Source: Candidatus Eiseniibacteriota bacterium
Lineage (GTDB): Bacteria > Orphanbacterota > Orphanbacteria > Orphanbacterales > Orphanbacteraceae
DNA length: 64,000 nt
Direction: 5' to 3'
Assembly: GCA_029262235.1 (NCBI GenBank)
Contig: JAJCZU010000006.1
Coordinates: 1 to 64,000 of the forward strand
Both the position numbers and the translations under genes were made by a program. Below are positions 1 to 64,000 of this stretch, piece by piece. Under the pieces are notes generated by a model. It was not told the DNA's origin, ran no database searches, and was given only the letters and a program-made list of their open reading frames with translations. Each line of letters begins with the position of its first letter. Position 1 is the first letter of the stretch.

Positions 1-404
1 GCCGCGCGCGGCCCACCCCCACGATTAGATGATGGAAGAGGGGAGTGCGCGCGAGGATGCGCGCGTGCGCGCGTCGTCGTCACTTCCTTACGCCCGCTCG
101 ACCTGGCCAACTGGCCACCACGGAGGCCTCGCGGGCTCCAGGAATGTGACTCCGCCGCGCGTGTCCCACCCTTACGATTAGGTGATGGAAGAGGGGAGTG
201 CGCGCGAGGATGCGGACGTGCGCGCGTTGTCGTCACTTCCTTCCGCCCGCTCGACCTGGCCAGCTGGCCACCACGGAGGCCTCGCGGGCTCCAGGAATGT
301 GACTCCGCCGCGCGAGCCGAACCCCCACGACTAGATGAGGGAAGAGGGGAGTGCGCGCGAGGATGCGCGCGTGCGCGCGTTGTCGTCACTTCCTTCCGCC
401 CGCT
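1..404. repeat. 153-bp tandem repeat array
   Basis: A 153-bp unit occurs at 1-153 and 154-306, and again in part at 307-404. The match continues to the left edge of the window, so the array probably extends beyond it. Copies differ by a handful of substitutions. Each contains an alternating GCGCGC-rich stretch (around 48-73 in copy 1), a CACTTCCTT block and, in the two full copies, a GGCCTCGCGGGCTCC block. Stops in several frames and the lack of conserved reading argue against coding. Function is unknown. Confidence 0.9.
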
Positions 405-763
405 TCCCTCCTGATTCTTCACGCGCGAAAAGAACGGTTCCCGGAGCCACGATCCTGTTCTCGCGGGTGGCGCGCCGGACGGGGACCCCTGCCGAGCCTG
501 CCGAGGCAGGGGTGGCCGGGCGCGACAGGACCCGCGAGCACGGGCAGGCTTCCGGGCATCCGGTCGATGAGCCTACGTCGTCACTTCCTTCCGCCCGCTT
601 CCCTCCTGATTCTTCACGCGCGAAAAGAACGGTTCCCGGAGCCACGATCCTGTTCTCGCGGGTGGCGCGCCGGACGGGGACCCCTGCCGAGCCTGTCGAG
701 GCAGGGGTGGCCGGGCGCGACAGGACCCGCGAGGGACGTACTCGTGCCTCCGGGCATCCGGTC
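382..763. repeat. Duplicated 157-bp unit (195-bp period) with inverted repeat
   Basis: 382-538 and 577-733 are almost identical, with an offset of 195 bases. A short TCCGGGCATCCGGTC block recurs after each copy (551-565 and 749-763). The first copy begins inside the third 153-bp unit, so the two repeat families are fused. Each copy holds a perfect 9-bp inverted repeat, ACCCCTGCC/GGCAGGGGT, with an 11-base spacer (485-513 and 680-708). The second copy ends just outside the stop codon of the minus-strand gene. The hairpins lack a T-run, so they are not classical terminators; they resemble REP-type intergenic elements. Confidence 0.85.
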
Positions 764-769
764 TTGCAG

Positions 770-2065
770 CTACGTTGGTAATGATTCGGGAGTGATCGGG
801 TCGCCGGCGTTTTCGTTTGCGTGGCCGACATCGTCGCCGTTCGTCAATCGCTTGATTTCGTCGCCGTATATATAGGGAGGGAAGAGGAGGGGCAGCAGTT
901 CGCGCAGGAACTGGCGCCGCTTGTAGGAAGTGTGGCTCGCAAAGTGGGCGTCGTAAAGCGTGCGCAGGTAGTCTTCGACGGGATAGATCTGGACTTCGAC
1001 CGAGAAGAAATAGGGAATCGGCGAGGCCGGGTCCTTGATCAGAATATCGGCGATCTCCTTCAGAACGCGAAACCCGCTGCCGGAATTCGTGTCCAGTTGT
1101 CCGCGATCGCGCTCGTTGGTGAGGGTGTCGACGCGGTCCCGCCAGCGAAACGGCCCGCCGAACGCGTGCACGAGCTTCCGTTCGAGTGAATACGCGTCGT
1201 GACGGTCGCCGACGATGAACATCGCGCCGATGACGTCCTGGATCTGGCGGGGGTCGGCGATGCCGCGGCGAATCATCTTGCTCACGATCGAACCGGATCT
1301 TCGCCCGAGTCCGGGCCAGCGCGGCATTTCGTTCGCCTGCCAGAAACCGCTTTTGACTTCGAGGTCGGGGGCCGGCGTGGCGGCACGCTTGAACCGCGAA
1401 CGGTAGTGATAAATCTGGATCTTGCGCTTCCCGAAGCGGCTGGCGACGGATCGCACGGGAAACTTCCAGCAGCGCACGTCGGTCGCGTCGCGCGTGGGCA
1501 CGATGGCGAGGTGCTGCCTGCCGCGCATGCCGTGTTCGAGAACGGCGCAGATTTCGATCTGGTCCGCTTTCTCGGCCTCGGCCCACAGAATCTCGTCGAG
1601 CAGATTGTCCCAGTGTTCCTTGTGCTGTGGCGCGTCGCGAATGGAGCGGCAGTGATCGCTGTCGAACAGCAGTTTCGCGAGATAGAGTTTCCGCTGCGCT
1701 TCATAGCGAAGCCGGGGCACGCGTTCCTCGAACGCACGGAGGAACAGTTCGCGAATATTGTTCACGCGGCGAATGCGCGGCAGCGGCCGGAGCGGAAACG
1801 CGATCCGTTCGGGCAGCAGTCGCAGCAGATCGTCAAGATAGAGATCGGCATCGTGAAAATAGCTCTCGAGTTCCTGCAGTGTGTTGTCGGCGCCGCCGGG
1901 ATCCTTGCGATAGACACGCAGAAAGTAATCGCCCAGATTGTGGCCTTGTTTGATCCGCCTGTACGCGGTCAGGTACATCTTGGCAATGGCGGGCTGGTTG
2001 GCGGGAAGGCGGGGGTCGAGGGGGGGATGAACGCGATACTGAAATGGAACGGATGAATCGCTCAA
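770..2065 (-). CDS. RelA/SpoT-like nucleotidyltransferase-fold protein, divergent
   Basis: 431-residue protein with no signal peptide. The second half follows the order of the RelA/SpoT synthetase fold: a K-S-x-S-I-like segment read here as RSGSIVSKM, then QIQDVIGAMFIV in place of the D-L-x-G-x-R strand, DAYSLERKLVHAF, a basic RWRDRVD loop, SGFRVLKEI in place of GYQSLH, and the acidic strand VEVQI followed by AHFASHTSYKRRQ. The Glu of the VEVQI strand is kept, but the Arg of the G-x-R strand and the Tyr/His of GYQSxH are not. (p)ppGpp synthesis is therefore uncertain. The first 200 residues are not recognised. I chose the TTG at 2065 because an AAGGAG lies 8 bases upstream; an in-frame ATG at 2101 has no such site. 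It is transcribed divergently from yggS, and its 3' end abuts the repeat block. Confidence 0.6.
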   Translation of the reverse strand: MSDSSVPFQYRVHPPLDPRLPANQPAIAKMYLTAYRRIKQGHNLGDYFLRVYRKDPGGADNTLQELESYFHDADLYLDDLLRLLPERIAFPLRPLPRIRRVNNIRELFLRAFEERVPRLRYEAQRKLYLAKLLFDSDHCRSIRDAPQHKEHWDNLLDEILWAEAEKADQIEICAVLEHGMRGRQHLAIVPTRDATDVRCWKFPVRSVASRFGKRKIQIYHYRSRFKRAATPAPDLEVKSGFWQANEMPRWPGLGRRSGSIVSKMIRRGIADPRQIQDVIGAMFIVGDRHDAYSLERKLVHAFGGPFRWRDRVDTLTNERDRGQLDTNSGSGFRVLKEIADILIKDPASPIPYFFSVEVQIYPVEDYLRTLYDAHFASHTSYKRRQFLRELLPLLFPPYIYGDEIKRLTNGDDVGHANENAGDPITPESLPT

Positions 2066-2229
2066 AGTAGTCACTCCTTCTCCTCGGTCAGAATAGCGCA
2101 TACGGAATGTTCTGTCATGCGTCGTTCGCGGGGCCGGCGGCATGTTGCATTGACACCCGCCTGCCCGGTTTCGGTTCGCTGCTTGCCACCGTCGTGCGCG
2201 GGCGTTATCGTGCGTGCGGGGGTAGGAAC

Positions 2230-2916
2230 GTGACGATTCTGCGAGACCTGGAGAGCGTCGAAGACCGCATCCGCGCCGCGTGTATGCGCGCGGGCAGGGC
2301 GCGCCGCGATGTGCGGCTCGTCGCGGTTACGAAAACGGTCGATGCGGACCGGATCAACGAGGCGATCCGTGCGGGCGTGCGCTTCATCGGCGAGAACCGG
2401 GTACAGGAAGCGCGCGACAAGTTCCCGCACCTCATTCCCGTCGAGGGGCGCCACTTGATCGGCAGCCTGCAGCGCAACAAAGCGGGGAAGGCGGTCGAGC
2501 TGTTCGATCTGATCGAATCGGTGGACCGCGCTTCGCTTGCGGAGGCGCTGTCGCGTCTTGCCGTACAGGCGGGGCGGGAACTTCCCGTGCTGATCGAGGT
2601 GAACACGAGCGGCGAGGAGAGCAAGGCCGGGGTTGCTCCCGGGGATGCCGGTGATCTCGTGCGCGCGGCGGGGGCGCTTCCGAACCTCGCCGTCCGCGGG
2701 CTCATGACCATCGGCCCGCTGACGGACGACAGGGACAGAATTCGCAGCGCTTTCGCATCGCTCCGGGACCTGCGGGACGCGCTTGCAGGGGAAGACATTC
2801 CGGGAGTGGAGCTGAAGCATCTCTCGATGGGGATGTCGAGTGACTTTGAAATCGGGATCGAAGAGGGGGCGACGATCGTACGGGTCGGCAGCGCCATTTT
2901 CGGACGCCGCGCATAG
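2230..2916 (+). CDS. yggS: YggS/PLPBP-family pyridoxal phosphate homeostasis protein
   Basis: 228 residues, the usual size for the family. It binds PLP on a single TIM-barrel domain and buffers vitamin B6 in the cytoplasm; no enzymatic reaction is established for the family. The PLP lysine is visible in LVAVTKTV (Lys35), followed by the family blocks FIGENRVQEARDK, HLIGSLQRNKAGKAV, EVNTSGEESKAG, GLMTIGP and LSMGMSSDFEIGIEEGATIVRVGSAIFG. The GTG start at 2230 puts the N-terminus at the normal place; the longer upstream reading is low-complexity and has no family match. Followed 24 bases later by a YggT gene, a pairing seen in many bacteria. Confidence 0.93.
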   Translation: MTILRDLESVEDRIRAACMRAGRARRDVRLVAVTKTVDADRINEAIRAGVRFIGENRVQEARDKFPHLIPVEGRHLIGSLQRNKAGKAVELFDLIESVDRASLAEALSRLAVQAGRELPVLIEVNTSGEESKAGVAPGDAGDLVRAAGALPNLAVRGLMTIGPLTDDRDRIRSAFASLRDLRDALAGEDIPGVELKHLSMGMSSDFEIGIEEGATIVRVGSAIFGRRA

Positions 2917-2940
2917 GGGGCTGATATGGGAGGATTCGCC

Positions 2941-3513
2941 ATGGTGATGCCGGTTCTGCAGACAGCGGTGCAGTACGTGGCGATTGCGGCCGTGCTTCTG
3001 CTGGCCGTGCGATTCTTCATTCCGACCCGGGCGCAGTTCGGCACGCAGTCGATCTGGTACCGCCTTTCGAAGATGACGGATCCGATCGTGCTGCCGATTC
3101 ACTCGATGCTTCCGCCCGGAACGCAACTTTCCGTGGCCGTCGTCGTCGCGATCTTCGCCGTTCTTCTGATCGCGTATTTCTTCCTGTCTCTCGCGGGCGA
3201 GGTTCTGTTCGGGGTATTCGGTTTCATGCACGGCATCACGGGCGGCGATCCGATCCACGCACTCGGCGCTCTTCTTTTCAGCGCCGTTTCGGTGTTTACC
3301 ACGCTCGTCGTCATTCGCATTATTCTCTCCTGGCTTCGTGTCGGCTACTACAGCGGGAACGCGTTCATTCGCTTCACGTTTCAGGTAACCGAACCGATCC
3401 TGTCGATCTTTCGCGGAATCATCCCCCCGATCGGGGGCATGGACCTGTCTCCCATCCTCCTGTTCTTCCTGCTCGGCATCGTGAAGGGCGCCATTCGCTC
3501 CGTCCTGATGTAG
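2941..3513 (+). CDS. yggT: YggT-family integral membrane protein
   Basis: About 190 residues containing two YggT repeats, each of two membrane helices. Each repeat carries the family motif before its second helix pair: DPIVLPIHSMLPP in the first and TEPILSIFRGIIPPIGGMDLSP in the second. The family is linked to osmotic tolerance and cell division in other bacteria, but the mechanism is unknown. I prefer the ATG at 2941, which has GGGAGG 7 bases upstream, over the ATG at 2926. Lies between yggS and divIVA, the same neighbourhood as in Gram-positive and FCB cell-division clusters. Confidence 0.9.
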   Translation: MVMPVLQTAVQYVAIAAVLLLAVRFFIPTRAQFGTQSIWYRLSKMTDPIVLPIHSMLPPGTQLSVAVVVAIFAVLLIAYFFLSLAGEVLFGVFGFMHGITGGDPIHALGALLFSAVSVFTTLVVIRIILSWLRVGYYSGNAFIRFTFQVTEPILSIFRGIIPPIGGMDLSPILLFFLLGIVKGAIRSVLM

Positions 3514-3536
3514 CCAGCCCCGGGGCCTCTTTTTCG

Positions 3537-3565
3537 TTGGACGCACCTGGGATTTGGGCTATGTT
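3537..3565 (+). promoter_or_regulatory. Probable sigma-70 promoter for divIVA
   Basis: TTGGAC (3537-3542), a 17-base spacer and TATGTT (3560-3565). It lies 39 bases upstream of the divIVA start and just after a CCCCGGGG/CTCTTTTT stretch that may end the yggT transcript. Confidence 0.5.
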
Positions 3566-3603
3566 GCGATGGAACACCGTGCAGTTAACAGGGGGAAACC
3601 GTC

Positions 3604-4251
3604 GTGAAAATTTCACCTCTCGACATCCGGAAACAGATGTTCCGGAAAAGCCTTCGGGGTTATGACGAGCACGAGGTGAACGCCTTCCTCGAACGAGTCG
3701 CGAACGAAGTCGAAGATCTCCTGCAGGAAAATCGTGGCCGGCAGGATCAGTTGAGTTCGCTCGAAATCCAGGTCGAAAACTACCGAAAGATCGAAGAGGC
3801 GCTCCGAAACGCGCTCGTAACCGCCGAAAAAGTGGCGCGCGAGACGAAGATGAACGCGGATCAGGAAGTCGCGCTGACGCTCAAAGACGCCCAGGTACGG
3901 GCCCAGCGCAGCGTGGAAGCGGCCCGCGAGATCCTCGGCAGCGTCCAGCGGGACCTGCTTGAGATGGCCAAGCAGCGCCGCGACTACTTGACACGATTCC
4001 GCCTTCTTGTGGAAACTCAAATGAAGATGCTCGACATCAAGCAGGTCGAGTTCGAAGACGAAGAGAATCTGCGCAGGCTGGAAGAGATCCAGCGTGAGCT
4101 GTTCGAGGACTCGTTCGATCGAAGCCCGAAAGGCGAGCATGGCGAGCATCCTGATACGGAAGAGATGAGACTGGCGGACGCACCCGGCCCTGAACGGGGC
4201 GAGGAGGACGTGGCGCCGAAGCTGGAAGCCAGGACACCGGAGAACGCATGA
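3604..4251 (+). CDS. divIVA: DivIVA-domain coiled-coil protein
   Basis: 215 residues. The N-terminus (about 1-45) is a classical DivIVA membrane-binding module: ISPLDIRKQMFRKSLRGYDEHEVNAFLERV. It is followed by a long coiled coil to about residue 165 and an acidic, low-complexity tail. Proteins of this family bind curved membrane at the pole or septum and recruit partners for growth or division. GTG start with AGGGGG a few bases upstream. The last four bases overlap the next gene (ATGA), so the two are likely translated together. The tail is unlike that of firmicute DivIVA, so partners cannot be inferred. Confidence 0.88.
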   Translation: MKISPLDIRKQMFRKSLRGYDEHEVNAFLERVANEVEDLLQENRGRQDQLSSLEIQVENYRKIEEALRNALVTAEKVARETKMNADQEVALTLKDAQVRAQRSVEAAREILGSVQRDLLEMAKQRRDYLTRFRLLVETQMKMLDIKQVEFEDEENLRRLEEIQRELFEDSFDRSPKGEHGEHPDTEEMRLADAPGPERGEEDVAPKLEARTPENA

Positions 4252-4634
4252 CAAAGAAACAGCTGCAGCATTTCGAACAACGTCTACTGGAAGAGCGGGC
4301 GAAGCTCGTAAAAGATATCGGGCAACTGGAAGAAACGACGCTGCAGGCCTCACGCGAAGGCGCCGGCATGCTGAACGCGTATTCGTTTCACATGGCCGAC
4401 GCGGGAACAGACGCGAACGAACGCGAAAAGGCGTTTCACCTCGCCTCGCGCGACACGCGGCTCATCTACCATATCGATCAGGCGCTCGAGAGAATTCACA
4501 AAGGGGAGTACGGTTCGTGCGAAGTGTGCACCGAGTCGATCAATCCCCAGCGACTGGATGTCGTGCCGCACGCGCGTCTTTGCGTCGACTGCAAAGAAAA
4601 AGAAGATCTGAAGAACGCGCGCCGAACGCACTGA
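4248..4634 (+). CDS. DksA/TraR-family C4 zinc-finger protein
   Basis: 128 residues. An N-terminal coiled-coil hairpin (about 1-80) is followed by a four-cysteine zinc finger, CEVC-x17-CVDC, near the end. DksA-like proteins enter the secondary channel of RNA polymerase and adjust initiation, often with ppGpp. The coiled-coil tip does not show the DxxDxA sequence of E. coli DksA clearly (it reads ADAGTDANEREKA), so full DksA function is not certain. Overlaps divIVA by four bases. A RelA/SpoT-like protein is encoded nearby at 770-2065, but no direct link is shown. Confidence 0.85.
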   Translation: MTKKQLQHFEQRLLEERAKLVKDIGQLEETTLQASREGAGMLNAYSFHMADAGTDANEREKAFHLASRDTRLIYHIDQALERIHKGEYGSCEVCTESINPQRLDVVPHARLCVDCKEKEDLKNARRTH

Positions 4635-4669
4635 CTCTCGAGATAACGCAGATAACGCGAGGCGGAGAC

Positions 4670-5635
4670 ATGCGCGCTGTCGTATCGGACGACAAGGCGG
4701 GTCTCCGCCTCGATCGTTATTTAGTAGATGAAGGATTCGTCCCCTCGCGGGCGATCGGCCAGAAGTGGATCAAGAGCGGCGCGGTTCGCGTGAACGACGC
4801 TGCCGTGAAAGCGAGCCATTCGCTCGAACAGGGCGACGTTGTCGAAATCGACGATACTCCGCCCGTTCCCCCCTCGACTCTCATCGCAGAAGATATCCCG
4901 CTCGACATCGCATACGAAGACGACGATCTGCTGATCGTGCGGAAGCCCGCGGGCCTTGTCGTTCATCCCGGCGCGGGCGTGGCGACGGGCACGCTTGCGA
5001 ACGCGCTGCTGTACCGGCTCCAGGCTGCCGCACCGTTCGCCGACCCGATGCGGCCCGGCATCGTGCACAGGCTCGACCGCGACACGTCGGGACTGCTCGT
5101 CGTTGCGAAGAACCCCGCCTGTCAGGCGAAGCTCGGCAAGATGATTCAAGACCGCCAGGTCACGCGCGAGTATCTGGCGATCGCCTGGGGAGGGGGGGAC
5201 GAGGCGGGCACGATCGACCTCCCCATCGGGCGCTCGCACGCAGATCGCACGAAGATGGCGGTCGTTCCCGAGGGGCGCCGCGCCGTGACGCACTACGAAC
5301 GGATCGAGCCGTTCCGCTTCGCATCCCTTCTGCGTGTTCGTCTCGAGACGGGGCGCACGCATCAGATCCGCGTTCACTTCAGCCACATGAATCACCCGGT
5401 GTTCGGGGACGAAACGTACGGCGGGGGCGCGTCGGCGGTGCGCGGCGTGCATCCGAATCTGAAGCGCCCGGCGCTGATCGCGCTCAAGTGCATCGATCGT
5501 CAGGCGCTCCACGCCGCCCGGCTCGCGTTTTCGCACCCCATGACCGGCGAGCCCATCGATTGTGAAGATCCGGTTCCGGCAGATTTCGGCGGCCTTCTGG
5601 TCGCGCTCCGCGCCGATCGGGACGGAATCTCCTAG
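4670..5635 (+). CDS. rluD: RluA/RluD-family 23S rRNA pseudouridine synthase
   Basis: 321 residues, normal for RluD. An S4 RNA-binding domain (about 10-70: LRLDRYLVDEGFVPSR, IKSGAVRVN) precedes the catalytic domain, whose HRLDRDTSGLLVVAK motif carries the catalytic Asp136. LETGRTHQIRVH and HPVFGDETYGG complete the family signature. It isomerises uridine to pseudouridine in large-subunit rRNA; assignment to RluD rather than another RluA paralogue is by overall layout. ATG at 4670 follows GGCGGAG; longer upstream readings overlap the zinc-finger gene and have no S4 match. Confidence 0.9.
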   Translation: MRAVVSDDKAGLRLDRYLVDEGFVPSRAIGQKWIKSGAVRVNDAAVKASHSLEQGDVVEIDDTPPVPPSTLIAEDIPLDIAYEDDDLLIVRKPAGLVVHPGAGVATGTLANALLYRLQAAAPFADPMRPGIVHRLDRDTSGLLVVAKNPACQAKLGKMIQDRQVTREYLAIAWGGGDEAGTIDLPIGRSHADRTKMAVVPEGRRAVTHYERIEPFRFASLLRVRLETGRTHQIRVHFSHMNHPVFGDETYGGGASAVRGVHPNLKRPALIALKCIDRQALHAARLAFSHPMTGEPIDCEDPVPADFGGLLVALRADRDGIS

Positions 5636-5731
5636 TCGAACGCGGGGCTCTACAGTAAGATAGAGGCGTTCAGAGTGCGCCCATGGTGTGTGCGCTCCGA
5701 GGCTCAATTCGTTGGAACAGGGAGTATTCAG

Positions 5732-6085
5732 GTGAAATTGCATCGCCGCGACGAGGGGGCGGTCACGGTTCTCGGGCTTTCAGGCAAGCTCATGGGGGGG
5801 CCGGATTCCGCCGTTTTCAAAGATTCGATCCAGGGACTGATCGATGAAGGCCGCAACCAGATCGTTGCCGATCTCGAGAAACTGAGCTGGGTCAATTCGA
5901 CCGGGCTCGGGATTCTTCTTGCCGGGTTCAGAATCGTGAACGAGGCGGAAGGCCAGCTCAAGATGGCGCGCGTCGCCAGCCGCATCCAGTCCATCCTCAT
6001 GATCACGAAGCTGACCACCGTGTTCGAGACTTATTCTACTGTCGAAGAAGCCATCGAAAGCTTCAAAGCGAAGCAAGACGGATAG
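5732..6085 (+). CDS. STAS-domain anti-sigma factor antagonist (RsbV-like)
   Basis: 117 residues, a single STAS domain. The conserved loop reads LSWVNSTGLGIL; Ser56 is at the position phosphorylated by the partner kinase in SpoIIAA/RsbV. Unphosphorylated protein would bind the kinase encoded next door and release its other target. GTG start at 5732 has GGGAG 7 bases upstream; upstream in-frame residues are not STAS-like. First gene of a three-gene set with the kinase (4 bases later) and the PP2C-type phosphatase. A GAACGC/GCGTTC imperfect hairpin lies just after rluD (about 5638-5672) but has no T-run. Confidence 0.88.
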   Translation: MKLHRRDEGAVTVLGLSGKLMGGPDSAVFKDSIQGLIDEGRNQIVADLEKLSWVNSTGLGILLAGFRIVNEAEGQLKMARVASRIQSILMITKLTTVFETYSTVEEAIESFKAKQDG

Positions 6086-6088
6086 CCG

Positions 6089-6535
6089 ATGGGGAACCGG
6101 GCGACCGAGAGTCTGGAAATGAAAGTTCCGAGTGTCATGGAGTACCTTGACCTCGTGAATTCGGTCGCCGAAGAAATCTGCAAGCGTCTCCATATCGACG
6201 AATTCACGCAGGACACATTGACGAACTCGGTCGTGGAAGCGTGCACCAATGCCATGGAGCACGGCAATCGCCTCGACGCGAAAAAAAGCGTGAAGCTGCG
6301 TTTTGTTTACGATGAAAGCAGAATCGATATCTATGTTTCGGACGAGGGCGACGGTTTCGACCTGGCGGCCATCGAAAGTCCCGTGACTCCCGAGAACCTG
6401 CTGCGGGAGAGAGGGCGGGGCATCTTCATTCTCAAGTCATTCATGGACGAGGTTCACTTCGACATCAAGCCTTCCATAGGGACCACGGTTCATCTCGTCA
6501 AGAATCTCGGGCAGAGCGTAGAGGCGGCCAACTAG
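6089..6535 (+). CDS. RsbW-like serine kinase / anti-sigma factor
   Basis: 148 residues with a GHKL ATPase fold. The N-box is VEACTNAMEHGN, the G1 box DEGDGFD and the G2 box RERGRGIFIL. Such kinases phosphorylate the STAS partner on serine and sequester a sigma factor or another output protein. No sigma-factor gene is present beside it, so the output target is elsewhere or is not a sigma factor. Begins three bases after the STAS gene with no clear ribosome site, which suggests translational coupling. Confidence 0.87.
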   Translation: MGNRATESLEMKVPSVMEYLDLVNSVAEEICKRLHIDEFTQDTLTNSVVEACTNAMEHGNRLDAKKSVKLRFVYDESRIDIYVSDEGDGFDLAAIESPVTPENLLRERGRGIFILKSFMDEVHFDIKPSIGTTVHLVKNLGQSVEAAN

Positions 6536-6565
6536 AAACCTCGCCGCCCGCCACTTCGTAAGAAG

Positions 6566-8869
6566 ATGGTGCACTCCATGAACCTGCCACTCATCGGCGC
6601 CTTTCTTTACCTGGCATGCGGCGGCGCGATCCTGCTGCTCGGTGTTCTCGTGCTGCGTGCGAGCCCGGGGGAACGTCTGAACCGCATTACGGCGGCGATG
6701 ATGTTGTTCGGCGGGCTCGGTCCCCTCGTAGGCGGCCTCGGGCTGCTGCTTCCCGCCTATGGAAGACCCGCGATCGAAGGCGGTCTGCTCGCCGAGGTCT
6801 TGAACGGGAGCTGGGAATTCTTCTTCCCCACGCTTTTACTTTTCTCGCTTGCGTTCCCCCGCGAACGCCCGGTTCTGAAGCGCTTCGGTCGCTTCAGCTG
6901 GACGCTGTTCGCGCCTCACCTCGTTCACCTCGTGCTTCTGATCGGGCTGCCGCAGCTGGCGCTCTTCATCGGGCGATGGCGCGCGGGCGCCGCTCTGCAG
7001 ACGGGCGTGATCGACAAAACCGTGGGGCATGCCGGCGCGCTCGTCGAAATCAGCGTCAATCTGCTCGCGAAGTTTCACACGCGTCTGTTTTCGTTTGTCG
7101 ATATCGCGTTCACGATCGCGGCCATTCTGATTCTCGCCCAGTCGCTTCGTGCCATGCGCAGCCCGAAAATCCGGCGTCAGGTCTCCGTGATTCTGTTCGG
7201 GCTGGGTACATGCCTGGGGCTGTATGCGCTGGCGGTCCCGCTGCCGACGATTCTCTCGCTCGCGATTCCCGCTTCGCTCCGTGTGGTGCTGATCTCCATC
7301 GCCGTACTCGTCGGGACGACTTCGATCGCGTTCGCGATCGTTTCGCGAAGCTTTCTCGATGTCGGGAGTGTGGTCAGGCGCGGGATTCTGCTGACGGGGC
7401 TCACGGCCACTCTCGTGTTCGCTTACTTTATTACCGCGCGTGAGCTCGACGATTTTCTCGCCCAGATCACGGGCGTCGACATTCCGGTGCTTCGCACGCT
7501 GTTCGTGATCGTGGCCATCGTTTTCTTTCACCCGATGCTCGGTCGGATCGAAAGGGCGGCGGACCGCCTGATCGCGGGCGACAGGACGGCGCATCGGAAC
7601 GTGCTCGAGGATCTCGGGCGTCAGATGACGACCATCCTCGACATCGACGTGCTTCGCAATCGCGTACTCGGCACGCTGCGCGACGCTCTGGCGGTCGACT
7701 ACGCGCATCTCGTGCTGCGCGAGGAGACCGACTTTCTCGTCTGGGGACGTGGCGAGGAAGCCGAAGGACGCCTTGGCGGAGCGCATCCTCTCGCGGCAGG
7801 CGTAGCTGCCGCCGCGGGGCCGAGCCTCACGAACGATATCGTGGTCGAAATCGCGAGTGAGAAGGAACGCCGGGAAGCGGAAAAGACGATGCGGGATCTG
7901 CATTCGCGCCTCGTCGTGCCCATCCGCCTTCCGGGCTCGAGTGAATCCCCCGGATTTCTGTCATTCGGACCTAAAGTAACGGGAAACCGGTTCACGAGCG
8001 ACGAAGTGACGCTGCTTTCGATTCTCGCCACGCAGATCGGAATCGCCGTGCAGAACGCCCGGTTTCACGAAGATGCCGTCGAGCGGGCCGTTATGGACGA
8101 GGAACTGGCGATGGCGCGTACGATCCAGGAGACGATTTTTGCGGGGCGTTCGCGCCATTTTCCCGCGGTCGATGTCGCGGCCCTCTCCGTGCCGAGCAGG
8201 CAGGTGGGGGGGGACTATTACGATCTGATCTCCGTGGCGGACGGCGGTATTGCCGTTGCGATCGGCGATGTGTCCGGCAAGGGAGTTCCGGCGGCGCTTC
8301 TGATGTCGATGCTGCACGCCGCGCTGCACGCGCAGGTGAACGGCACCGTTTCGATCGCGCCGACTCTTTCACGCATGAATCGTATTCTCTGCGGCGCGAC
8401 GGCGACAGACAAGTTCGCGACGTTCTTTTTCGGCGTGCTCGACCCCGCGCGCGGCGTGTTCCGGTTCGCGAACGGGGGGCACAACTTCCCCATTCTGCTC
8501 CGCGCGGACGGGAGCGTGGAGCGTCTGGAGGCGGGCGGGCTCATTCTCGGGCTCTTTACGGACTCGAACTACGAAGAACGGGAAGTGGCGCTCGATGCCG
8601 GCGATCTGCTCGTCTTCTTCACGGACGGGGTCACCGAAGAGGAGCATCCTGACGATGACGATGAACTGTTCGGCGAAGAACGACTTCTTGCCGTCGTGCG
8701 TGAACATCGAAACGAAAGCGCGCAGAGTCTCGTATCCGCGGTGCGGCAGGAGGTCGCGGCGTTCCGTCAATCCGAGAGTTTCTCGGACGACTTCACACTG
8801 ATCGTGCTGCGGCCCGCCGTCGTCGCCGCGGAGAGCGCCGGTCCGAAGGCCGAAGGGAGTTCGTCATGA
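6566..8869 (+). CDS. Membrane PP2C-type phosphatase (RsbU/SpoIIE-like) with GAF sensor
   Basis: 767 residues. The first 330 hold about eight hydrophobic segments, followed by a GAF-like region (about 345-495) and a SpoIIE/PP2C domain (about 510-755). The phosphatase motifs are visible: ARTIQETIF, VGGDYYDL, AIGDVSGKGVPAALLMSM, FANGGHNFPILL, DLLVFFTDGVTEEE and DDFTLIVL, with the metal-binding aspartates. It should dephosphorylate the STAS protein in response to a membrane or cytoplasmic signal, completing the partner switch. Its stop overlaps the ABC ATPase start (ATGA), so signalling and transport genes are joined in one operon. Confidence 0.9.
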   Translation: MVHSMNLPLIGAFLYLACGGAILLLGVLVLRASPGERLNRITAAMMLFGGLGPLVGGLGLLLPAYGRPAIEGGLLAEVLNGSWEFFFPTLLLFSLAFPRERPVLKRFGRFSWTLFAPHLVHLVLLIGLPQLALFIGRWRAGAALQTGVIDKTVGHAGALVEISVNLLAKFHTRLFSFVDIAFTIAAILILAQSLRAMRSPKIRRQVSVILFGLGTCLGLYALAVPLPTILSLAIPASLRVVLISIAVLVGTTSIAFAIVSRSFLDVGSVVRRGILLTGLTATLVFAYFITARELDDFLAQITGVDIPVLRTLFVIVAIVFFHPMLGRIERAADRLIAGDRTAHRNVLEDLGRQMTTILDIDVLRNRVLGTLRDALAVDYAHLVLREETDFLVWGRGEEAEGRLGGAHPLAAGVAAAAGPSLTNDIVVEIASEKERREAEKTMRDLHSRLVVPIRLPGSSESPGFLSFGPKVTGNRFTSDEVTLLSILATQIGIAVQNARFHEDAVERAVMDEELAMARTIQETIFAGRSRHFPAVDVAALSVPSRQVGGDYYDLISVADGGIAVAIGDVSGKGVPAALLMSMLHAALHAQVNGTVSIAPTLSRMNRILCGATATDKFATFFFGVLDPARGVFRFANGGHNFPILLRADGSVERLEAGGLILGLFTDSNYEEREVALDAGDLLVFFTDGVTEEEHPDDDDELFGEERLLAVVREHRNESAQSLVSAVRQEVAAFRQSESFSDDFTLIVLRPAVVAAESAGPKAEGSSS

Positions 8870-9729
8870 TCGCCTGGATCGGAATCGAAAAGAGCTACGG
8901 GACGGTTCACGCGCTGGCGGGATTCACACTGGATGCGAATCCGGGCGAGGTTCTCGGCCTCCTCGGGCCGAACGGGGCGGGCAAGACCACGGCGCTCCGC
9001 GTGGCTGTCGGGCTCGCGCGGGCCGATGCGGGCGAGGTCACGATCGCGGGGCGACCGCCGGGCGATCCGATGAGCCGCGTGGATGCCGGCTATCTGCCGG
9101 AGGAGCTTCCGTTCCCGGCCCGTATTCGTACCGGCGAATGGCTGCGCTCCCAGCTCGCGCTCAGAAACGGGGACCCGTCCGCCGCGCGCCGGGGCGCGGA
9201 GAAGCTCGGTATCGCCGCCGCCTGGGACCGCCCCGTCCGTTCGCTGTCGAAGGGAATGCGCCGGCGCGCGGGGCTTTCGCTTCTCGCCGCCTGGGACCCC
9301 GGCCTCTGGATTCTCGACGAGCCGACGGCCGACCTCGACGTGGCGGGACGCGAGATCGTGGAAGGGATTCTGGTGGAGGCGCGCGATCGAGGCCGCGCCG
9401 TAATCGTATCCTCGCACGTTCTTTCCGAAGTGGAGCGGGTCTGCGACCGCGTCGCCCTCGTCAGGGCAGGGCGGGTGGAGGAGACCGGCACACCCGCGTC
9501 GTTCCTGCAGGCGCCGTTTGTTCTCGAAGTGCGTTGCCGGCCGGGCGCATCCCTTCCGGAGTCGTTCGTGGCGATCGGGGGCGGGCGCTATCGCATGTTC
9601 GTGCCGAACCGGGAGGAAGCGAATCGCGCAGTCGCCGACCTCGAGGCCGGGAACGGCGAGGGCGCGGTCCTCGAGAGCGCGCTCCGCGCGGCGACCTTGC
9701 GCGATGCGATCGGGGGGAAGTTCCGATGA
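8866..9729 (+). CDS. ABC transporter ATP-binding protein
   Basis: 287 residues with a single ATPase domain. Walker A is GPNGAGKTT (Lys40), the signature is LSKGMRRRAGLS, Walker B is LWILDEPT, and SSHVLSEVE contains the switch His. The last 80 residues are an accessory domain common in DrrA/CcmA-like exporters. Pairs with the overlapping permease that follows. The substrate cannot be read from sequence; lipid, drug or ABC-2-type export are all possible. Confidence 0.9.
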   Translation: MIAWIGIEKSYGTVHALAGFTLDANPGEVLGLLGPNGAGKTTALRVAVGLARADAGEVTIAGRPPGDPMSRVDAGYLPEELPFPARIRTGEWLRSQLALRNGDPSAARRGAEKLGIAAAWDRPVRSLSKGMRRRAGLSLLAAWDPGLWILDEPTADLDVAGREIVEGILVEARDRGRAVIVSSHVLSEVERVCDRVALVRAGRVEETGTPASFLQAPFVLEVRCRPGASLPESFVAIGGGRYRMFVPNREEANRAVADLEAGNGEGAVLESALRAATLRDAIGGKFR

Positions 9730-10583
9730 TCGCCCTTCTTTCGATCATGCTTCGTTCGTTTCTGCGGGGCGGGGGCGGCATTGCCCTCGTTGCCATCCCC
9801 GCCGTCACGTACTTCGTAGTGCATGTCGTCGCGGGGGTCGAAGGAAGCGTCATGGTGAACGGGGAGGCCGTGGCCATGGACGCTTCCAGCATGGCGGGGT
9901 GGGCGCTGCGCGGGGGGCTCGGGTTCGCGAACGTCCTGATCGCGCTTGTCATGCTCTTTCTCGCGATGCCGATCGCGATCGGGGGGCTCGAACAGGGAAG
10001 CGCACGTTTCGATCTCACGGCCCCCGTTTCGCGCTTCCGGTGGCTCGGGAACCAGACGCTCGGAATCGTGCTTCTGCTTCTCGTTTGCTGGATTCTCGCC
10101 TCGCTCGGCGCCTCCCTGGCTCTGGGGCATGTACCGGCATCGCTCCCCGGCGCCGTCGCGCATCTGGCGCTCGGGCATCTTCTCTTCATCGCCGTGGCTA
10201 TTGCGACAAGCGTTGCCTTCGGGTATCGCGTCGGCGCGCTCCTTGCGATTGTCGTCTGGGGGGGATCCTGGGTCTTCGCGCACGACGTGGTCGAGGCGTA
10301 CCTGTTCGACGTACCGCCCCCGGCAGAAGGCTTTGCCGGTGTCTGGTACATGCTCCTGGCCCCCTATCTGGACGGGGAGCCGGCGGGACCGCTTCCGACC
10401 GTTCTCCGCTTCATCCTGCGCGTCTTCCCGCCGATCGCGAACGAGCAGTCGGTCGGATTCGATTTCGCCGCGGGACGCGCGGTCTTTCCGGTTACGGACG
10501 CGCGATCGACGCTCGTCGCCGCGATCTGGTGCGTGGTAAGCTGGGTTCTCGCCTTGCGGACTCTCCGCAGAAAAGACGTTTAG
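9726..10583 (+). CDS. ABC-2-type transporter permease
   Basis: 285 residues with six hydrophobic segments (about 10-35, 60-90, 115-145, 150-170, 172-195 and 260-280). Arrangement and size match ABC-2 permeases; the segment LEQGSARFDLTAPVSRFRWL resembles the cytoplasmic coupling region of that family. Overlaps the ATPase gene by four bases. No substrate clue. Confidence 0.82.
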   Translation: MIALLSIMLRSFLRGGGGIALVAIPAVTYFVVHVVAGVEGSVMVNGEAVAMDASSMAGWALRGGLGFANVLIALVMLFLAMPIAIGGLEQGSARFDLTAPVSRFRWLGNQTLGIVLLLLVCWILASLGASLALGHVPASLPGAVAHLALGHLLFIAVAIATSVAFGYRVGALLAIVVWGGSWVFAHDVVEAYLFDVPPPAEGFAGVWYMLLAPYLDGEPAGPLPTVLRFILRVFPPIANEQSVGFDFAAGRAVFPVTDARSTLVAAIWCVVSWVLALRTLRRKDV

Positions 10584-10609
10584 TGTTCAAGTTTTGTGAG
10601 GTGGCTTCT

Positions 10610-11080
10610 GTGAGCGCGCATACGGGCCCGTTGCTGGGAATCGATTTAGGTACGAAGCGTGTGGGTATTTCGCTCAGCGACCCCGAGGGGCGCATCGCGC
10701 TTCGCTATGGAGTGCTGGACGGAACCGACGAGAGTGCGCTGCTCGGCCGCCTTGCCGGCATCGCGGAAGAAGAGAGCGTCTGCGAGTTCGTCATCGGGCA
10801 CCCCAAAAACATGGATGGTTCGCACGGAGAGAAAGCCGAGTGGGTGGAAGCATTCCGCGTCAAACTCGTGGCGCGCGTATCGCTGCCCGTGCATCTCTGG
10901 GACGAACGCCTGACCTCGGTCCAGGCGGAGCGCACGCTGCTTGCTTCTCGAACCGGCGCGAACGGGCGCATTCGAAAGAAGAAGGGCCCGAAGAGCGACG
11001 TGGACCAGATTGCGGCCGTCCTCATTCTGCAGTCGTTTCTCGATCGCCGTGCGAGCGAGGCCCGCGAGGACCGGACTTAG
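10610..11080 (+). CDS. ruvX: RuvX/YqgF-family RNase H-fold nuclease
   Basis: 156 residues. GIDLGTKRVGISLSD near the N-terminus carries the first catalytic Asp, LWDERLTS the Glu, and KSDVDQIAAVLILQSFL the last Asp. The family is a predicted Holliday-junction resolvase and is implicated in 16S rRNA 5' maturation. GTG at 10610 is preceded by GAGGTG seven bases away. The mltG start follows its stop directly. A ruvX-mltG pair is common in bacteria. Confidence 0.92.
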   Translation: MSAHTGPLLGIDLGTKRVGISLSDPEGRIALRYGVLDGTDESALLGRLAGIAEEESVCEFVIGHPKNMDGSHGEKAEWVEAFRVKLVARVSLPVHLWDERLTSVQAERTLLASRTGANGRIRKKKGPKSDVDQIAAVLILQSFLDRRASEAREDRT

Positions 11081-12100
11081 ATGCGCGTCCTGTTCGCTCT
11101 CGGCATTCTGGCTCTCCTCGCGGCCATCGCGGCGGGTTCCGGGTATTTCTGGTTCCAGCGCGAATTCGAAGAACCCGCGGGAGGCGGGGCGGACGAAGTC
11201 GTGACGCTCGAGATCCCCGAGGGGACCGGCTTTCCGGCCGTCGCCGGGCTGCTGGCGGAGAAGGGCCTGATTCGGGCCGCGAAACCGTTCGTGTATTACG
11301 CGCGCTACCGTGAGGCCGATCGCAGCGTGAAGGCCGGCTGGTATGAGATCCCGACTGCGCTCACGCCCGCGGAAGTCCTTTCGCTGCTCGTCGAGGGGCC
11401 GAATCTCTACGACCGCATCACGCTGCCTGAAGGGCTCTGGCTCGCCGAGTCGATCGCGCTCCTTGCGAACGGACTTCAGCTCGACTCGCTCGTGCTCGAT
11501 TCGCTCGCCCGGTCGCCCGGCTTTCAAGCCGCGCGGGAGCTGCCCGGACCGACCCTCGAAGGCTACCTCTATCCTGAAACGTATCATTTCGGTCGCGGGG
11601 TCGATGAGGAGGCCGTGCTCTCGCACCTGGCGAGGCAGTTTCACGCATTCTGGAATGACGTGCGGCGCGCCCGGGCCGAGGAGCTCGGCATGAGCGTTGC
11701 GGCTGTCACGACGCTGGCTTCGATCGTGGAGGCGGAGGCGGTGATCGACGAAGAGCGCGCCCGGATCGCGGCCGTTTTTCACAACAGGCTCGACCGCGGG
11801 ATGCTTCTGCAGGCCGATCCAACGGTGCAATATGCCCGCGGGAATCGCAAAAAGCTCTACTATCGGCACCTGGAGATCGATTCTCCTTACAATACGTATC
11901 GATACGGAGGGCTGCCCCCGTCTCCGATCTGCTCGCCGGGAGCGGCCGCGATGCACGCCACGCTCTACCCCCTGGAGGGGTGCCGGGACCTCTATTTCGT
12001 GGCCGCGCGGGACGGTTCCGGGCGGCATACCTTTTCGCGCACGATCCGGGAGCACAACCGGGCGCGGGAGGAAGCGGCCAGGGAGTCCAAATCTCCTTGA
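11081..12100 (+). CDS. mltG: Endolytic murein transglycosylase MltG
   Basis: 339 residues. One N-terminal membrane helix (about 3-24) is followed by a LysM-like region (VTLEIPEGTGFPAVAGLLAE) and the catalytic YceG domain. Family blocks include LEGYLYPETY, ASIVEAEA with catalytic Glu217, HNRL, LQADPTVQYA and SPYNTYRYGGLPPSPICSPG. It cuts nascent glycan strands in the periplasm and sets chain length. The active-site block usually reads ASIVEKE; here Ala replaces the Lys. Follows ruvX with no gap. Confidence 0.93.
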   Translation: MRVLFALGILALLAAIAAGSGYFWFQREFEEPAGGGADEVVTLEIPEGTGFPAVAGLLAEKGLIRAAKPFVYYARYREADRSVKAGWYEIPTALTPAEVLSLLVEGPNLYDRITLPEGLWLAESIALLANGLQLDSLVLDSLARSPGFQAARELPGPTLEGYLYPETYHFGRGVDEEAVLSHLARQFHAFWNDVRRARAEELGMSVAAVTTLASIVEAEAVIDEERARIAAVFHNRLDRGMLLQADPTVQYARGNRKKLYYRHLEIDSPYNTYRYGGLPPSPICSPGAAAMHATLYPLEGCRDLYFVAARDGSGRHTFSRTIREHNRAREEAARESKSP

Positions 12101-12125
12101 CCGGGGAAGGAAATCGCGTTCTAAT
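12097..12125 (+). promoter_or_regulatory. Possible promoter for the 69-residue membrane protein
   Basis: TTGACC (12097-12102), a 17-base spacer and TCTAAT (12120-12125), straddling the mltG stop codon. The expected start of transcription falls at or next to the ATG at 12133, which would give a leaderless message; no ribosome site is visible before that ATG. Confidence 0.4.
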
Positions 12126-12132
12126 CCCGCGT

Positions 12133-12342
12133 ATGGCCAAGCAAGGGAAATCACGACGGAGAAAGACCGGGACCGATAACTCGCTTCCGTTCACCAGCAA
12201 AAACTACATCCTATTCACGGCAGGCATTGTCTTGATCCTGCTTGGATATTTCTTCCTGAGCAGGAATTCCATCACCCTGGCCCCGATCCTCCTGGTCGCC
12301 GGCTACTGCGTTTTAATCCCGCTGGCGATCGCTCTTAAGTAG
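12133..12342 (+). CDS. Small two-helix membrane protein (DUF3098-like)
   Basis: 69 residues: a basic N-terminus (MAKQGKSRRRK), LPFTSKNYILF, one membrane helix (about 26-42), a short polar turn with SRNSITLAP, and a second helix to the C-terminus. The layout resembles the DUF3098 family of Bacteroidetes, also short, with an N-terminal FxxxNYxL motif before two helices. No function is known. It lies between mltG and tRNA-Val. Confidence 0.7.
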   Translation: MAKQGKSRRRKTGTDNSLPFTSKNYILFTAGIVLILLGYFFLSRNSITLAPILLVAGYCVLIPLAIALK

Positions 12343-12364
12343 TTACATTGCAACGATTTGACTG

Positions 12365-12438
12365 GGGCGAGTAGCTCAGTTGGTTAGAGCGCCTGCCTTA
12401 CACGCAGGAGGTCACAGGTTCGAGTCCTGTTTCGCCCA
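12365..12438 (+). tRNA. tRNA-Val (anticodon TAC)
   Basis: Full cloverleaf: acceptor GGGCGAG/TTCGCCC, D arm GCTC-GAGC, anticodon stem CCTGC/GCAGG with loop CTTACAC (anticodon TAC), and T arm ACAGG-TTCGAGT-CCTGT, with discriminator A. CCA is not encoded, so it is added after transcription. Confidence 0.96.
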
Positions 12439-12502
12439 GATTTGCATTCTTTGCCCGGATCTTCAAGATACGCCTCCGTAACCGTTTAACGGTACCTTTG
12501 GA

Positions 12503-12531
12503 TTGACTTCACCCGGTGTCTCTGGTAAGAT
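12503..12531 (+). promoter_or_regulatory. Sigma-70 promoter P1 upstream of the dockerin-like gene
   Basis: TTGACT (12503-12508), a 17-base spacer and TAAGAT (12526-12531). It would give a leader of about 300 bases before the start at 12837. The rest of 12439-12836 holds no convincing gene. Confidence 0.55.
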
Positions 12532-12593
12532 TCTTGCCAATTCCAGAGGACAGAAAAGGTCACCGGAAACCACCGGGGAGATACGGTTTCGGG

Positions 12594-12622
12594 TTGACGG
12601 GTCCCAATGGAAATGGTAGAGT
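12594..12622 (+). promoter_or_regulatory. Sigma-70 promoter P2 upstream of the dockerin-like gene
   Basis: TTGACG (12594-12599), a 17-base spacer and TAGAGT (12617-12622), on the same side and about 90 bases downstream of P1. Tandem promoters fit a strongly expressed secreted protein. Confidence 0.5.
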
Positions 12623-12836
12623 AGCCAATGCTACGTTAGTGCGATTGAGTTCTCCCACAGTCAATTGCCGAAGTACAGCTGAGTCGCGAAAGGAGGTGCT
12701 GGGTAGCTCCGTCAAGAGCGGTTGTATTCAGTTACGAGCCCAGAGTCCCCTTTACTACGTGGACTCAGGAAACTTTGGTTAGGATCACATCGTGCACGTT
12801 TTTCAAAAAATTGAGACTGCAGGAGGAATTGCTCTC

Positions 12837-13535
12837 ATGAAAAAAGTTTTGATGCTTGGCCTCGTAGCCGTCGCTACGCTCGGCCTCACGGGTTCCGCAA
12901 TGGCGGGACTTCCCTGTGCTGCTTACTCGAGCGCCAGCTTCTCCATTGGCGGGACGGCTTGTGGCGACGCTGATGGTTTCTTCTCGTATCAGGGCAACAA
13001 GGCCACGATCGATATCTGCGTAACGGTCAATGACTGCCTGCAGTCGCCGGTCGACACGTGCACGGTTCGCCTCGACTACGGCATCAAGTATGACGCCCAG
13101 GGCGATCTCAACGCCGGTACGAACGGTCGTGTCTGCGGAACGGGTTCCACCCTTGGCCAGACCAGCGCCAACGGCGTTGTCTGCTTCGAGCTTCTGCTCG
13201 GCGGCGGTGGCGCGGCTGTGCTCGACTGGACCGTGACGGCCCAGTGCGCGAGCCCGGAAGTGTTCCTCGCGGGCGCTTCGGATACGCTTTGCTACCGTGC
13301 GACGGACTTCAACGGCAGCGGGAACGTCAACTTCTTCGATACGTTCAAGTACCTGCCGCAGTTGAACTCGGGTGCCGGTTACACGGGTAACCTGAACTGC
13401 GCGCCTCCGGTCAACTTCTTCGATACGTTCCAGTACCTGCCGGACCTCAACGCGGGCGCGGCCTGTGTTGGCGGCAGCATCTTTGGTGCTGACGGAACGG
13501 CTGTGATCGGTGACTGCTCCGGTAAAATCAACTAG
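12837..13535 (+). CDS. Secreted protein with two dockerin-like repeats
   Basis: 232 residues with a signal peptide (MKKVLMLGLVAVATLGLTGSAMA). A cysteine-rich beta-type domain (about 24-150) precedes two repeats: DFNGSGNVNFFDTFKYLPQLNSG (157-179, written as two halves DFNGSGNVNFFD and TFKYLPQLNSG) and NLNCAPPVNFFDTFQYLPDLNAG. The first has the D-x-N-G-S-G-x-x-N-x-x-D calcium loop of type I dockerins; in the second the loop is degenerate (NCAPP). Dockerins normally dock onto cohesins, but no cohesin is recognised nearby. ATG at 12837 has AGGAGG 10 bases upstream. Glycine codons favour GGT/GGC and the gene has its own promoters and terminator, suggesting high expression. Confidence 0.75.
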   Translation: MKKVLMLGLVAVATLGLTGSAMAGLPCAAYSSASFSIGGTACGDADGFFSYQGNKATIDICVTVNDCLQSPVDTCTVRLDYGIKYDAQGDLNAGTNGRVCGTGSTLGQTSANGVVCFELLLGGGGAAVLDWTVTAQCASPEVFLAGASDTLCYRATDFNGSGNVNFFDTFKYLPQLNSGAGYTGNLNCAPPVNFFDTFQYLPDLNAGAACVGGSIFGADGTAVIGDCSGKIN

Positions 13536-13577
13536 AGCGAGGATCCCGTCTTAGCAACTGTCTGCTGAAGACTCCGG

Positions 13578-13614
13578 AACCGGCCCTTCTCGTAAGAGAG
13601 GGGCCGGTTTTTTG
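13578..13614 (+). terminator. Intrinsic terminator after the dockerin-like gene
   Basis: Perfect long hairpin: AACCGGCCC plus CTTCTC pairs with GAGAGG plus GGCCGGTT around a GTAA loop, followed by a T-run (13608-13614). Confidence 0.93.
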
Positions 13615-13683
13615 TTGTCGTGGCGGAGGCCCTGGATACACAGGATCCGCGCCTTGCGCAGTCTCGTCCGACTCGTAATGCCT

Positions 13684-13713
13684 TTGACGGACACGACCGA
13701 TATTTGCTATAGT
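13684..13713 (+). promoter_or_regulatory. Sigma-70 promoter for an untranslated or leader transcript
   Basis: TTGACG (13684-13689), an 18-base spacer and TATAGT (13708-13713). It lies about 490 bases before the next certain gene, and a second promoter intervenes, so it should make a separate or long-leader RNA. Confidence 0.55.
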
Positions 13714-13719
13714 AGTGCA

Positions 13720-13917
13720 AGGCTGAATTCGAGGCTCGAACCCGAAGGAGGTGGTGGAACACGAACTAACGGCTACTACCATCTCGGGCCCTTCCAGGCC
13801 CGGCGCGGCGGACATGAGCTCCGCCGGCGACTCGAATCCGCAGGAAAACACGCTATAGCGGAGTACCTGCGGTTTGCACCACGGATCGAGACCGGTTCCT
13901 GATCGTTTTCGATCCAA
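13720..13917 (+). ncRNA. Possible structured RNA or short-ORF leader
   Basis: After the promoter at 13684 come the palindrome TTCGAGGCTCGAA (13728-13740), a perfect AAGGAGG (13745-13751), and two strong hairpins: CGGGCC/GGCCCG with a six-base loop (about 13784-13802) and CGGCGGA/TCCGCCG with a seven-base loop (about 13806-13826). Then GGATCGA pairs with TCGATCC at 13882-13914. A 34-codon reading frame starts at GTG 13754, only two bases after the AAGGAGG, and ends at 13858. I cannot match the RNA to a known family (not tmRNA, SRP RNA or RNase P RNA by their hallmark sequences). Confidence 0.35.
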
Positions 13918-14002
13918 TAAGTTATTGAATAACATCACGTTATCAAGAGCTTGCCGGGAGTGCTGATAATCGGAAAAATATGGATCGATCAGCATTTTCC
14001 AG

Positions 14003-14032
14003 TTGACTTGAGGCGGTTCAGAAGTCTATACT
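14003..14032 (+). promoter_or_regulatory. Sigma-70 promoter for the tagged protein at 14201
   Basis: TTGACT (14003-14008), an 18-base spacer and TATACT (14027-14032). It leaves a leader of about 160 bases. Confidence 0.6.
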
Positions 14033-14047
14033 TCTTTCAACCGTTAA

Positions 14048-14061
14048 GGTGACGTGTCACC
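14048..14061. promoter_or_regulatory. Perfect 14-bp palindrome in the early leader
   Basis: GGTGAC-GT-GTCACC sits within about 10-20 bases of the expected transcription start of the preceding promoter. It could be an operator (its GTGAC/GTCAC arms resemble CRP/FNR-type half sites) or an RNA hairpin. Confidence 0.35.
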
Positions 14062-14200
14062 AGAGACGGCCTGAGTGTCAGGGAAGCATTTCAGGCGTGT
14101 CTGGCGAGCGGTTCTACGATGGATGGGTCCCCGGAGTAGATCACGGCACGTATTTTTCAAAGTCAGTTCTCGATAACTGATGGAAGGAGTTCAGAAGAAC

Positions 14201-14734
14201 ATGAAGAAGGCTTTAGTATTAGGCGCTGCTCTGCTGATGTTCGCTGGTGTTGCCAGCGCACAGTACAGTGTCGAACTTGACCAGAATGCGACGCTGGGCG
14301 ATGGCCCGGACTTCGCGGCGGCCGTTCCGGCCGGCGCCGTTGCCATTGATGCTTGGATTACGGGACAGGCGTCCTTCGTCTACTCCGGTAACTTCACGCT
14401 CAGCCATGCCGGCCCGGCCACGTGGAATCCGTACACGCATGCTACGGGTTGGACGACGACCCCCGATCAGAACCAGGGTGGAAACGACTGGCTCGTCCAG
14501 GCGACCGACTTCGGTTTTGGCGGTCTGGTTCCGCCGTTCCTTCATGGTACGGCCAACTACACGTATGACGGTCCGGTCGGCATCGTGACGGTTTCCGTCG
14601 TGCAGCCGAACGGCTGGTTCGACTCGAGCTTCACCTCGGGTCCGTTCACGAACAACACCGGCGCGTCCTTCGGTATCGGCGTCACCGCCACCGAAGAAAC
14701 GAGCTGGGGTGCGGTCAAAGATCTGTTCCGGTAG
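14201..14734 (+). CDS. Secreted protein with SWGxVKxLFR C-terminal tag (paralogue 1)
   Basis: 177 residues with a cleavable signal peptide (MKKALVLGAALLMFAGVASA, then QYSVELD). The body looks all-beta, without known motifs. Its second half (WLVQATDFGFGG ... GWFDSSFTSG) aligns with the product of the next gene (WLFQSTDFSFGS ... GWFTTAFVSG), so the two are paralogues. It ends exactly with TEETSWGAVKDLFR. ATG at 14201 is preceded by GGAAGGAG; an in-frame ATG at 14180 overlaps that site. It has its own promoter and a UUCG-loop terminator, and uses GGT glycine codons often. Function unknown; exported to the periplasm or surface by inference. Confidence 0.8.
   Translation: MKKALVLGAALLMFAGVASAQYSVELDQNATLGDGPDFAAAVPAGAVAIDAWITGQASFVYSGNFTLSHAGPATWNPYTHATGWTTTPDQNQGGNDWLVQATDFGFGGLVPPFLHGTANYTYDGPVGIVTVSVVQPNGWFDSSFTSGPFTNNTGASFGIGVTATEETSWGAVKDLFR
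14690..14734 (+). other. C-terminal tag, copy 1
   Basis: Codes for TEETSWGAVKDLFR followed directly by the stop. Shares S-W-[GS]-x-V-K-x-[LI]-F-R with the ends of two other exported proteins (15569-15613 and 30838-30882). It is not a membrane helix and has no basic tail, unlike PEP-CTERM or LPXTG signals. Confidence 0.75.
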
Positions 14735-14760
14735 ATCTGAGACTGGCTTTTGCTAGTTCG

Positions 14761-14794
14761 AAAGGCGGCCTTCTTCGGAAGGCCGCCTTTTTTT
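14761..14794 (+). terminator. Intrinsic terminator with UUCG tetraloop
   Basis: AAAGGCGGCCTTC pairs with GAAGGCCGCCTTT around TTCG, then a T-run to 14794. Confidence 0.95.
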
Positions 14795-14860
14795 GTGCCC
14801 GTACTGTTTCCTCTGCCGGCGGCGTCAAGCCCGGCCGCCCTCGAAATTCCTAATTTCCCG

Positions 14861-14889
14861 TTGACACCCCACGTCCTGATTCCTATAGT
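14861..14889 (+). promoter_or_regulatory. Consensus sigma-70 promoter for the second tagged protein
   Basis: TTGACA (14861-14866), a 17-base spacer and TATAGT (14884-14889), about 80 bases before the start at 14972. Confidence 0.75.
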
Positions 14890-14971
14890 AGGCCAGTCTA
14901 TTTATGTCGTACCAAACCTTCGGGAGAGCGGAACGTTTTCCTCAGTTCTACAGGAAAGGAGACGGTCACCC

Positions 14972-15613
14972 ATGAGCGGCCGAATCAATTACAAATCGAT
15001 GTTCGCGGGGATCGGGTGCGCCCTTCTCTTCAGTGTTGCGGGCGCTTCCGCTGATGTTTTCATCGGCATGGACGAGGACGCCGACCTCGAGTGCTCGACG
15101 GACGAAATGATCAAGAACAGCGCAACGGCCATGAACGATCAGCAGATCGACATCTTCTTCGAGGGAGATAATCTCTACTCGGCGAATTGCACGTTCTGCA
15201 TCGAGGACGCGGCGACGATCTCTCTCGACACGGTCATTGCCACGGTGCCGGGGGCCTGGACCATTACAGATCTGCAGAACTCGGAAGACACTCCGGGTAT
15301 GTCAGTCGCAGACTGGATCAAGACGGCCTATCCGAGTTACAAGTGCTGGCTCTTCCAGTCGACGGACTTCTCGTTCGGAAGCCCGATCGGCCCGGGCGCG
15401 GTGAAGATCGCCGAAGTGCACTACGACATCTTGACGTCGGGTCGCCTCGGTTTCCATATCGACGGCGCGAACAGCGGCTGGTTCACGACGGCATTCGTGT
15501 CGGGGTCATGCGCCGAACCGCCGGGGAGCGCCACGTGCAAGTGCTTCACGGGCACAGGCGCCACGAGCTCCGAAGAGTCGAGCTGGAGTGCGGTGAAACA
15601 GATCTTCCGCTAG
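14972..15613 (+). CDS. Secreted protein with SWSxVKxIFR C-terminal tag (paralogue 2)
   Basis: 213 residues with a signal peptide (about 1-27, ending ...VAGASA). Six or more cysteines lie in the mature part (CSTDE, NCTFC, YKCW, SGSCAE, CKC). The region around WLFQSTDFSFG and GWFTTAFVSG matches paralogue 1. It ends exactly with SEESSWSAVKQIFR. ATG at 14972 follows AGGAAAGGAGA. Own promoter and terminator. Function unknown. Confidence 0.8.
   Translation: MSGRINYKSMFAGIGCALLFSVAGASADVFIGMDEDADLECSTDEMIKNSATAMNDQQIDIFFEGDNLYSANCTFCIEDAATISLDTVIATVPGAWTITDLQNSEDTPGMSVADWIKTAYPSYKCWLFQSTDFSFGSPIGPGAVKIAEVHYDILTSGRLGFHIDGANSGWFTTAFVSGSCAEPPGSATCKCFTGTGATSSEESSWSAVKQIFR
15569..15613 (+). other. C-terminal tag, copy 2
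   Basis: Codes for SEESSWSAVKQIFR and the stop. Same spacing to the stop codon as copies 1 and 3; the Gly after Trp is replaced by Ser. Confidence 0.75.
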
Positions 15614-15636
15614 ATTTTGCTATTCTGATTGCATGG

Positions 15637-15668
15637 AAAGAGCCTTCCTTCGGGGAGGCTCTTTTTTT
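15637..15668 (+). terminator. Intrinsic terminator with UUCG loop
   Basis: AAAGAGCCTTCC pairs with GGGAGGCTCTTT (one mismatch) around TTCG, followed by T's to 15668. It ends just 12 bases before the next start codon. Confidence 0.92.
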
Positions 15669-15679
15669 ATGATGGAGAC

Positions 15680-18052
15680 ATGAGCATGATGCCCAGCAGA
15701 AAGCCTTCCGGTTCCGTCAGCCTGCCACGGCGCGCCATCCGCGCGGCCGTCGCGATCGTGTTCCTGCCCGCGCTGATGCTGTCCGGTGCGGGGTGCGGCG
15801 GGGGAGACGACGGACGCCCCCTTTCCCTGATCGTGATTTCCATCGACACGATGCGGCCGTCGCGGCTCGGCTGCTACGGAAACGATGCGATCGAAACGCC
15901 GCACATCGATCAGCTCGCCGCGCGCGGGGCGCGCTTTACGAACTGCATGGCGAGCGCGCCTCTCACTCTTCCGAGTCACGCCTCGATCCTGACAGGCCAG
16001 TATCCGTTCCGCCATCGCGTGCGGAACAACGGTCGGTACGTGCTGGGCGACGAACGCGAGAGCATCGCGGAAATATTGAAGCACAAAGGATATGAAACGG
16101 CGGCGTTCGTCGGCGCGTTTCCCCTGGCCGCGAAGTTCGGCCTCTCGCAGGGATTCGATCGCTATGACGACGAGTTTCAGGAAGCGATCAACAAGGTGCA
16201 GGAATACGAGGAGCGCAGCGCGGACCGCGTGGTCGACGCGGCGCTCGCGTGGCTCGATGAAAAGGGCGAGGAAGACATGTTCCTGTTCGTCCATTTCTTC
16301 GATCCGCATTTCCGCTACGAGCCGCCGGAACCGTTCCTCACGAAGTACGCGTCGAATCCGTATGATGGCGAGGTCGCGTTCGTGGATCAGGAAATCGGCC
16401 GACTGCTTGCCGCACTGCGCGAGAAGGGGATCGATCGTCGCGCGTTGATCGTGCTGACGGGGGACCACGGGGAGTCGTTCGGCGAGCATGGCGAGATGTC
16501 GCATGCGATCTTCGTCTATGACGCCACGATTCGAGTACCGCTTGTCCTTTTGTGGCCCGATCGAGTATCGGAATCGATTCCCTGGGCGCGCGGCTCCGTA
16601 GTGGACGATCTCGTGCGCACGATCGACATCGCCCCCACGGCGCTTGCGCTGCTGGAAGCCCCGCCTCTGGCGGAAGCCCAGGGCGTGAATCTGTCCCGGC
16701 CCGGAGCACTCGGTACGATCGAGAACGCGTACTCGGAATCGTTCGCCTCGAAGGAAGACTACGGGTGGAGCCCGCTCCGTTCGATCCGGACGCCCGAGTG
16801 GAAGTACGTCATGGCGCCGCGGCCCGAACTCTACGATCTCGTGAACGACCCGGGCGAAACGGTCAACCGGATCGACGAAGAGACGGCCATCGCCGAACGC
16901 CTTGCCTCGGAACTCCAGGCCTGGGTGACGGAAGACAAGAGCCGCGGTACGAATGAGGCGAAGCCGCTCGACGATGAAACGCGCGCGAAACTGGAAGCGC
17001 TCGGCTATGCGACCCGAGGCGGCAATCCCCGCGTAAGCGAGGCGGCGCTGCCGGACCCGAAGGACCGTATCGGAATTGCGGACGAGGTGTATGACGCGGA
17101 GGGACTCTCGACCGCCGGCCGGTACGACGAGGCGATCGCGATGCTCGAGGATATCCTGGCGCGGGACGCTTCCAATCACCGCGCCTGGAAGCTGCTCGGG
17201 GACGCGTACATGCAGGTCGGCGATCTTGCGTCGGCCCGCAAGGCTCTCGACAAAGGGCTGGAGACCGAACCGGACAATCCGTTTCTGCTCATCTCCGATG
17301 CGCACTTCTATTCGCTGAGCGGCGACTACGACACTTCGAACGAAATCCTCCGCGCGGTCATCGCGATGCATCCGAAGCACGAGGGAGTGCACGGATTGAT
17401 CGCCGAAAACTACATGGCGGTCGAAGACTGGGAAGGTGCGATCCGCGAAGCCGTCATGGAAACGGAGAAGAACCCGGCTTCCGTTTCATCATGGAACAGT
17501 TTAGGTGCGGTCTATTCCCTTTCCGGCGACCAGGACCGCGCGATCGAAACGTTCCGCCACGCGATCGAAGTCGATCCGACCGACGCGCGGTCGCACTTCA
17601 ATCTAGGCAACGTCCACATGGACCGGGGAGAGTCCGATCGCGCGATCGCGTCGTATCAGGAGGCTTTGCGCGTGGATCCGGGCTTTGTCGAGGCCTATCA
17701 GAACTGGTCCTACATCGAGGCCGAGGCGGGGCGCATGGAGAAGGCGGTTACGCTGCTGCAGAAAGCGATTCGCGTCGATCCGACCTACTCGAACTCCTAC
17801 CTGCTTCTCGGGAACCTGAGCCGGAAGGCGCGCGCCTACGACGCTGCCATCAAACACTACCGAACCGGCCTTCACTACGACCCGCGCAATCAGGACCTGC
17901 TGCTGGGGCTCGGTACGGCGCTGGCCAACACCGGCCGCCTCGAAGAGGCGATCCCCGCATGGCAGGAAGCGATCGCGATTGCGCCGGGGACGCAGGCCGC
18001 GCGCGCCGCGGCGGCCAACATGGCAACCGCGCGCGCGAGTATGGGAAGGTGA
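15680..18052 (+). CDS. Sulfatase/phosphatase-superfamily lipoprotein with TPR tail
   Basis: 790 residues. A lipoprotein signal ends at LSGAGC (Cys39). Residues 48-430 are an alkaline-phosphatase-superfamily sulfatase domain: SIDTMRPSRLGCYG (metal Asp56), LPSHASILTG, HFFDPHFRYEPPEPF and LTGDHGESFGEHGEMSHA. The nucleophile slot reads T96-L-P-S-H instead of C/S-x-P-x-R, so formylglycine formation is not expected; Thr may act directly, as in phosphotransferase members. Residues 470-790 are about eight TPR repeats. The likely site is the periplasm or outer membrane; the substrate is unknown. Followed 5 bases later by a TPR-only secreted protein. Confidence 0.82.
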   Translation: MSMMPSRKPSGSVSLPRRAIRAAVAIVFLPALMLSGAGCGGGDDGRPLSLIVISIDTMRPSRLGCYGNDAIETPHIDQLAARGARFTNCMASAPLTLPSHASILTGQYPFRHRVRNNGRYVLGDERESIAEILKHKGYETAAFVGAFPLAAKFGLSQGFDRYDDEFQEAINKVQEYEERSADRVVDAALAWLDEKGEEDMFLFVHFFDPHFRYEPPEPFLTKYASNPYDGEVAFVDQEIGRLLAALREKGIDRRALIVLTGDHGESFGEHGEMSHAIFVYDATIRVPLVLLWPDRVSESIPWARGSVVDDLVRTIDIAPTALALLEAPPLAEAQGVNLSRPGALGTIENAYSESFASKEDYGWSPLRSIRTPEWKYVMAPRPELYDLVNDPGETVNRIDEETAIAERLASELQAWVTEDKSRGTNEAKPLDDETRAKLEALGYATRGGNPRVSEAALPDPKDRIGIADEVYDAEGLSTAGRYDEAIAMLEDILARDASNHRAWKLLGDAYMQVGDLASARKALDKGLETEPDNPFLLISDAHFYSLSGDYDTSNEILRAVIAMHPKHEGVHGLIAENYMAVEDWEGAIREAVMETEKNPASVSSWNSLGAVYSLSGDQDRAIETFRHAIEVDPTDARSHFNLGNVHMDRGESDRAIASYQEALRVDPGFVEAYQNWSYIEAEAGRMEKAVTLLQKAIRVDPTYSNSYLLLGNLSRKARAYDAAIKHYRTGLHYDPRNQDLLLGLGTALANTGRLEEAIPAWQEAIAIAPGTQAARAAAANMATARASMGR

Positions 18053-18057
18053 CACGG

Positions 18058-19353
18058 ATGCGATTGAAATGGTTTGCATGCGCATTCCTGGCGCTGGCGG
18101 TCTTGACCGCACCGTCCCGGGCCCGGGGGGATGTCCTTCTGGAGGCGCGACAACTCGTCTTTGCGGGTGATCGCGAAGCGGCGCGCACGCTGCTGGAAGA
18201 ACAGTTGCGGAAAACCCCCGGCGACCCCGATGTCCATCTCACGTATGCATTCGTGCGGGGCGCTCTCGGCGAACGCGCCGAGGTACGGTCCGAATACGTG
18301 AACCTTCTGCGTGGCGATCCGGACAATCCGATCTATGCGGTCACGATGCTTTCCGTTTCCCCGCCGTCGCAGTTCGTTACCCGCACGTTCGCCCGACTCC
18401 TCGAAAAGAACCCGGAGTTTGCGCCCGGGTGGGAAGAGTGGGGCCGTTTTCACCTGATCAACTGGAATCCGGCGGAGGCCATTCCGCAGCTCGAGCGCGC
18501 CATCGCCCTCGCGCCCGGGCGCACGCGCTCGCTCCTTTATCTGGGGCTGGCGCACCGCACCCTGGGCGATTTCATGCCGGAGATCCGCTATCTCTCGCAG
18601 GCGTTTCAGGCCGATTCGCTCGACGCGCAGATTCGCGCCGAGTGGGCGTTCACGATTCTCGACCGCGGCGATCCGGCGCTTGCCCTGCGGGTTCTGGAGC
18701 CGCTGCTGGGGGGGAGCGTCGAGGACGACTACCCGTTCGTGATCGCGGCCGCGGCCCACGCGCATCTCGGCGAAACGGCTCTCTCGGAAGCGCGGAAGCG
18801 CGAAGCGGAGAGCAGGAATCCGAACCTGCTGCGCGACATTCTGCATCGCGGCATCCAGTTTCGCAACGTCGCGCAGGGGCGCGAGGCAGAGCGGATGTTT
18901 CGCCTCGCGCTCGATCTCGACCCGCACTACGACAAAGCCGCCGTACAGCTCGGCATTCTGCTCATGAACCGCGGCCAGTTCGCGGAGGCACGAAAGACTT
19001 TCGAAGACCTGGTAGGGACACCGGCGGGCAGGACGGACGCCGTGTCATGGAAGCATCTCGGCGTCTGTGCCGCGGAGCTCGGGAAACAGGAAGTCGCGCT
19101 GGCGCACTTCGACACGGCCCTCGCGATCGATCCCGATCTCGTGGCCGCCCGGTCGGAACGTGCCCGGGCACTGACACGGCTCGAGCGATTCGACGAAGCG
19201 GCAGACGAATGGGAGCGCGTGATCGATCGGGATCCTCTCGGCTGGGTCGCGGCCGAGGCGCGCCGATCGATCAGCCCTTTGCGCAGGGGAGAAGCGCCAC
19301 CTGCGATCGAGCCGCAGAACGAGGGGATCAAGCCCCCGACCGGGGTCCGCTGA
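18058..19353 (+). CDS. Secreted TPR-repeat protein
   Basis: 431 residues with a signal peptide (MRLKWFACAFLALAVLTAPSRARG). The rest is TPR-type helical repeats, clearest at about 145-180 (AEAIPQLERAIALAP), 280-320 (REAERMFRLALDLDPHYDKAAVQLG) and 340-385 (KQEVALAHFDTALAIDPD). TPRs form protein-binding scaffolds. Five bases separate it from the sulfatase-TPR gene, so it probably works with that protein in the cell envelope. No enzymatic motif seen. Confidence 0.8.
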   Translation: MRLKWFACAFLALAVLTAPSRARGDVLLEARQLVFAGDREAARTLLEEQLRKTPGDPDVHLTYAFVRGALGERAEVRSEYVNLLRGDPDNPIYAVTMLSVSPPSQFVTRTFARLLEKNPEFAPGWEEWGRFHLINWNPAEAIPQLERAIALAPGRTRSLLYLGLAHRTLGDFMPEIRYLSQAFQADSLDAQIRAEWAFTILDRGDPALALRVLEPLLGGSVEDDYPFVIAAAAHAHLGETALSEARKREAESRNPNLLRDILHRGIQFRNVAQGREAERMFRLALDLDPHYDKAAVQLGILLMNRGQFAEARKTFEDLVGTPAGRTDAVSWKHLGVCAAELGKQEVALAHFDTALAIDPDLVAARSERARALTRLERFDEAADEWERVIDRDPLGWVAAEARRSISPLRRGEAPPAIEPQNEGIKPPTGVR

Positions 19354-19361
19354 CGTTTGGC

Positions 19362-19390
19362 TTGGAAGTTGCAGATCCAGTTCGTATACT
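19362..19390 (+). promoter_or_regulatory. Probable promoter for the C25 peptidase
   Basis: TTGGAA (19362-19367), a 17-base spacer and TATACT (19385-19390), about 60 bases before the start at 19451. Confidence 0.55.
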
Positions 19391-19450
19391 GAGTATGAAA
19401 TCTCCCGCTCACCCCTGCCGAATCCCCGTCAAGGAAGGCTAACGCAAAGA

Positions 19451-22400
19451 ATGAGAATCGGTTATTGCTTCATCGCGGCGCTTTCCGTGATGTTCCTGAT
19501 GAACGCCGGCCGAGCCGAGGCCGCGCGCGTGTCCTCCGATGGGGACGGTTCGGTTACCCTTGTCCTGACACCGGACCGCTATCGAATCGCGGAAACGACG
19601 ATTCAGGGAGAAACGTTCCGCGAGGTAAGGGGACTCGGCACCGGCGTCAGCGCGGGGGGCAGGCCCGACCTGCCGACCCAGGGGTACTGGGTCGCGATCC
19701 CGGACGGCATGGAGCCGCGACTTACGATCGTGCGCACGGACTACGAAGATCTTCCGGGGCCCCCGATTGCGCCGGCGCCGAAGGACACCCTGTTCGGACG
19801 CACGCGCGAACCGGGGTTCACGCAGTCGATCGACCGCGCGTTCTACCAGACTTCCGCGCTGTATCCGGAGGCGATTGCCACGCTCGGCGAGTTCGAGCGC
19901 TTCCGGAATCAGCGCGTCGTTCCCGTTCGTTTTCATCCGTACCGGACCATGCCTTCGAGCGGAATGCTCCGCATTTATAATGAAGTGGAAGTGCGGATCG
20001 ACTTCGTTCCCGCACCGGCAGAGAAGCGCGCGGCGGGCGCGCGTGAGCCGGCACGCGACGAGGCGAAGTGGGAGGGCCTGTACCAGGGCACGATCGTGAA
20101 CTACGAGCAGGGGCGCGGGTTCCGATCGCGGCCTGCGAGAACGGGGCAGCAGAGAGCTTCGAAGTCGTCCCGTGTGGAAAACGAGTACAAGCTTTTCATC
20201 GAGAAGAGCGGCGTCTACAAGATCCCGTTCGCCGAACTGAACAAGAAGGGCCTCGCCGGGGGCGCCTCCGTCGACCGGATCTCGATCTACAGGCGCGGCT
20301 TCTCCGAACAGCTTCTGCAGGACGACCTGAGTCCGTTCACCGAGGTGTCGCTGCCCACGCGCGTGCTCGACAAGACGGGCAACGGCACGTTCGAAGACGG
20401 CGACACGGTGATTTGCTTCCTGCCCGGGTTTCGAGAAGATCGCATGGAGCGTGACTTCGAGGATCGGTTTGCGATCGAGGCTGTGTATTTCCTGTCTGTC
20501 GAAGGGGAGGCCCGCCCGGCCGCGACCCGGAGCGCGAACCTCGGCCTCGCGAGTCCGACTTCTCTCACGTCGTTCCCCGACTCGATACGATGGGAGATCG
20601 ACGTGCAGTACGACGGGAAGTCGCCGACCGACACGATCGATCACTATTTCGCGGGCGGAAACCGGATCGAAAGCCGTACGACGCAGATCGAACTCGGCGC
20701 CATTGACCCCTCCGTTCTGTTCGGCGTGAAAGGGATGGTGGTTTCCACCGTATCCGAAGGCTCGGGCGCTCTTCTTTATCACCGGTACCGGCTCGAAACG
20801 GCGGGCGGGACCGAGATCTTCAATTATCTGAACTTCGGCGAGCGCGCGAATCTTTCGCGCACGGGGCGCGTGCACGACCCTGTTCTGCTTGTCGAGGGTC
20901 TGAACAACATTCGCTACTTCGGGTCCCGTGGCCGCGCGGTTGAAACGACGACGCCGGGAGCGGGGGGGCATCTCGACTGGTACGAGATTCACGCGAACTT
21001 CCTGTACAAGGCCCACCAGGGTGCGCTTCATTTTTCGACGGGGACCGGTTCCGGTCCGGTCGCAATGACCGTGACGGGATTCCCGAGCGCGCAGGTTCAT
21101 GTCTGGGACGTGACCGATCCGTACGGCGCGAGCGTGATTGAAGCGGCAGCTACCGGCAGTGGCGGGAACTTCGCGATTACGATCCAGGACACGATCAACG
21201 GCGGGCGGCACGCGTACCGTGCGTACGCGGGGAGCGCGATTCCGGTGCTGAAGAGCGCGAAGATCGTGGCGGATCTGCCGACGAACCTCGCGTCGGCGCA
21301 GTCCGATTACCTGATGGTCGCGCACGAGGACTTCTACGATGCCGTCGCGCCGCTCGAGGAGTACCGCGAGTCGAAAGGGTACACCGTGGAGCGCGCGCGG
21401 ATCAGCGACGTGTACGACGAGTTCAACGGGGGCGTGAAGGATCCGGTCGCGATCCGGAATTACGTGCGCTACGGATTTACGGCGTGGGACAAGCAGCCCC
21501 TTTTTCTGCTGCTCGTCGGGGACGGTTTCGAAGACTACAAGAATCTCGCCGTGAATCGGGGGAACAGCGGCGATGACTTCGATTTCATCCCCGCGTACCC
21601 GGGTTATACGCGTCAGATTTTCGGAAGCGGCGACAACTGGGACGCCAGCGATCCCTGGTTCGGCTTTCTCGACGGCGACCGGGACGCGCTGCTCGACGTC
21701 ATCGTCGGGCGCATGCCGGTCAAAACCGCGTCGGAAGCCGAAATCATCGTCGAAAAGACGATTGCCTACGAAGACTTCTCGCCGAACGACACCTGGCGGA
21801 ATCGCATGATCTTCATGGCGGACGACCGCTGGGTCTTCGACTCCGGCTGCATCGAAGACGGGCGTCAGCCGCAGTTCGAATCGAACTCGCGCGTGTTCGT
21901 CGAGAACCTGCTCGAATCTTCCGCCCGCGACATGGATACGGCGACCATTTATCTGAGCACGTCGACGGATGCCGTTCACGAAATGTGCCCGTGCGCCGCG
22001 AACCCCAACTCCACACAGGAAGCCGACGTCGACTGCGTGATCGCCGGCGCGCGCGCCACGGTCGGAAAGCGCATGTTCGACCAGTTGAACGGGCCGGGCG
22101 CATTGTTCGTGAATTTTCAGGGGCACGGAAACCGGAATGTGCTGACGCATGAAGTCGTCGTCCGTCAGGGGCCCGACTACAGGAACAACACGTCGAACGA
22201 TTTCGACGTCAACACGAACAACAAGGGACGCCCTTACATTTTTGCCGCGTACGGCTGTTCGATCTCCGAATTCGATCGATTTACGTCATTCGGTTACGAG
22301 GCGCTGACGGAAGTCATGATCCGGAGCGACAAGGGAGGCGCGGTCGCGGCGTTCGGTTCAACCGGGATCGAATTCCTTTCACCGAATCTCGCTCTCAACA

Positions 22401-23548
22401 GTTCGATCCTGAAGTATTTCTATCAGTCTCCCGGAATCGTTCCTTCCATCGATGTGAACGGAAGTCCGCCGCCCTGGTACCAGGGTGTTCCGCGCTGGTC
22501 GATCGGCGAGATCATCGCGCTCGGACTGAACGACTTTGCGGTGCGCAGTCCGCTCGGCAGTCCGGATACGATCCGGCGCTATGCGATCTTCGGTGACCCT
22601 GCCCTTATGATGGACGCGTCGATTCCGAAATTCGAAGTGTTCCTCGACGGCATTCCCACCACGAACGGGGGAGTGGTGACATCCAACCTCGACGGCACGC
22701 CCGTCCTCGTGACGGCGCAGGTGCGCGACGAGGTGCTGATCCCGCGTGATTCGATCGCCGTGTTCGCGGGTGCCGTGGCGCTCGACACGGCGGCTTATTC
22801 GGTCATCGCCGATACGACGTGGCAGGAAGGGCACGCGTGGAACCTCGCGTTCGAACTCGACCTTGACTCGGACGAGTCCGTGGACTACACGCTGCGCGCG
22901 GTCGACCTGAACGGGCGCGTTTCGACGTTCGTGCTGAAGACGACGGCTGCGATGATCCTGACAGTGGACGGACGCGAACTGGTCGATGGCGCCCTCGTTT
23001 CGCCGCGACCGACGATCCGCGCCGAAATCACGACTCCGCGGCCCGTGACGGCGAACGAGATCGACATCATGATCGATGGCGTGTCGCTGCTTCTCGACAG
23101 CCTCGTCAGCATCGACCAGTTCCGGTGGGTCGCCGTGGCGCGCCCGACCCTGTCGGGCGGAACCCATACGCTGAAGGTCACCGTGGGGGCGCAGAGCGTC
23201 GAATACATGATCCGGGTCGATGCCACGTTCCGCGTGGCGGACCTGCTGAACTATCCGAATCCGGCCGAAGACGGTACCGGCTTCTACTACGAGCTTACGG
23301 ACCAGGCCGACGAGGTGTCGATCGAGGTGTTCACGGTGAACGGGCGCCGGATCCGCACATTCCGCGACCTCGGCTCGCGCGCGGGCTACAACGAGAACCC
23401 TCTCGTCTGGGACGGCACGGACGCGGACGGGGATCGCGTGGCGAACGGAGTCTACATCTATCGCCTGCAGGCCCGCCGCGCCGACGACCGGGTCGAAGCG
23501 ATGGGGAAGGCGGTTTTCCTCCGCACCACCCCTCCCGAAGACGAATGA
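19451..23548 (+). CDS. C25 (gingipain/PorU-like) cysteine peptidase with FlgD-like C-terminal domain
   Basis: 1365 residues with a signal peptide (about 1-24, ending NAGRAEA). A long N-terminal beta region (to about 600) precedes the C25 domain: LLLVGDGFEDYKN, VIVGRMPVKTASEAEIIVEK, FVNFQGHGNRNVLTHE with His892, and FAAYGCSISEFDR with Cys936, followed by GGAVAAFGSTGIEFLSPNLALN. This catalytic block is closer to PorU, the type IX sortase-like peptidase, than to secreted gingipains. Ig-like modules fill 1020-1260. The end is a FlgD-like domain with NYPNPAEDGTGFYYEL, VFTVNGRRIRTF, WDGTDADGDRVANGVYIYRLQA. It is likely cell-surface and acts as protease or sortase; both readings are open. Confidence 0.85.
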   Translation: MRIGYCFIAALSVMFLMNAGRAEAARVSSDGDGSVTLVLTPDRYRIAETTIQGETFREVRGLGTGVSAGGRPDLPTQGYWVAIPDGMEPRLTIVRTDYEDLPGPPIAPAPKDTLFGRTREPGFTQSIDRAFYQTSALYPEAIATLGEFERFRNQRVVPVRFHPYRTMPSSGMLRIYNEVEVRIDFVPAPAEKRAAGAREPARDEAKWEGLYQGTIVNYEQGRGFRSRPARTGQQRASKSSRVENEYKLFIEKSGVYKIPFAELNKKGLAGGASVDRISIYRRGFSEQLLQDDLSPFTEVSLPTRVLDKTGNGTFEDGDTVICFLPGFREDRMERDFEDRFAIEAVYFLSVEGEARPAATRSANLGLASPTSLTSFPDSIRWEIDVQYDGKSPTDTIDHYFAGGNRIESRTTQIELGAIDPSVLFGVKGMVVSTVSEGSGALLYHRYRLETAGGTEIFNYLNFGERANLSRTGRVHDPVLLVEGLNNIRYFGSRGRAVETTTPGAGGHLDWYEIHANFLYKAHQGALHFSTGTGSGPVAMTVTGFPSAQVHVWDVTDPYGASVIEAAATGSGGNFAITIQDTINGGRHAYRAYAGSAIPVLKSAKIVADLPTNLASAQSDYLMVAHEDFYDAVAPLEEYRESKGYTVERARISDVYDEFNGGVKDPVAIRNYVRYGFTAWDKQPLFLLLVGDGFEDYKNLAVNRGNSGDDFDFIPAYPGYTRQIFGSGDNWDASDPWFGFLDGDRDALLDVIVGRMPVKTASEAEIIVEKTIAYEDFSPNDTWRNRMIFMADDRWVFDSGCIEDGRQPQFESNSRVFVENLLESSARDMDTATIYLSTSTDAVHEMCPCAANPNSTQEADVDCVIAGARATVGKRMFDQLNGPGALFVNFQGHGNRNVLTHEVVVRQGPDYRNNTSNDFDVNTNNKGRPYIFAAYGCSISEFDRFTSFGYEALTEVMIRSDKGGAVAAFGSTGIEFLSPNLALNSSILKYFYQSPGIVPSIDVNGSPPPWYQGVPRWSIGEIIALGLNDFAVRSPLGSPDTIRRYAIFGDPALMMDASIPKFEVFLDGIPTTNGGVVTSNLDGTPVLVTAQVRDEVLIPRDSIAVFAGAVALDTAAYSVIADTTWQEGHAWNLAFELDLDSDESVDYTLRAVDLNGRVSTFVLKTTAAMILTVDGRELVDGALVSPRPTIRAEITTPRPVTANEIDIMIDGVSLLLDSLVSIDQFRWVAVARPTLSGGTHTLKVTVGAQSVEYMIRVDATFRVADLLNYPNPAEDGTGFYYELTDQADEVSIEVFTVNGRRIRTFRDLGSRAGYNENPLVWDGTDADGDRVANGVYIYRLQARRADDRVEAMGKAVFLRTTPPEDE

Positions 23549-23710
23549 GAGCCCCTCACCGCCCATAACCGTGGCGAATAGCGAGCCCCTATCGCTCGCC
23601 CATATAATTATAGAAGGAATACATTCCCGCCCTGGAAATCACCCTCCGGGGCGGTTCTCATAGCGGCCCCCAGGTCCAGGTGCTACAATGCTGCGCCGAA
23701 AGGGGGCAGG

Positions 23711-25402
23711 GTGCAGATAATCGACTGGGTGGTGGTCGCCGCCTATCTCATTTTTGCTCTGGGCGTGGGGGTGTTCTTCGCCCGCAGAGCCGGGTCCGGG
23801 ATCGAGGAGTATTTCCTCTCGGGCCGCAGCCTGCCCTGGTGGGTCGCGGGCACCAGCATGGTGGCCACGTCATTCGCCGCGGACACCCCGCTCGCCGTCA
23901 CGGAACTCGTGCGCCAGTACGGCATTGCCGGGAACTGGTTCTGGTGGACCTACGCGATCGGCGGCATGCTCTCGGCGCTCCTGTTCGCCCGCTTCTGGCG
24001 CCGCGCCGGCGTTCTGACCGACGCGGAGCTCACGGAAATCCGATACGACGGCCGGGGCGCCGCCATTCTGCGCGGGTTTCGCGGATTCTACTTCGCCACG
24101 ATCCGGAACTGCCTCGTCATGGGCTGGGTGATTCTGGCCATGGCCACTCTCGTGAGTACGCTGTTTCCCGGCTTCGACAAAGGTCTCGCCGTCGCGCTCT
24201 CGTGCGCCATCGCGCTTACGTACGCGGTGCTCTCCGGCTTCTGGGGCGTTGTCGTCACGGACCTCGTTCAGTTCGCGCTCGCGATGACGGGAGCGATCGC
24301 CACCGCGTTCTTCTCCGTGCGCGAAGTCGGCGGCATGAAGGCCATGCAGAGCGGCCTGCTCGAGGCTCATGGCGCGGGACTTACGTCATTCCTGCCGTCG
24401 CTCGACGGGAGTTCGTTTCTTCCGATGTCGGCGTTTCTGATCTATGTGTTTTTCCTGTGGTGGTGCACGGACAACGCCGACGGCGGCGGCATGATCATTC
24501 AGCGCATGAGCGCGTCGAAGAACGAAAACGAGGCGCTGAAGGCCACGGTGTGGTTCAACTTCGCGCACTACGGACTGCGCACATGGCCCTGGGTGCTCAC
24601 GGCGCTCGCCTCGCTCATTCTCTTTCCCGACCTGACCGACGACAAGCTGGCCTACCCGCAGACGGCGCTCACGGTGCTGCCGGCGGTATGGAAGGGGATT
24701 CTCGTCGCGTCGATTCTCGCGGCGTTCATGTCGACGATCGATACGCACCTCAACTGGGGCGCTTCGTACCTCGTAAACGACATCTACCGGCGTTTTCTGC
24801 GCCCGGACGCCTCGATGCCAGGCCTCGTTCTTGTCTCGCGCATCTCGACAGTTCTGCTGATGGTGCTCGGGGGCATCATCGCCCTGCAGTACAGCACGAT
24901 CACGGGCGCATGGATTCTGACGCTCTCGCTCGGCGCAGGCGCGGGCGTCGTTTACGTCCTCCGCTGGGTGTGGTGGCGCGTGAATGCCTGGTCTGAACTC
25001 TCGGCCATGATCGCCTCGATCCTCGTCAACATCGTTCTGCGCGTCTGGTTTCCCGACCTCAAATTCCCGTACTCGATTCCCGTGGTCGTTTTCGCTTCCG
25101 CCGCCATCTGGATTCCCGTGACGTTTCTGACGAGCCCGGTAGGCGACGAAAGGCTCCACACGTTCGTCGCGCGCGTGCGCCCCGTCGGTTTCTGGTCACG
25201 CTTCCGTCCTGTAGACGATCCGAACCGGCTCGGGCGTTGGCTTTTTCTCTGGGTCGTGGCCACTGCCGCGCTTTATGGCTTCCTGTTCGGGGGCGGCGCG
25301 GCCCTGTTCGGCCGATGGGGGCTCTCGGGGGTCTGCTTCGCGATCTCGATTCTGGGCGGCTGGTACCTGTTCCGATCGCTCGATCGGGAGGGCTGGTTTT
25401 GA
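23711..25402 (+). CDS. Sodium:solute symporter family transporter
   Basis: 563 residues with about 13 membrane helices. N-terminal family signature: GIEEYFLSGRSLPWWVAGTS followed by SFAADTPLAV. Middle blocks include VLSGFWGVVVTDLVQF and AFMSTIDTHLNWGASYLVNDIYRRF, which match the SSS family. GTG start at 23711 with AGGGGGCAGG just before it. Its stop is beside or overlapping the anmK start, so the solute may be a cell-wall sugar, but the sequence alone does not show this. Another member of the same fold could carry amino acids or organic acids. Confidence 0.87.
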   Translation: MQIIDWVVVAAYLIFALGVGVFFARRAGSGIEEYFLSGRSLPWWVAGTSMVATSFAADTPLAVTELVRQYGIAGNWFWWTYAIGGMLSALLFARFWRRAGVLTDAELTEIRYDGRGAAILRGFRGFYFATIRNCLVMGWVILAMATLVSTLFPGFDKGLAVALSCAIALTYAVLSGFWGVVVTDLVQFALAMTGAIATAFFSVREVGGMKAMQSGLLEAHGAGLTSFLPSLDGSSFLPMSAFLIYVFFLWWCTDNADGGGMIIQRMSASKNENEALKATVWFNFAHYGLRTWPWVLTALASLILFPDLTDDKLAYPQTALTVLPAVWKGILVASILAAFMSTIDTHLNWGASYLVNDIYRRFLRPDASMPGLVLVSRISTVLLMVLGGIIALQYSTITGAWILTLSLGAGAGVVYVLRWVWWRVNAWSELSAMIASILVNIVLRVWFPDLKFPYSIPVVVFASAAIWIPVTFLTSPVGDERLHTFVARVRPVGFWSRFRPVDDPNRLGRWLFLWVVATAALYGFLFGGGAALFGRWGLSGVCFAISILGGWYLFRSLDREGWF

Positions 25403-25407
25403 GCGGA

Positions 25408-26568
25408 ATGCGCCTGATCGGCCTCGTCAGCGGAACCTCGATGGACGGAATAGACGCGGCTGCCATCCATGTGCGGGCGCGCGGGGAGAAACTCGCGGTC
25501 GCGCTCGAAAACTTTCGCACGGTGCCGTACCCGGAAGGGGTCGCAAGGGCGCTTCGCAGGCATCACGGGCCCGGGAAGAGTGACCGCGATGAACTCGCCG
25601 CGCTCTCGATCGAGGTAGGGCGCCTGTTCGGTCGCGCGGCGGCCCGCGTGGCGGGAGGCGCAGCGCGGCTGCAGGAATATGACGCGATCGGATCGCACGG
25701 GCAGACGCTGCTGCATCGCCCCGGCGCGAAACACCCGTTCAGCCTCCAGATCGGGGACGGCGTGACGATCGCCGGCCGGACCGGGCTTCCGGTCGTGTAC
25801 GACTTTCGTTCCGCGGACATCGCGGGCGGGGGTGAAGGGGCGCCGGTGCTGCCGATCGCGGATTACCTGCTCCTGCGATCCGGCAGGCGGGATCGCGCCG
25901 TGCTGAACCTCGGCGGGGTTGCGAACCTGACGTGGCTTCCGCGCGCCGGCGGCTGGGGCGGCGTTCGTTCGTTCGACACCGGGCCCGCCAACGCACTCAT
26001 GGACAGGATCATGCAGTCGCGCTTCGGAAAGCCGTACGACAAGGACGGTGGGCTGGCGCTCTCGGGAAGCGTGGACGACGCGCTGCTCGCGCGGCTCATG
26101 CGCCATCCGTATTTTCGGCGCAAGCCGCCGAAGTCCACCGGCTTCGAGGAATTCGGCGACGCGTTCGCCCGGGATGCGCTGCGGGGTCTGCGCAGGAACC
26201 GGATTCCGGACGTGCTGGCGACTCTGGCCGCGCTCACGGCGCGCACGGCCGCCGCAGGATTCAGCTCTCTGACGAGCACGCCGTTCGACCTGGCGCTTGC
26301 CGGCGGGGGCGCTGCGAACGGCGCGATCACGCGCGCTCTCGAGCAGGCGATTCCGTACGCCCGCTTCGTCCCCCTTGCGGAGTGGGGGCAGGATCCTGCG
26401 GCGCGCGAAGCGATCGGCTTCGCCGTGCTGGCCCATGAATTCCTCCGCGGCCGGCGTTATGTTATGAAGCACGTTACCGGCTCGAAGAGCGTGGCGCCTC
26501 TCGGCGTGCTCGCCCCGGGCGAGAAACCGTACACCCTTCGTTTTCCCCTCGATCGGAATCTCCCATGA
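25408..26568 (+). CDS. anmK: Anhydro-N-acetylmuramic acid kinase
   Basis: 386 residues. It converts 1,6-anhydro-MurNAc to MurNAc-6-phosphate with ATP, a step in peptidoglycan recycling. Family blocks: LVSGTSMDGIDAA, DAIGSHGQTLLHRP, FSLQIGDG, VVYDFRSADIAGGGEGAPVLP, RAVLNLGGVANLTWLP, DTGPANALMD and LALAGGGAANGAI. The start may be ATG 25408 or TTG 25399; the TTG overlaps the symporter stop and has a better-placed GGGAGGG. Its last four bases overlap the SpoIID gene. Confidence 0.92.
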   Translation: MRLIGLVSGTSMDGIDAAAIHVRARGEKLAVALENFRTVPYPEGVARALRRHHGPGKSDRDELAALSIEVGRLFGRAAARVAGGAARLQEYDAIGSHGQTLLHRPGAKHPFSLQIGDGVTIAGRTGLPVVYDFRSADIAGGGEGAPVLPIADYLLLRSGRRDRAVLNLGGVANLTWLPRAGGWGGVRSFDTGPANALMDRIMQSRFGKPYDKDGGLALSGSVDDALLARLMRHPYFRRKPPKSTGFEEFGDAFARDALRGLRRNRIPDVLATLAALTARTAAAGFSSLTSTPFDLALAGGGAANGAITRALEQAIPYARFVPLAEWGQDPAAREAIGFAVLAHEFLRGRRYVMKHVTGSKSVAPLGVLAPGEKPYTLRFPLDRNLP

Positions 26569-27842
26569 AACGCAACGCTTTGTTCCTCTTGTTTCTGATC
26601 GTACTGACGGCCGGCTGCTCACCCCGCCCGCCCGTGCGTCTGTCGCCGGTCGCCGCGGCGCGAACACCCGTCGGCCCTGTCCGGATCGCGCTGCACGAAA
26701 GCGCGCCGGAGGTCGCGGTCGCGTTTCCCGAGGGAGGGAAATGTGTCTGGCAGGGCGGCGATCTCGATGTCCCGGCGGGGGGCTCGCTCACATTCGTCGC
26801 GGCGGAGGCGAACGAGATGCACGTGCGCGAAGCGGGGAATCTGCGCGCCATCGTGACGGCGGCCACCGTGCAGCCGACGGCGGGCGGCGTCTTCGAAACG
26901 GAAGGGCGTCCTTACGGCGGTACCTTCGACCTCATCATTCACGACGGGGGGATTCTCGCGATCAACCGGATCGGGCTCGAAGAGTATCTGCGCGGAGTCG
27001 TTCCGTGGGAGATCGGATTCCTGTCCGAAGACAAGCTGGAGGCGCTCAAGTCGCAGGCCGTGGCCGCCCGCACCTACTCGCTGACACGCATCCTGGCCAG
27101 CGACGATATCTGGGACATGAGCGCCGACGAAATGGATCAGGTCTATCGAGGACTCGAGAAGACGAGCCCGGTCGTCGATCGCGCGATCGCGGAGACGGCG
27201 GGCCTGGTGGCGATTGACGGCCACGAGCTCGTGCGGACGTATTACTCTTCGACATGCGGCGGGCGTACTTCGCCACTCGAAGATGTATGGTTCGATCGTG
27301 AAGGTGCGCGTTATCTGCGCGGCGTCCATGACACGCCTTCGGGCGGCCCCGACGAAGAAGCTTCGTACTGCAAGCGATCGCCGCGGTTCGTGTGGACCGA
27401 GATCATGGGCGCGTCGGATATCGAAAAGATTCTGGATGCGCTTGCGCTCGAGATTCCGCGCAATCGGGCTTCGCTCGGACGCCTGAAGAACATCGAGATC
27501 GGACGCCGGGGCAGAACCGGTCGCGTGCTCTATACGGTCTTCGAAACCGAGGGCGGAAGATTCGAGATCCCGGCCGATCGCGTGCGCTGGGTTCTTCGTC
27601 GCCCGGCGGACGGCGGCATCCTGCGAAGCACGTGGTTCAATTTAAAGGTAAAACGTTCCGGCGGCTTCGTCCGCGAAGTGCAGGTCGACGGTCGCGGCTT
27701 CGGGCATGGAATCGGCATGTGCCAGTGGGGCGCGATGGGAATGGCCGAGCGGGGCCGTTCGTACGAAGAGATCCTGAAACACTACTATCCCGGCATCCGG
27801 ATCGGTATCTACGATCCCGGCGCGCGCGGGGGAGATGCGTGA
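26565..27842 (+). CDS. SpoIID/LytB-domain lipoprotein
   Basis: 425 residues with a lipoprotein signal (LIVLTAGC, Cys18). SpoIID domain from about 145: GLEEYLRGVVPWEIGF, LEALKSQAVAARTYSL, AGLVAIDGHELVRTYYSSTCGGRTS and the C-terminal VDGRGFGHGIGMCQWGAMGMAERGRSYEEIL. SpoIID proteins are lytic transglycosylases acting on denuded glycan or amidase enhancers. This organism shows no sporulation genes, so a general cell-wall role fits. Overlaps anmK and the GH3 gene by four bases each. Confidence 0.9.
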   Translation: MKRNALFLLFLIVLTAGCSPRPPVRLSPVAAARTPVGPVRIALHESAPEVAVAFPEGGKCVWQGGDLDVPAGGSLTFVAAEANEMHVREAGNLRAIVTAATVQPTAGGVFETEGRPYGGTFDLIIHDGGILAINRIGLEEYLRGVVPWEIGFLSEDKLEALKSQAVAARTYSLTRILASDDIWDMSADEMDQVYRGLEKTSPVVDRAIAETAGLVAIDGHELVRTYYSSTCGGRTSPLEDVWFDREGARYLRGVHDTPSGGPDEEASYCKRSPRFVWTEIMGASDIEKILDALALEIPRNRASLGRLKNIEIGRRGRTGRVLYTVFETEGGRFEIPADRVRWVLRRPADGGILRSTWFNLKVKRSGGFVREVQVDGRGFGHGIGMCQWGAMGMAERGRSYEEILKHYYPGIRIGIYDPGARGGDA

Positions 27843-29341
27843 GCAGGACTCCCGATTCGATCCGGCGCGCGTGCGGCGCCGTTCTGATGGCCGCCCCGCG
27901 CGGCAAGGCACTGACGAAAGCGGAAGAGAAGATCCTGCGCGACGGCCGCGTCGGCCACGTCATCCTGTTCGCGCAGAACGTGGAATCGCCGGAGCAACTC
28001 GCGAAACTCACGAAACAGATTCGAGACGTCGCCCCCGGACGCTGCCTGATCGCGATCGACCACGAGGGCGGGCTCGTGGCGTTCGGCGCGGGCGCGGTGG
28101 AGCGTGGTCCCACGGCGCTCGCGCTCGGCGCCACCGAGTCGGAGTCGCTTGCTCAGAAGTGGGGGCGCTACTTCGGCAGCGCGTTTCGTGCGTGCGGGGT
28201 GGATGTCGTGTTCGCGCCCGTCCTCGATGTTCTGTCGACGGAGGGGGGCGAGGTGATCGGCACGCGCGCTTTCGGTTCGAAGCCGGCGCGCGTGTCGCGG
28301 CTCGGGGAAGCGATGCGGCGCGGCCTGGAAGCCGGCGGCGTTCTGACCTGCGCCAAGCACTTCCCGGGACACGGCGGCGTGGTCGCCGACTCTCATCTGA
28401 CCCGGCCGCGCGACGACCGCCCGCTTGCCCGCTGGACGCACCGCGATCTCGTGCCGTTCCGCGCCGCGATTCGCGCCGGCATCGGTTCCATCATGGTCGC
28501 TCATATCGAAACGCCCGCGCTCGGCGCAGCGGGCGTGCCGGCGTCCGCGTCGGAAGCCGTGCTGCACGGCCTGCTGCGCGAACGGCTCGGCTTTCAGGGC
28601 ATCATCGTGTCCGATGCGATCGACATGAACGCGTATGAGCCGTCGCTTCTGCGCGCGAGCCTGCTGGCCGGCGTCTCGCTCTTTCCGATGGGAGGGACGC
28701 TGCGTGATGCCGCGGCACTCGGCGCGAAGATCGCGGAAGACCTCAGGGACGATGGCGACGGGCACTGGCATCTCGCGCGGAGTGCGATGGAGATCGCAAA
28801 ATGGGCGGGATCCGCTGGAAAGCGCGCGTCGCGCTCCCGGGCCAAGCCGTCACCCGTGCCTGCGATGCCGGGCGCGGCGGGGATCGCGCGCCAGGGGAGG
28901 GCGGCTCCGATGGTCACGTCCGACGCCGGCATTCTGCTTCTGCCCGAAGAGCTCGGAGGTCGCATCCGGCTTCCGATCGACACGGGCCATATCGCGAACG
29001 AGCGCGGGGAGGTCTGGATGAGGCGTCACGTGCGCGTCTATCCTTTCGATCCGGGCGCGGGTATACGCCGGAAGCTTCTCGCCGCCCTTCCTGCCGGAGA
29101 GCCTGTCACGCTCGCCCTGGCGCACCGCGGGAAGCCGCCCGCCGGCCAGGTCGCGTTTCTCGAGGCTCTCAGAAGCGACGGCAGGCTCGGCTGCGCGGTG
29201 TCCCTTCTCGACCCGCACGACCTCATGGCCCGGCGCGAGGTGGGGTATCGGCTCCATACATTCGACCCGGGCCCGGAGCCCCTCCGATACCTCGTCAAGA
29301 TCCTTGCAGGCGAAGCGAAACCAACGGGAAAACTTCCCTGA
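27839..29341 (+). CDS. Glycoside hydrolase family 3 protein (NagZ-like) with C-terminal extension
   Basis: 500 residues. Residues about 15-320 are a GH3 barrel: HVILFAQNVESPEQL, LIAIDHEGGLVAF, GVDVVFAPVLDV, KHFPGHGGVVADSH with the general acid-base His pair, and IIVSDAIDMNAY with the nucleophile Asp. NagZ enzymes cut GlcNAc from muropeptides. About 150 residues follow the barrel, longer than typical NagZ (about 340 residues) and shorter than two-domain beta-glucosidases. GTG at 27839 overlaps the SpoIID stop and has GGGGGAG before it; ATG 27887 is the alternative. No signal peptide, so probably cytoplasmic. Confidence 0.85.
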   Translation: MSRTPDSIRRACGAVLMAAPRGKALTKAEEKILRDGRVGHVILFAQNVESPEQLAKLTKQIRDVAPGRCLIAIDHEGGLVAFGAGAVERGPTALALGATESESLAQKWGRYFGSAFRACGVDVVFAPVLDVLSTEGGEVIGTRAFGSKPARVSRLGEAMRRGLEAGGVLTCAKHFPGHGGVVADSHLTRPRDDRPLARWTHRDLVPFRAAIRAGIGSIMVAHIETPALGAAGVPASASEAVLHGLLRERLGFQGIIVSDAIDMNAYEPSLLRASLLAGVSLFPMGGTLRDAAALGAKIAEDLRDDGDGHWHLARSAMEIAKWAGSAGKRASRSRAKPSPVPAMPGAAGIARQGRAAPMVTSDAGILLLPEELGGRIRLPIDTGHIANERGEVWMRRHVRVYPFDPGAGIRRKLLAALPAGEPVTLALAHRGKPPAGQVAFLEALRSDGRLGCAVSLLDPHDLMARREVGYRLHTFDPGPEPLRYLVKILAGEAKPTGKLP

Positions 29342-29348
29342 CAAGTGA

Positions 29349-29378
29349 TTGACACTTTCGAAAACTCAGTGCTACATT
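29349..29378 (+). promoter_or_regulatory. Promoter for tRNA-Asp
   Basis: TTGACA (29349-29354), an 18-base spacer and TACATT (29373-29378), about 18 bases before the tRNA. Confidence 0.65.
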
Positions 29379-29396
29379 CCTGATCTATTTGCTTGC

Positions 29397-29473
29397 GGGG
29401 TCGTGGTGCAGCTGGTTAGCACACTGGCCTGTCAAGCCAGAGGTCGCGGGTTCGAGTCCCGTCGGCCCCGCCA
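29397..29473 (+). tRNA. tRNA-Asp (anticodon GTC), CCA encoded
   Basis: Acceptor GGGGTCG/CGGCCCC (one G-T pair), D arm GTGC-GCAC, anticodon stem CTGGC/GCCAG with loop CTGTCAA (GTC), T arm GCGGG-TTCGAGT-CCCGT, discriminator G (29470) and encoded CCA (29471-29473). Confidence 0.96.
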
Positions 29474-29531
29474 GCAGAATCTTCTATTCCACCCCCGACT
29501 TTCCCGGATCCAGTATTGCAGGAAGACCGAG

Positions 29532-29555
29532 GGGCGGCGCCAGGCCGCTCTTTTT
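29532..29555 (+). terminator. Terminator for tRNA-Asp
   Basis: GGGCGGC pairs with GCCGCTC (one G-T) around GCCAG, followed by TTTTT. The rest of 29474-29883 holds no convincing gene; apparent frames over the tRNA are artefacts. Confidence 0.75.
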
Positions 29556-29883
29556 CCGGCTACCCATGCCTCCATGTGACCAGATCGAGCCCTCCGGGGT
29601 CCAATCACTATAGGAAACGGCTTTGGATCGCCCGGCTTCTCCCGCCGGCGACGCAGGATCCCGGGAGCGGCCGCCGGATTGGGGAAAATGCCCCGATTCA
29701 GGGCCTTCAGCCCCACAACCCGCCGGATTCTGCGTAGAGTAGAAACAAGGCCTCCCGACGTAACCCCCTGTCAGACAAGCAACAACGAGATCGATCCGCC
29801 CGAGCCTCGATGGCTCGTCCCCTGGCACCCGACTTGCAATTCAACGGGGAAGAGGATCAGCACCTGGACTGGAGGTCCGCATC

Positions 29884-30882
29884 ATGAATCTGCAACCGAG
29901 ATCCATCGCTCTAAGCGCCATTCTTACGGCGCTCGCTGCGTCCGGACCCGCTCACGCGGCGACCATCGTGGTCAAGGCGGGAGAATCGATCCAGGCGGCT
30001 CTGAACGCCGCTCAGCAGGGTGACGTCGTGGCGGTCGATCCCGGCCACTTCACGGTGAACCTGACCATGCCCGACGGCGTCACGCTTCGCGGCGCCGGGG
30101 CCGATTTCACGACCCTCGACGGCGCGGGCGTCTACTCCGTGATCCGGGTCCCCGCCAGGGCGGCGCGTGACACGCGGATCGAAGGTTTCCGGATCATCAA
30201 CGGCAATGCCGAGCGCGGAGGCGGCATCTCGGTCGGCCTGCTCTCTTTCCCCACGATCTCCGACTGTGAGTTCGTCGGGAATCATGGCAGACAGGGCGGG
30301 GGAGTCTATATAGGCGAGGCCGGCGGCGCCACGATCGAACGGTGCCGATTCATGGAGAATACGGCTCTGGAAGGCGCGGGCATCTATATCTTCCGCGGAC
30401 CGGCCACGATTCGTTTCAACACCTTCTGCGGGAACGAGGCGGACATTACCGGAGGCGGAATGCACTTCGCGAACACGATCGGCGCCGTAGCTGTCAATAA
30501 CACGATTGTGCGCAACACGTCGGGGCACGGATTCGGCTCCGGAGTCTCGTTCGGCGGGAGCCAGGTCGACTTCAGCCGGAACATCGTCGCTTTCAACGAA
30601 GGCGGGCACGGGCTGTCGGTCGTCGGCTCCGACATCATCGACGAGTGCAACGTGCTGTTCGAGAATCACGAAGGCGACATGTGCGGCAAGGTACCGGGCG
30701 AAACCGACCTGATCGGCGACCCCGGGTTCTGCGACCTGAACGACTGTGAATTGTCGATCCAGGGGAACGGCCTCGCGACGAAGATCGACTGCGGCGGATT
30801 CGCCGGGGCGATGCCCGTCGGGTGCGCCTTCACCGCAAGCGAAACGGTAAGCTGGGGCGAGGTCAAAGCCCTCTTTCGATAA
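29884..30882 (+). CDS. Secreted parallel beta-helix protein with SWGxVKxLFR tag
   Basis: 332 residues with a signal peptide ending AHA-A (about residue 25). The body is a right-handed parallel beta-helix: IQAALNAAQQGDVVAVDPG, VTLRGAGADFTTLDG, then repeating coils such as PTISDCEFVGNHGRQGGGVYIG, ATIERCRFMENTALEGAGIYI and ATIRFNTFCGNEADITGGGMHF. This matches pectate-lyase-like or adhesin-type helices, but no catalytic set is visible. It ends exactly with SETVSWGEVKALFR. ATG at 29884 has GGAGG about 9 bases upstream. Confidence 0.85.
   Translation: MNLQPRSIALSAILTALAASGPAHAATIVVKAGESIQAALNAAQQGDVVAVDPGHFTVNLTMPDGVTLRGAGADFTTLDGAGVYSVIRVPARAARDTRIEGFRIINGNAERGGGISVGLLSFPTISDCEFVGNHGRQGGGVYIGEAGGATIERCRFMENTALEGAGIYIFRGPATIRFNTFCGNEADITGGGMHFANTIGAVAVNNTIVRNTSGHGFGSGVSFGGSQVDFSRNIVAFNEGGHGLSVVGSDIIDECNVLFENHEGDMCGKVPGETDLIGDPGFCDLNDCELSIQGNGLATKIDCGGFAGAMPVGCAFTASETVSWGEVKALFR
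30838..30882 (+). other. C-terminal tag, copy 3
   Basis: Codes for SETVSWGEVKALFR and the stop. The host protein is a beta-helix unrelated in fold to the two proteins bearing copies 1 and 2, so the tag is modular. Confidence 0.78.
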
Positions 30883-30911
30883 GACATCCTCCGTGCCCTC
30901 CTGCGGAGATT

Positions 30912-30943
30912 GCCGGCGGCCGGAAACGGTCGCCGGCTTTTTT
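30912..30943 (+). terminator. Intrinsic terminator with GAAA loop
   Basis: GCCGGCGGCCG pairs with CGGTCGCCGGC (one G-T) around GAAA, followed by TTTTTT. Confidence 0.95.
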
Positions 30944-31002
30944 GTGCCCGCGCGCCATGCTCCATCCGCTCCTGCGCACTTCCTGCCTGCTTCCGGCCAA
31001 TC

Positions 31003-31031
31003 TTGACACGCCCTCCGGGCGATGGTACTCT
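31003..31031 (+). promoter_or_regulatory. Sigma-70 promoter for the DUF1844/TSP3 operon
   Basis: TTGACA (31003-31008), a 17-base spacer and TACTCT (31026-31031), about 70 bases before the GTG at 31104. Confidence 0.7.
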
Positions 31032-31103
31032 GCTCGCCCGCAAAACTTCTGTTACGCCCCGTCGAACGGATTCCGGCGGCTCCGCCGCCGCAGGAGGACT
31101 ACT

Positions 31104-31457
31104 GTGTCGGAACGCATCGAGGACTACAACACGCTCCGGTTCCTGGAACTGCTGGGAACCCTTCATGAGACGACGATGGCCTTTCTGGGCAAGAAGGCGA
31201 ATCCCGCCACCGGCGAGACATTCGTCGACCTCCGGATGGCGCAGTGGCACATCGACGTTCTTGCCGCCCTCGAAAAGAAAACCGAGGGCAACCTCTCCGA
31301 TATCGAAAAGCGCCAGCTCTCCACGATCCTGACGAACCTTCGCCTGAACTACGTGGATGAACAGGAAGCCGAGAAGAAGAAGGCCGCTGCCGAGGGGGAG
31401 GGTGCGCCCCCCGAGGAAGGAACGGCGACAGAAGAACGTCCTGAAGCAGGCGAATGA
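31104..31457 (+). CDS. DUF1844-family small protein
   Basis: 117 residues. Residues 10-80 match the DUF1844 pattern: LRFLELLGTLHETTMAFLGKKANPATGE, DLRMAQWHIDVLAALEKKTEGNLS, EKRQLSTILTNLRLNYV. The tail is Glu/Ala/Pro-rich. The family is widespread, short and without known function. GTG at 31104 follows CAGGAGG. Overlaps the next gene by four bases (ATGA). Confidence 0.83.
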   Translation: MSERIEDYNTLRFLELLGTLHETTMAFLGKKANPATGETFVDLRMAQWHIDVLAALEKKTEGNLSDIEKRQLSTILTNLRLNYVDEQEAEKKKAAAEGEGAPPEEGTATEERPEAGE

Positions 31458-32740
31458 CCTTTCTGCAACGCGCACTCCTCTGTCTCTTCGTGCCGGCCTT
31501 CGCTGCGAACGTGGCGGCCGACGATCTCGTGGGGCAGGCCGAGCCGATTCCCCGCGGCGCCTGGATGCTCGAGACGCGCGACGCTTCCGTCCTGTGGGGA
31601 CGTCAGTACTCCATCGACTTCCGCTCCGACTACTATCCTCGCGACATCCCCGTTTCCGGGTTCCCCGTAACGGACGCCGAACACGTTCTGCGGGGAGAGC
31701 TGCTTCTTTCGTACGGCTTGCTTCAGGGACGAATCGATTTGTCAGGCGCCTTACGGTTTTACGGTCAATGGTTGAACTATCAATCATCGAGTGGCCGCGA
31801 CACGCCGGCCGGCGACTTCACGGGCGACATCGGCGACAGCTGGCTGTCGCTTCGCGTGGCCCTTCCGTCGCCGCACAGCAACTTCGCGCTCAACATGGAA
31901 ACGTTCGTGACTCTTCCCACCGGCCCGGCCGGCTCCGACTCGACCACGGCTCTCTTCACGACGAACAAAACCGACGCCGGCTTTCTGGTTGCGGGGAGCT
32001 GGCGCGGTGCGCGCAGCCGGTTTCACCTGCAGACCGGCTATCGCTTGAATCAGAACGAATCGGGCGGGGCCCTGCTGTACCCGATCTACTATCCTCCTGT
32101 CGTTGACGGGGGAAGCAACTCGGACAACGACGCCTGGATGCTGCGGGCGGGCGCGGAATTCCATTCGGCCCCCGTCGACATCATGATGGAGATCATGGCC
32201 GACCGGATAATCGGCACGGACGGGCTCGGATGGCGCGAAGCCCCGGTGCAGCTGATTCCCGGGATCCGGTACGCCGTGAGCCGCAGTTTCTCGGTTTCCG
32301 CGCACTGGGGGATCTCGCTCTCGCAGTCGGATGCCGACCGTACGCCCCTGCCCGGGTTCGGGGCGGTTCCCGAAGTGCTTTACCCGGACTGGAGCTTTTC
32401 CATGCGGCTCCGCTGGACGAAGACCGTGGGGGCGTCGGACCGGGACCGGGACGGCATCGCGGACCCGTTCGACCGCTGTCCGATCGATCCTGAAGACTAC
32501 GACGGCTATCAGGACGACGACGGGTGCCCCGATCTCGACAACGACCGGGACGGCATCCCGGACCTCTGGGACAAGGCTCCGCGCGAGGCCGAGGACTTCG
32601 ACGGCTTCCAGGACGATGACGGGGCGCCGGATTACGACAACGACGGCGACGGGATCCCGGACATCGAAGATTACTGTCCCGACGCGGCCGAGGACTTCGA
32701 CGGCGATCGAGACGATGACGGCTGTCCTGACGTCTCCTGA
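31454..32740 (+). CDS. Outer-membrane barrel protein ending in TSP3 calcium repeats
   Basis: 428 residues with a signal peptide (about 1-22). Residues 30-320 have alternating beta-strand composition typical of an outer-membrane barrel (ending MRLRWTKTVGA). They are followed by thrombospondin type 3 repeats, such as DRDRDGIADPFDRCPIDPED, DLDNDRDGIPDLWDKAP and YDNDGDGIPDIEDYCPDAAED. It stops after the repeats (DDDGCPDVS) without the OmpA peptidoglycan-binding domain that normally follows them. It may be a natural truncation of an OmpA-type protein or a surface calcium-binding form. Confidence 0.8.
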   Translation: MTFLQRALLCLFVPAFAANVAADDLVGQAEPIPRGAWMLETRDASVLWGRQYSIDFRSDYYPRDIPVSGFPVTDAEHVLRGELLLSYGLLQGRIDLSGALRFYGQWLNYQSSSGRDTPAGDFTGDIGDSWLSLRVALPSPHSNFALNMETFVTLPTGPAGSDSTTALFTTNKTDAGFLVAGSWRGARSRFHLQTGYRLNQNESGGALLYPIYYPPVVDGGSNSDNDAWMLRAGAEFHSAPVDIMMEIMADRIIGTDGLGWREAPVQLIPGIRYAVSRSFSVSAHWGISLSQSDADRTPLPGFGAVPEVLYPDWSFSMRLRWTKTVGASDRDRDGIADPFDRCPIDPEDYDGYQDDDGCPDLDNDRDGIPDLWDKAPREAEDFDGFQDDDGAPDYDNDGDGIPDIEDYCPDAAEDFDGDRDDDGCPDVS

Positions 32741-33290
32741 GGTGTTTCAGGGATTTTTCTTGACACTCTTCAGGGCACGTTGATACGTTGACCCCCGTTT
32801 TTAGCCAGAGCGGAATTCCGTCGCAACTCGCGGGAGGAGCGGCGGGTCGAGAATGCGGAGTGACGATGCTCTTACATTGGGCCAATTTTAAAAAAAAGCT
32901 CAATCGATCGTCAGGATCCGCCGAAAGAGGACAGGAAGCGCGAAAAGGAATTTTTTCTTGACAACCCAAATGGCCCGTGGGATATTGGCCGCGATTTTTT
33001 TCTGGAAAAATCGTGCCTGTTCCCACACCGGGAAGGCGAGAAGGAACGCGTTGAAAACAAAGTAGTTAGAAGGGTGTAAGGGTCTCTTTTCCGGCTCGCA
33101 GAGAGCAGCCGGAAGAGCGTGCCCATTACTGTATTTTGGCTTAAATGAAGAAACTGCAATCACATAGAAGTCTCAAGGAGGACACGGAGTGGAGAACGAC
33201 TCGTGGTTACAAAGCGTTATTCCGCTTTTATCTTTCCGAAGAAGAAAACCTCGCGGGATGACCATATCCCCGCAAAAGGAGGGCTCGAGT
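32741..33290 (+). promoter_or_regulatory. Long AT-richer leader and promoter region of the giant gene
   Basis: No convincing gene on either strand. TTGACA (32958-32963), a 17-base spacer and GATATT (32981-32986) form a good promoter. The first transcribed bases hold the hairpin CGATTTTT/AAAAATCG (32992-33013). A second hairpin, GCGGGAT/ATCCCCGC (about 33253-33272), sits just before the ribosome site. Another TTGACA at 32760-32765 lacks a clear -10 box. The leader is about 300 bases; AAGGAGG sites occur at 33175-33181 and 33276-33282. Confidence 0.55.
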
Positions 33291-36200
33291 ATGAGTAGTC
33301 GTAGGAAGGGACGACTCAAAACACTCTCCCTGTTCGCGCTGCTTCTGACTGGAATGCTGTTCGCCCCTCAGGCGGATGCGCTTCCTGAAGTCGGGAGCCT
33401 TACGATCAGGGATGTGACGTACGATTCTGGCGCTGACAGGCTGGATATCGTATTCGACCGTACTGTGTCGGCAGCTGCCGCCACGGACTTCCGTTTTAAC
33501 GACGGAACCACCTATGCCGGCGGCGCCCCCGTAATTTCGGGGCTGCTCGGTAACGTAGTCAGTTTGACGACGTTCTCGACAGCGCCGGTGCCAGGTACCA
33601 CTACGGTCGCCATCAAGGATTCGCTTGCCGCGATCACCGGGTTGGAGATTATTACGGGGAACGCGACGGCAACGCGCGACTTCTCGTTCCACCCGATCGT
33701 GACAGGCCCTGTGATCGCTTCGGCGCTCTACACGGCTGGTGAATCGGATCTCGATCCTACGAACGACGTCATTACGGTAGAGTTCAATACCGGAGTGACG
33801 TTCGTACCGGCGGCTCACGACACCCTGTTCAGCATGCCGCAGCTCAAGGGCACGCAGACAATCGGTGATGACGACGGTGACGAGTTCCTCACACTCATCT
33901 TCGGTGCTGACGAAACGACGGTCCTCGACTACGTGTCGACGGTCGGACTCGCGTCGGACATTCTTGCCGGAATGGGCATCCAGGATTCGAACACCGACGA
34001 GATGACCTCGCTCACCCGCGTTCGCGTGGGTTCGGGCAGTGGTGCATTTCCGCTGTACGCTCCCTGGTACGCTGATGCGGGTGGCGTAGGCGGCGGCAAC
34101 GACCGCTTCTACTATGTGATGAGCGGAGATGTTTCGTTCAACACGCCCGGCATCGGGATCACCGGTATCACCACGTTCAGTGGCGCTGGTGTGGCCCCGA
34201 CGTTCAGTGGTGAAGTCTGGTCGACTCCGAACCGCCGCACGGTCGTCGGTGTCCGGAACGCGCATAAGGACGGCAACTATCTGAGCGCTCCGGTGCTTGG
34301 AACTTCGACGCGTCCGACGCTCCCGGTTGATGCCGATCTCGTGAACGCAACGCTGACCACGGCGGCCGATTCGGCTGATTCGGGGCCGGCTGGCGTGCCG
34401 ATCGGTTTCGGTCCCGCGATCATCGCCGCTTACTGGGATGGCAACGCGGATCAGATCATTCTTTACTTCTCGGAAGGCTTCGGGACGAACCCGGTGGCCG
34501 CCGACTTCCAGATCAACGGCGATGTCGCAACAGGCATCGGCGCGGGCTGGACGCTGGCAACGGTTGCCGGACGTGAAGTTCGCCTGAATGCTCCGGCTGA
34601 CACGACCTGGCTCGAAGGCGATGTGATCAACATCGAAACGACGCCGGTCATGGTCGGCCTTTCGGGTTTCGTGCCCTCGTTCACCGGCGCGGCCGGTACC
34701 GTGGACAACGCGATTCCGATTCGCGACGCGACGCCGCCGTCGAGCAACCTCGCTCTGACGGACCTTCTCGAGCGGAATCCGCAGGATACGCTCTCGCACG
34801 GCTTCATCAGCCTGTACGAGAATCCGGATCTGGATGTCTGCTATTACCTCATTCTCAGCAAGATCGGGGAAGAGGTTAACAACGGCGACTTCGACACTAC
34901 GCTCAACGTATGTGGTTCGATTCCCTTCCCGAATCCGCAGGGCGTTGACGGCGACACGGCGACGGTCATTATCGACATTACACCGGGTCTGAACGATGCC
35001 ACCGGAACCGTGATCGCCCAGGGCGACCGCGTCTTCTTCGGTGTCGCTCCTGTCGACAAAGAAGGGAACATCGGACAGTCGTATCGGGTTCCCGGCTCTC
35101 TTGTAGCCGGCCCTGTTGCCTGTCCGCGTGACTTTATTACGATTGCCGACGACCTTCGTATCAGCCTCGGCGCTGACTCGATCGTCGTTACGGACAACAA
35201 TATCTGGATCAACGGTCACGCCGACCCGGTGCCGGACACTCTCGTAGGGGATACGCTCGCTGTCGATCCGTTCGACATCGTCGTCGTCTACCAGGATGCC
35301 GCGCTCACGGACTCGATCGCGGCCGGTACTGCTACGGACGTCGGATCCTTCGTGATCGGACTCCCGAGCGACGCGGGTGATGCCAACGACTGGATCTACC
35401 TGACGTCGCGTGACCAGTTCGGCAACCAGTGCCCGGGCTTCACGCAGATCCTGAATGATCAGACACCCCCCGCTATCACAAAGCATGGCGATCCGAAGAA
35501 TCCGTGGGCGATTTACGGCCCCGGCGATTCGGTTTGCGTCTTTGTTGAGGGCGCGGATACGACCGCCGGCGTCGCGATCGATCAGATCTCGTCGCTCCTG
35601 AGCGGTACGGTCGAAATCCTGACGTTCCACATGCCCCAGGAAATCGTGGCTTCGGCCAGCTTCGTGGCATGGGGTTCGGATCAGACTGACAACGACGGCG
35701 ACTGGATCTCGGGCGCCGTTGGCGACAGCGCGGTCTGTGGACCGGCGTATCGCCGTCCGGCCGACACGTGCCGTGTCGGAACGGAAGACTATGCTGAGCC
35801 GTATTGCGACGAGAACGGCAACGGGGCATTCGACCTCGGTGAGTACTTCGTCGACTACAATGGCAACAAGGTGTTCGACGGCGGTGGCGACTTCAATCTC
35901 GACTACCTCGACGCACCGTACACGGGCGACACCACCAACATCGGTGGCGAAGGCCCGACCATGCGTCAGGAACTCGCGATGTATAAGGCTTCGTTCGCGA
36001 ACCTTGACGCCGCTCTAGCGAATCCGGAACCGGTTCAGTGGCTCATCTGCCGCGTCCGGCTCCTCGACAAGAACGAAAACGAGTCGATTCTTCTCGACAC
36101 GATCACGTTCGATAATCTCGCTCCGGAACAGTCGCAGTTCTCGCGCCTCGCGCGTCGTGACTCGTCTCAGTCCGGTGCGGGCAGCGGTAACCTGCTTCCG

Positions 36201-39200
36201 GATATCGGTGGCACGGCCAACTGCTACACCGTCGGTAACTTCGTCGACTTCGACGTCACGACCTACAGTGACTCGCACGACGTCGATTACGTTCTCCTTC
36301 AGATCAACACGGGTGGAGGCTGGGGTGACCTCAACTTCGACCCGAACGGTGATTTGAATGCGGACGGTCAGCCGGGTAAAGCCGGTATCGATGATGACTT
36401 CGATGGCTGGGCGGACACGCTCGACGTCCAGGTTCACAACGCCATGCAGAACAGCCTTGCGGCTGATGCTGCTGACACGGATTCGACGCCGGCCGCCGGT
36501 GACGGGATCTGGGCGCTGAACGACGGAATCGATAACGACAATAATGGCGTGATCGATGACGCGACGGACACGACGTACGCTGCCAACTTCATGGACGATG
36601 ACGACGAAGACGGGATGCTCGACGGTACGACCGTTTCGACTCTCGACGCTGTCATCGGTGGTGGCTTCGGCCCCGGTGTCAACATGTTCCCGCAGTACCT
36701 GCACGTTGCCGGTATTGCCGCGACGGACACCAGCCTCAATGTTCCGGGTGACGGCTTCAGCGATGAAACCGCCCTTCTCTTCCCGGACATCGGCACGCCG
36801 ATTCCGCTCACGGGCACGGACGAAGTGTTCGGCTGGGCGGCGCTGAACGGGTTCAACCTGAACATGCGCATGATCCAGCATCACTACAACATCCCGAACG
36901 AAACGCAGTTCAGTCTGCGCGCCGTTCCTTACGACACGCGTGGCGGCCGCATAGGCCCGATGTCCAAAGCCGGTGGCGTCTTCGATGACGACATTGCGGC
37001 GAACCGGACCGGGAACAGCGACCCGACGAAGGCGATTCAGATCTGTCTGATCGTCGACACCACGGGTGTTGCCTGCGCGATCGATGTCGCTGCATTCGGT
37101 GAGAACACGGGCGCCGACAGTGCGGCCGCTGCGAACATCGACTACACCGCATGGGATTCGGAAGATTCGACGTACACGTCGCCGGCCGCACCGCTGAGCT
37201 ACACGCTCACGGCTGCGGGTTCGGGCGCGGAAATCGACTCGGTCGTCTTCTACGCGATGATGTGGAATGTCGATCCGGTCGATCCGGACACGTGGCTCGG
37301 TACGTGGACGCGCGTCGGTGCTGATTCCGACGGCATTCCGTACAACACGGACTGGACGGCTCCGATCGTCACGAACAAGCCGTGTGACAAAACGCTTCGT
37401 TACTACTTCTACTGCCAGGCCTTCGGCGCGTCCGGTCTCTTCGAAGAGGCCCTCGCGGATTCCGATACGGCGCTTGCAGAACTCGTAGTCGAGGTCGTGG
37501 ACCATGTGTTCCCGATCACGAACATCACGAGCGTGGGTAACGATTACGACCTGACCAACGGTGCGACGGTTCCTGCCGATTCTGCGATCCACATTCGGAT
37601 CGAAGGTACGGCGGATCTCGACGACCGCGACGGTCTGGCCGGCTTCAGTGACATTACGAGCATTGAATTCCAGCAGCGTCGTACGAACAACGGCAACAAC
37701 AGCGCCGGACCGTGGTACACCATCGGTTCGATCGCGACGCCGTTTGATTCGATGCCGCCGGTTGACGTTGTCTGGCGTACCGATACGCTGACCGCACGGG
37801 ACTACGATGTCCGCGCGATCGGTATCGACTGCGAAGGCAACTCGAATATCAAGTTCACGCAGGTCGTGCATGTCTCCATTGACACGCTCGGTCTTCGCGC
37901 ATACATCGAGCCCCAGGTCTTCGAATCATCAGATTCGATCACGCTTACGGCTCAGGTCTTCATTCACGACGAGTCGATTGACAATGTCGACTTCCAGGTA
38001 TGGCCGGACTCGAATGAGAACTGCCTCCCGGATGAAAACATCTCGTGGGTGTCGATCTACAACGACGACAACGACGATTCGTCGAGCGCCGATCCGGGTG
38101 GTGATGTCACCCTCCGTGTCGGTAGCGGAACGCTGTACGAAGTCAGCCAGCTCACGCCGGGTGACAAGTACGTCGACTTCGATGCGGATCACGGTTACAT
38201 CGACTACGACGGTGACGGCTACTCGCCGATCGACCCGGTCGTATGGGATGACAACAGCGACGGCTTCTACGATGAGTCCGATGGTGACACCACCGTGATC
38301 GGCCAGGTCGTGTCGACGGGGACGCCTCCGGCGATCACGTCGTTCGACGCGGACGAATTCTACGCCGACTACAACACGAACGGTGACCTCGACGACGATG
38401 ACTGGATCTTCAAAGAAGGTCTCGGCGGCTTCGAAGCCGGTTCGGATGAGCATCATACGTGGCAGGGCGGCTGGAACGTTGCGGACCTTTCGGGTTCGTG
38501 GTTGATCCGGTCGGTCGCGACGGATGAGCTCGGTAATGTCGACACCGACTCCAATACGGCGATTCCGTACATCTGCTGCGGTCTCGACGTCGATGCGCCG
38601 GCCGCTCAGGTCTGCAAAATCGCGATGGGTCTCGGTGGCTTCTCCTGGTACGACGGCATGCCGGTCGACTCGGTAGTTTGCGGTGACAACGAATGGGTCA
38701 AGCTCTGGGCTTGCCTGAACGACTCCGCCGACTACGCCGATCTCGACTACATCCGGTTCGAGTACTCAGTTGATAACGTGAACTGGACCGACCTCGACGT
38801 GAACGACGACAACGACTTCTATGTCGATATCGACGACACGCTCGGGTTCTCGCTCGGCGATGCCATCGTTCGCGATGACTACAGCGCCGACACCACGTTC
38901 ACGGTGGACGCTTCCGACGTTCTGCTTCGCAACGGGATTGCGGGCGACATCAGCGACATCTACGGATATCGCATGTTCCCGCTCTCCGACGAAGACGGCG
39001 CCGGTGGTGGTGATGAAGACGGTGACGGCAATGCGGACGAGGATGACTTCGACGAAGAAGACAGCCGCGATCCGTACTGCGTCTACTTCAATATTCGCGA
39101 CCTGACGATGAACGACGGTCTTTTCCGCACCTCGACGCGCGTTTACTTCCGCGCCGTGGCCGTGGACGAGAACGGAAACGAAGACACGGATCCCACGATC

Positions 39201-42200
39201 ACGCAGTTCGTGATTCAGGAAAACGTGGATCCGGAAACGGACATCGTCTGGGCAACGGACGAAAACGGTGACACGCTCGACGTCTACCCGGCCACGCAGG
39301 ATGGTGACGGCGGCGATGCGCTCTACCTGATCAACCAGCTGAATCTCCACGTTACTGTGGAAGACTCCAGCACGGTCGATTCGGTGTACGTCTGGTACCG
39401 TTGGAATCCGAAGGCCTACGAAGGTCTCAACAACCTCAACAATCCGTGGCAGCGCGCCGCGGTTGTGGATGTTGTCTATCCGTTCAATCTCGATTGGGAC
39501 ATCAGCGGTCTTACCGATGGTTGCTATCAGTTCGCCGTGATTGCTCGCGACGAAACGTGCAACGAATCGGCTCCGCGTCTCAATCCCTACGAATTCACGA
39601 AGCTTTCGGTCCTGGCCGAAATCGAGTCCGCGCTCCGTCCGCTCGACTGGACGAAGAACGGCAATCTCGATCATCACAGCTCCGTGACGCTCGATACGGT
39701 TCAGGTCGGTGCTGAACTCTGGATCCGCGCGGAACTTTCCGCGTCGGCCACGGCAGCGGACGCCGCGAATGCTGAAGTGTACTTCTGGTACGCCGACCGC
39801 GTTCTTGGTGAAGAGCTGACGGTTCAGACCTTCTACCCGTATATCTCGAGTGATGTTGCTGCTTCCGACAGCGGTTACAGCATCTTCGGTGACGAGGACA
39901 ACTGGTGGTGTGACGTTCAGGTGCACGTGGATACGGGCACGGCAGACGGCATCGCCACTTACTACACGAACGACGATTTCGAAGCTCTCGCGGCGCCGAC
40001 GAAGTTTGACTTCACGGTCCGTGGCGGCTCGAAAATCGAGTTTGGTGCACAGCTCGCGTCGACGGACGTGGCCTACGTCAGCTACAACTACACTGGGTGG
40101 CAGCTGATCGCGGACTCACCGGATGACGACGTGGACGAAAACGGTTACTTCACGAGCGCCTGGGATCCGGCCGATCCGGTACCGGCACCTGAGAACAAGG
40201 GCCTGACGTGCGCCTACGACATGATCGCTCAGGTTCAGTACGACTTCGGTGGCGATGACAACTGTCTCGCCGAAACGCCGTGGTCCGAGAACAAGATCGT
40301 GCTGCTCCAGGAAATCGACGGACCGGAAGTCACGCTTCACGGCTTCTTCTGGGACGAAGATTCTCCGTTCACGGAGTACAACTGGTCGGGTAACCCCATG
40401 CGCCAGTCGAACGGCTCGCATCGCAAGACGAAGCTCTGCGGTATCGAGTACGACGCGTTCGTGATTGTGGACTCGGTCGAAGCCGACAGCGTCAAGCTGG
40501 CGTTCGACTCGGGTACGCAGTACGACCTGACGAACTACGTCACGGGTGACACCATCACGCTGACGATCACGATGAACGAACAGGACTTCCTGTGGTTCAC
40601 GAATCCGGCGATCTTCCCGGATTCGATCGAGAACGTACATCTTCTCTGGGACACCTCGGGTGACACGCAGAAGATCACCATGTACGACGACGGCGCGCAC
40701 AACGACGGTGCAGCTGACGACGGCTGGTGGGGTACGCAGGTCGACGTCATCGTGGGCAGCTCGCTCCGTGACTACAACTACCAGTTCGATATTGACGGCT
40801 CGGGCGACGAAGACGGCGTCTTCAACGATCCGCGCGTCAACGGCAGCGACGTTCAGGTTCCGGCCGACTTCTGGCACCGGAACTTCACGACGGAGCTGGG
40901 CGAAGGCACGCACACCGCGGTGGCGAGCGCCTGGGGGAACTTCGGTGTCCTCGGCACGAACACCACGAGCGCGCAGGGTCCGATCGTCTTCACGATCGAC
41001 TGCACGCCGATGACGGTGGAAAGCCTGAATATCGTTCAGGATTGCGACTCCGACGACGAGTTCCAGTTCGTCGCGATCATTCGCGACGCGGGTGAGCTCA
41101 TCACCGATATCTTTGAAGTAGACGAAGTCCGTTTCCAGTACGCGACCGACGTTCATAAAGACCGTTGGATCGATCTGGAAGACCTCGACTACTTCGATCG
41201 CGAAACCGGCTGGGTATGGGAAGGCAACTGGCCTTCGAGCGCTCTGCCGGCCAGCGATGGGATCGATAACAACGGCAACGGCATCACCGACGAACCGGAA
41301 GAAGAAGACTACGAATTCTGCATCCGCGTCGTGGTAGCCGATTGTGGCTGGGCCGTCACGGTCTTCCCGACTGTTCCGGAAGACGTAACGGTTCGTATCG
41401 ATCGCAGTGCTCCGACGATCACGATGACCTCGCCGGCTCAGGGCGCTACGGTCACGTACGGTGAAGACTTCACCGTCTGTGCCCAGCCCGACGTGACCGG
41501 TCAGGAAATCGATTACTACGTGTTCTACTTCTCGGATCAGTCCGGGAACTGGATCCCGATCGACCCGACTCCGCAGGACGACGGTGATGATCCGTGGGTG
41601 CCCGCCGATGGTGACAACGAGGTCTGCGTGACCTTCGACACCGACTGGCTCGGCAACCAGGAAGATCAGTACGTGCAGTTCCTCGCAGTCGCCGTTGATA
41701 ACGGCTGCAACCGTTCGGATTCGACGCAGACCACGCCGATCGTGGCGGCTGTGAACGATACGATCGGGCCGGCGGCCTGCATCATTTCGATCGACCTTGA
41801 TTGCGACAACGAAATCTCGGTCGCCGACCCGAATCTCCGGATTCAGGGTGATGAAGTCACCGTTGTCGGTAAAGTCCTGAGCGACGCAGACCGTGTTTCG
41901 GTTGTGGAGTTCTGGCTCAACGACGGTACGACGAATCATCTCGTCGGCTTCGAGAACGACCTCAGCGGTAATCCGGCGGCTCTTTCGTTCACGTTCAACG
42001 CGAACGATTACATCGCCAGCGGTACGACTGCTGAAGGATCGATCTGGTTCCTTGCCCGCGACCTCGACGGCAACCCGGACCCGACACCTCTCATGGTGCC
42101 GGTGACATGGGACCGCGTGGATCCGAGCGTGAACTACACCGCAGTGAACTTCGTAGACGGCACGGAAGACTATGCCGACGATGACATCGTCGACAACACG

Positions 42201-45200
42201 TCGCTCGCGCTGAAAGCGGATCCGTTCACGGGGCTCCTGACCTTCCGGGTCACGACCGCCGATGCGGATGTTAAATACATGACTCTCCAGGCCCGTCCGG
42301 ACTCCGCATACTGGGGTCTCCTCGGTGACTGGGAAGACATCGACGACCTCGACTTCGAACCGCAGTTCGACGTGGGTGGCGAGTACCTCTGGTGGCTCGA
42401 AACCACGCCGGGTGACATCGATCTTGATGACGGCCCGTATGAATGGCGTGTCCTCGCAACGGACTTTGCCTGCAATACGAACGCGCTCGATCCGCTCGTG
42501 GTCAAAGCGACTCTCGACACGGAAGATCCGAACTGCCTCTTCGTCGGCGACGACGCGGTGGCTGACGGTGACATCGGTCAGGTTGCTGCCGGTGACGATG
42601 TGGAACTGACCTGGTTCGGTCAGGACAACAACGGTGCACGCGGACGTACTGACATCGAGCATGTCACCTTCTGGTACTTCGGTGCCGACGGCGACACGGT
42701 GATCATCGGTACGGACGATACGCCGACGCCGGATCAGCTCGACACGCCTGGAACGAAGTGGACGGCCAACGTGACCTGGACGACGCCGGACTGGCTCGTA
42801 CGTGACACGGAATGGACGGTCTACGCCTGGGCATACGATACGCCCTGGAATCGGACGACCTGTTCGTTCGATATCAATATTGAAGATCGTCACGCTCCGC
42901 AGGGCACGCGCCTCGTGGGTGTTTCGCCGGACGAAGACTGCAATATCTTCCCGCGCGAAATCAGTGAGACGGTTCTGAATGAGCAGACCATCACGTGGAC
43001 GAACGTCATTGAACTCGAAGCCGAAACGGCGGTCGGGGACAGCGGCATCGCACGCGTCTGGTTCTATGCGATTAACGAAGCCGGTGACACTCTTGTCATC
43101 GACGTTGATGAAAACCCGAGTTCCACGACCGACGGTGCACAGGATGTCTGGCGCTGGTACGGCGAGTGGGACTGCGAAGAACTCGATCATGCAACGGACA
43201 CGCCGAAATGGGCCGAAGGCTCGTACACGGTGTACGCGTGGGCAGTTGACGAAGAGGACAACGTCGAAGTACCGACCATGTGGTACAACTTCGTCCTCGA
43301 CAAGACTGCTCCGAAGGCCGTCGCGACGATCAACGGTTCGACGGATGACACCACCATCGAACGAGGCGACTCGGTCCATGTCGGCGCCAACGTTGACGGT
43401 AACGAAGACGTTACGGTCACGTGGTACATGCGCTCGCACTACGACTCGACGCCGGGTGAAGATGCGTGGCTGGCCATGACGGTTCCGAACGGATTCAACT
43501 TCATCTATGAAACGACGAATCCGGATGACAACCGTCCGTACAGCTTCGACTGGGCGACCTGGCTGCAGGACGCTCCGCTCGAAGTCGGAAACTGCTACGA
43601 CATCGTCCCGGTGGCTGAAGACCTCGTGTGCAACGCGGGTGACATTCAGTCTGCCTGGGCGGCTGATTGTGGCATTACCTTCTGTGTCGAGGACAACATG
43701 GCGCCCTGCGCCACGATTACGTACCTCCGTCGCGAACTGTGCGACGAAGAGGGGAACATCGAGCAGCCCGATCGCGAACGAGTCCGAGGATTCGCGAGCT
43801 TGACGGCCAAGGTGCTCCGTGGCGATACGGACACGCAGTGGGTCGCCTTCCAGTACAGCATCGACAACGGTGCGACCTGGGTACTTGCGGACAATGATGT
43901 GGATTCCCTGGGTGACTTCTCTTGGACACTCAACGATTGGAATTCGGATCTGCTCCCTGAAGGTGACATCCTCTGGCGTGCCGTTGCGTATGACGACGCT
44001 GGCAACTTTGATGAAAGTGCTGCCTGCTCGCCGACGCGTACGCTCGTGATCGATCGTACGGGCCCGACCATTGAAGTGGTTACGCCGAACGACTTCGATC
44101 AGTGCCCGTTCGTTCGCAATGAGGACGGTGACCCCGTGGTCCCGCTCATCATTACGAGCTCGGACGATCAGCAGCAGGCGCAGTTCGGTCTGGTCTTTGA
44201 ATGGAAGAAGACGATCTCCGACACGACGCGCTGGTCGACATCGGACATTGAGGACTTCCTCTACGACGAAAAGTCGGGCTACTACACGACGACTTGGAAC
44301 GTGGACGAAAACGAAAGCGGCAAGTACGACTTCCGCGTCACGGCTCTCGACAGTGCGTGCAACTGGACTACAGTCATGATGGCGACGGAAGTCGTGATCG
44401 ACGTGGACGCACCGCTAGTCAACATCACCCGCTTCGAGATCGATCGGAACGTGGGTGGTGAGCAGACAACGGTCGTCTCCCAGATCAGCCAGGGGCTCGT
44501 GGTGGATGTTTCGGCCGGCGAACCGGTCCGCATCTATGCTACGGCAACCGATGATGAACAGGACATCCCCGGCCCGCTCGATCAGGGTGTCGATAGTGTC
44601 TACTTCGAAGTTACGGCTTCGCTCGGCGGCACCATCTACCACCTCGATCTGGGTGAGCAGGATGAAAGCGACAGCAGCCACTTCGTGGCACACTGGAACA
44701 CGTCCGCGCTCGACCCGGGTGATTACTTCATCCGTGCCCGCGCCGTGGACCACTGCGGAAACGAATCGTACTCCGACTGGAGTGAGGTCAATGTGATCGA
44801 CGATTCGCCGCCGCGTGCCGCTGTGATCTGCTGGGAGCCGGATGTCATTAACGACATCAACGCGACGACGAAGGTCAAGGTTTACGCCACCGAGTGGTGC
44901 AACCAGCGTGTTGATGAAGTGATGTTCCAGTACCAGCGCGTCGACGCCTCGCAGGGCGACGGTGGAACGGACGACGGAGATGGGGCCGCCGGTAAGGCTG
45001 CCGCTCCGTGGGTCACGTTCGGCACGCAGACGAACGTCGCTACCGACGATTCGCTCTGGTGCGCTGAGCTCGAGATCGGCCGCGGTACGATCTGGAACAT
45101 CGGTGATGAAATGCTTCTCCGCGCGGTAGCGATCACGCTCCGTCCGGAAATCACTTCGAAGACGGATGCCTCCGAAGCTTCGGCTTCGAACAAGGGAGAC

Positions 45201-48002
45201 ATTCTCTACTTCGATGCGAATCCCCCGTACACGCAGGTTCGCGTGGTGGCGGATCGCTTCAATCGCGATCTCGAGTCGGTGCATCCGGAAGGCGGCGCCT
45301 GGCTCAGCTATAACGACGTGAAAGTCGTACCGAACGACGGTCTCGGAACGAACCTCTGGGTCGAAATCGCTATCAATGACTCGATCGTTGATAACGCCGA
45401 CTGGGGTACGATCGCGAAGCCCTGGGTTCTCGTAACGGCCGATCGGGTTGTCAATCCGGCCGGCCCTGACGGAACAGAGCCCAACTTCGAAGAAATCGTC
45501 GAAATGGATCCGATGAACGAAGGTGGCGGACTCAGCCCGTACAACTGGGGTGGGTTCAGCTACAAGGGTCTGATCGATACGATCGGATGCGGCGGTTACA
45601 TCTACGTGAACGCGGCGGTAGTGGAAGACAGCGGCTCGGCGACCAGCCCGGCACGCGTCGACATTATCCGTCACGTGATTGCTGTCCATGAAGTCACGAA
45701 CGGCGCGGGTACCCGTGGTCCGGTCGCGATTCCTGGCGACGACAATCTCACGGTAAGCATTCCTTCGGGCAACGGTGTCTACGGTGGTCTCATGCTGACG
45801 CAGGCGAACACGCCGAGCGCGTCGCGCGATGAGAACGAGCAGGCATATCGTCTCCGCCCGTTCGGACAGGCGTACAGCCTGAAGATGCTGGATTGTGCCG
45901 GCGGCTTCACGAACGACTGCCCCGAGTTCAATGACGGCTATGATGCCCTCATTACCTGGAGCTACGACGAAGAAGACCTGACGGTGGTCGACGCCTTCGG
46001 TGACTCCGTCACGATCAACGAACTGACCGACATCTACGTCGCCCACTGGGACGGAGATGAGTGGGAGGGCGGATTCGACGCGGATCTGCGGGTTGATACG
46101 GAGAACAACACCGTAACGGTCAACATCGGTAGCTTCTGCTACAACGATGACTCATTCCAGGATGACGCGGTCTGGAGCCTGGTTGGCGTTACCGCGCCGA
46201 CGCAGGTTGCCTTCTCACCGTGGTGTGACGGATACACGAACGAAAGTCCGGTATTCACGGCCACGCTGACGGACCATGTCGGGAATGGATACATCGAGCG
46301 GATGGAGATCTTCATCGACAACGAACTGGTTGCTTCAAACGGCGATCCCTTCGATCAGCTGGAAGACGACAACTGCTTCACGAACGACGATGACTATATC
46401 TACGTCCTCGGTAACGGAAGCATCTGTGCTGAAGTAGTTACGTATCAAGAAGATCAGATGACGATCCAGTACACGCATTCGACGAATGCCGCGGATGTTC
46501 TGGACGGCGGGCCTCACACGCTCCGCATCCAGTACACGTCGTCCGATGATGAGGACAATACGTACAACATCATCCAGGAGTTCTCGGTCGATAACACGCC
46601 GGTGGCCATGGAGTGGAGCGGAGGCTTCCTCGCTGGTCCGTGTGTTGGAACCGCAGACTGCTTCATCAGTGGTGATGAGGACGGATCGCACGAAGGAATC
46701 ACGGTCAAGCTGACCGACCTGGAGTCCGGCGTTCATACGCAGGGCAACAACGTCACGGCGACCCTGAATATCGTGTTCGGCGCTCTGGCTGAACTCGTCG
46801 GGAACACCGCAAGCCTGGGTGTCCTCGGTAACTTCGTAACGGTGAACGGTGTTGCCGTTCTGCCGGTCGCAGAACTCGGTCTCAAGATGGACGTCTGGCT
46901 CGTCGACGACGAAGACGATCAGACCGACATCGATGAGTTCTGGGAACGCGCTCTCATTCAGTCGGCTACCCCGGTCATGCTCACGTATGAACCGGAGATC
47001 TGCCCGTACTCGAATGAGGCGAACTGTGACGATTCGGTACATTACGATCCCAGTGACGACCTCTATGTCACGCTTCCGCTCACGGTGAATCTGAAGCCGT
47101 ACGACGGACGTGAAATCGAAGTCGTTCTCTATAGCTCGAAAGTGGATCACATCGGATTCGACTCCAACCTGATCGGTATCTTCGGTGATGCCCCCGAAGG
47201 TTGGAATGAAGATGACGATGAAGAATTCACGCGGTACATCTTTGGACCGTTCGATTGTGTCGGTAACGTCGGATCGCAGTACGCTGCGCGCCGATTCATC
47301 GTGGACAGCTCGGCTCCGGTCGTAACGTTCTCGACGCCGAACCAGGTCAACCCGGGATCGGACCTTCCGATCTGGGCGACGATCGCGGACGGTACGGAAT
47401 CCGCCAGCGGCGCGGGAGTGGACGAGTCCACGCTCGAGCTCACGCTGAACGGACCGAGTGGTGAATGCTTCTCGATCAACCCGGCGACGTACGTTGTTGA
47501 CACCTCGGAGAAGGCTTCGAACGACAGCAACGCGGTCATCGAATCGATCGAGTGGGATGGTGAAATGGTTCACGCTGTGGTCTCCGGCCTCGAAGAGAAG
47601 GGGAATTACACCCTCACGCTCTCCGGTCGTGACCGCACGGGGAACAGCTTCACCGCCACGCACAGCTTCGTGGTCGGCAGCTCGGTGCTGACGATTACGG
47701 ACGCTGCGGTGTACCCGAACCCCGTCGATCCGTCTGATGGAGATGAAGCTTGCATTAACTTCCTCCTCGGCGGAACGCGCGATGCGCAGGTCCAGTACAT
47801 GATCTACGACTTCGCGGGTGACCTCGTCTACGAGTCGCCGGTCGCTTCCATGGCACCTGGTCAGATCAGCCAGTGCTGGAACGGTCGGACGAACGGCGGG
47901 ACGATGGTGGCCAACGGTGGTTACCTGGCCCGGATTCTGGTGAACGACGGAGCCGGCACGAAAGCCGAAACCGTCAAGATCGCCATCCGGAAGGGAGACT
48001 AA
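33291..48002 (+). CDS. Giant secreted multi-Ig surface protein with FlgD-like C-terminal domain
   Basis: 4903 residues with a signal peptide (MSSRRKGRLKTLSLFALLL, then ...PQADA). The mature protein is very acidic and built of Ig-like modules, each opened by a D-x-[TS]-x-P turn (e.g. IDRSAPTITM, LDKTAPKAVA, IDRTGPTIEV, VDSSAPVVTF). I count about 23 such openers. Between about residues 2570 and 3970 they recur every 117-137 residues. Asp/Asn-rich calcium-loop-like inserts occur (GIDNDNNGVIDD, GIDNNGNGITDEPEEED). The last 90 residues are FlgD-like: VYPNPVDPSDG, YMIYDFAGDLVYES, WNGRTNGGTMVANGGYLARILV. ATG 33291 has AAGGAGG 8 bases upstream; GTG 33189, also with AAGGAGGA, would add 34 residues before the signal peptide. 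Probably a cell-surface or matrix protein; glycine codons favour GGT, suggesting high expression. Confidence 0.88.
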   Translation: MSSRRKGRLKTLSLFALLLTGMLFAPQADALPEVGSLTIRDVTYDSGADRLDIVFDRTVSAAAATDFRFNDGTTYAGGAPVISGLLGNVVSLTTFSTAPVPGTTTVAIKDSLAAITGLEIITGNATATRDFSFHPIVTGPVIASALYTAGESDLDPTNDVITVEFNTGVTFVPAAHDTLFSMPQLKGTQTIGDDDGDEFLTLIFGADETTVLDYVSTVGLASDILAGMGIQDSNTDEMTSLTRVRVGSGSGAFPLYAPWYADAGGVGGGNDRFYYVMSGDVSFNTPGIGITGITTFSGAGVAPTFSGEVWSTPNRRTVVGVRNAHKDGNYLSAPVLGTSTRPTLPVDADLVNATLTTAADSADSGPAGVPIGFGPAIIAAYWDGNADQIILYFSEGFGTNPVAADFQINGDVATGIGAGWTLATVAGREVRLNAPADTTWLEGDVINIETTPVMVGLSGFVPSFTGAAGTVDNAIPIRDATPPSSNLALTDLLERNPQDTLSHGFISLYENPDLDVCYYLILSKIGEEVNNGDFDTTLNVCGSIPFPNPQGVDGDTATVIIDITPGLNDATGTVIAQGDRVFFGVAPVDKEGNIGQSYRVPGSLVAGPVACPRDFITIADDLRISLGADSIVVTDNNIWINGHADPVPDTLVGDTLAVDPFDIVVVYQDAALTDSIAAGTATDVGSFVIGLPSDAGDANDWIYLTSRDQFGNQCPGFTQILNDQTPPAITKHGDPKNPWAIYGPGDSVCVFVEGADTTAGVAIDQISSLLSGTVEILTFHMPQEIVASASFVAWGSDQTDNDGDWISGAVGDSAVCGPAYRRPADTCRVGTEDYAEPYCDENGNGAFDLGEYFVDYNGNKVFDGGGDFNLDYLDAPYTGDTTNIGGEGPTMRQELAMYKASFANLDAALANPEPVQWLICRVRLLDKNENESILLDTITFDNLAPEQSQFSRLARRDSSQSGAGSGNLLPDIGGTANCYTVGNFVDFDVTTYSDSHDVDYVLLQINTGGGWGDLNFDPNGDLNADGQPGKAGIDDDFDGWADTLDVQVHNAMQNSLAADAADTDSTPAAGDGIWALNDGIDNDNNGVIDDATDTTYAANFMDDDDEDGMLDGTTVSTLDAVIGGGFGPGVNMFPQYLHVAGIAATDTSLNVPGDGFSDETALLFPDIGTPIPLTGTDEVFGWAALNGFNLNMRMIQHHYNIPNETQFSLRAVPYDTRGGRIGPMSKAGGVFDDDIAANRTGNSDPTKAIQICLIVDTTGVACAIDVAAFGENTGADSAAAANIDYTAWDSEDSTYTSPAAPLSYTLTAAGSGAEIDSVVFYAMMWNVDPVDPDTWLGTWTRVGADSDGIPYNTDWTAPIVTNKPCDKTLRYYFYCQAFGASGLFEEALADSDTALAELVVEVVDHVFPITNITSVGNDYDLTNGATVPADSAIHIRIEGTADLDDRDGLAGFSDITSIEFQQRRTNNGNNSAGPWYTIGSIATPFDSMPPVDVVWRTDTLTARDYDVRAIGIDCEGNSNIKFTQVVHVSIDTLGLRAYIEPQVFESSDSITLTAQVFIHDESIDNVDFQVWPDSNENCLPDENISWVSIYNDDNDDSSSADPGGDVTLRVGSGTLYEVSQLTPGDKYVDFDADHGYIDYDGDGYSPIDPVVWDDNSDGFYDESDGDTTVIGQVVSTGTPPAITSFDADEFYADYNTNGDLDDDDWIFKEGLGGFEAGSDEHHTWQGGWNVADLSGSWLIRSVATDELGNVDTDSNTAIPYICCGLDVDAPAAQVCKIAMGLGGFSWYDGMPVDSVVCGDNEWVKLWACLNDSADYADLDYIRFEYSVDNVNWTDLDVNDDNDFYVDIDDTLGFSLGDAIVRDDYSADTTFTVDASDVLLRNGIAGDISDIYGYRMFPLSDEDGAGGGDEDGDGNADEDDFDEEDSRDPYCVYFNIRDLTMNDGLFRTSTRVYFRAVAVDENGNEDTDPTITQFVIQENVDPETDIVWATDENGDTLDVYPATQDGDGGDALYLINQLNLHVTVEDSSTVDSVYVWYRWNPKAYEGLNNLNNPWQRAAVVDVVYPFNLDWDISGLTDGCYQFAVIARDETCNESAPRLNPYEFTKLSVLAEIESALRPLDWTKNGNLDHHSSVTLDTVQVGAELWIRAELSASATAADAANAEVYFWYADRVLGEELTVQTFYPYISSDVAASDSGYSIFGDEDNWWCDVQVHVDTGTADGIATYYTNDDFEALAAPTKFDFTVRGGSKIEFGAQLASTDVAYVSYNYTGWQLIADSPDDDVDENGYFTSAWDPADPVPAPENKGLTCAYDMIAQVQYDFGGDDNCLAETPWSENKIVLLQEIDGPEVTLHGFFWDEDSPFTEYNWSGNPMRQSNGSHRKTKLCGIEYDAFVIVDSVEADSVKLAFDSGTQYDLTNYVTGDTITLTITMNEQDFLWFTNPAIFPDSIENVHLLWDTSGDTQKITMYDDGAHNDGAADDGWWGTQVDVIVGSSLRDYNYQFDIDGSGDEDGVFNDPRVNGSDVQVPADFWHRNFTTELGEGTHTAVASAWGNFGVLGTNTTSAQGPIVFTIDCTPMTVESLNIVQDCDSDDEFQFVAIIRDAGELITDIFEVDEVRFQYATDVHKDRWIDLEDLDYFDRETGWVWEGNWPSSALPASDGIDNNGNGITDEPEEEDYEFCIRVVVADCGWAVTVFPTVPEDVTVRIDRSAPTITMTSPAQGATVTYGEDFTVCAQPDVTGQEIDYYVFYFSDQSGNWIPIDPTPQDDGDDPWVPADGDNEVCVTFDTDWLGNQEDQYVQFLAVAVDNGCNRSDSTQTTPIVAAVNDTIGPAACIISIDLDCDNEISVADPNLRIQGDEVTVVGKVLSDADRVSVVEFWLNDGTTNHLVGFENDLSGNPAALSFTFNANDYIASGTTAEGSIWFLARDLDGNPDPTPLMVPVTWDRVDPSVNYTAVNFVDGTEDYADDDIVDNTSLALKADPFTGLLTFRVTTADADVKYMTLQARPDSAYWGLLGDWEDIDDLDFEPQFDVGGEYLWWLETTPGDIDLDDGPYEWRVLATDFACNTNALDPLVVKATLDTEDPNCLFVGDDAVADGDIGQVAAGDDVELTWFGQDNNGARGRTDIEHVTFWYFGADGDTVIIGTDDTPTPDQLDTPGTKWTANVTWTTPDWLVRDTEWTVYAWAYDTPWNRTTCSFDINIEDRHAPQGTRLVGVSPDEDCNIFPREISETVLNEQTITWTNVIELEAETAVGDSGIARVWFYAINEAGDTLVIDVDENPSSTTDGAQDVWRWYGEWDCEELDHATDTPKWAEGSYTVYAWAVDEEDNVEVPTMWYNFVLDKTAPKAVATINGSTDDTTIERGDSVHVGANVDGNEDVTVTWYMRSHYDSTPGEDAWLAMTVPNGFNFIYETTNPDDNRPYSFDWATWLQDAPLEVGNCYDIVPVAEDLVCNAGDIQSAWAADCGITFCVEDNMAPCATITYLRRELCDEEGNIEQPDRERVRGFASLTAKVLRGDTDTQWVAFQYSIDNGATWVLADNDVDSLGDFSWTLNDWNSDLLPEGDILWRAVAYDDAGNFDESAACSPTRTLVIDRTGPTIEVVTPNDFDQCPFVRNEDGDPVVPLIITSSDDQQQAQFGLVFEWKKTISDTTRWSTSDIEDFLYDEKSGYYTTTWNVDENESGKYDFRVTALDSACNWTTVMMATEVVIDVDAPLVNITRFEIDRNVGGEQTTVVSQISQGLVVDVSAGEPVRIYATATDDEQDIPGPLDQGVDSVYFEVTASLGGTIYHLDLGEQDESDSSHFVAHWNTSALDPGDYFIRARAVDHCGNESYSDWSEVNVIDDSPPRAAVICWEPDVINDINATTKVKVYATEWCNQRVDEVMFQYQRVDASQGDGGTDDGDGAAGKAAAPWVTFGTQTNVATDDSLWCAELEIGRGTIWNIGDEMLLRAVAITLRPEITSKTDASEASASNKGDILYFDANPPYTQVRVVADRFNRDLESVHPEGGAWLSYNDVKVVPNDGLGTNLWVEIAINDSIVDNADWGTIAKPWVLVTADRVVNPAGPDGTEPNFEEIVEMDPMNEGGGLSPYNWGGFSYKGLIDTIGCGGYIYVNAAVVEDSGSATSPARVDIIRHVIAVHEVTNGAGTRGPVAIPGDDNLTVSIPSGNGVYGGLMLTQANTPSASRDENEQAYRLRPFGQAYSLKMLDCAGGFTNDCPEFNDGYDALITWSYDEEDLTVVDAFGDSVTINELTDIYVAHWDGDEWEGGFDADLRVDTENNTVTVNIGSFCYNDDSFQDDAVWSLVGVTAPTQVAFSPWCDGYTNESPVFTATLTDHVGNGYIERMEIFIDNELVASNGDPFDQLEDDNCFTNDDDYIYVLGNGSICAEVVTYQEDQMTIQYTHSTNAADVLDGGPHTLRIQYTSSDDEDNTYNIIQEFSVDNTPVAMEWSGGFLAGPCVGTADCFISGDEDGSHEGITVKLTDLESGVHTQGNNVTATLNIVFGALAELVGNTASLGVLGNFVTVNGVAVLPVAELGLKMDVWLVDDEDDQTDIDEFWERALIQSATPVMLTYEPEICPYSNEANCDDSVHYDPSDDLYVTLPLTVNLKPYDGREIEVVLYSSKVDHIGFDSNLIGIFGDAPEGWNEDDDEEFTRYIFGPFDCVGNVGSQYAARRFIVDSSAPVVTFSTPNQVNPGSDLPIWATIADGTESASGAGVDESTLELTLNGPSGECFSINPATYVVDTSEKASNDSNAVIESIEWDGEMVHAVVSGLEEKGNYTLTLSGRDRTGNSFTATHSFVVGSSVLTITDAAVYPNPVDPSDGDEACINFLLGGTRDAQVQYMIYDFAGDLVYESPVASMAPGQISQCWNGRTNGGTMVANGGYLARILVNDGAGTKAETVKIAIRKGD

Positions 48003-48008
48003 TCAATA

Positions 48009-48044
48009 AGGCTTCGGGGGGGAGCTTGACTCCCCCCCAAGCCT
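48009..48044 (+). terminator. Strong hairpin after the giant gene
   Basis: AGGCTT..GGGGGGA pairs with TCCCCCC..AAGCCT. No T-run follows (CTTCATATTCG), so it may be a partial terminator or an mRNA 3'-end stabiliser between the giant gene and the OmpA-type gene. Confidence 0.55.
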
Positions 48045-48085
48045 CTTCATATTCGAGGGCCCGGAATTCACCGTGGCTCTCGAAC

Positions 48086-48139
48086 ATGAGGAGGACCTTG
48101 ATTCTGAGGTTTTCTGATTGGTCAAAGAGGGTGAGATGA
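48086..48139 (+). CDS. Possible 17-residue leader peptide
   Basis: A reading frame MRRTLILRFSDWSKRVR ends in TGA overlapping, by ATGA, an in-frame upstream start (48136) of the PorV/OmpA gene. It has no strong ribosome site. GAGGAGGACC inside it recurs at 48231-48240 as the ribosome site of the downstream gene. Could be a coupling or attenuation leader, or chance. Confidence 0.25.
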   Translation: MRRTLILRFSDWSKRVR

Positions 48140-48246
48140 AACAGCGAGTTGATAATAAAAGTCAGAGTGAAATCAGAGAGAGAGTCAAACAGTCGGATGA
48201 GTCATTGAAGTACTCATTTGATCCCTATGAGAGGAGGACCGAGAGA

Positions 48247-49938
48247 ATGTGCATTCGCAGTAAGGCGGTTACCGCGCTTGCGGCCGTCGGGTCGATTGCT
48301 CTTCTCGTTGCGTTCACGGTTCCGGCGTTCGCCGAAGAGAACGGTAGCGACAACCACGCGGCTGCGTTCAGTCGTGTGGGCGTTGGTGCCCGCGCTCTCG
48401 GTATGGGTGGCGCCTATACTGCCGTAGCGGATGATGCAAACGCAACGATGTGGAACCCGGCCGGCCTTGCTCGTGTCGACAACCTGAACTTCACGTTCAT
48501 GTACACGGGCGGCTACGATTTTGACCGTAACCATAACTACTTCGGTTACGCGCAGTCTTTCAACATGGCATCAGTCGGTATCGGCTGGACGAATGCCGGT
48601 TGGGATGACTTCGTGCGTGCAGGCCAGGGTAGTGGTGACGGTGGAAGCTTCGATCTCACGGACAACCTGATTCACCTCGGTGTCGCACGTCAGTACGGCC
48701 CGGTCGGTTTCGGTGTCGCCGGTAAGATCTTCGACCAGGAGATCGACGGCAAATCGGAATCCGGTGGTGGTGTGGACGTCGGTACGTTCTTCATGCCCAG
48801 CCCGTACATGACCTTCGGTGTCACCGTACAGGATGTCTGGAGTGAAATCGGTGAAGATCAGGTTCCGTTCAACCTTCGTGGCGGTGTCGCACTCAAGCCG
48901 ATGGGCGATCTTACGCTCGCGGCGGACATCGAACACGGTGAAGACGACGAAACGGTCTTCCATCTCGGTGCCGAAGCATGGTTCGAATACCATCCTGGCT
49001 ACCAGCTCGCGCTTCGCGCGGGTGCGAGCGACATCGCTCGTGACGACCAGGACAATGGTTACTCCCTCGGTCTCGGGCTCCGCGTTCCGCGGTTCTTCGG
49101 TATCGGGCTGGACTATGCCTTCGTGAACGAAATGGAAGATTTCATGGGCGAGAACCATCGTATCTCCCTCAATCTTGCCTTTGGCGAGCGTGAGCGTGAT
49201 CGCGATGGCGACGGCATTCCGGATTACGACGACGAATGCCCGAACTCGGCCGAAGACTTTGATGGGTTCATGGATGATGACGGTTGCCCGGATCTCGACA
49301 ACGACGGCGACGGCATTGTGGATGAACTCGACTCGTGCCCGGATGAAGCCGAAGACTTCGACGGCATCGATGATTCGGACGGTTGCCCGGAACTGGATGA
49401 CAGGGACGGCGACGGCCTGATGGACGCTGACGATCAGTGCCCGGATGAGCCCGAAGACTTCGATGGATTTGAAGACGGCGACGGCTGCCCGGATGATGAC
49501 AACGATGGCGACGGCATCCCGGATGCGCAGGATCGTTGCATGAACAATGCAGAGACCTACAACGGTTATATGGACGACGACGGTTGCCCGGACATCGCTC
49601 CGCGCGAAAACTTGAACGGCGTCCACTTCGAGTTCAATTCTGCCAAGCTGAAGCTCGGCTCGCAGCAGATCCTCGACGAACTCGTCCGCGCCCTCAAGGC
49701 GAACCCGGACGTGAACGTGCAGATCGAAGGCCACACCGATGATGTCGGTTCGGCTTCGTACAACAAGGATCTCTCGCAGCGCCGCGCGAAAGCCGTGGTG
49801 GACTACATCGTAACCAAGGGGATCAACGCTTCGCGTCTCTCCCCGCAGGGTTACGGTGAAGAGCGTCCGATCGCGTCGAACAAGACGCCGGAAGGACGAC
49901 TGGAGAATCGGCGGGTTGAAGTAATCCGCATGAACTAA
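48247..49938 (+). CDS. PorV-like barrel fused to TSP3 repeats and OmpA domain
   Basis: 563 residues with a signal peptide (about 1-30, ending TVPAFA-EE). Residues 40-315 open with GVGARALGMGGAYTAV and DDANATMWNPAGLARV, the hallmark of PorV/UPF0164 barrels used in type IX secretion. TSP3 repeats follow (about 318-445: DRDGDGIPDYDDECPNSAED and four similar). The C-terminal OmpA domain (about 450-563) has FEFNSAKLKLGSQQILDEL, IEGHTDDVGSASYN, LSQRRAKAVVDYI and LENRRVEV, which bind peptidoglycan. ATG 48247 follows GAGGAGG; ATG 48136 would add 37 residues. Located directly after the giant FlgD-domain protein, a plausible client. Confidence 0.88.
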   Translation: MCIRSKAVTALAAVGSIALLVAFTVPAFAEENGSDNHAAAFSRVGVGARALGMGGAYTAVADDANATMWNPAGLARVDNLNFTFMYTGGYDFDRNHNYFGYAQSFNMASVGIGWTNAGWDDFVRAGQGSGDGGSFDLTDNLIHLGVARQYGPVGFGVAGKIFDQEIDGKSESGGGVDVGTFFMPSPYMTFGVTVQDVWSEIGEDQVPFNLRGGVALKPMGDLTLAADIEHGEDDETVFHLGAEAWFEYHPGYQLALRAGASDIARDDQDNGYSLGLGLRVPRFFGIGLDYAFVNEMEDFMGENHRISLNLAFGERERDRDGDGIPDYDDECPNSAEDFDGFMDDDGCPDLDNDGDGIVDELDSCPDEAEDFDGIDDSDGCPELDDRDGDGLMDADDQCPDEPEDFDGFEDGDGCPDDDNDGDGIPDAQDRCMNNAETYNGYMDDDGCPDIAPRENLNGVHFEFNSAKLKLGSQQILDELVRALKANPDVNVQIEGHTDDVGSASYNKDLSQRRAKAVVDYIVTKGINASRLSPQGYGEERPIASNKTPEGRLENRRVEVIRMN

Positions 49939-49972
49939 GCCGGTTCAAGGACTCTCATAGGGAACTCTGCTA

Positions 49973-50005
49973 GGGGGACGAGTCTCTGCTCGTCCCCCTT
50001 TTTCT
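49973..50005 (+). terminator. Intrinsic terminator after the PorV/OmpA gene
   Basis: GGGGGACGAG pairs with CTCGTCCCCC around TCTCTG, followed by a T-run. Confidence 0.95.
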
Positions 50006-50108
50006 GTGTCCGCGCCACTTGCCGCCCCCCGCCTCTCGCGATACGCTGTCACCGGAGCGCTTTCCGCGCACCGCTCTCATTGTCCTGCCGTACCGTGAAG
50101 GGGCCGCC

Positions 50109-53100
50109 GTGCAGATCCTCGATGAAAAACTCGTCCTCTCCGCCACCGATCTTGCGAACCACCTCGGCTGTTCGCATCTGACGCAGCTCGCGCGCATGGC
50201 CGCCGAGCGCGAGATCGAAATGCCGCGCTACAAAGACGATCAGCTTGCCGTTCTCGAGAAGAGGGGACTCGAACACGAGGCAGCGTACGTCGACCATCTC
50301 CGATCGAAAGGTCGCACGGTCGTTTCTCTGCGCGACTTCGAAGGAGATGCGGGCAAACGCACGGTGGCGGCGATGCGGGAAGGAAGCGACGTCATTGTTC
50401 AGGCGGAACTGGCGGACGAAGGATGGAGGGGGCGCGCGGATTTTCTGATGCGCGTCGAGACGGCGAGCGCTCTCGGAGACTGGTCGTACGAAGTCGTCGA
50501 TACGAAGCTGGCGCAGGAAACGCGCGGCGGAACGATCCTGCAGCTCTGCCTGTACACCGAGCTCGTCGGTAAACTGCAGGGACTCGTCCCCGAGAACATG
50601 TACGTCGTGCGACCCGGCAAGGACTTCGAGCCGGACGCCTATCGCTTCGCCGAGTATCGGGCGTACTATGCGCTCGTGCAGGGTGACATGCGACGTGACC
50701 TTCCCGACGACCCCACCGTTCCGCGCCCCGAAACGTACCCGGATCCGGTCCCGCACTGCGACATCTGCAAGTGGTGGTCACGCTGCGAGAAGCGACGCCG
50801 GGGCGACGATCATCTTTCGTACGTCGCCGGCATTCACCGCTCCCATGTCGACGAGCTGCGGGAGCAGGGCACGAGCACGCTGGCCGGATGGGCAGCGTCG
50901 GAGAAGCCGCTCTGGCGCGCCCCGCGACGCGGCCTGACGAGGACGTTCGAGCGCCTCCACCGCCAGGCTCAGCTGCAGTTCGAAGGCCGGCGCACGCAAA
51001 AGCCGGTTCATGAGTTGCTCGCACTGGAAGAGGGACGGGGCCTTCGTCGCCTGCCTGAGCCGAGTCGTTCCGACGTGTTTCTGGACTTCGAGGGTGATGT
51101 CTTCGTGGAAGGGGGAGGTCTCGAGTACCTGTTCGGCTATGCGTACCGGGACGAGGACAACGAACTCGAGTACGAGTACGTGTGGGCGACCGACTTCGAA
51201 ACGGAGCGCGCCGCGTTCGAACGATTTCTGACGTTCGCGCTGAACCGCTGGAAGGGAGATCTCGGGAGCGGCACGGGTGGCGACTACGGGTTCCACATCT
51301 ACCATTTCGCCCCGTACGAACCGGTGGCGCTGAAGCGAATGGCGGGAAAGTACGGCGTGGGCGGTGACGCGCTCGACCGTCTTCTGCGCGGGGAGCGACT
51401 GATCGACCTGCATCGCGTGGTGCGCGAAGGGGTGCAGGCCAGCGTCGAGCGCTACTCACTGAAGGACCTCGAACCGTTCTTCGGTTACTCGCGCGACCTC
51501 GCGCTCCGTGACGCCTCGCTTGCGAAGCATCGCCTCGAGCACGAACTCGAAATGGGAACGCCGGAGGCCATACTCGAAGAGGATCGCGACCTCGTGATCC
51601 GCTACAACCGCGACGACTGTTTCGCGACGGCGGGGCTGCGCGACTGGCTGGAGGATCGTCGCGCCGAGTGGATCGCGCGCGGCGAGGAGTTGCCGCGGCC
51701 GGAGCTCAAATCAGGCGACCCGGGCGATCAGGTCGAAGAGGCGGAGGACGAAGCGGGCCGGGTGGCGGCCGGTCTTCTCGCGGCGCTTCCGGAAGAGCGC
51801 GACGAGTGGAACGAAACCGAGCGCAGAATGCATCTGCTCGCGCATCTCGTGCCGTACTTCCAGCGTGAGTTGAAATGTGCCTGGTGGGACTTCTTTCGGC
51901 TTCACGAACTGACGGAAGAGGAGGCGCTCGGAGAGAGGAAGGCGATTGCCGGCTTGATGTTCGAAAAGGAAGTCGGGCGGACGAAAGGCGGCATCCCGAT
52001 CCAGCGATACTCTTTTCCTGATCAGGAACTCGCGCTCGATTCGGGAGACAAGCTCGAAGAAGTTCTCGGCGAAAAAGTGGGCGTGGTCGAGCACTTTGAT
52101 CCACGCGAGAGCACGATCGACATACGGAAGATGCGCGCGTCCGCCGAGCGCCACCCGAAGATGGTGCATGAAGGCGGTGTCATAACTCCCGGCGACCTCC
52201 ATCGCTCGCTGCTGGCGTTCGCGCAGTCGCTTCTGCCCGCGGGGGACGGCGCCCCGGACGAAGTCGCGCGTGAGCTGCTGACGGTCATGGCGGGCTCGAA
52301 GCCGCTGGCGCCGGGCGATCGGGATGCGCGTCTCGACCTCCTCTTTCGCAGGCCCCCGCAGGCGGCGGAGGCCACGCCGACCCTCTTTCCGACGCTGCGG
52401 CAGCAGGACGAGCCGGTGGCGGAAGCCGCTCTCCGGATTACGCGCGGCCTGGACCGGAGCATCCTCCCCGTGCAGGGCCCGCCCGGCACCGGTAAGACGT
52501 ACGTGGGAGGGGAGATGATTGCCCGCCTGGCGGCCTCAGGAGCCCGCGTCGGGGTCACGGCCGTCAGCCATAAAGTGATCGTCCATCTCCTCCGATCGGC
52601 CCTGGAGCGCGCCGACGCGCTCGAGATCGCATTACAGGCGTCCCACAAGTGGGGAGACCCGCCCGGGGAGAACGAACGGATCGGCAGCGTCGACAACAAG
52701 ACGTTCCTGGCGGCCCTGGGAGAGGGCCGGATCGTGGGGGGCACGGCCTGGATGTGGTCCCGCGAGGATGCCCGGGAGTGTCTCGACGTGCTGTTCATCG
52801 ACGAGGCGGGGCAGCTGTCGCTTGCCATGGCCCTGGCGGCCTCGCGCGCCGCGAAGAACGTCGTGCTTCTGGGCGATCCGCAGCAGCTTCAGCAGCCGCA
52901 GCGGGGGGCGCACCCCGAAGGGGCTGACGTCTCCGCTCTGGAGCATCTGCTTGACGGCGCCAAGGTCATCGATGGCGACCGCGGGCTGCTGCTCGACCGC
53001 ACCTGGCGCCTGCATCCCGCGATCTGTCGTTTTACATCCGAACTGTTCTACGAAAACCGGCTCGAGCCCATCGACACAATGAAAAACCAGCGCCTCGTAA

Positions 53101-53627
53101 CCGACTCTGCGTTCCGCGAGAGCGGTCTTTACTTCGTTCCCGTATCGCACGAAGGGAACCAGAGCAGCGCGCCGGAGGAGGCCGAAGCGATCGCGGCTCT
53201 CGTGAAGAACCTGCTTGCCACAACGCGCGCGTGGATCAACGCGGACGGCGTCACGCAAAAGTTCACACCGAAAGAGATTCTGATCGTGGCCCCGTACAAC
53301 GCGCAGGTCGGGCGTTTGCGCCGGCTCATCCCTGACGTGCGCATCGGCACCGTCGACAAGTTCCAGGGGCAGGAGGCGCCCGTCGTGATCTATTCGATGA
53401 CGAGTTCTTCCGCAGAGGACGCGCCCCGCGGCATGTCGTTTCTGTACGACCCGCATCGCTTCAACGTGGCCGTGAGCCGCGCCCGCTGCATTTCGATCGT
53501 GGTCGCGACGCCCGCGCTCCTGCGCCCCGAATGCCGCACGCCCCACCAGATGCGAATGGCAAACGTGCTCTGCCGCTATCACGAAATGGCACACGAGGTG
53601 CGGCTTCCGGGGACGAGCGCGTCGTGA
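50109..53627 (+). CDS. TM0106-family RecB-like nuclease fused to SF1 helicase
   Basis: 1172 residues. N-terminus (1-240): RecB/Cas4-type nuclease with GRADFL, YEVVDTKLA and QLCLYTE. Four cysteines, Cys21 and Cys217/220/226 (CDICKWWSRC), are placed as in Fe-S Cas4/AddB nucleases. Middle (about 330-540): an RNase H-like exonuclease fold with DVFLDFEGD and YNRDDCFATAGLRDWL. C-terminus (about 760-1160): SF1 Upf1/Dna2-like helicase with QGPPGTGKT, LFIDEAGQLS, LLGDPQQLQQP and VDKFQGQEAPVVIYSM, ending in RFNVAVSRAR. Likely acts in DNA repair or end processing. GTG 50109 has GAAGGGG upstream. Overlaps the alkyltransferase-like gene by GTGA. Confidence 0.87.
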   Translation: MQILDEKLVLSATDLANHLGCSHLTQLARMAAEREIEMPRYKDDQLAVLEKRGLEHEAAYVDHLRSKGRTVVSLRDFEGDAGKRTVAAMREGSDVIVQAELADEGWRGRADFLMRVETASALGDWSYEVVDTKLAQETRGGTILQLCLYTELVGKLQGLVPENMYVVRPGKDFEPDAYRFAEYRAYYALVQGDMRRDLPDDPTVPRPETYPDPVPHCDICKWWSRCEKRRRGDDHLSYVAGIHRSHVDELREQGTSTLAGWAASEKPLWRAPRRGLTRTFERLHRQAQLQFEGRRTQKPVHELLALEEGRGLRRLPEPSRSDVFLDFEGDVFVEGGGLEYLFGYAYRDEDNELEYEYVWATDFETERAAFERFLTFALNRWKGDLGSGTGGDYGFHIYHFAPYEPVALKRMAGKYGVGGDALDRLLRGERLIDLHRVVREGVQASVERYSLKDLEPFFGYSRDLALRDASLAKHRLEHELEMGTPEAILEEDRDLVIRYNRDDCFATAGLRDWLEDRRAEWIARGEELPRPELKSGDPGDQVEEAEDEAGRVAAGLLAALPEERDEWNETERRMHLLAHLVPYFQRELKCAWWDFFRLHELTEEEALGERKAIAGLMFEKEVGRTKGGIPIQRYSFPDQELALDSGDKLEEVLGEKVGVVEHFDPRESTIDIRKMRASAERHPKMVHEGGVITPGDLHRSLLAFAQSLLPAGDGAPDEVARELLTVMAGSKPLAPGDRDARLDLLFRRPPQAAEATPTLFPTLRQQDEPVAEAALRITRGLDRSILPVQGPPGTGKTYVGGEMIARLAASGARVGVTAVSHKVIVHLLRSALERADALEIALQASHKWGDPPGENERIGSVDNKTFLAALGEGRIVGGTAWMWSREDARECLDVLFIDEAGQLSLAMALAASRAAKNVVLLGDPQQLQQPQRGAHPEGADVSALEHLLDGAKVIDGDRGLLLDRTWRLHPAICRFTSELFYENRLEPIDTMKNQRLVTDSAFRESGLYFVPVSHEGNQSSAPEEAEAIAALVKNLLATTRAWINADGVTQKFTPKEILIVAPYNAQVGRLRRLIPDVRIGTVDKFQGQEAPVVIYSMTSSSAEDAPRGMSFLYDPHRFNVAVSRARCISIVVATPALLRPECRTPHQMRMANVLCRYHEMAHEVRLPGTSAS

Positions 53628-53698
53628 AGAAGCGCATCCAGGATGCGAAGAAGCGCATCCAGGATGTGAAGAAGCGCATCCAGGATGCGAAGAAGCGC
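53624..53698 (+). repeat. 21-base tandem repeat in the ATL gene
   Basis: Units at 53624-53644, 53645-53665, 53666-53686 and a part at 53687-53698, differing only in the first codon (GTG/GCG/GTG/GCG). Each encodes (V/A)KKRIQD. Confidence 0.9.
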
Positions 53699-54025
53699 GA
53701 TCTGAACCTGTCGAACTACGACCGGATCTATGCCGTCGTGAAACGCATCCCGAAGGGACGCGTGGCGACGTATGGACAGGTCGCGTCGCTTGCCGGGCTG
53801 CCAGGGCACGCGCGCCAGGTGGGCTACGCCCTGCACGCGCTTCCCGAGAACCATCGCCTCCCGTGGCACCGCGTCGTGAATGCGAAGGGCGAAGTGTCCC
53901 CCCGCGCCTATCCGTTCGCCGAGGACATGCAGCGGGCGTTTCTCGAAGCCGAAGGGATCCCGTTCGACGAGCGCAACCGGTTCCCGCTCGAAGAGTATCG
54001 CTGGCGCCCCCGTAAGGCGCTCTGA
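53624..54025 (+). CDS. Alkyltransferase-like protein (ATL), PWHR type
   Basis: 133 residues. Residues 35-130 match the O6-alkylguanine-DNA alkyltransferase C-terminal domain: YDRIYAVVKRIPKGRVATYGQVASLAG, RQVGYALHAL, and LPWHRVVNAKGEVS. The catalytic Cys of PCHR is Trp, the hallmark of ATL proteins that bind O6-alkylguanine and hand it to nucleotide excision repair. The first 24 residues are basic heptads (KKRIQDA/V) encoded by a 21-base tandem repeat. GTG 53624 overlaps the helicase stop; the repeat puts another GTG at 53666, so the true start may vary. Confidence 0.87.
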   Translation: MKKRIQDAKKRIQDVKKRIQDAKKRDLNLSNYDRIYAVVKRIPKGRVATYGQVASLAGLPGHARQVGYALHALPENHRLPWHRVVNAKGEVSPRAYPFAEDMQRAFLEAEGIPFDERNRFPLEEYRWRPRKAL

Positions 54026-54076
54026 CCGAATTCCCGTATCGCGCTATACTGAAAACGGCACACTCGTCCGCCCCTG

Positions 54077-54547
54077 ATGGAGATCCGGTCCATGCGCGCC
54101 CTCTCGTTCGACGCCATCGATACGGTCATCGCCCGCTGGATGTTCCGGTACGGCGGGTTTCTGCTGCGTATTTCCCTCGCCGTGATCTTCATATGGTTCG
54201 GCCTTCTGAAGCCGCTCGGCATGAGTCCCGCGGCGGATCTCGTGCGCCGTACGGTCTACTGGATGCCCCCGGAGGTCTTTCTGCCCATTCTCGGCTGGTG
54301 GGAAGTCGCGATCGGCGTGTGCCTGCTTTTCCGGCCCCTCATTCGCGCCGCGCTGCTCCTTCTCTTCCTGCAGATGCCCGGCACCGTACTGCCGCTCTTT
54401 CTACTGCCCGCGGTCTGCTTCACCCATCCGCCGTTCGGGCTGACCCTCGAGGGGCAGTACATTATCAAGAATCTCGTTCTGATCAGCGCGGCACTCGTCA
54501 TCGGCGGCACTGTCCGGCGCGAGTCGACGCGCGACAAAGTTCTGTAA
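54077..54547 (+). CDS. DoxX-like small membrane protein
   Basis: 156 residues with four membrane helices (about 23-45, 65-88, 92-115 and 125-145). The segments LRISLAVIFIWFGLLKPLG, FLPILGWWEVAIGVCLLF and the closing QYIIKNLVLISAALVIGG fit the DoxX/DUF417 group. No catalytic residues; function unknown. Start at 54077 or 54092 (ATGCGC). First of a run of small, loosely spaced genes. Confidence 0.75.
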   Translation: MEIRSMRALSFDAIDTVIARWMFRYGGFLLRISLAVIFIWFGLLKPLGMSPAADLVRRTVYWMPPEVFLPILGWWEVAIGVCLLFRPLIRAALLLLFLQMPGTVLPLFLLPAVCFTHPPFGLTLEGQYIIKNLVLISAALVIGGTVRRESTRDKVL

Positions 54548-54565
54548 CCACCCCCGGAGAATCGT

Positions 54566-55072
54566 ATGTCGAACTTTTATCCGTCAATTACAGAAGAACA
54601 GGAGACGCTGATCAGGAATGCGCCGCTGTTTTTCGTCGCGAGCGTCGACCCCGGGGCCATGCCCGGTCCTTCGCCCGCGGAGACGGGACCGCTCAACGTG
54701 TCCCCGAAAGGCGGTTCCCCGCTTCACGTACTCGGTCCGAATCGTGTGGCGTACGTCGACTTTCTCGGCAGCGGCAACGAAACCGCCCGGCATGTGCAGG
54801 CGGGGAGCCCGATCACGCTGATGGTATGTTCGTTCGAAGAGGAAGACGCGGCCATCGTGCGCCTGTACGGAAAGGCGGTCGTGCGCCCGGTTGACGACGA
54901 AGATCTTCCCGAAGGAATCTTCGAAACGAAAGCCGCGCAGTTCAAGTTCAAGGCCCGGCAGGTGATCGACGTGGAAGTGGAAAAGACGATGACGAGTTGC
55001 GGGTACGGTGTTCCGATTCTCGAGCCCGTACGACAGAGAAGCAAGGCCGAGTGGGGAAGGAAGTACAAATGA
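54566..55072 (+). CDS. Pyridoxamine 5'-phosphate oxidase-family protein
   Basis: 168 residues. Split-barrel flavin-binding fold: ITEEQETLIRNAPLFFVASVDP, LNVSPKGGSPLHVLGPNRVAYVDFLGSGNETARHVQ, ITLMVCSFE and RLYGKAVV. The family binds FMN or F420; this subgroup has no assigned reaction. Overlaps the following DinB gene by four bases. Confidence 0.87.
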   Translation: MSNFYPSITEEQETLIRNAPLFFVASVDPGAMPGPSPAETGPLNVSPKGGSPLHVLGPNRVAYVDFLGSGNETARHVQAGSPITLMVCSFEEEDAAIVRLYGKAVVRPVDDEDLPEGIFETKAAQFKFKARQVIDVEVEKTMTSCGYGVPILEPVRQRSKAEWGRKYK

Positions 55073-55569
55073 CGAACCAGCTGGCCGCGATAGTACGCAG
55101 GGAGCTGGGCGCCCTGTCGCGCGAGCTCAATCTCTACCCGGACGAAACGTACCTGTGGGCGCGACCGCCGGGAACGCCGAACACAGCGGGGAATCTCGCG
55201 CTTCATATCGTCGGCAACCTGCGCGCCCTGATCGGAGCACAGCTCGGCGGCACAGGGTATGAGCGGGACCGCGACGCGGAGTTTGCGAAGCGCGGTGTCG
55301 CGCGCAGCGAGATTCTGGCCGAAATCGAAGTAGCCGCGCGCGAAGTGGAGGAGACGCTGGCCGGCCTGACCGCCGCTGACCTGGCGGCCCCGTACCCCGT
55401 CGCGATTGCGGGAGTCCGGTTTCGCGTCGACGACTTCCTGCTCCATCTTGTAAGCCACCTCTCGTTTCATCTGGGGCAGATCGATTATCACAGGCGGATC
55501 GTAACCGGCGTGAAGACGGGCGCGGACACGCTCGCGATCCCGGCGCTCGCGTCGGCCGAACCGCAGTAA
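55069..55569 (+). CDS. DinB/DUF1572-family protein
   Basis: 166 residues, four-helix DinB fold. Metal-binding histidines are seen in NLALHIVGNL and HLVSHLSFHLGQIDYHR. Members include bacillithiol/mycothiol-dependent transferases and stress proteins; the substrate here is unknown. ATG overlaps the preceding stop. Confidence 0.83.
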   Translation: MTNQLAAIVRRELGALSRELNLYPDETYLWARPPGTPNTAGNLALHIVGNLRALIGAQLGGTGYERDRDAEFAKRGVARSEILAEIEVAAREVEETLAGLTAADLAAPYPVAIAGVRFRVDDFLLHLVSHLSFHLGQIDYHRRIVTGVKTGADTLAIPALASAEPQ

Positions 55570-55580
55570 GGAGACTCATC

Positions 55581-55856
55581 ATGTGCAGAAACATTCGTAC
55601 GCTTTTCAACTTCGAACCGCCCGCGACGCGCGCTGAAATCGAAGCGGCGTCCCTGCAGTTCGTGCGCAAGGTGAGCGGCTTCACGAAACCGTCGCAGGTG
55701 AATGAACCATCATTCACACGCGCGGTCGAAGACGTGGCGAAGATCGTCGAAGGTCTTCTGGAGTCGCTCGAAACGAATGCAGAACCGAAGGATCGTGAGG
55801 AAGAAGCGGCCAAGGCGCGTGAACGGGCGAAGAAACGGTTCGGCGTGCGCGCCTGA
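55581..55856 (+). CDS. DUF2277-family small protein
   Basis: 91 residues: MCRNIRTLFNFEPPAT, ASLQFVRKVSGFTKPSQVNE, FTRAVEDVAKI are the conserved DUF2277 blocks. A charged tail follows (EEEAAKARERAKKRFG). No known function. AGGAGA lies before the ATG. Confidence 0.9.
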   Translation: MCRNIRTLFNFEPPATRAEIEAASLQFVRKVSGFTKPSQVNEPSFTRAVEDVAKIVEGLLESLETNAEPKDREEEAAKARERAKKRFGVRA

Positions 55857-55923
55857 TTGTGCTCGTCTCTGCGTGCCCGCGCGCGTGATTACGCGCTCGC
55901 GCGTTCCGTGGTAGAATGCGCGC

Positions 55924-57702
55924 ATGCTGACTCGCTGGATCGCCCATACCGCCGTGCGCGCACTTCCGTTCACGCTTTTCCTGGGTGTATTGCTCGGGTC
56001 TGTTCGGGCATGGGATGAAGTACGCGCGGGGCTCTGGCTCCTCGTTTTCGACGAGCTCCAGCGCGGGCTCGTTCTCGCCGCCGGGCTCACGCTTCTCTTC
56101 TTTCTCGCGAGCCTGCTGTTCCGGGGAATGGCGCGCTCGCTCGGCCTGGATGACGTGCCTGCCACCGCGCTCGGCACGGCTGCCGCTCTCGCCCCGATCT
56201 TTTCCGTGGCGGGGTATGAAATCAACCGCCGCCTCCTGCCCGGAATCACGGAACCCCTCAGTATCGTCGGCAATCTCGTCATGCTCGTCGCGATGGTCTA
56301 TTTCTGGTCCTTCCTCGGCAGGTGGTTCGCCGCTTTCCGCGCAAACCCGCCCGGCGCGATGCCTTCGCCGCTTCGCTACTGGCCGCTCGTCGCGATCGCG
56401 GCGGTGCCCGTGTTTCTGGGCGTTCTGCGAGCCGGCGCCCCGACTGTTCCCGTCCTGTTCGTTCTGATCGACACGCTGCGCGCCGATCGCCTCGGCTGCT
56501 ACGGCAACCCGCTTTCCCCCTCGCCCTCACTCGACCGTCTCGCCCGCGAAGGCATCCTCTACCAGGATGTCGTGACGCCGGCTACCTCGACCAAGTCGAG
56601 CATTGCCTCTCTCTTTACGGGGAAGGACGTCCATGCGCACGGCGTGTACGTTGGCAACCGCGAAGATCGGGAAGGGTATGTGACGCAGCGTATCCGGGAA
56701 GAGGAAGAAACGATGGCCGAAGCGTTTCGTGACGCCGGTTACGTGACCGTGGCATGGGTGCAGAACGGCCATGTTTCAAAGCTCTCCCGATACGATCAGG
56801 GCTTTACGTCGTTTACCGAGAACGCAGGGTCCGTGAACACGATTCACGATCGCTTCAGGCGCTGGTTCCCCCGGGGACATCGCTATCCGTTCTTCGCATA
56901 TCTTCATATCATCGACGTTCATGGACCGTACAAGCCGCCAGCACCATGGAACAAACTGTACGGCGCCGATGCGTTCTCTCTTTACGACAAGGTGCCCATC
57001 GACGACTGGAGGGACTACGTTCGCGGGACGAGGCTGGGGGAATACGAATTCGGCCCGGAGGAAATGCGGAAGATCCGCAGCCTCTACGACGGTCAGATCA
57101 AGCTCGTCGACTCGGTGCTCGGTACGCTTTTCGAGGAACTGCGCGCGGCCGACCTGTACGATTCGATGTGCATCGTTGTGACGTCTGATCATGGCGACGG
57201 GTTTCAGGAGCATGGCTTCATGGGGCACTCGCATCACCCGTACACGGAACTTACGCATGTGCCTCTGATCGTAAAGCTGCCTGGCGGCGCGCGCGCGGGT
57301 ACGATCGAAACCGGGCAGTTCCGGCTGCGCGATCTCGGATCGCAGGTTGCTGTGTGGGCCGGAATCCCGCCGCCATCGACCGCGGCCCCGGCCGCCGAGA
57401 GCGACCTGATCGTGAGTGAGAATCACATCAGTACCGACGCCGGCGAGTTCCCTGTAGCCGTTTCGGTTCGTAACGATTCGCTCAAAATGATCCGGCTTCC
57501 GGACGGTCGTCAGACTCTCTATCATATCGGGAACGATCCTGCGGAAACGATCGACCGCACCGCCGGGTTTCCCGAAGCGGTCGCGCGCTTCTCCGCCGTG
57601 GTCGACCGCATCGGCAATGAACGCGCCCGGAACATCGACCAGGCGGTGTTGCCGAAATCCACCGTGGACGAGCTGAAGGCGCTCGGCTATGTCGGCGATT
57701 AA
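55924..57702 (+). CDS. Membrane-anchored sulfatase/phosphotransferase
   Basis: 592 residues. Four or five membrane helices (1-170) precede a sulfatase domain: VLIDTLRADRLGCYGN, TSTKSSIASLFTG, YLHIIDVHGPYKPP, VVTSDHGDGFQEHGFMGHSHHPY. As in the sulfatase at 15680-18052, no C/S-x-P-x-R formylglycine motif is seen; Thr in TSTKSS is the likely nucleophile, which resembles LtaS/EptA-type envelope phosphotransferases. Both proteins end their catalytic domain in the block LKALGY or LEALGY. The domain probably faces the periplasm. Confidence 0.82.
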   Translation: MLTRWIAHTAVRALPFTLFLGVLLGSVRAWDEVRAGLWLLVFDELQRGLVLAAGLTLLFFLASLLFRGMARSLGLDDVPATALGTAAALAPIFSVAGYEINRRLLPGITEPLSIVGNLVMLVAMVYFWSFLGRWFAAFRANPPGAMPSPLRYWPLVAIAAVPVFLGVLRAGAPTVPVLFVLIDTLRADRLGCYGNPLSPSPSLDRLAREGILYQDVVTPATSTKSSIASLFTGKDVHAHGVYVGNREDREGYVTQRIREEEETMAEAFRDAGYVTVAWVQNGHVSKLSRYDQGFTSFTENAGSVNTIHDRFRRWFPRGHRYPFFAYLHIIDVHGPYKPPAPWNKLYGADAFSLYDKVPIDDWRDYVRGTRLGEYEFGPEEMRKIRSLYDGQIKLVDSVLGTLFEELRAADLYDSMCIVVTSDHGDGFQEHGFMGHSHHPYTELTHVPLIVKLPGGARAGTIETGQFRLRDLGSQVAVWAGIPPPSTAAPAAESDLIVSENHISTDAGEFPVAVSVRNDSLKMIRLPDGRQTLYHIGNDPAETIDRTAGFPEAVARFSAVVDRIGNERARNIDQAVLPKSTVDELKALGYVGD

Positions 57703-57943
57703 AGGGCGCTTACGCCGCCCCTGCCCACAACCGGTCGGATTTGTTGTATAATTTCCCGACGTTGCCCGCCCGTTTTCGTCTGCGTTCGGGATCTCCTGCC
57801 CCTCGAGCCTTTCCGGACACGGTGGCGACGGCCATCGGGAAGCCCCTTGATACCCTTCCCTCCGCGCGTTGGATCTCAGTTCGGGCGCCGTTGATTGAGG
57901 TCCGGCGGACCTCTGCTCCGAACGGCACGAAGGAGATCTGCTC
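57703..57943 (+). promoter_or_regulatory. Promoter and long leader of the RRM gene
   Basis: A perfect TATAAT (57747-57752) lies about 190 bases before the start; no good -35 box is seen at 17 bases. The leader is GC-rich, with AAGGAGA just before the ATG. Long leaders on RNA-binding or cold-shock genes often fold as thermosensors. No gene is seen in it. Confidence 0.45.
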
Positions 57944-58219
57944 ATGAAAAATATCTACGTCGGTAATCTTCCGTATCAAATATCGGAAGAGGAACTGCGC
58001 GCCACGTTTGCCGGGTATGGCGACGTTGCGTCCGCGAAGATCATCATGGATCGCGTGAGCGGTCAGTCCAAAGGCTTCGGTTTCGTCGAGATGGCCGATG
58101 ACGGTCACGCCGCGGAGGCGATCAAGAACCTCGACGGTTCCGAAGTGGGGGGACGCAACCTGCGCGTGTCCGAAGCGCGTCCGCGTGAAGCGCAGGCGCC
58201 GCGCGAAAACAGCTGGTAG
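57944..58219 (+). CDS. RRM-type RNA-binding protein
   Basis: 91 residues, a single RNA recognition motif: RNP2 is IYVGNL and RNP1 is KGFGFVEM, in the order seen in cyanobacterial and other bacterial glycine-rich/Rbp proteins. The tail is short. Likely binds single-stranded RNA, often in cold or stress response. Followed by a terminator. Confidence 0.93.
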   Translation: MKNIYVGNLPYQISEEELRATFAGYGDVASAKIIMDRVSGQSKGFGFVEMADDGHAAEAIKNLDGSEVGGRNLRVSEARPREAQAPRENSW

Positions 58220-58244
58220 CATTCCTGCGATGATTTCGAACGGG

Positions 58245-58273
58245 AGGGGAGCCTTTTCGGGGGCTCCCCTTTT
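58245..58273 (+). terminator. Intrinsic terminator after the RRM gene
   Basis: AGGGGAGCC pairs with GGCTCCCCT around TTTTCGGG, followed by TTT. Confidence 0.85.
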
Positions 58274-58289
58274 GATTGAAAGGTAAAGC

Positions 58290-58994
58290 ATGAGCGAAGC
58301 CCGCGACCGCATTCGAAAAATCGCAGCCGAGCATCGTGCGCGCGGCGACGAGACCGCGTGGTTCGAAGCGGTGTACTCCGAGGCGGGCGGGGATCGCGCG
58401 CGCATTGCGTGGGCCGACGGCGAACCGAATCCGCATGTGCTCGCGCTGCTGGACGAGATGAAACCGGGAGCCGACGGGGAACGCGACGTTCTCGAAGTGC
58501 TCGAAGTGCTCGAAGTCGGGTGCGGTCTCGGCGACACGTCGGAGGCGCTGGCGGCGCGCGGACTGCAAGTGACAGCTTTCGATCTTTCGCCAACGGCGAT
58601 TCGCTGGTGCCGCCGGCGCTTTCCCGCAAGCTCTGTCAACTTCGTCGCTGCCGATCTGTTCGCGCTGCCTTCGACATGGGAGAATCGCTTTCCGTTCATC
58701 GTCGAGTGCTACACGCTGCAGGTACTTCCGTCGGCGCTCCGCGCCAGAGCCATGCGCGCTCTGACGCGGACGCTTGCTCCCGGCGGCCACCTGCTCCTGG
58801 TGTGCCGCGCCCGTGACGAGGCGGAGCCCGAAGGCGAGATCCCGTGGCCGCTCACCGAAACGGAACTCCGCTCGTTCGCCGGCGGGGATCTCGAACTGAC
58901 AAAGATGGAGCGCTTTCTCGATGACGAAGGGCCGCCTGCTTCCCGGTTCCGCGCGGTGTACCGCAGATCACCGGGGGAGGGGGGCGCGTCGTGA
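58290..58994 (+). CDS. Class I SAM-dependent methyltransferase
   Basis: 234 residues. Motif I is EVGCGLGDTSEALAARG, motif II VTAFDLSPTAIRWC, then VNFVAADLFALP and LAPGGHLLLVCR. Just before motif I, the codons for LEVLEVLEV come from a 9-base repeat. The substrate is unknown. Stop overlaps the next methyltransferase start (GTGA). Confidence 0.87.
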   Translation: MSEARDRIRKIAAEHRARGDETAWFEAVYSEAGGDRARIAWADGEPNPHVLALLDEMKPGADGERDVLEVLEVLEVGCGLGDTSEALAARGLQVTAFDLSPTAIRWCRRRFPASSVNFVAADLFALPSTWENRFPFIVECYTLQVLPSALRARAMRALTRTLAPGGHLLLVCRARDEAEPEGEIPWPLTETELRSFAGGDLELTKMERFLDDEGPPASRFRAVYRRSPGEGGAS

Positions 58995-59764
58995 GACTCG
59001 CGTACGGGGAAGATCTCGCGTGGGTGCACCATGACGGCTTCGGGGCCTTTGCGCGACAATCGGCGCCGGGCCTGCTCGCCCATCTGCGCGACGCGGGGAT
59101 CGACGGGGGGCGTGTGATCGATCTCGGGTGCGGCAGCGGGATCTGGGCGGCTGCTCTCGGCCGCGCCGGTTACGATGCCTGCGGAATCGATTCTTCGCGG
59201 CACATGATCGCGCTCGCAGGGAAAGTCGCCCCCGCCGCGACGTTCGTGAACGAGTCGCTCTGGAGCGCGGAGCTTCCCCGATGCCGTGCGGTGACTTCGC
59301 TCGGCGAATGCGTCAACTTCCTGTTCGACGGCAGAAAGGACGCGCGGGCGATGCGCGCATTCTTCCGGCGCGTGTATGCCGCGCTCGACCCGGGCGGTCT
59401 CTTCGCGTTCGACTTCGCGGAACCCGGCCGGAGCCGGGGCGGATACCGCGGGTTTACCGAGGGCGCGGACTGGAGCATTCAGTACGACGTGAGCGAGAAC
59501 GCGCGGCGCACGGAGCTCACACGCCGGATCGTCGTTTTTCGAAAAGCGGGCGATTCCTGGCGACGGAGCGAGGAGACGCACAAGCTCCGCCTGTTCCGTG
59601 CCCCCGACCTCGCGGATCGATTGCGCGAGGCCGGGTTTCGGGTTCGGATCGTGCGCGGCTACGGCGAGTTCCGCTTTCCGCCGGCCTACGCCGCGATCCT
59701 TGCACGAAAGCCGTCGAAAGGGGGCGGTCCCGCGCGCCCCGATGCTGTAGGATGCGAAGTATGA
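58991..59764 (+). CDS. Class I SAM-dependent methyltransferase
   Basis: 257 residues. Motif I is VIDLGCGSGIWAAALGRAGY, followed by GIDSSRHMIALA and LDPGGLFAFDFAEPG. The N-terminus LAYGEDLAWVHHDGFG resembles the small-molecule methyltransferase group with a DLAYIHDEGFG-type start. GTG 58991 overlaps the preceding gene, and its own stop overlaps the next start, so three genes form one unit. Confidence 0.87.
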   Translation: MRLAYGEDLAWVHHDGFGAFARQSAPGLLAHLRDAGIDGGRVIDLGCGSGIWAAALGRAGYDACGIDSSRHMIALAGKVAPAATFVNESLWSAELPRCRAVTSLGECVNFLFDGRKDARAMRAFFRRVYAALDPGGLFAFDFAEPGRSRGGYRGFTEGADWSIQYDVSENARRTELTRRIVVFRKAGDSWRRSEETHKLRLFRAPDLADRLREAGFRVRIVRGYGEFRFPPAYAAILARKPSKGGGPARPDAVGCEV

Positions 59765-60255
59765 AACTACGCACAATCATGGTGTCCGGCCGGGAGCGAG
59801 ACCTCGCGTTCGCATGGAACGAACAGTTCGCGCCCCACGTCGGCGCACTGACACGTTCCGCATTCGAAGAGCTTCTCGATCGAGCAGGGGGCGCGCTGTT
59901 CATCGAACACGATGGCGTCGTCGCCGGCTTTCTCGTTACGTTTCGTGAAGGGGCCGAGTACGAGAGCGAGAACTACCGCTACTTCGACGCGAAGTACGAT
60001 TCGTTTCTCTACATCGACAGAATCGTCATCGCCGCGTCGTTTCAGCGACAGGGGATCGGACGCGCCGTGTACGAAGAGCTGGCACGCATGGCACGGGAAG
60101 AGGGCATCGCGATGATCGCGTGCGAAGTGAACGTAAACCCGCCGAATCCGGATTCGTCCGCATTTCACGAAAGTCTCGGTTTTCGTGAAGTCGGAAAACA
60201 GGATACGTGCGGCGGGGAGAAGACGGTTGCTCTGCTCGTGAAAGACTGCAGGTGA
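59761..60255 (+). CDS. GNAT-family N-acetyltransferase
   Basis: 164 residues. Acetyl-CoA motif A: YIDRIVIAASFQRQGIGRAVYEELARMA; motif B: ACEVNVNPPNPDSSAFHESLGFREVGKQ. Acts on an unknown amine. Overlaps the preceding methyltransferase by four bases. Confidence 0.9.
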   Translation: MKLRTIMVSGRERDLAFAWNEQFAPHVGALTRSAFEELLDRAGGALFIEHDGVVAGFLVTFREGAEYESENYRYFDAKYDSFLYIDRIVIAASFQRQGIGRAVYEELARMAREEGIAMIACEVNVNPPNPDSSAFHESLGFREVGKQDTCGGEKTVALLVKDCR

Positions 60256-60271
60256 CGAGAGAGACACGCGC

Positions 60272-61051
60272 ATGATTACGCTGACGGAGAAACCCGGTTT
60301 CACGCTCGTTCGCATGGACGACGGAAAAGCCAACGCGATGAGCCTCGCGTTCTGCGAGCAGCTCACGGAAACGATGCGCGCCGCCGAAGCCGCGAAACAG
60401 CCGGTCGTTCTGACGGGCGCGGGGCGCATCTTCTCGGCCGGCGTCGACCTGCCGCTTCTCGTGCGCGAAGGCGAAGAGTACGTGCGCGCGTTTCTTCCGG
60501 CGCTCGACCTCTCGTTCAGCGCGGTGGCATTCGCGTCCGTGCCCGTGATCGCCGCCGTAAACGGACACGCGATCGCCGGCGGATGCGTGCTCACGTGCGC
60601 GTGTGACTATCGCATTCTGATCGATCGGGGCGCGAGCATCGGCGTTCCCGAACTGCGCGTCGGCGTCCCGTTTCCGCATCTCCCGTTCGAGATCATGCGC
60701 GCGCGCGTTGCGCCGGAACACTTCCGCGAAGTCATGCTGCTCGGAAAGAACTACGAGCCATCCGCTGCACTTGGGCTTGGACTTGTCGACGCCCTGGCGC
60801 CCGGTTCGACCCTTCTGGAAACGGCAGAAGGTGTAGCGCGCCAGCTCGGTTCGGTGCCGGCTGCCACGTTTCGTTTTACGAAGGAGCAGCTCCTGGCGCC
60901 GCTCCGCGCCAGGCTTCAGGAGGCTGCGCAGGGAGATGACGAACCGCTGACGCTCTGGACGAGCCCGGCGGTCACGGCCGCGATCACGGCTTTCATCGAA
61001 ACCACGATTCGGGGGAACGCCCGCCCCCGGAGCACCGAAGAGACTGTTTGA
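60272..61051 (+). CDS. Enoyl-CoA hydratase/isomerase-family protein
   Basis: 259 residues, crotonase fold: VVLTGAGRIFSAGVDL (oxyanion hole), PVIAAVNGHAIAGGCVLTCACDYRI, and GVPELRVGVPFP. The first hydratase Glu is missing (GGCVL where hydratases have GGCEL); the second, in VPELRVG, is present. This fits an isomerase or another crotonase reaction better than a hydratase. Confidence 0.87.
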   Translation: MITLTEKPGFTLVRMDDGKANAMSLAFCEQLTETMRAAEAAKQPVVLTGAGRIFSAGVDLPLLVREGEEYVRAFLPALDLSFSAVAFASVPVIAAVNGHAIAGGCVLTCACDYRILIDRGASIGVPELRVGVPFPHLPFEIMRARVAPEHFREVMLLGKNYEPSAALGLGLVDALAPGSTLLETAEGVARQLGSVPAATFRFTKEQLLAPLRARLQEAAQGDDEPLTLWTSPAVTAAITAFIETTIRGNARPRSTEETV

Positions 61052-61086
61052 CGCACCACGCACGACAACGTGCGGGAGGACTATCG

Positions 61087-61461
61087 ATGGCAGAAGGAAA
61101 GAACGTACTCGGCGGTGATCTCGCTCCCTGCTCGAAGGATCCGCTCACGGGGTTCTATCGCGACGGGTGCTGTCGCACCGGCCCGGAAGACTACGGTCTT
61201 CACATTGTCTGCACGCGCGTGACCGACGAGTTCCTGGCGTTCTCGAAGCGGACCGGCAATGATCTCAGCACGCCGATGCCGCAGTACGGGTTTCCCGGAC
61301 TGAAGGACGGCGACCAATGGTGCGTGTGCGCGGAACGCTGGAAGGAAGCGTACGACGCGGGTGTCGCCGCGCCGGTCGTGCTCGAAGCAACGCATGTTTC
61401 GGCGCTCGAGTTCGTTTCACTCGACGCGCTCAAGAAGAACGCCGCGAAAGGATCGTCGTGA
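61087..61461 (+). CDS. DUF2237-family protein
   Basis: 124 residues. Family blocks: NVLGGDLAPCSKDPLTGFYRDGCC, DYGLHIVCTRVTDEFLAFSKRTGNDLSTP, DGDQWCVCAERWKEA, PVVLEATHVSAL. Several conserved cysteines. Function unknown. ATG 61087 has GGGAGGA six bases before it. Its stop shares one base with the next start. Confidence 0.9.
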   Translation: MAEGKNVLGGDLAPCSKDPLTGFYRDGCCRTGPEDYGLHIVCTRVTDEFLAFSKRTGNDLSTPMPQYGFPGLKDGDQWCVCAERWKEAYDAGVAAPVVLEATHVSALEFVSLDALKKNAAKGSS

Positions 61462-61982
61462 TGGATCTCAAAGCCGTCATCAGCGAGCTCGAACGAAACG
61501 GCGCGGCGATCGAAGCGGCATACGAAGGAATTTCGAGCGACGGCGTACGCTGGAAGCCGAGCGAGAAGAAGTGGTCCCTTCTCGAAGTTCTCTGTCATCT
61601 CGCCGATGAAGAGAAGCGCGACTTTCGCACGCGCGTTCGCGTGACCCTCGAAAGCACGGACGAGAAATGGCCCCCGATCGACCCCGAAGGGTGGGTGACC
61701 GAGTTTCGCTACAACGAACAGGACCTGGACGCGGTGATGACACGCTTTCGCGAAGAGCGTGCGGAGTCGCTGCGATGGCTGCGGTCTCTGAAGAAGCCCG
61801 ACTGGGAAATCGCATATGAACATCCGGCTCTCGGGCCGCTGCGCGCGGGAGACCTGCTGGCTTCCTGGGCCGCGCACGACCTGTTGCACCTGAAGCAGAT
61901 CGCGCACACGAAGGCCATGCTTCTCGCCCATGAAAGCAAACCGTTCTCTGTGCGTTACGCGGACCCCTCTCTGGGCGATTGA
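61461..61982 (+). CDS. DinB-family protein
   Basis: 173 residues, DinB four-helix fold. Metal-ligand histidines appear in VLCHLADEEKRDF and in AAHDLLHLKQIAH. Second DinB-like gene in the window, but not closely similar to the one at 55069. Substrate unknown. Confidence 0.83.
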   Translation: MDLKAVISELERNGAAIEAAYEGISSDGVRWKPSEKKWSLLEVLCHLADEEKRDFRTRVRVTLESTDEKWPPIDPEGWVTEFRYNEQDLDAVMTRFREERAESLRWLRSLKKPDWEIAYEHPALGPLRAGDLLASWAAHDLLHLKQIAHTKAMLLAHESKPFSVRYADPSLGD

Positions 61983-62108
61983 CCCGTGAAGCACCCGGCG
62001 GTCGTGGCCTTCACCCTGCAGCGTGTTTACGCTCAGCTTCCGTCCGCCGATCTGGTAGAGTGGCTGCATACCTTTTCAATCTGAGATACGACATCCGCGG
62101 GGGAAAAC

Positions 62109-64000
62109 ATGCCGAATCGACTGATCGCACATGTACTGATTGCACCACTACTGCTGGTTTCACTGCTGATCGGAGCGTCGCGGGCGGAAGCCGTTGTCGA
62201 TCCGAACGGTGGTTTCGGGGGCGGGCCGCTCGCCGGGACTCTGAACGTGCAGGTCATCGACGGTCTGACCGGGGCGCCGATCGAAGGCGCGTTCTGCCAG
62301 GTCGGCGAGGCGCCGGGATCGCCGTTCGCCGGGAACCTCGGCTTCACGGATGCGGGCGGAAACGTGACCTTCACCGACACGGCGCTCACCGGACCGCAGA
62401 CCGTGACCGCAGGGAAGAGCGGGTACAACTACTTTACCGTGTTCGATATCGACGCGAACACGATGATCCTTCCCATCATTCTTTACGACGACGAACCCCA
62501 GAAGTCCGTGTACGACGGCGTTGTGAACGGAATCAACTTTGTGAACAACGACGGCAACTTCGATCTTGCAATCGTGCTACCCACGATCGGAATCGGCGAC
62601 ATCACGAGCCTCGCGAACTTCGGCGCATTTTCTCCCATCGTCCTCGATACGTTTCCGCTGATCGGCGAGACGGGAGTCCCCGGCATTCTTTACATGCCGC
62701 TCCAGGTCGAATTCCTGTTCGTTGCGGTCGATCGCACGCCTTACTTCATCAATCTCCAGACGAATACGACGCAGGATCTCTTCGCGCTGAACGGACGGAT
62801 TCCGACGAGCGTGCTGCTCGACGGTCTTGGTGGCGAAGAGCTCGACTTCCTGGCGCTTGCTCAGGACTTCAATCTGCGCGAATTCGGAATCGTCGAGGGG
62901 GTGAACGTTACCGGCGATGCGAGCGGCGTCGACATCGAGCTGACGGCGGACGATGTGCGCGATACGTATATCGACGTCCAGAATACGCTGCCCGGCTTCG
63001 ACGTGTTCGCGATCGAGGTCGGCGATCTTGACGGCCTTACGGGACTGGGACGGCTCGTCATGGCCGGTTTCGCCGCGTTCGAAGGCGGTACGAACGAGCT
63101 CGTTGAAGTCACCACGATCGAACCGCTCGGCCCGTTTGCAGGGATGGACTACTTCGCGGGCGCCGTGCAGAACGACACGATCGAGGGGCGGGCGAATTCG
63201 TTCGCCTCGGACCGCACGAGCCGCGCGCCCGGAGACACGGCGACGGTGACCGACTTCTTCCTGCCGCCGCAGCCCGATCTGCTCGGCCCGACTTTCTCCT
63301 GGAACTCGGTGGAGAATCCCGGCATCACGGGCGCCGCCGATCTCTACCAGTCGACGATCACGCTGGTTACGACCGTTCCCGACACGACGCCGGGCGCGGA
63401 TCCGCAGGTCGACACGCTCGACCTCGCCACGACGCTCTGGGAATTCGTGATGACCGGAAGCGACACGGATTTCACGATTCCGGCTCTCGGGCCGAACATC
63501 CTGCCCGGGCTCGTCGATCCCGGTGCCACGCCCGAGAAGGACCGGCTGACTTTCAACATTTTCGGCCTCGGGCTCGGAATGAATCCTTCGTTCGATTTCA
63601 ACGAGTTCGATCTCGTCGACCGCGCGATCGACGCCACACAGATTGCGTGGAACAGCGCGACGTTTCTCGATTTCCCCGAAGAACTCTGGACATCGGTCCC
63701 CGGCGGGCGCGATCGTGACGCGATTCGCGTCCTGAGCGGTGCGCGGCCGAACCCGTTCCGCGGCGAAACCGTTCTGCTGCTGAATCTCGGCGCGAACGAG
63801 GGGCGCTTCGATCTCGAAGTCTTCAACATTGCAGGGCGGCGCGTGCGCACGCTTCTCTCCGGCGCGAGCGGTTCGGGCGAAATGACCGTGACCTGGGACG
63901 GGATGGACGCAGGCGGCAGGCGCGTGCCGGCCGGCAGCTACTTCCTGCGGCTCAGCGATGGGGAACGGGTGTATTCGACGAAAGTAGTGAAGACGCGATA
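62109..64000 (+). CDS. Secreted protein with FlgD-like C-terminal domain (stop at window edge)
   Basis: At least 630 residues with a signal peptide (MPNRLIAHVLIAPLLLVSLL, then IGASRAEA). An early carboxypeptidase-regulatory-like beta domain (about 40-110: LNVQVIDGLTGAPIEGAFCQV, LGFTDAGGNVTFTDTAL) is followed by a long beta region without known motifs. The last 90 residues are FlgD-like: ARPNPFRGETVLLLNL, LEVFNIAGRRVRTLL, VTWDGMDAGGRRVPAGSYFLRL, STKVVKTR. The window ends with TA, the first two bases of the next codon; a stop is expected there, since the domain is complete. ATG follows GGGGGAAA. Confidence 0.8.
   Translation, partial: MPNRLIAHVLIAPLLLVSLLIGASRAEAVVDPNGGFGGGPLAGTLNVQVIDGLTGAPIEGAFCQVGEAPGSPFAGNLGFTDAGGNVTFTDTALTGPQTVTAGKSGYNYFTVFDIDANTMILPIILYDDEPQKSVYDGVVNGINFVNNDGNFDLAIVLPTIGIGDITSLANFGAFSPIVLDTFPLIGETGVPGILYMPLQVEFLFVAVDRTPYFINLQTNTTQDLFALNGRIPTSVLLDGLGGEELDFLALAQDFNLREFGIVEGVNVTGDASGVDIELTADDVRDTYIDVQNTLPGFDVFAIEVGDLDGLTGLGRLVMAGFAAFEGGTNELVEVTTIEPLGPFAGMDYFAGAVQNDTIEGRANSFASDRTSRAPGDTATVTDFFLPPQPDLLGPTFSWNSVENPGITGAADLYQSTITLVTTVPDTTPGADPQVDTLDLATTLWEFVMTGSDTDFTIPALGPNILPGLVDPGATPEKDRLTFNIFGLGLGMNPSFDFNEFDLVDRAIDATQIAWNSATFLDFPEELWTSVPGGRDRDAIRVLSGARPNPFRGETVLLLNLGANEGRFDLEVFNIAGRRVRTLLSGASGSGEMTVTWDGMDAGGRRVPAGSYFLRLSDGERVYSTKVVKTR

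Follow-up and report, generated by a model that had tools for sequence, protein, structure and literature searches.

The tagged genes of the window

The window, that is, the whole stretch of 64 kb that was analysed, encodes three proteins on its forward strand that bear a signal peptide at the N-terminus and end in the same short motif. Protein 1 (14201..14734, +; 177 aa from the ATG at 14201, in a reading frame that opens at 14180) is beta-rich, and its C-terminal tag, EETSWGAVKDLFR, lies at 14693..14731 (+) with the stop codon directly after. Protein 2 (14972..15613, +; 213 aa) is a distant homologue of protein 1 and carries the tag EESSWSAVKQIFR at 15572..15610 (+), again immediately followed by the stop codon. 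Profile searches found no Pfam match for either protein, and a cohesin identity proposed for the pair was not supported on testing. Protein 3 (29884..30882, +; 332 aa) is a right-handed beta-helix (PF13229, E 1.8e-9) unrelated to proteins 1 and 2; its tag, SETVSWGEVKALFR, occupies 30838..30879 (+) directly before the stop codon, and its last 8-9 residues are modelled as a detached helix. The C-terminal ends are TATEETSWGAVKDLFR in protein 1, TSSEESSWSAVKQIFR in protein 2 and TASETVSWGEVKALFR in protein 3, each terminated by the stop codon. What the sequence-only reading had reported of these genes, namely a common C-terminal tag combined with a signal peptide and a third protein of unrelated fold, is confirmed at these positions.

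Several other features are found in the same region. Just upstream of the tagged pair, positions 12792-13535 encode a small exported protein with two dockerin-like repeats (DFNGSGNVNFFDTFKYLPQL and NCAPPVNFFDTFQYLPDL), which has neither the tag nor a type IX C-terminal domain (CTD) and gave no Pfam match. Between the tagged genes, positions 19451-23548 encode a gingipain-family C25 protease with a C25 propeptide and a FlgD-like C-terminal domain. Genes for tRNA-Val(tac) and tRNA-Asp(gtc) are located at 12365-12438 and 29397-29473, respectively.

Position and consensus of the tag

The genome (4.47 Mb, 11 contigs) was searched with a degenerate codon pattern corresponding to W-x-x-[VIM]-K-x-[LMI]-[FY]-R-stop. 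The pattern gave 60 matches (38 + 22), all of which are in-frame C-termini, while the reversed pattern, used as a control in the same genome, gave none. A relaxed scan adds 6 variants, with L at -6 or a final Q, so that the true number of tags in the genome exceeds 60. When the motif was required to be followed by a non-stop codon starting with A, C or G, only 3 internal copies were found against the 60 at a stop; without any preference for position, about 1/16 of such codons would be expected to be stops. Across the 7 genomes of the phylum, 222 copies are located at a stop and 17 are internal, although 2 of the 222 turned out on reading to be false matches (in one, an in-frame stop interrupts the motif, and the other ends in TGG). 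The enrichment at the exact C-terminus that the sequence-only reading had predicted is thus observed both in this genome and in its relatives, and the opposite outcome, a motif no commoner at C-termini than elsewhere, is contradicted by the same counts. Two of the three internal copies belong to tandem-duplicated tagged lipoproteins. At this locus (L036), three tagged lipoproteins lie in tandem, and the tag copy retained within their duplicated halves is intact in two of them; the internal copies in these two proteins are explained by domain duplication.

The consensus in this genome is T-A-T-E-E-S-S-W-[GST]-x-V-K-x-L-F-R. The search pattern itself fixed residues W, K, [FY] and R, but left E at -13, S/T at -10, G/S/T at -8, T at -14 and T at -16 free. 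Conservation at these free positions is nonetheless high, with E -13 present in 54/60 tails, S/T -10 in 58/60 and G/S/T -8 in 60/60, followed by T -14 (43/60) and T -16 (42/60). The tail is therefore short, as had been claimed, but the proposed length of about 13 residues has to be revised, the conserved unit being nearer 16 (TATE followed by x-x-S-W-x-x-V-K-x-L-F-R).

Predicted shape of the tail

For the last 10 residues, the helical hydrophobic moment is 0.60, compared with 0.35 ± 0.17 for shuffled sequences, and beta periodicity in the same residues shows no excess over shuffles. A hydrophobic W/V/L/F face is flanked by K and R. In the AlphaFold model of protein 3, the beta-helix is confident (pLDDT above 90 for a large part of its core), the linker is of low confidence and a helix at residues 324-331 coincides exactly with the WGEVKALF part of the tag. 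The model of protein 1 is poor (mean pLDDT 46) and places a terminal helix at residues 165-176. Given that the pLDDT of the tail is below 50 in both cases, these models are only suggestive of a flexible linker with a short terminal helix. The amphipathic character attributed to the tail from its letters agrees with the helical moment and with the helices that end these low-confidence models.

Diversity and export of the carriers

After removal of the signal peptide and the tail, the 59 longer tagged proteins of the genome fall into 29 clusters (blastp, E 1e-3) between which no similarity is detectable; the same procedure distributes 191 tagged proteins from all sources over 82 clusters. Some carriers are paralogous and form families of 15, 7 and 4. 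The three proteins of the window are not full-length homologues, as indicated by the unrelated fold of protein 3 and by the 29 clusters that form without the tail. The median length of tagged proteins is 213 aa. Nearly all of those in the genome have a signal-peptide-like start, and a crude signal-peptide rule is passed by 150/190 tagged open reading frames compared with 195/573 neighbouring ones. Domains found on the carriers include beta-helix, CHRD, lamin-tail, C-type lectin, X25, GEVED, cohesin, PPC and thioester domains, together with the NCBIfam 'choice-of-anchor' domains X, E and J and, weakly, T. Among these, the CHRD, lamin-tail, C-type lectin, cohesin, PPC, beta-helix and choice-of-anchor domains are typical of surface proteins. 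Several carriers are lipoproteins, which implies that the tag is not there for anchoring alone.

No model of the tail occurs among the Pfam and NCBIfam matches listed for tagged proteins, and a PDB search with the tail returned no match. A co-occurring processing enzyme, envisaged by the sequence-only reading, did not emerge: clustering of the neighbours of about 190 tagged loci revealed neither a recurrent plausible partner nor a co-located processing enzyme. A comparison of constraint on tail and body between close species gave p = 0.82.

Distribution across phyla

At least four phylum-level groups have the tag, which is thus not restricted to this genome. All 7 genomes of the window's phylum contain it in 19-60 copies each, as do the 20/20 genomes examined in a second phylum, with 19-68 copies. 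A scan of GTDB species genomes identified at least 115 stretches with the motif. About 150 tagged C-termini were read from genomes other than that of the window; most belong to exported proteins, and their consensus is P-V-E-x-x-S-W-G-x-[IV]-K-A-L-Y-R. In 36 of these further genomes, 2-68 copies each were counted, with zero reversed matches. Among the matches listed, record titles with the tag name Eisenbacteria, Krumholzibacteriota, Latescibacterota, 'Gemmatimonadetes' MAGs and one 'Fibrobacter sp.', the phylum labels of MAGs being the depositors' own and possibly wrong. Bacteroidota and Proteobacteria are absent from the 80 record titles listed.

A fourth group, the phylum of genome G037 (64 genomes), is sparse in the tag, with 39/64 genomes giving no pattern match and the others holding 1-5 copies. 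Here the tag often occurs on one small exported protein encoded in a conserved operon (loci L217-L257). A gene for a LarA-like racemase, in some cases with an M24 peptidase gene after it, is followed by one whose product matches FlgT_C weakly and then by that of the small exported protein with the tag; genes for a beta-propeller lipoprotein and a PMT_2 glycosyltransferase come next. The FlgT-like gene was traced in 13 genomes scored as tagless (and in G037), where the same downstream gene is found with variant tails, for example TEVDESTWGKVKEIFK, STEVDESTWGKVKDLFK and TDVEVKTWAKIKDLFD. In these variants, W, K and F are fixed and it is mainly the final residue that drifts, to K, Q or D. As the genes were located through the operon context of the FlgT-like gene, W, K and F are retained here without the tail having served as a search criterion. 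In several other genomes (L258-L260, L262 and L263), the operon is present without the tagged gene. The FlgT-like protein was also considered as a general partner of the tag and was rejected, because the gene is absent from 7/7 genomes of the window's phylum and from the majority of tag-rich genomes.

Comparison with known C-terminal signals

The type A CTDs of the type IX secretion system (T9SS; TIGR04183) and the short CTDs of Prevotella intermedia resemble the tag in being C-terminal, in having Sec-exported carriers, in occurring by the dozens per genome and in ending with a basic residue. They differ in size and fold, since T9SS CTDs comprise about 70-80 residues, or 40-55 for the short ones, and form beta-sheets with motifs B, D and E (PMC11969387), whereas the tag has about 16 residues and is probably helical. 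TIGR04183 is absent from the C-terminus in the matches listed for 124 tagged proteins. A beta-sandwich signal of at least about 40 residues is likewise missing, the conserved unit being of about 16 residues and the low-confidence models ending in a short helix. SprA, a further mark of T9SS cargo, is encoded in the genome, but it is also present in 61/64 genomes of the sparse group.

The PEP-CTERM/exosortase, GlyGly-CTERM/rhombosortase, MYXO-CTERM/myxosortase and LPXTG/sortase systems share with the tag a many-to-one organization, unrelated exported carriers and a positively charged end. These signals are tripartite and contain a membrane helix, with an invariant cysteine in addition in MYXO-CTERM (PMC11980579); the tag has neither. 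The tail contains no hydrophobic helix and the protein ends at the motif, no cysteine occurs in the conserved columns, and there is no LPXTG-like motif followed by a helix and a basic tail.

The motif and its sequences were not found in the literature searched (mostly open-access journal articles), and within the same scope the literature on sorting signals in these phyla does not describe the tag. Altogether, the comparison supports a C-terminal sorting tag that has neither a membrane helix nor a folded domain and is not described in the literature searched.

Relation to type IX secretion

The SprA translocon exceeds the cut-off in all 7 genomes of the window's phylum, in 35/36 of the further tag-bearing genomes and in 61/64 genomes of the sparse group, although 39/64 of the latter have no tag match. 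The presence of a T9SS was thus rejected as a discriminating predictor of the tag, SprA being found nearly everywhere in these groups. PorV-family proteins give 15 matches in this genome and 11-15 per genome across the window's phylum, an expansion of the PorV/PorQ family in this organism and its relatives. One of the 15 is a PorV-family + TSP3 + OmpA fusion (48118..49938, +), which represents a candidate receptor class. PorV genes are not enriched near tags in this genome, with one pair seen and about one expected by chance according to an estimate.

Type A CTDs account for 147 matches in this genome. The T9SS CTD model is absent from the matches listed (E up to 1) for the 124 tagged proteins, a listing that for set A2 covered 25 of 32 families, and it is for this reason that tag and CTD look like alternatives. 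Frames that bear a CTD tend to be long, while the tagged ones have the median of 213 aa. Classes of T9SS signals are reported to be recognized in Flavobacterium by dedicated shuttle proteins (PMC12618676), and a PorV paralogue specific to the tag is plausible on that basis. The smallest T9SS signals in PMC11969387, 40-55 residues long, are three-stranded sheets and not helices.

A PorV-family shuttle of the T9SS is the leading guess for a receptor, given that every tag-rich genome examined has SprA and that the PorV family reaches 11-15 members in the phylum. The tag may then be a second, minimal signal class beside the CTD of about 80 residues; this proposal is tentative, as SprA also occurs where the tag is rare or undetected. 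A more elaborate version, about as tentative, would see in the tag a third class of T9SS signal, a C-terminal helix of about 16 residues where the others have a beta-sandwich. One dedicated paralogue of the expanded PorV family would recognize it, and it would serve the export of small cargo in several uncultured phyla related to FCB, with a single-cargo system as its ancestor.

A separate observation concerns positions 33189-49938 of the window, where a giant protein of 4937 aa with a T9SS-like C-terminal region precedes the PorV-family + TSP3 + OmpA fusion. This pair resembles the substrate/shuttle/peptidoglycan-anchor sets described for type B CTDs.

Interpretation and alternatives

The tail is best explained as a C-terminal post-Sec sorting or docking signal of the cell envelope, with a probability of about 0.6. 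The view that it constitutes a new sorting, docking or attachment signal, as first proposed, is well supported by its exact C-terminal position on dozens of unrelated Sec-exported proteins and by the absence of the features of known systems. According to this mechanism, the pre-protein would enter the periplasm through its N-terminal signal peptide and fold, after which a flexible linker would present the motif E-x-x-S-W-x-x-[VI]-K-x-[LM]-[FY]-R, as a short amphipathic helix, at the free end of the chain. One shared envelope receptor would then take the helix, and the cargo would be delivered to the surface or docked there.

The tail could also act in assembly, its helix docking proteins into a common periplasmic or extracellular structure such as a sheath, an S-layer or a surface complex. 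The precedent lies in the encapsulation peptides of microcompartments and the cargo peptides of encapsulins, where cytoplasmic cargo is directed by a short terminal peptide or amphipathic helix to which a flexible linker connects it; that cargo lacks a signal peptide, whereas most tagged proteins have one, so that the counterpart here would be extracytoplasmic. A short amphipathic helix, joined through a flexible linker to many unrelated proteins that are for the most part small and secreted (median 213 aa), fits such a role, which is nevertheless rather unlikely: neighbour clustering found no shared scaffold protein beside tagged genes, and at least 29 families, lipoproteins included, are a broad set for one structure.

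Direct insertion of the helix into one leaflet of the outer membrane, as an in-plane anchor with no protein receptor, appears improbable. The hydrophobic W/V/L/F face flanked by K and R and the helical moment above that of shuffles are what such an anchor would display, but it would require amphipathicity and not fixed residues, whereas W, K and F are kept in the tails found by operon context and conservation extends to E -13, S -10 and G/S/T -8, which do not face the membrane. Moreover, the tag also occurs on proteins that are already lipid-anchored. Recognition by a C-terminal protease (Prc/Tsp-like), in the manner of a genome-encoded degradation tag for processing or turnover, is very improbable; the exact C-terminal position, probably exposed on a flexible linker, would suit it, but about 60 genome-encoded exported proteins would be marked for decay and no protease recurs among the clustered neighbours. 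Finally, the notion that the tail carries no signal and reflects common descent or coincidence, for which the paralogous families of 15, 7 and 4 might speak, is practically dismissed by 29 unrelated families in one genome, zero reversed matches and hundreds of copies over several phyla.

Significance of a probable sorting tag

C-terminal sorting tags define how bacterial surfaces are built, and several of the known ones have led to a new enzyme or machine. The tag described here, devoid of a membrane helix, is found on dozens of proteins in a single genome and in several phyla with almost no cultured members. It allows the surface proteome of these phyla to be predicted from sequence and offers a defined bait in the search for a receptor. 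Should the tag indeed be a route into type IX secretion, what is accepted as the minimal T9SS signal would change.
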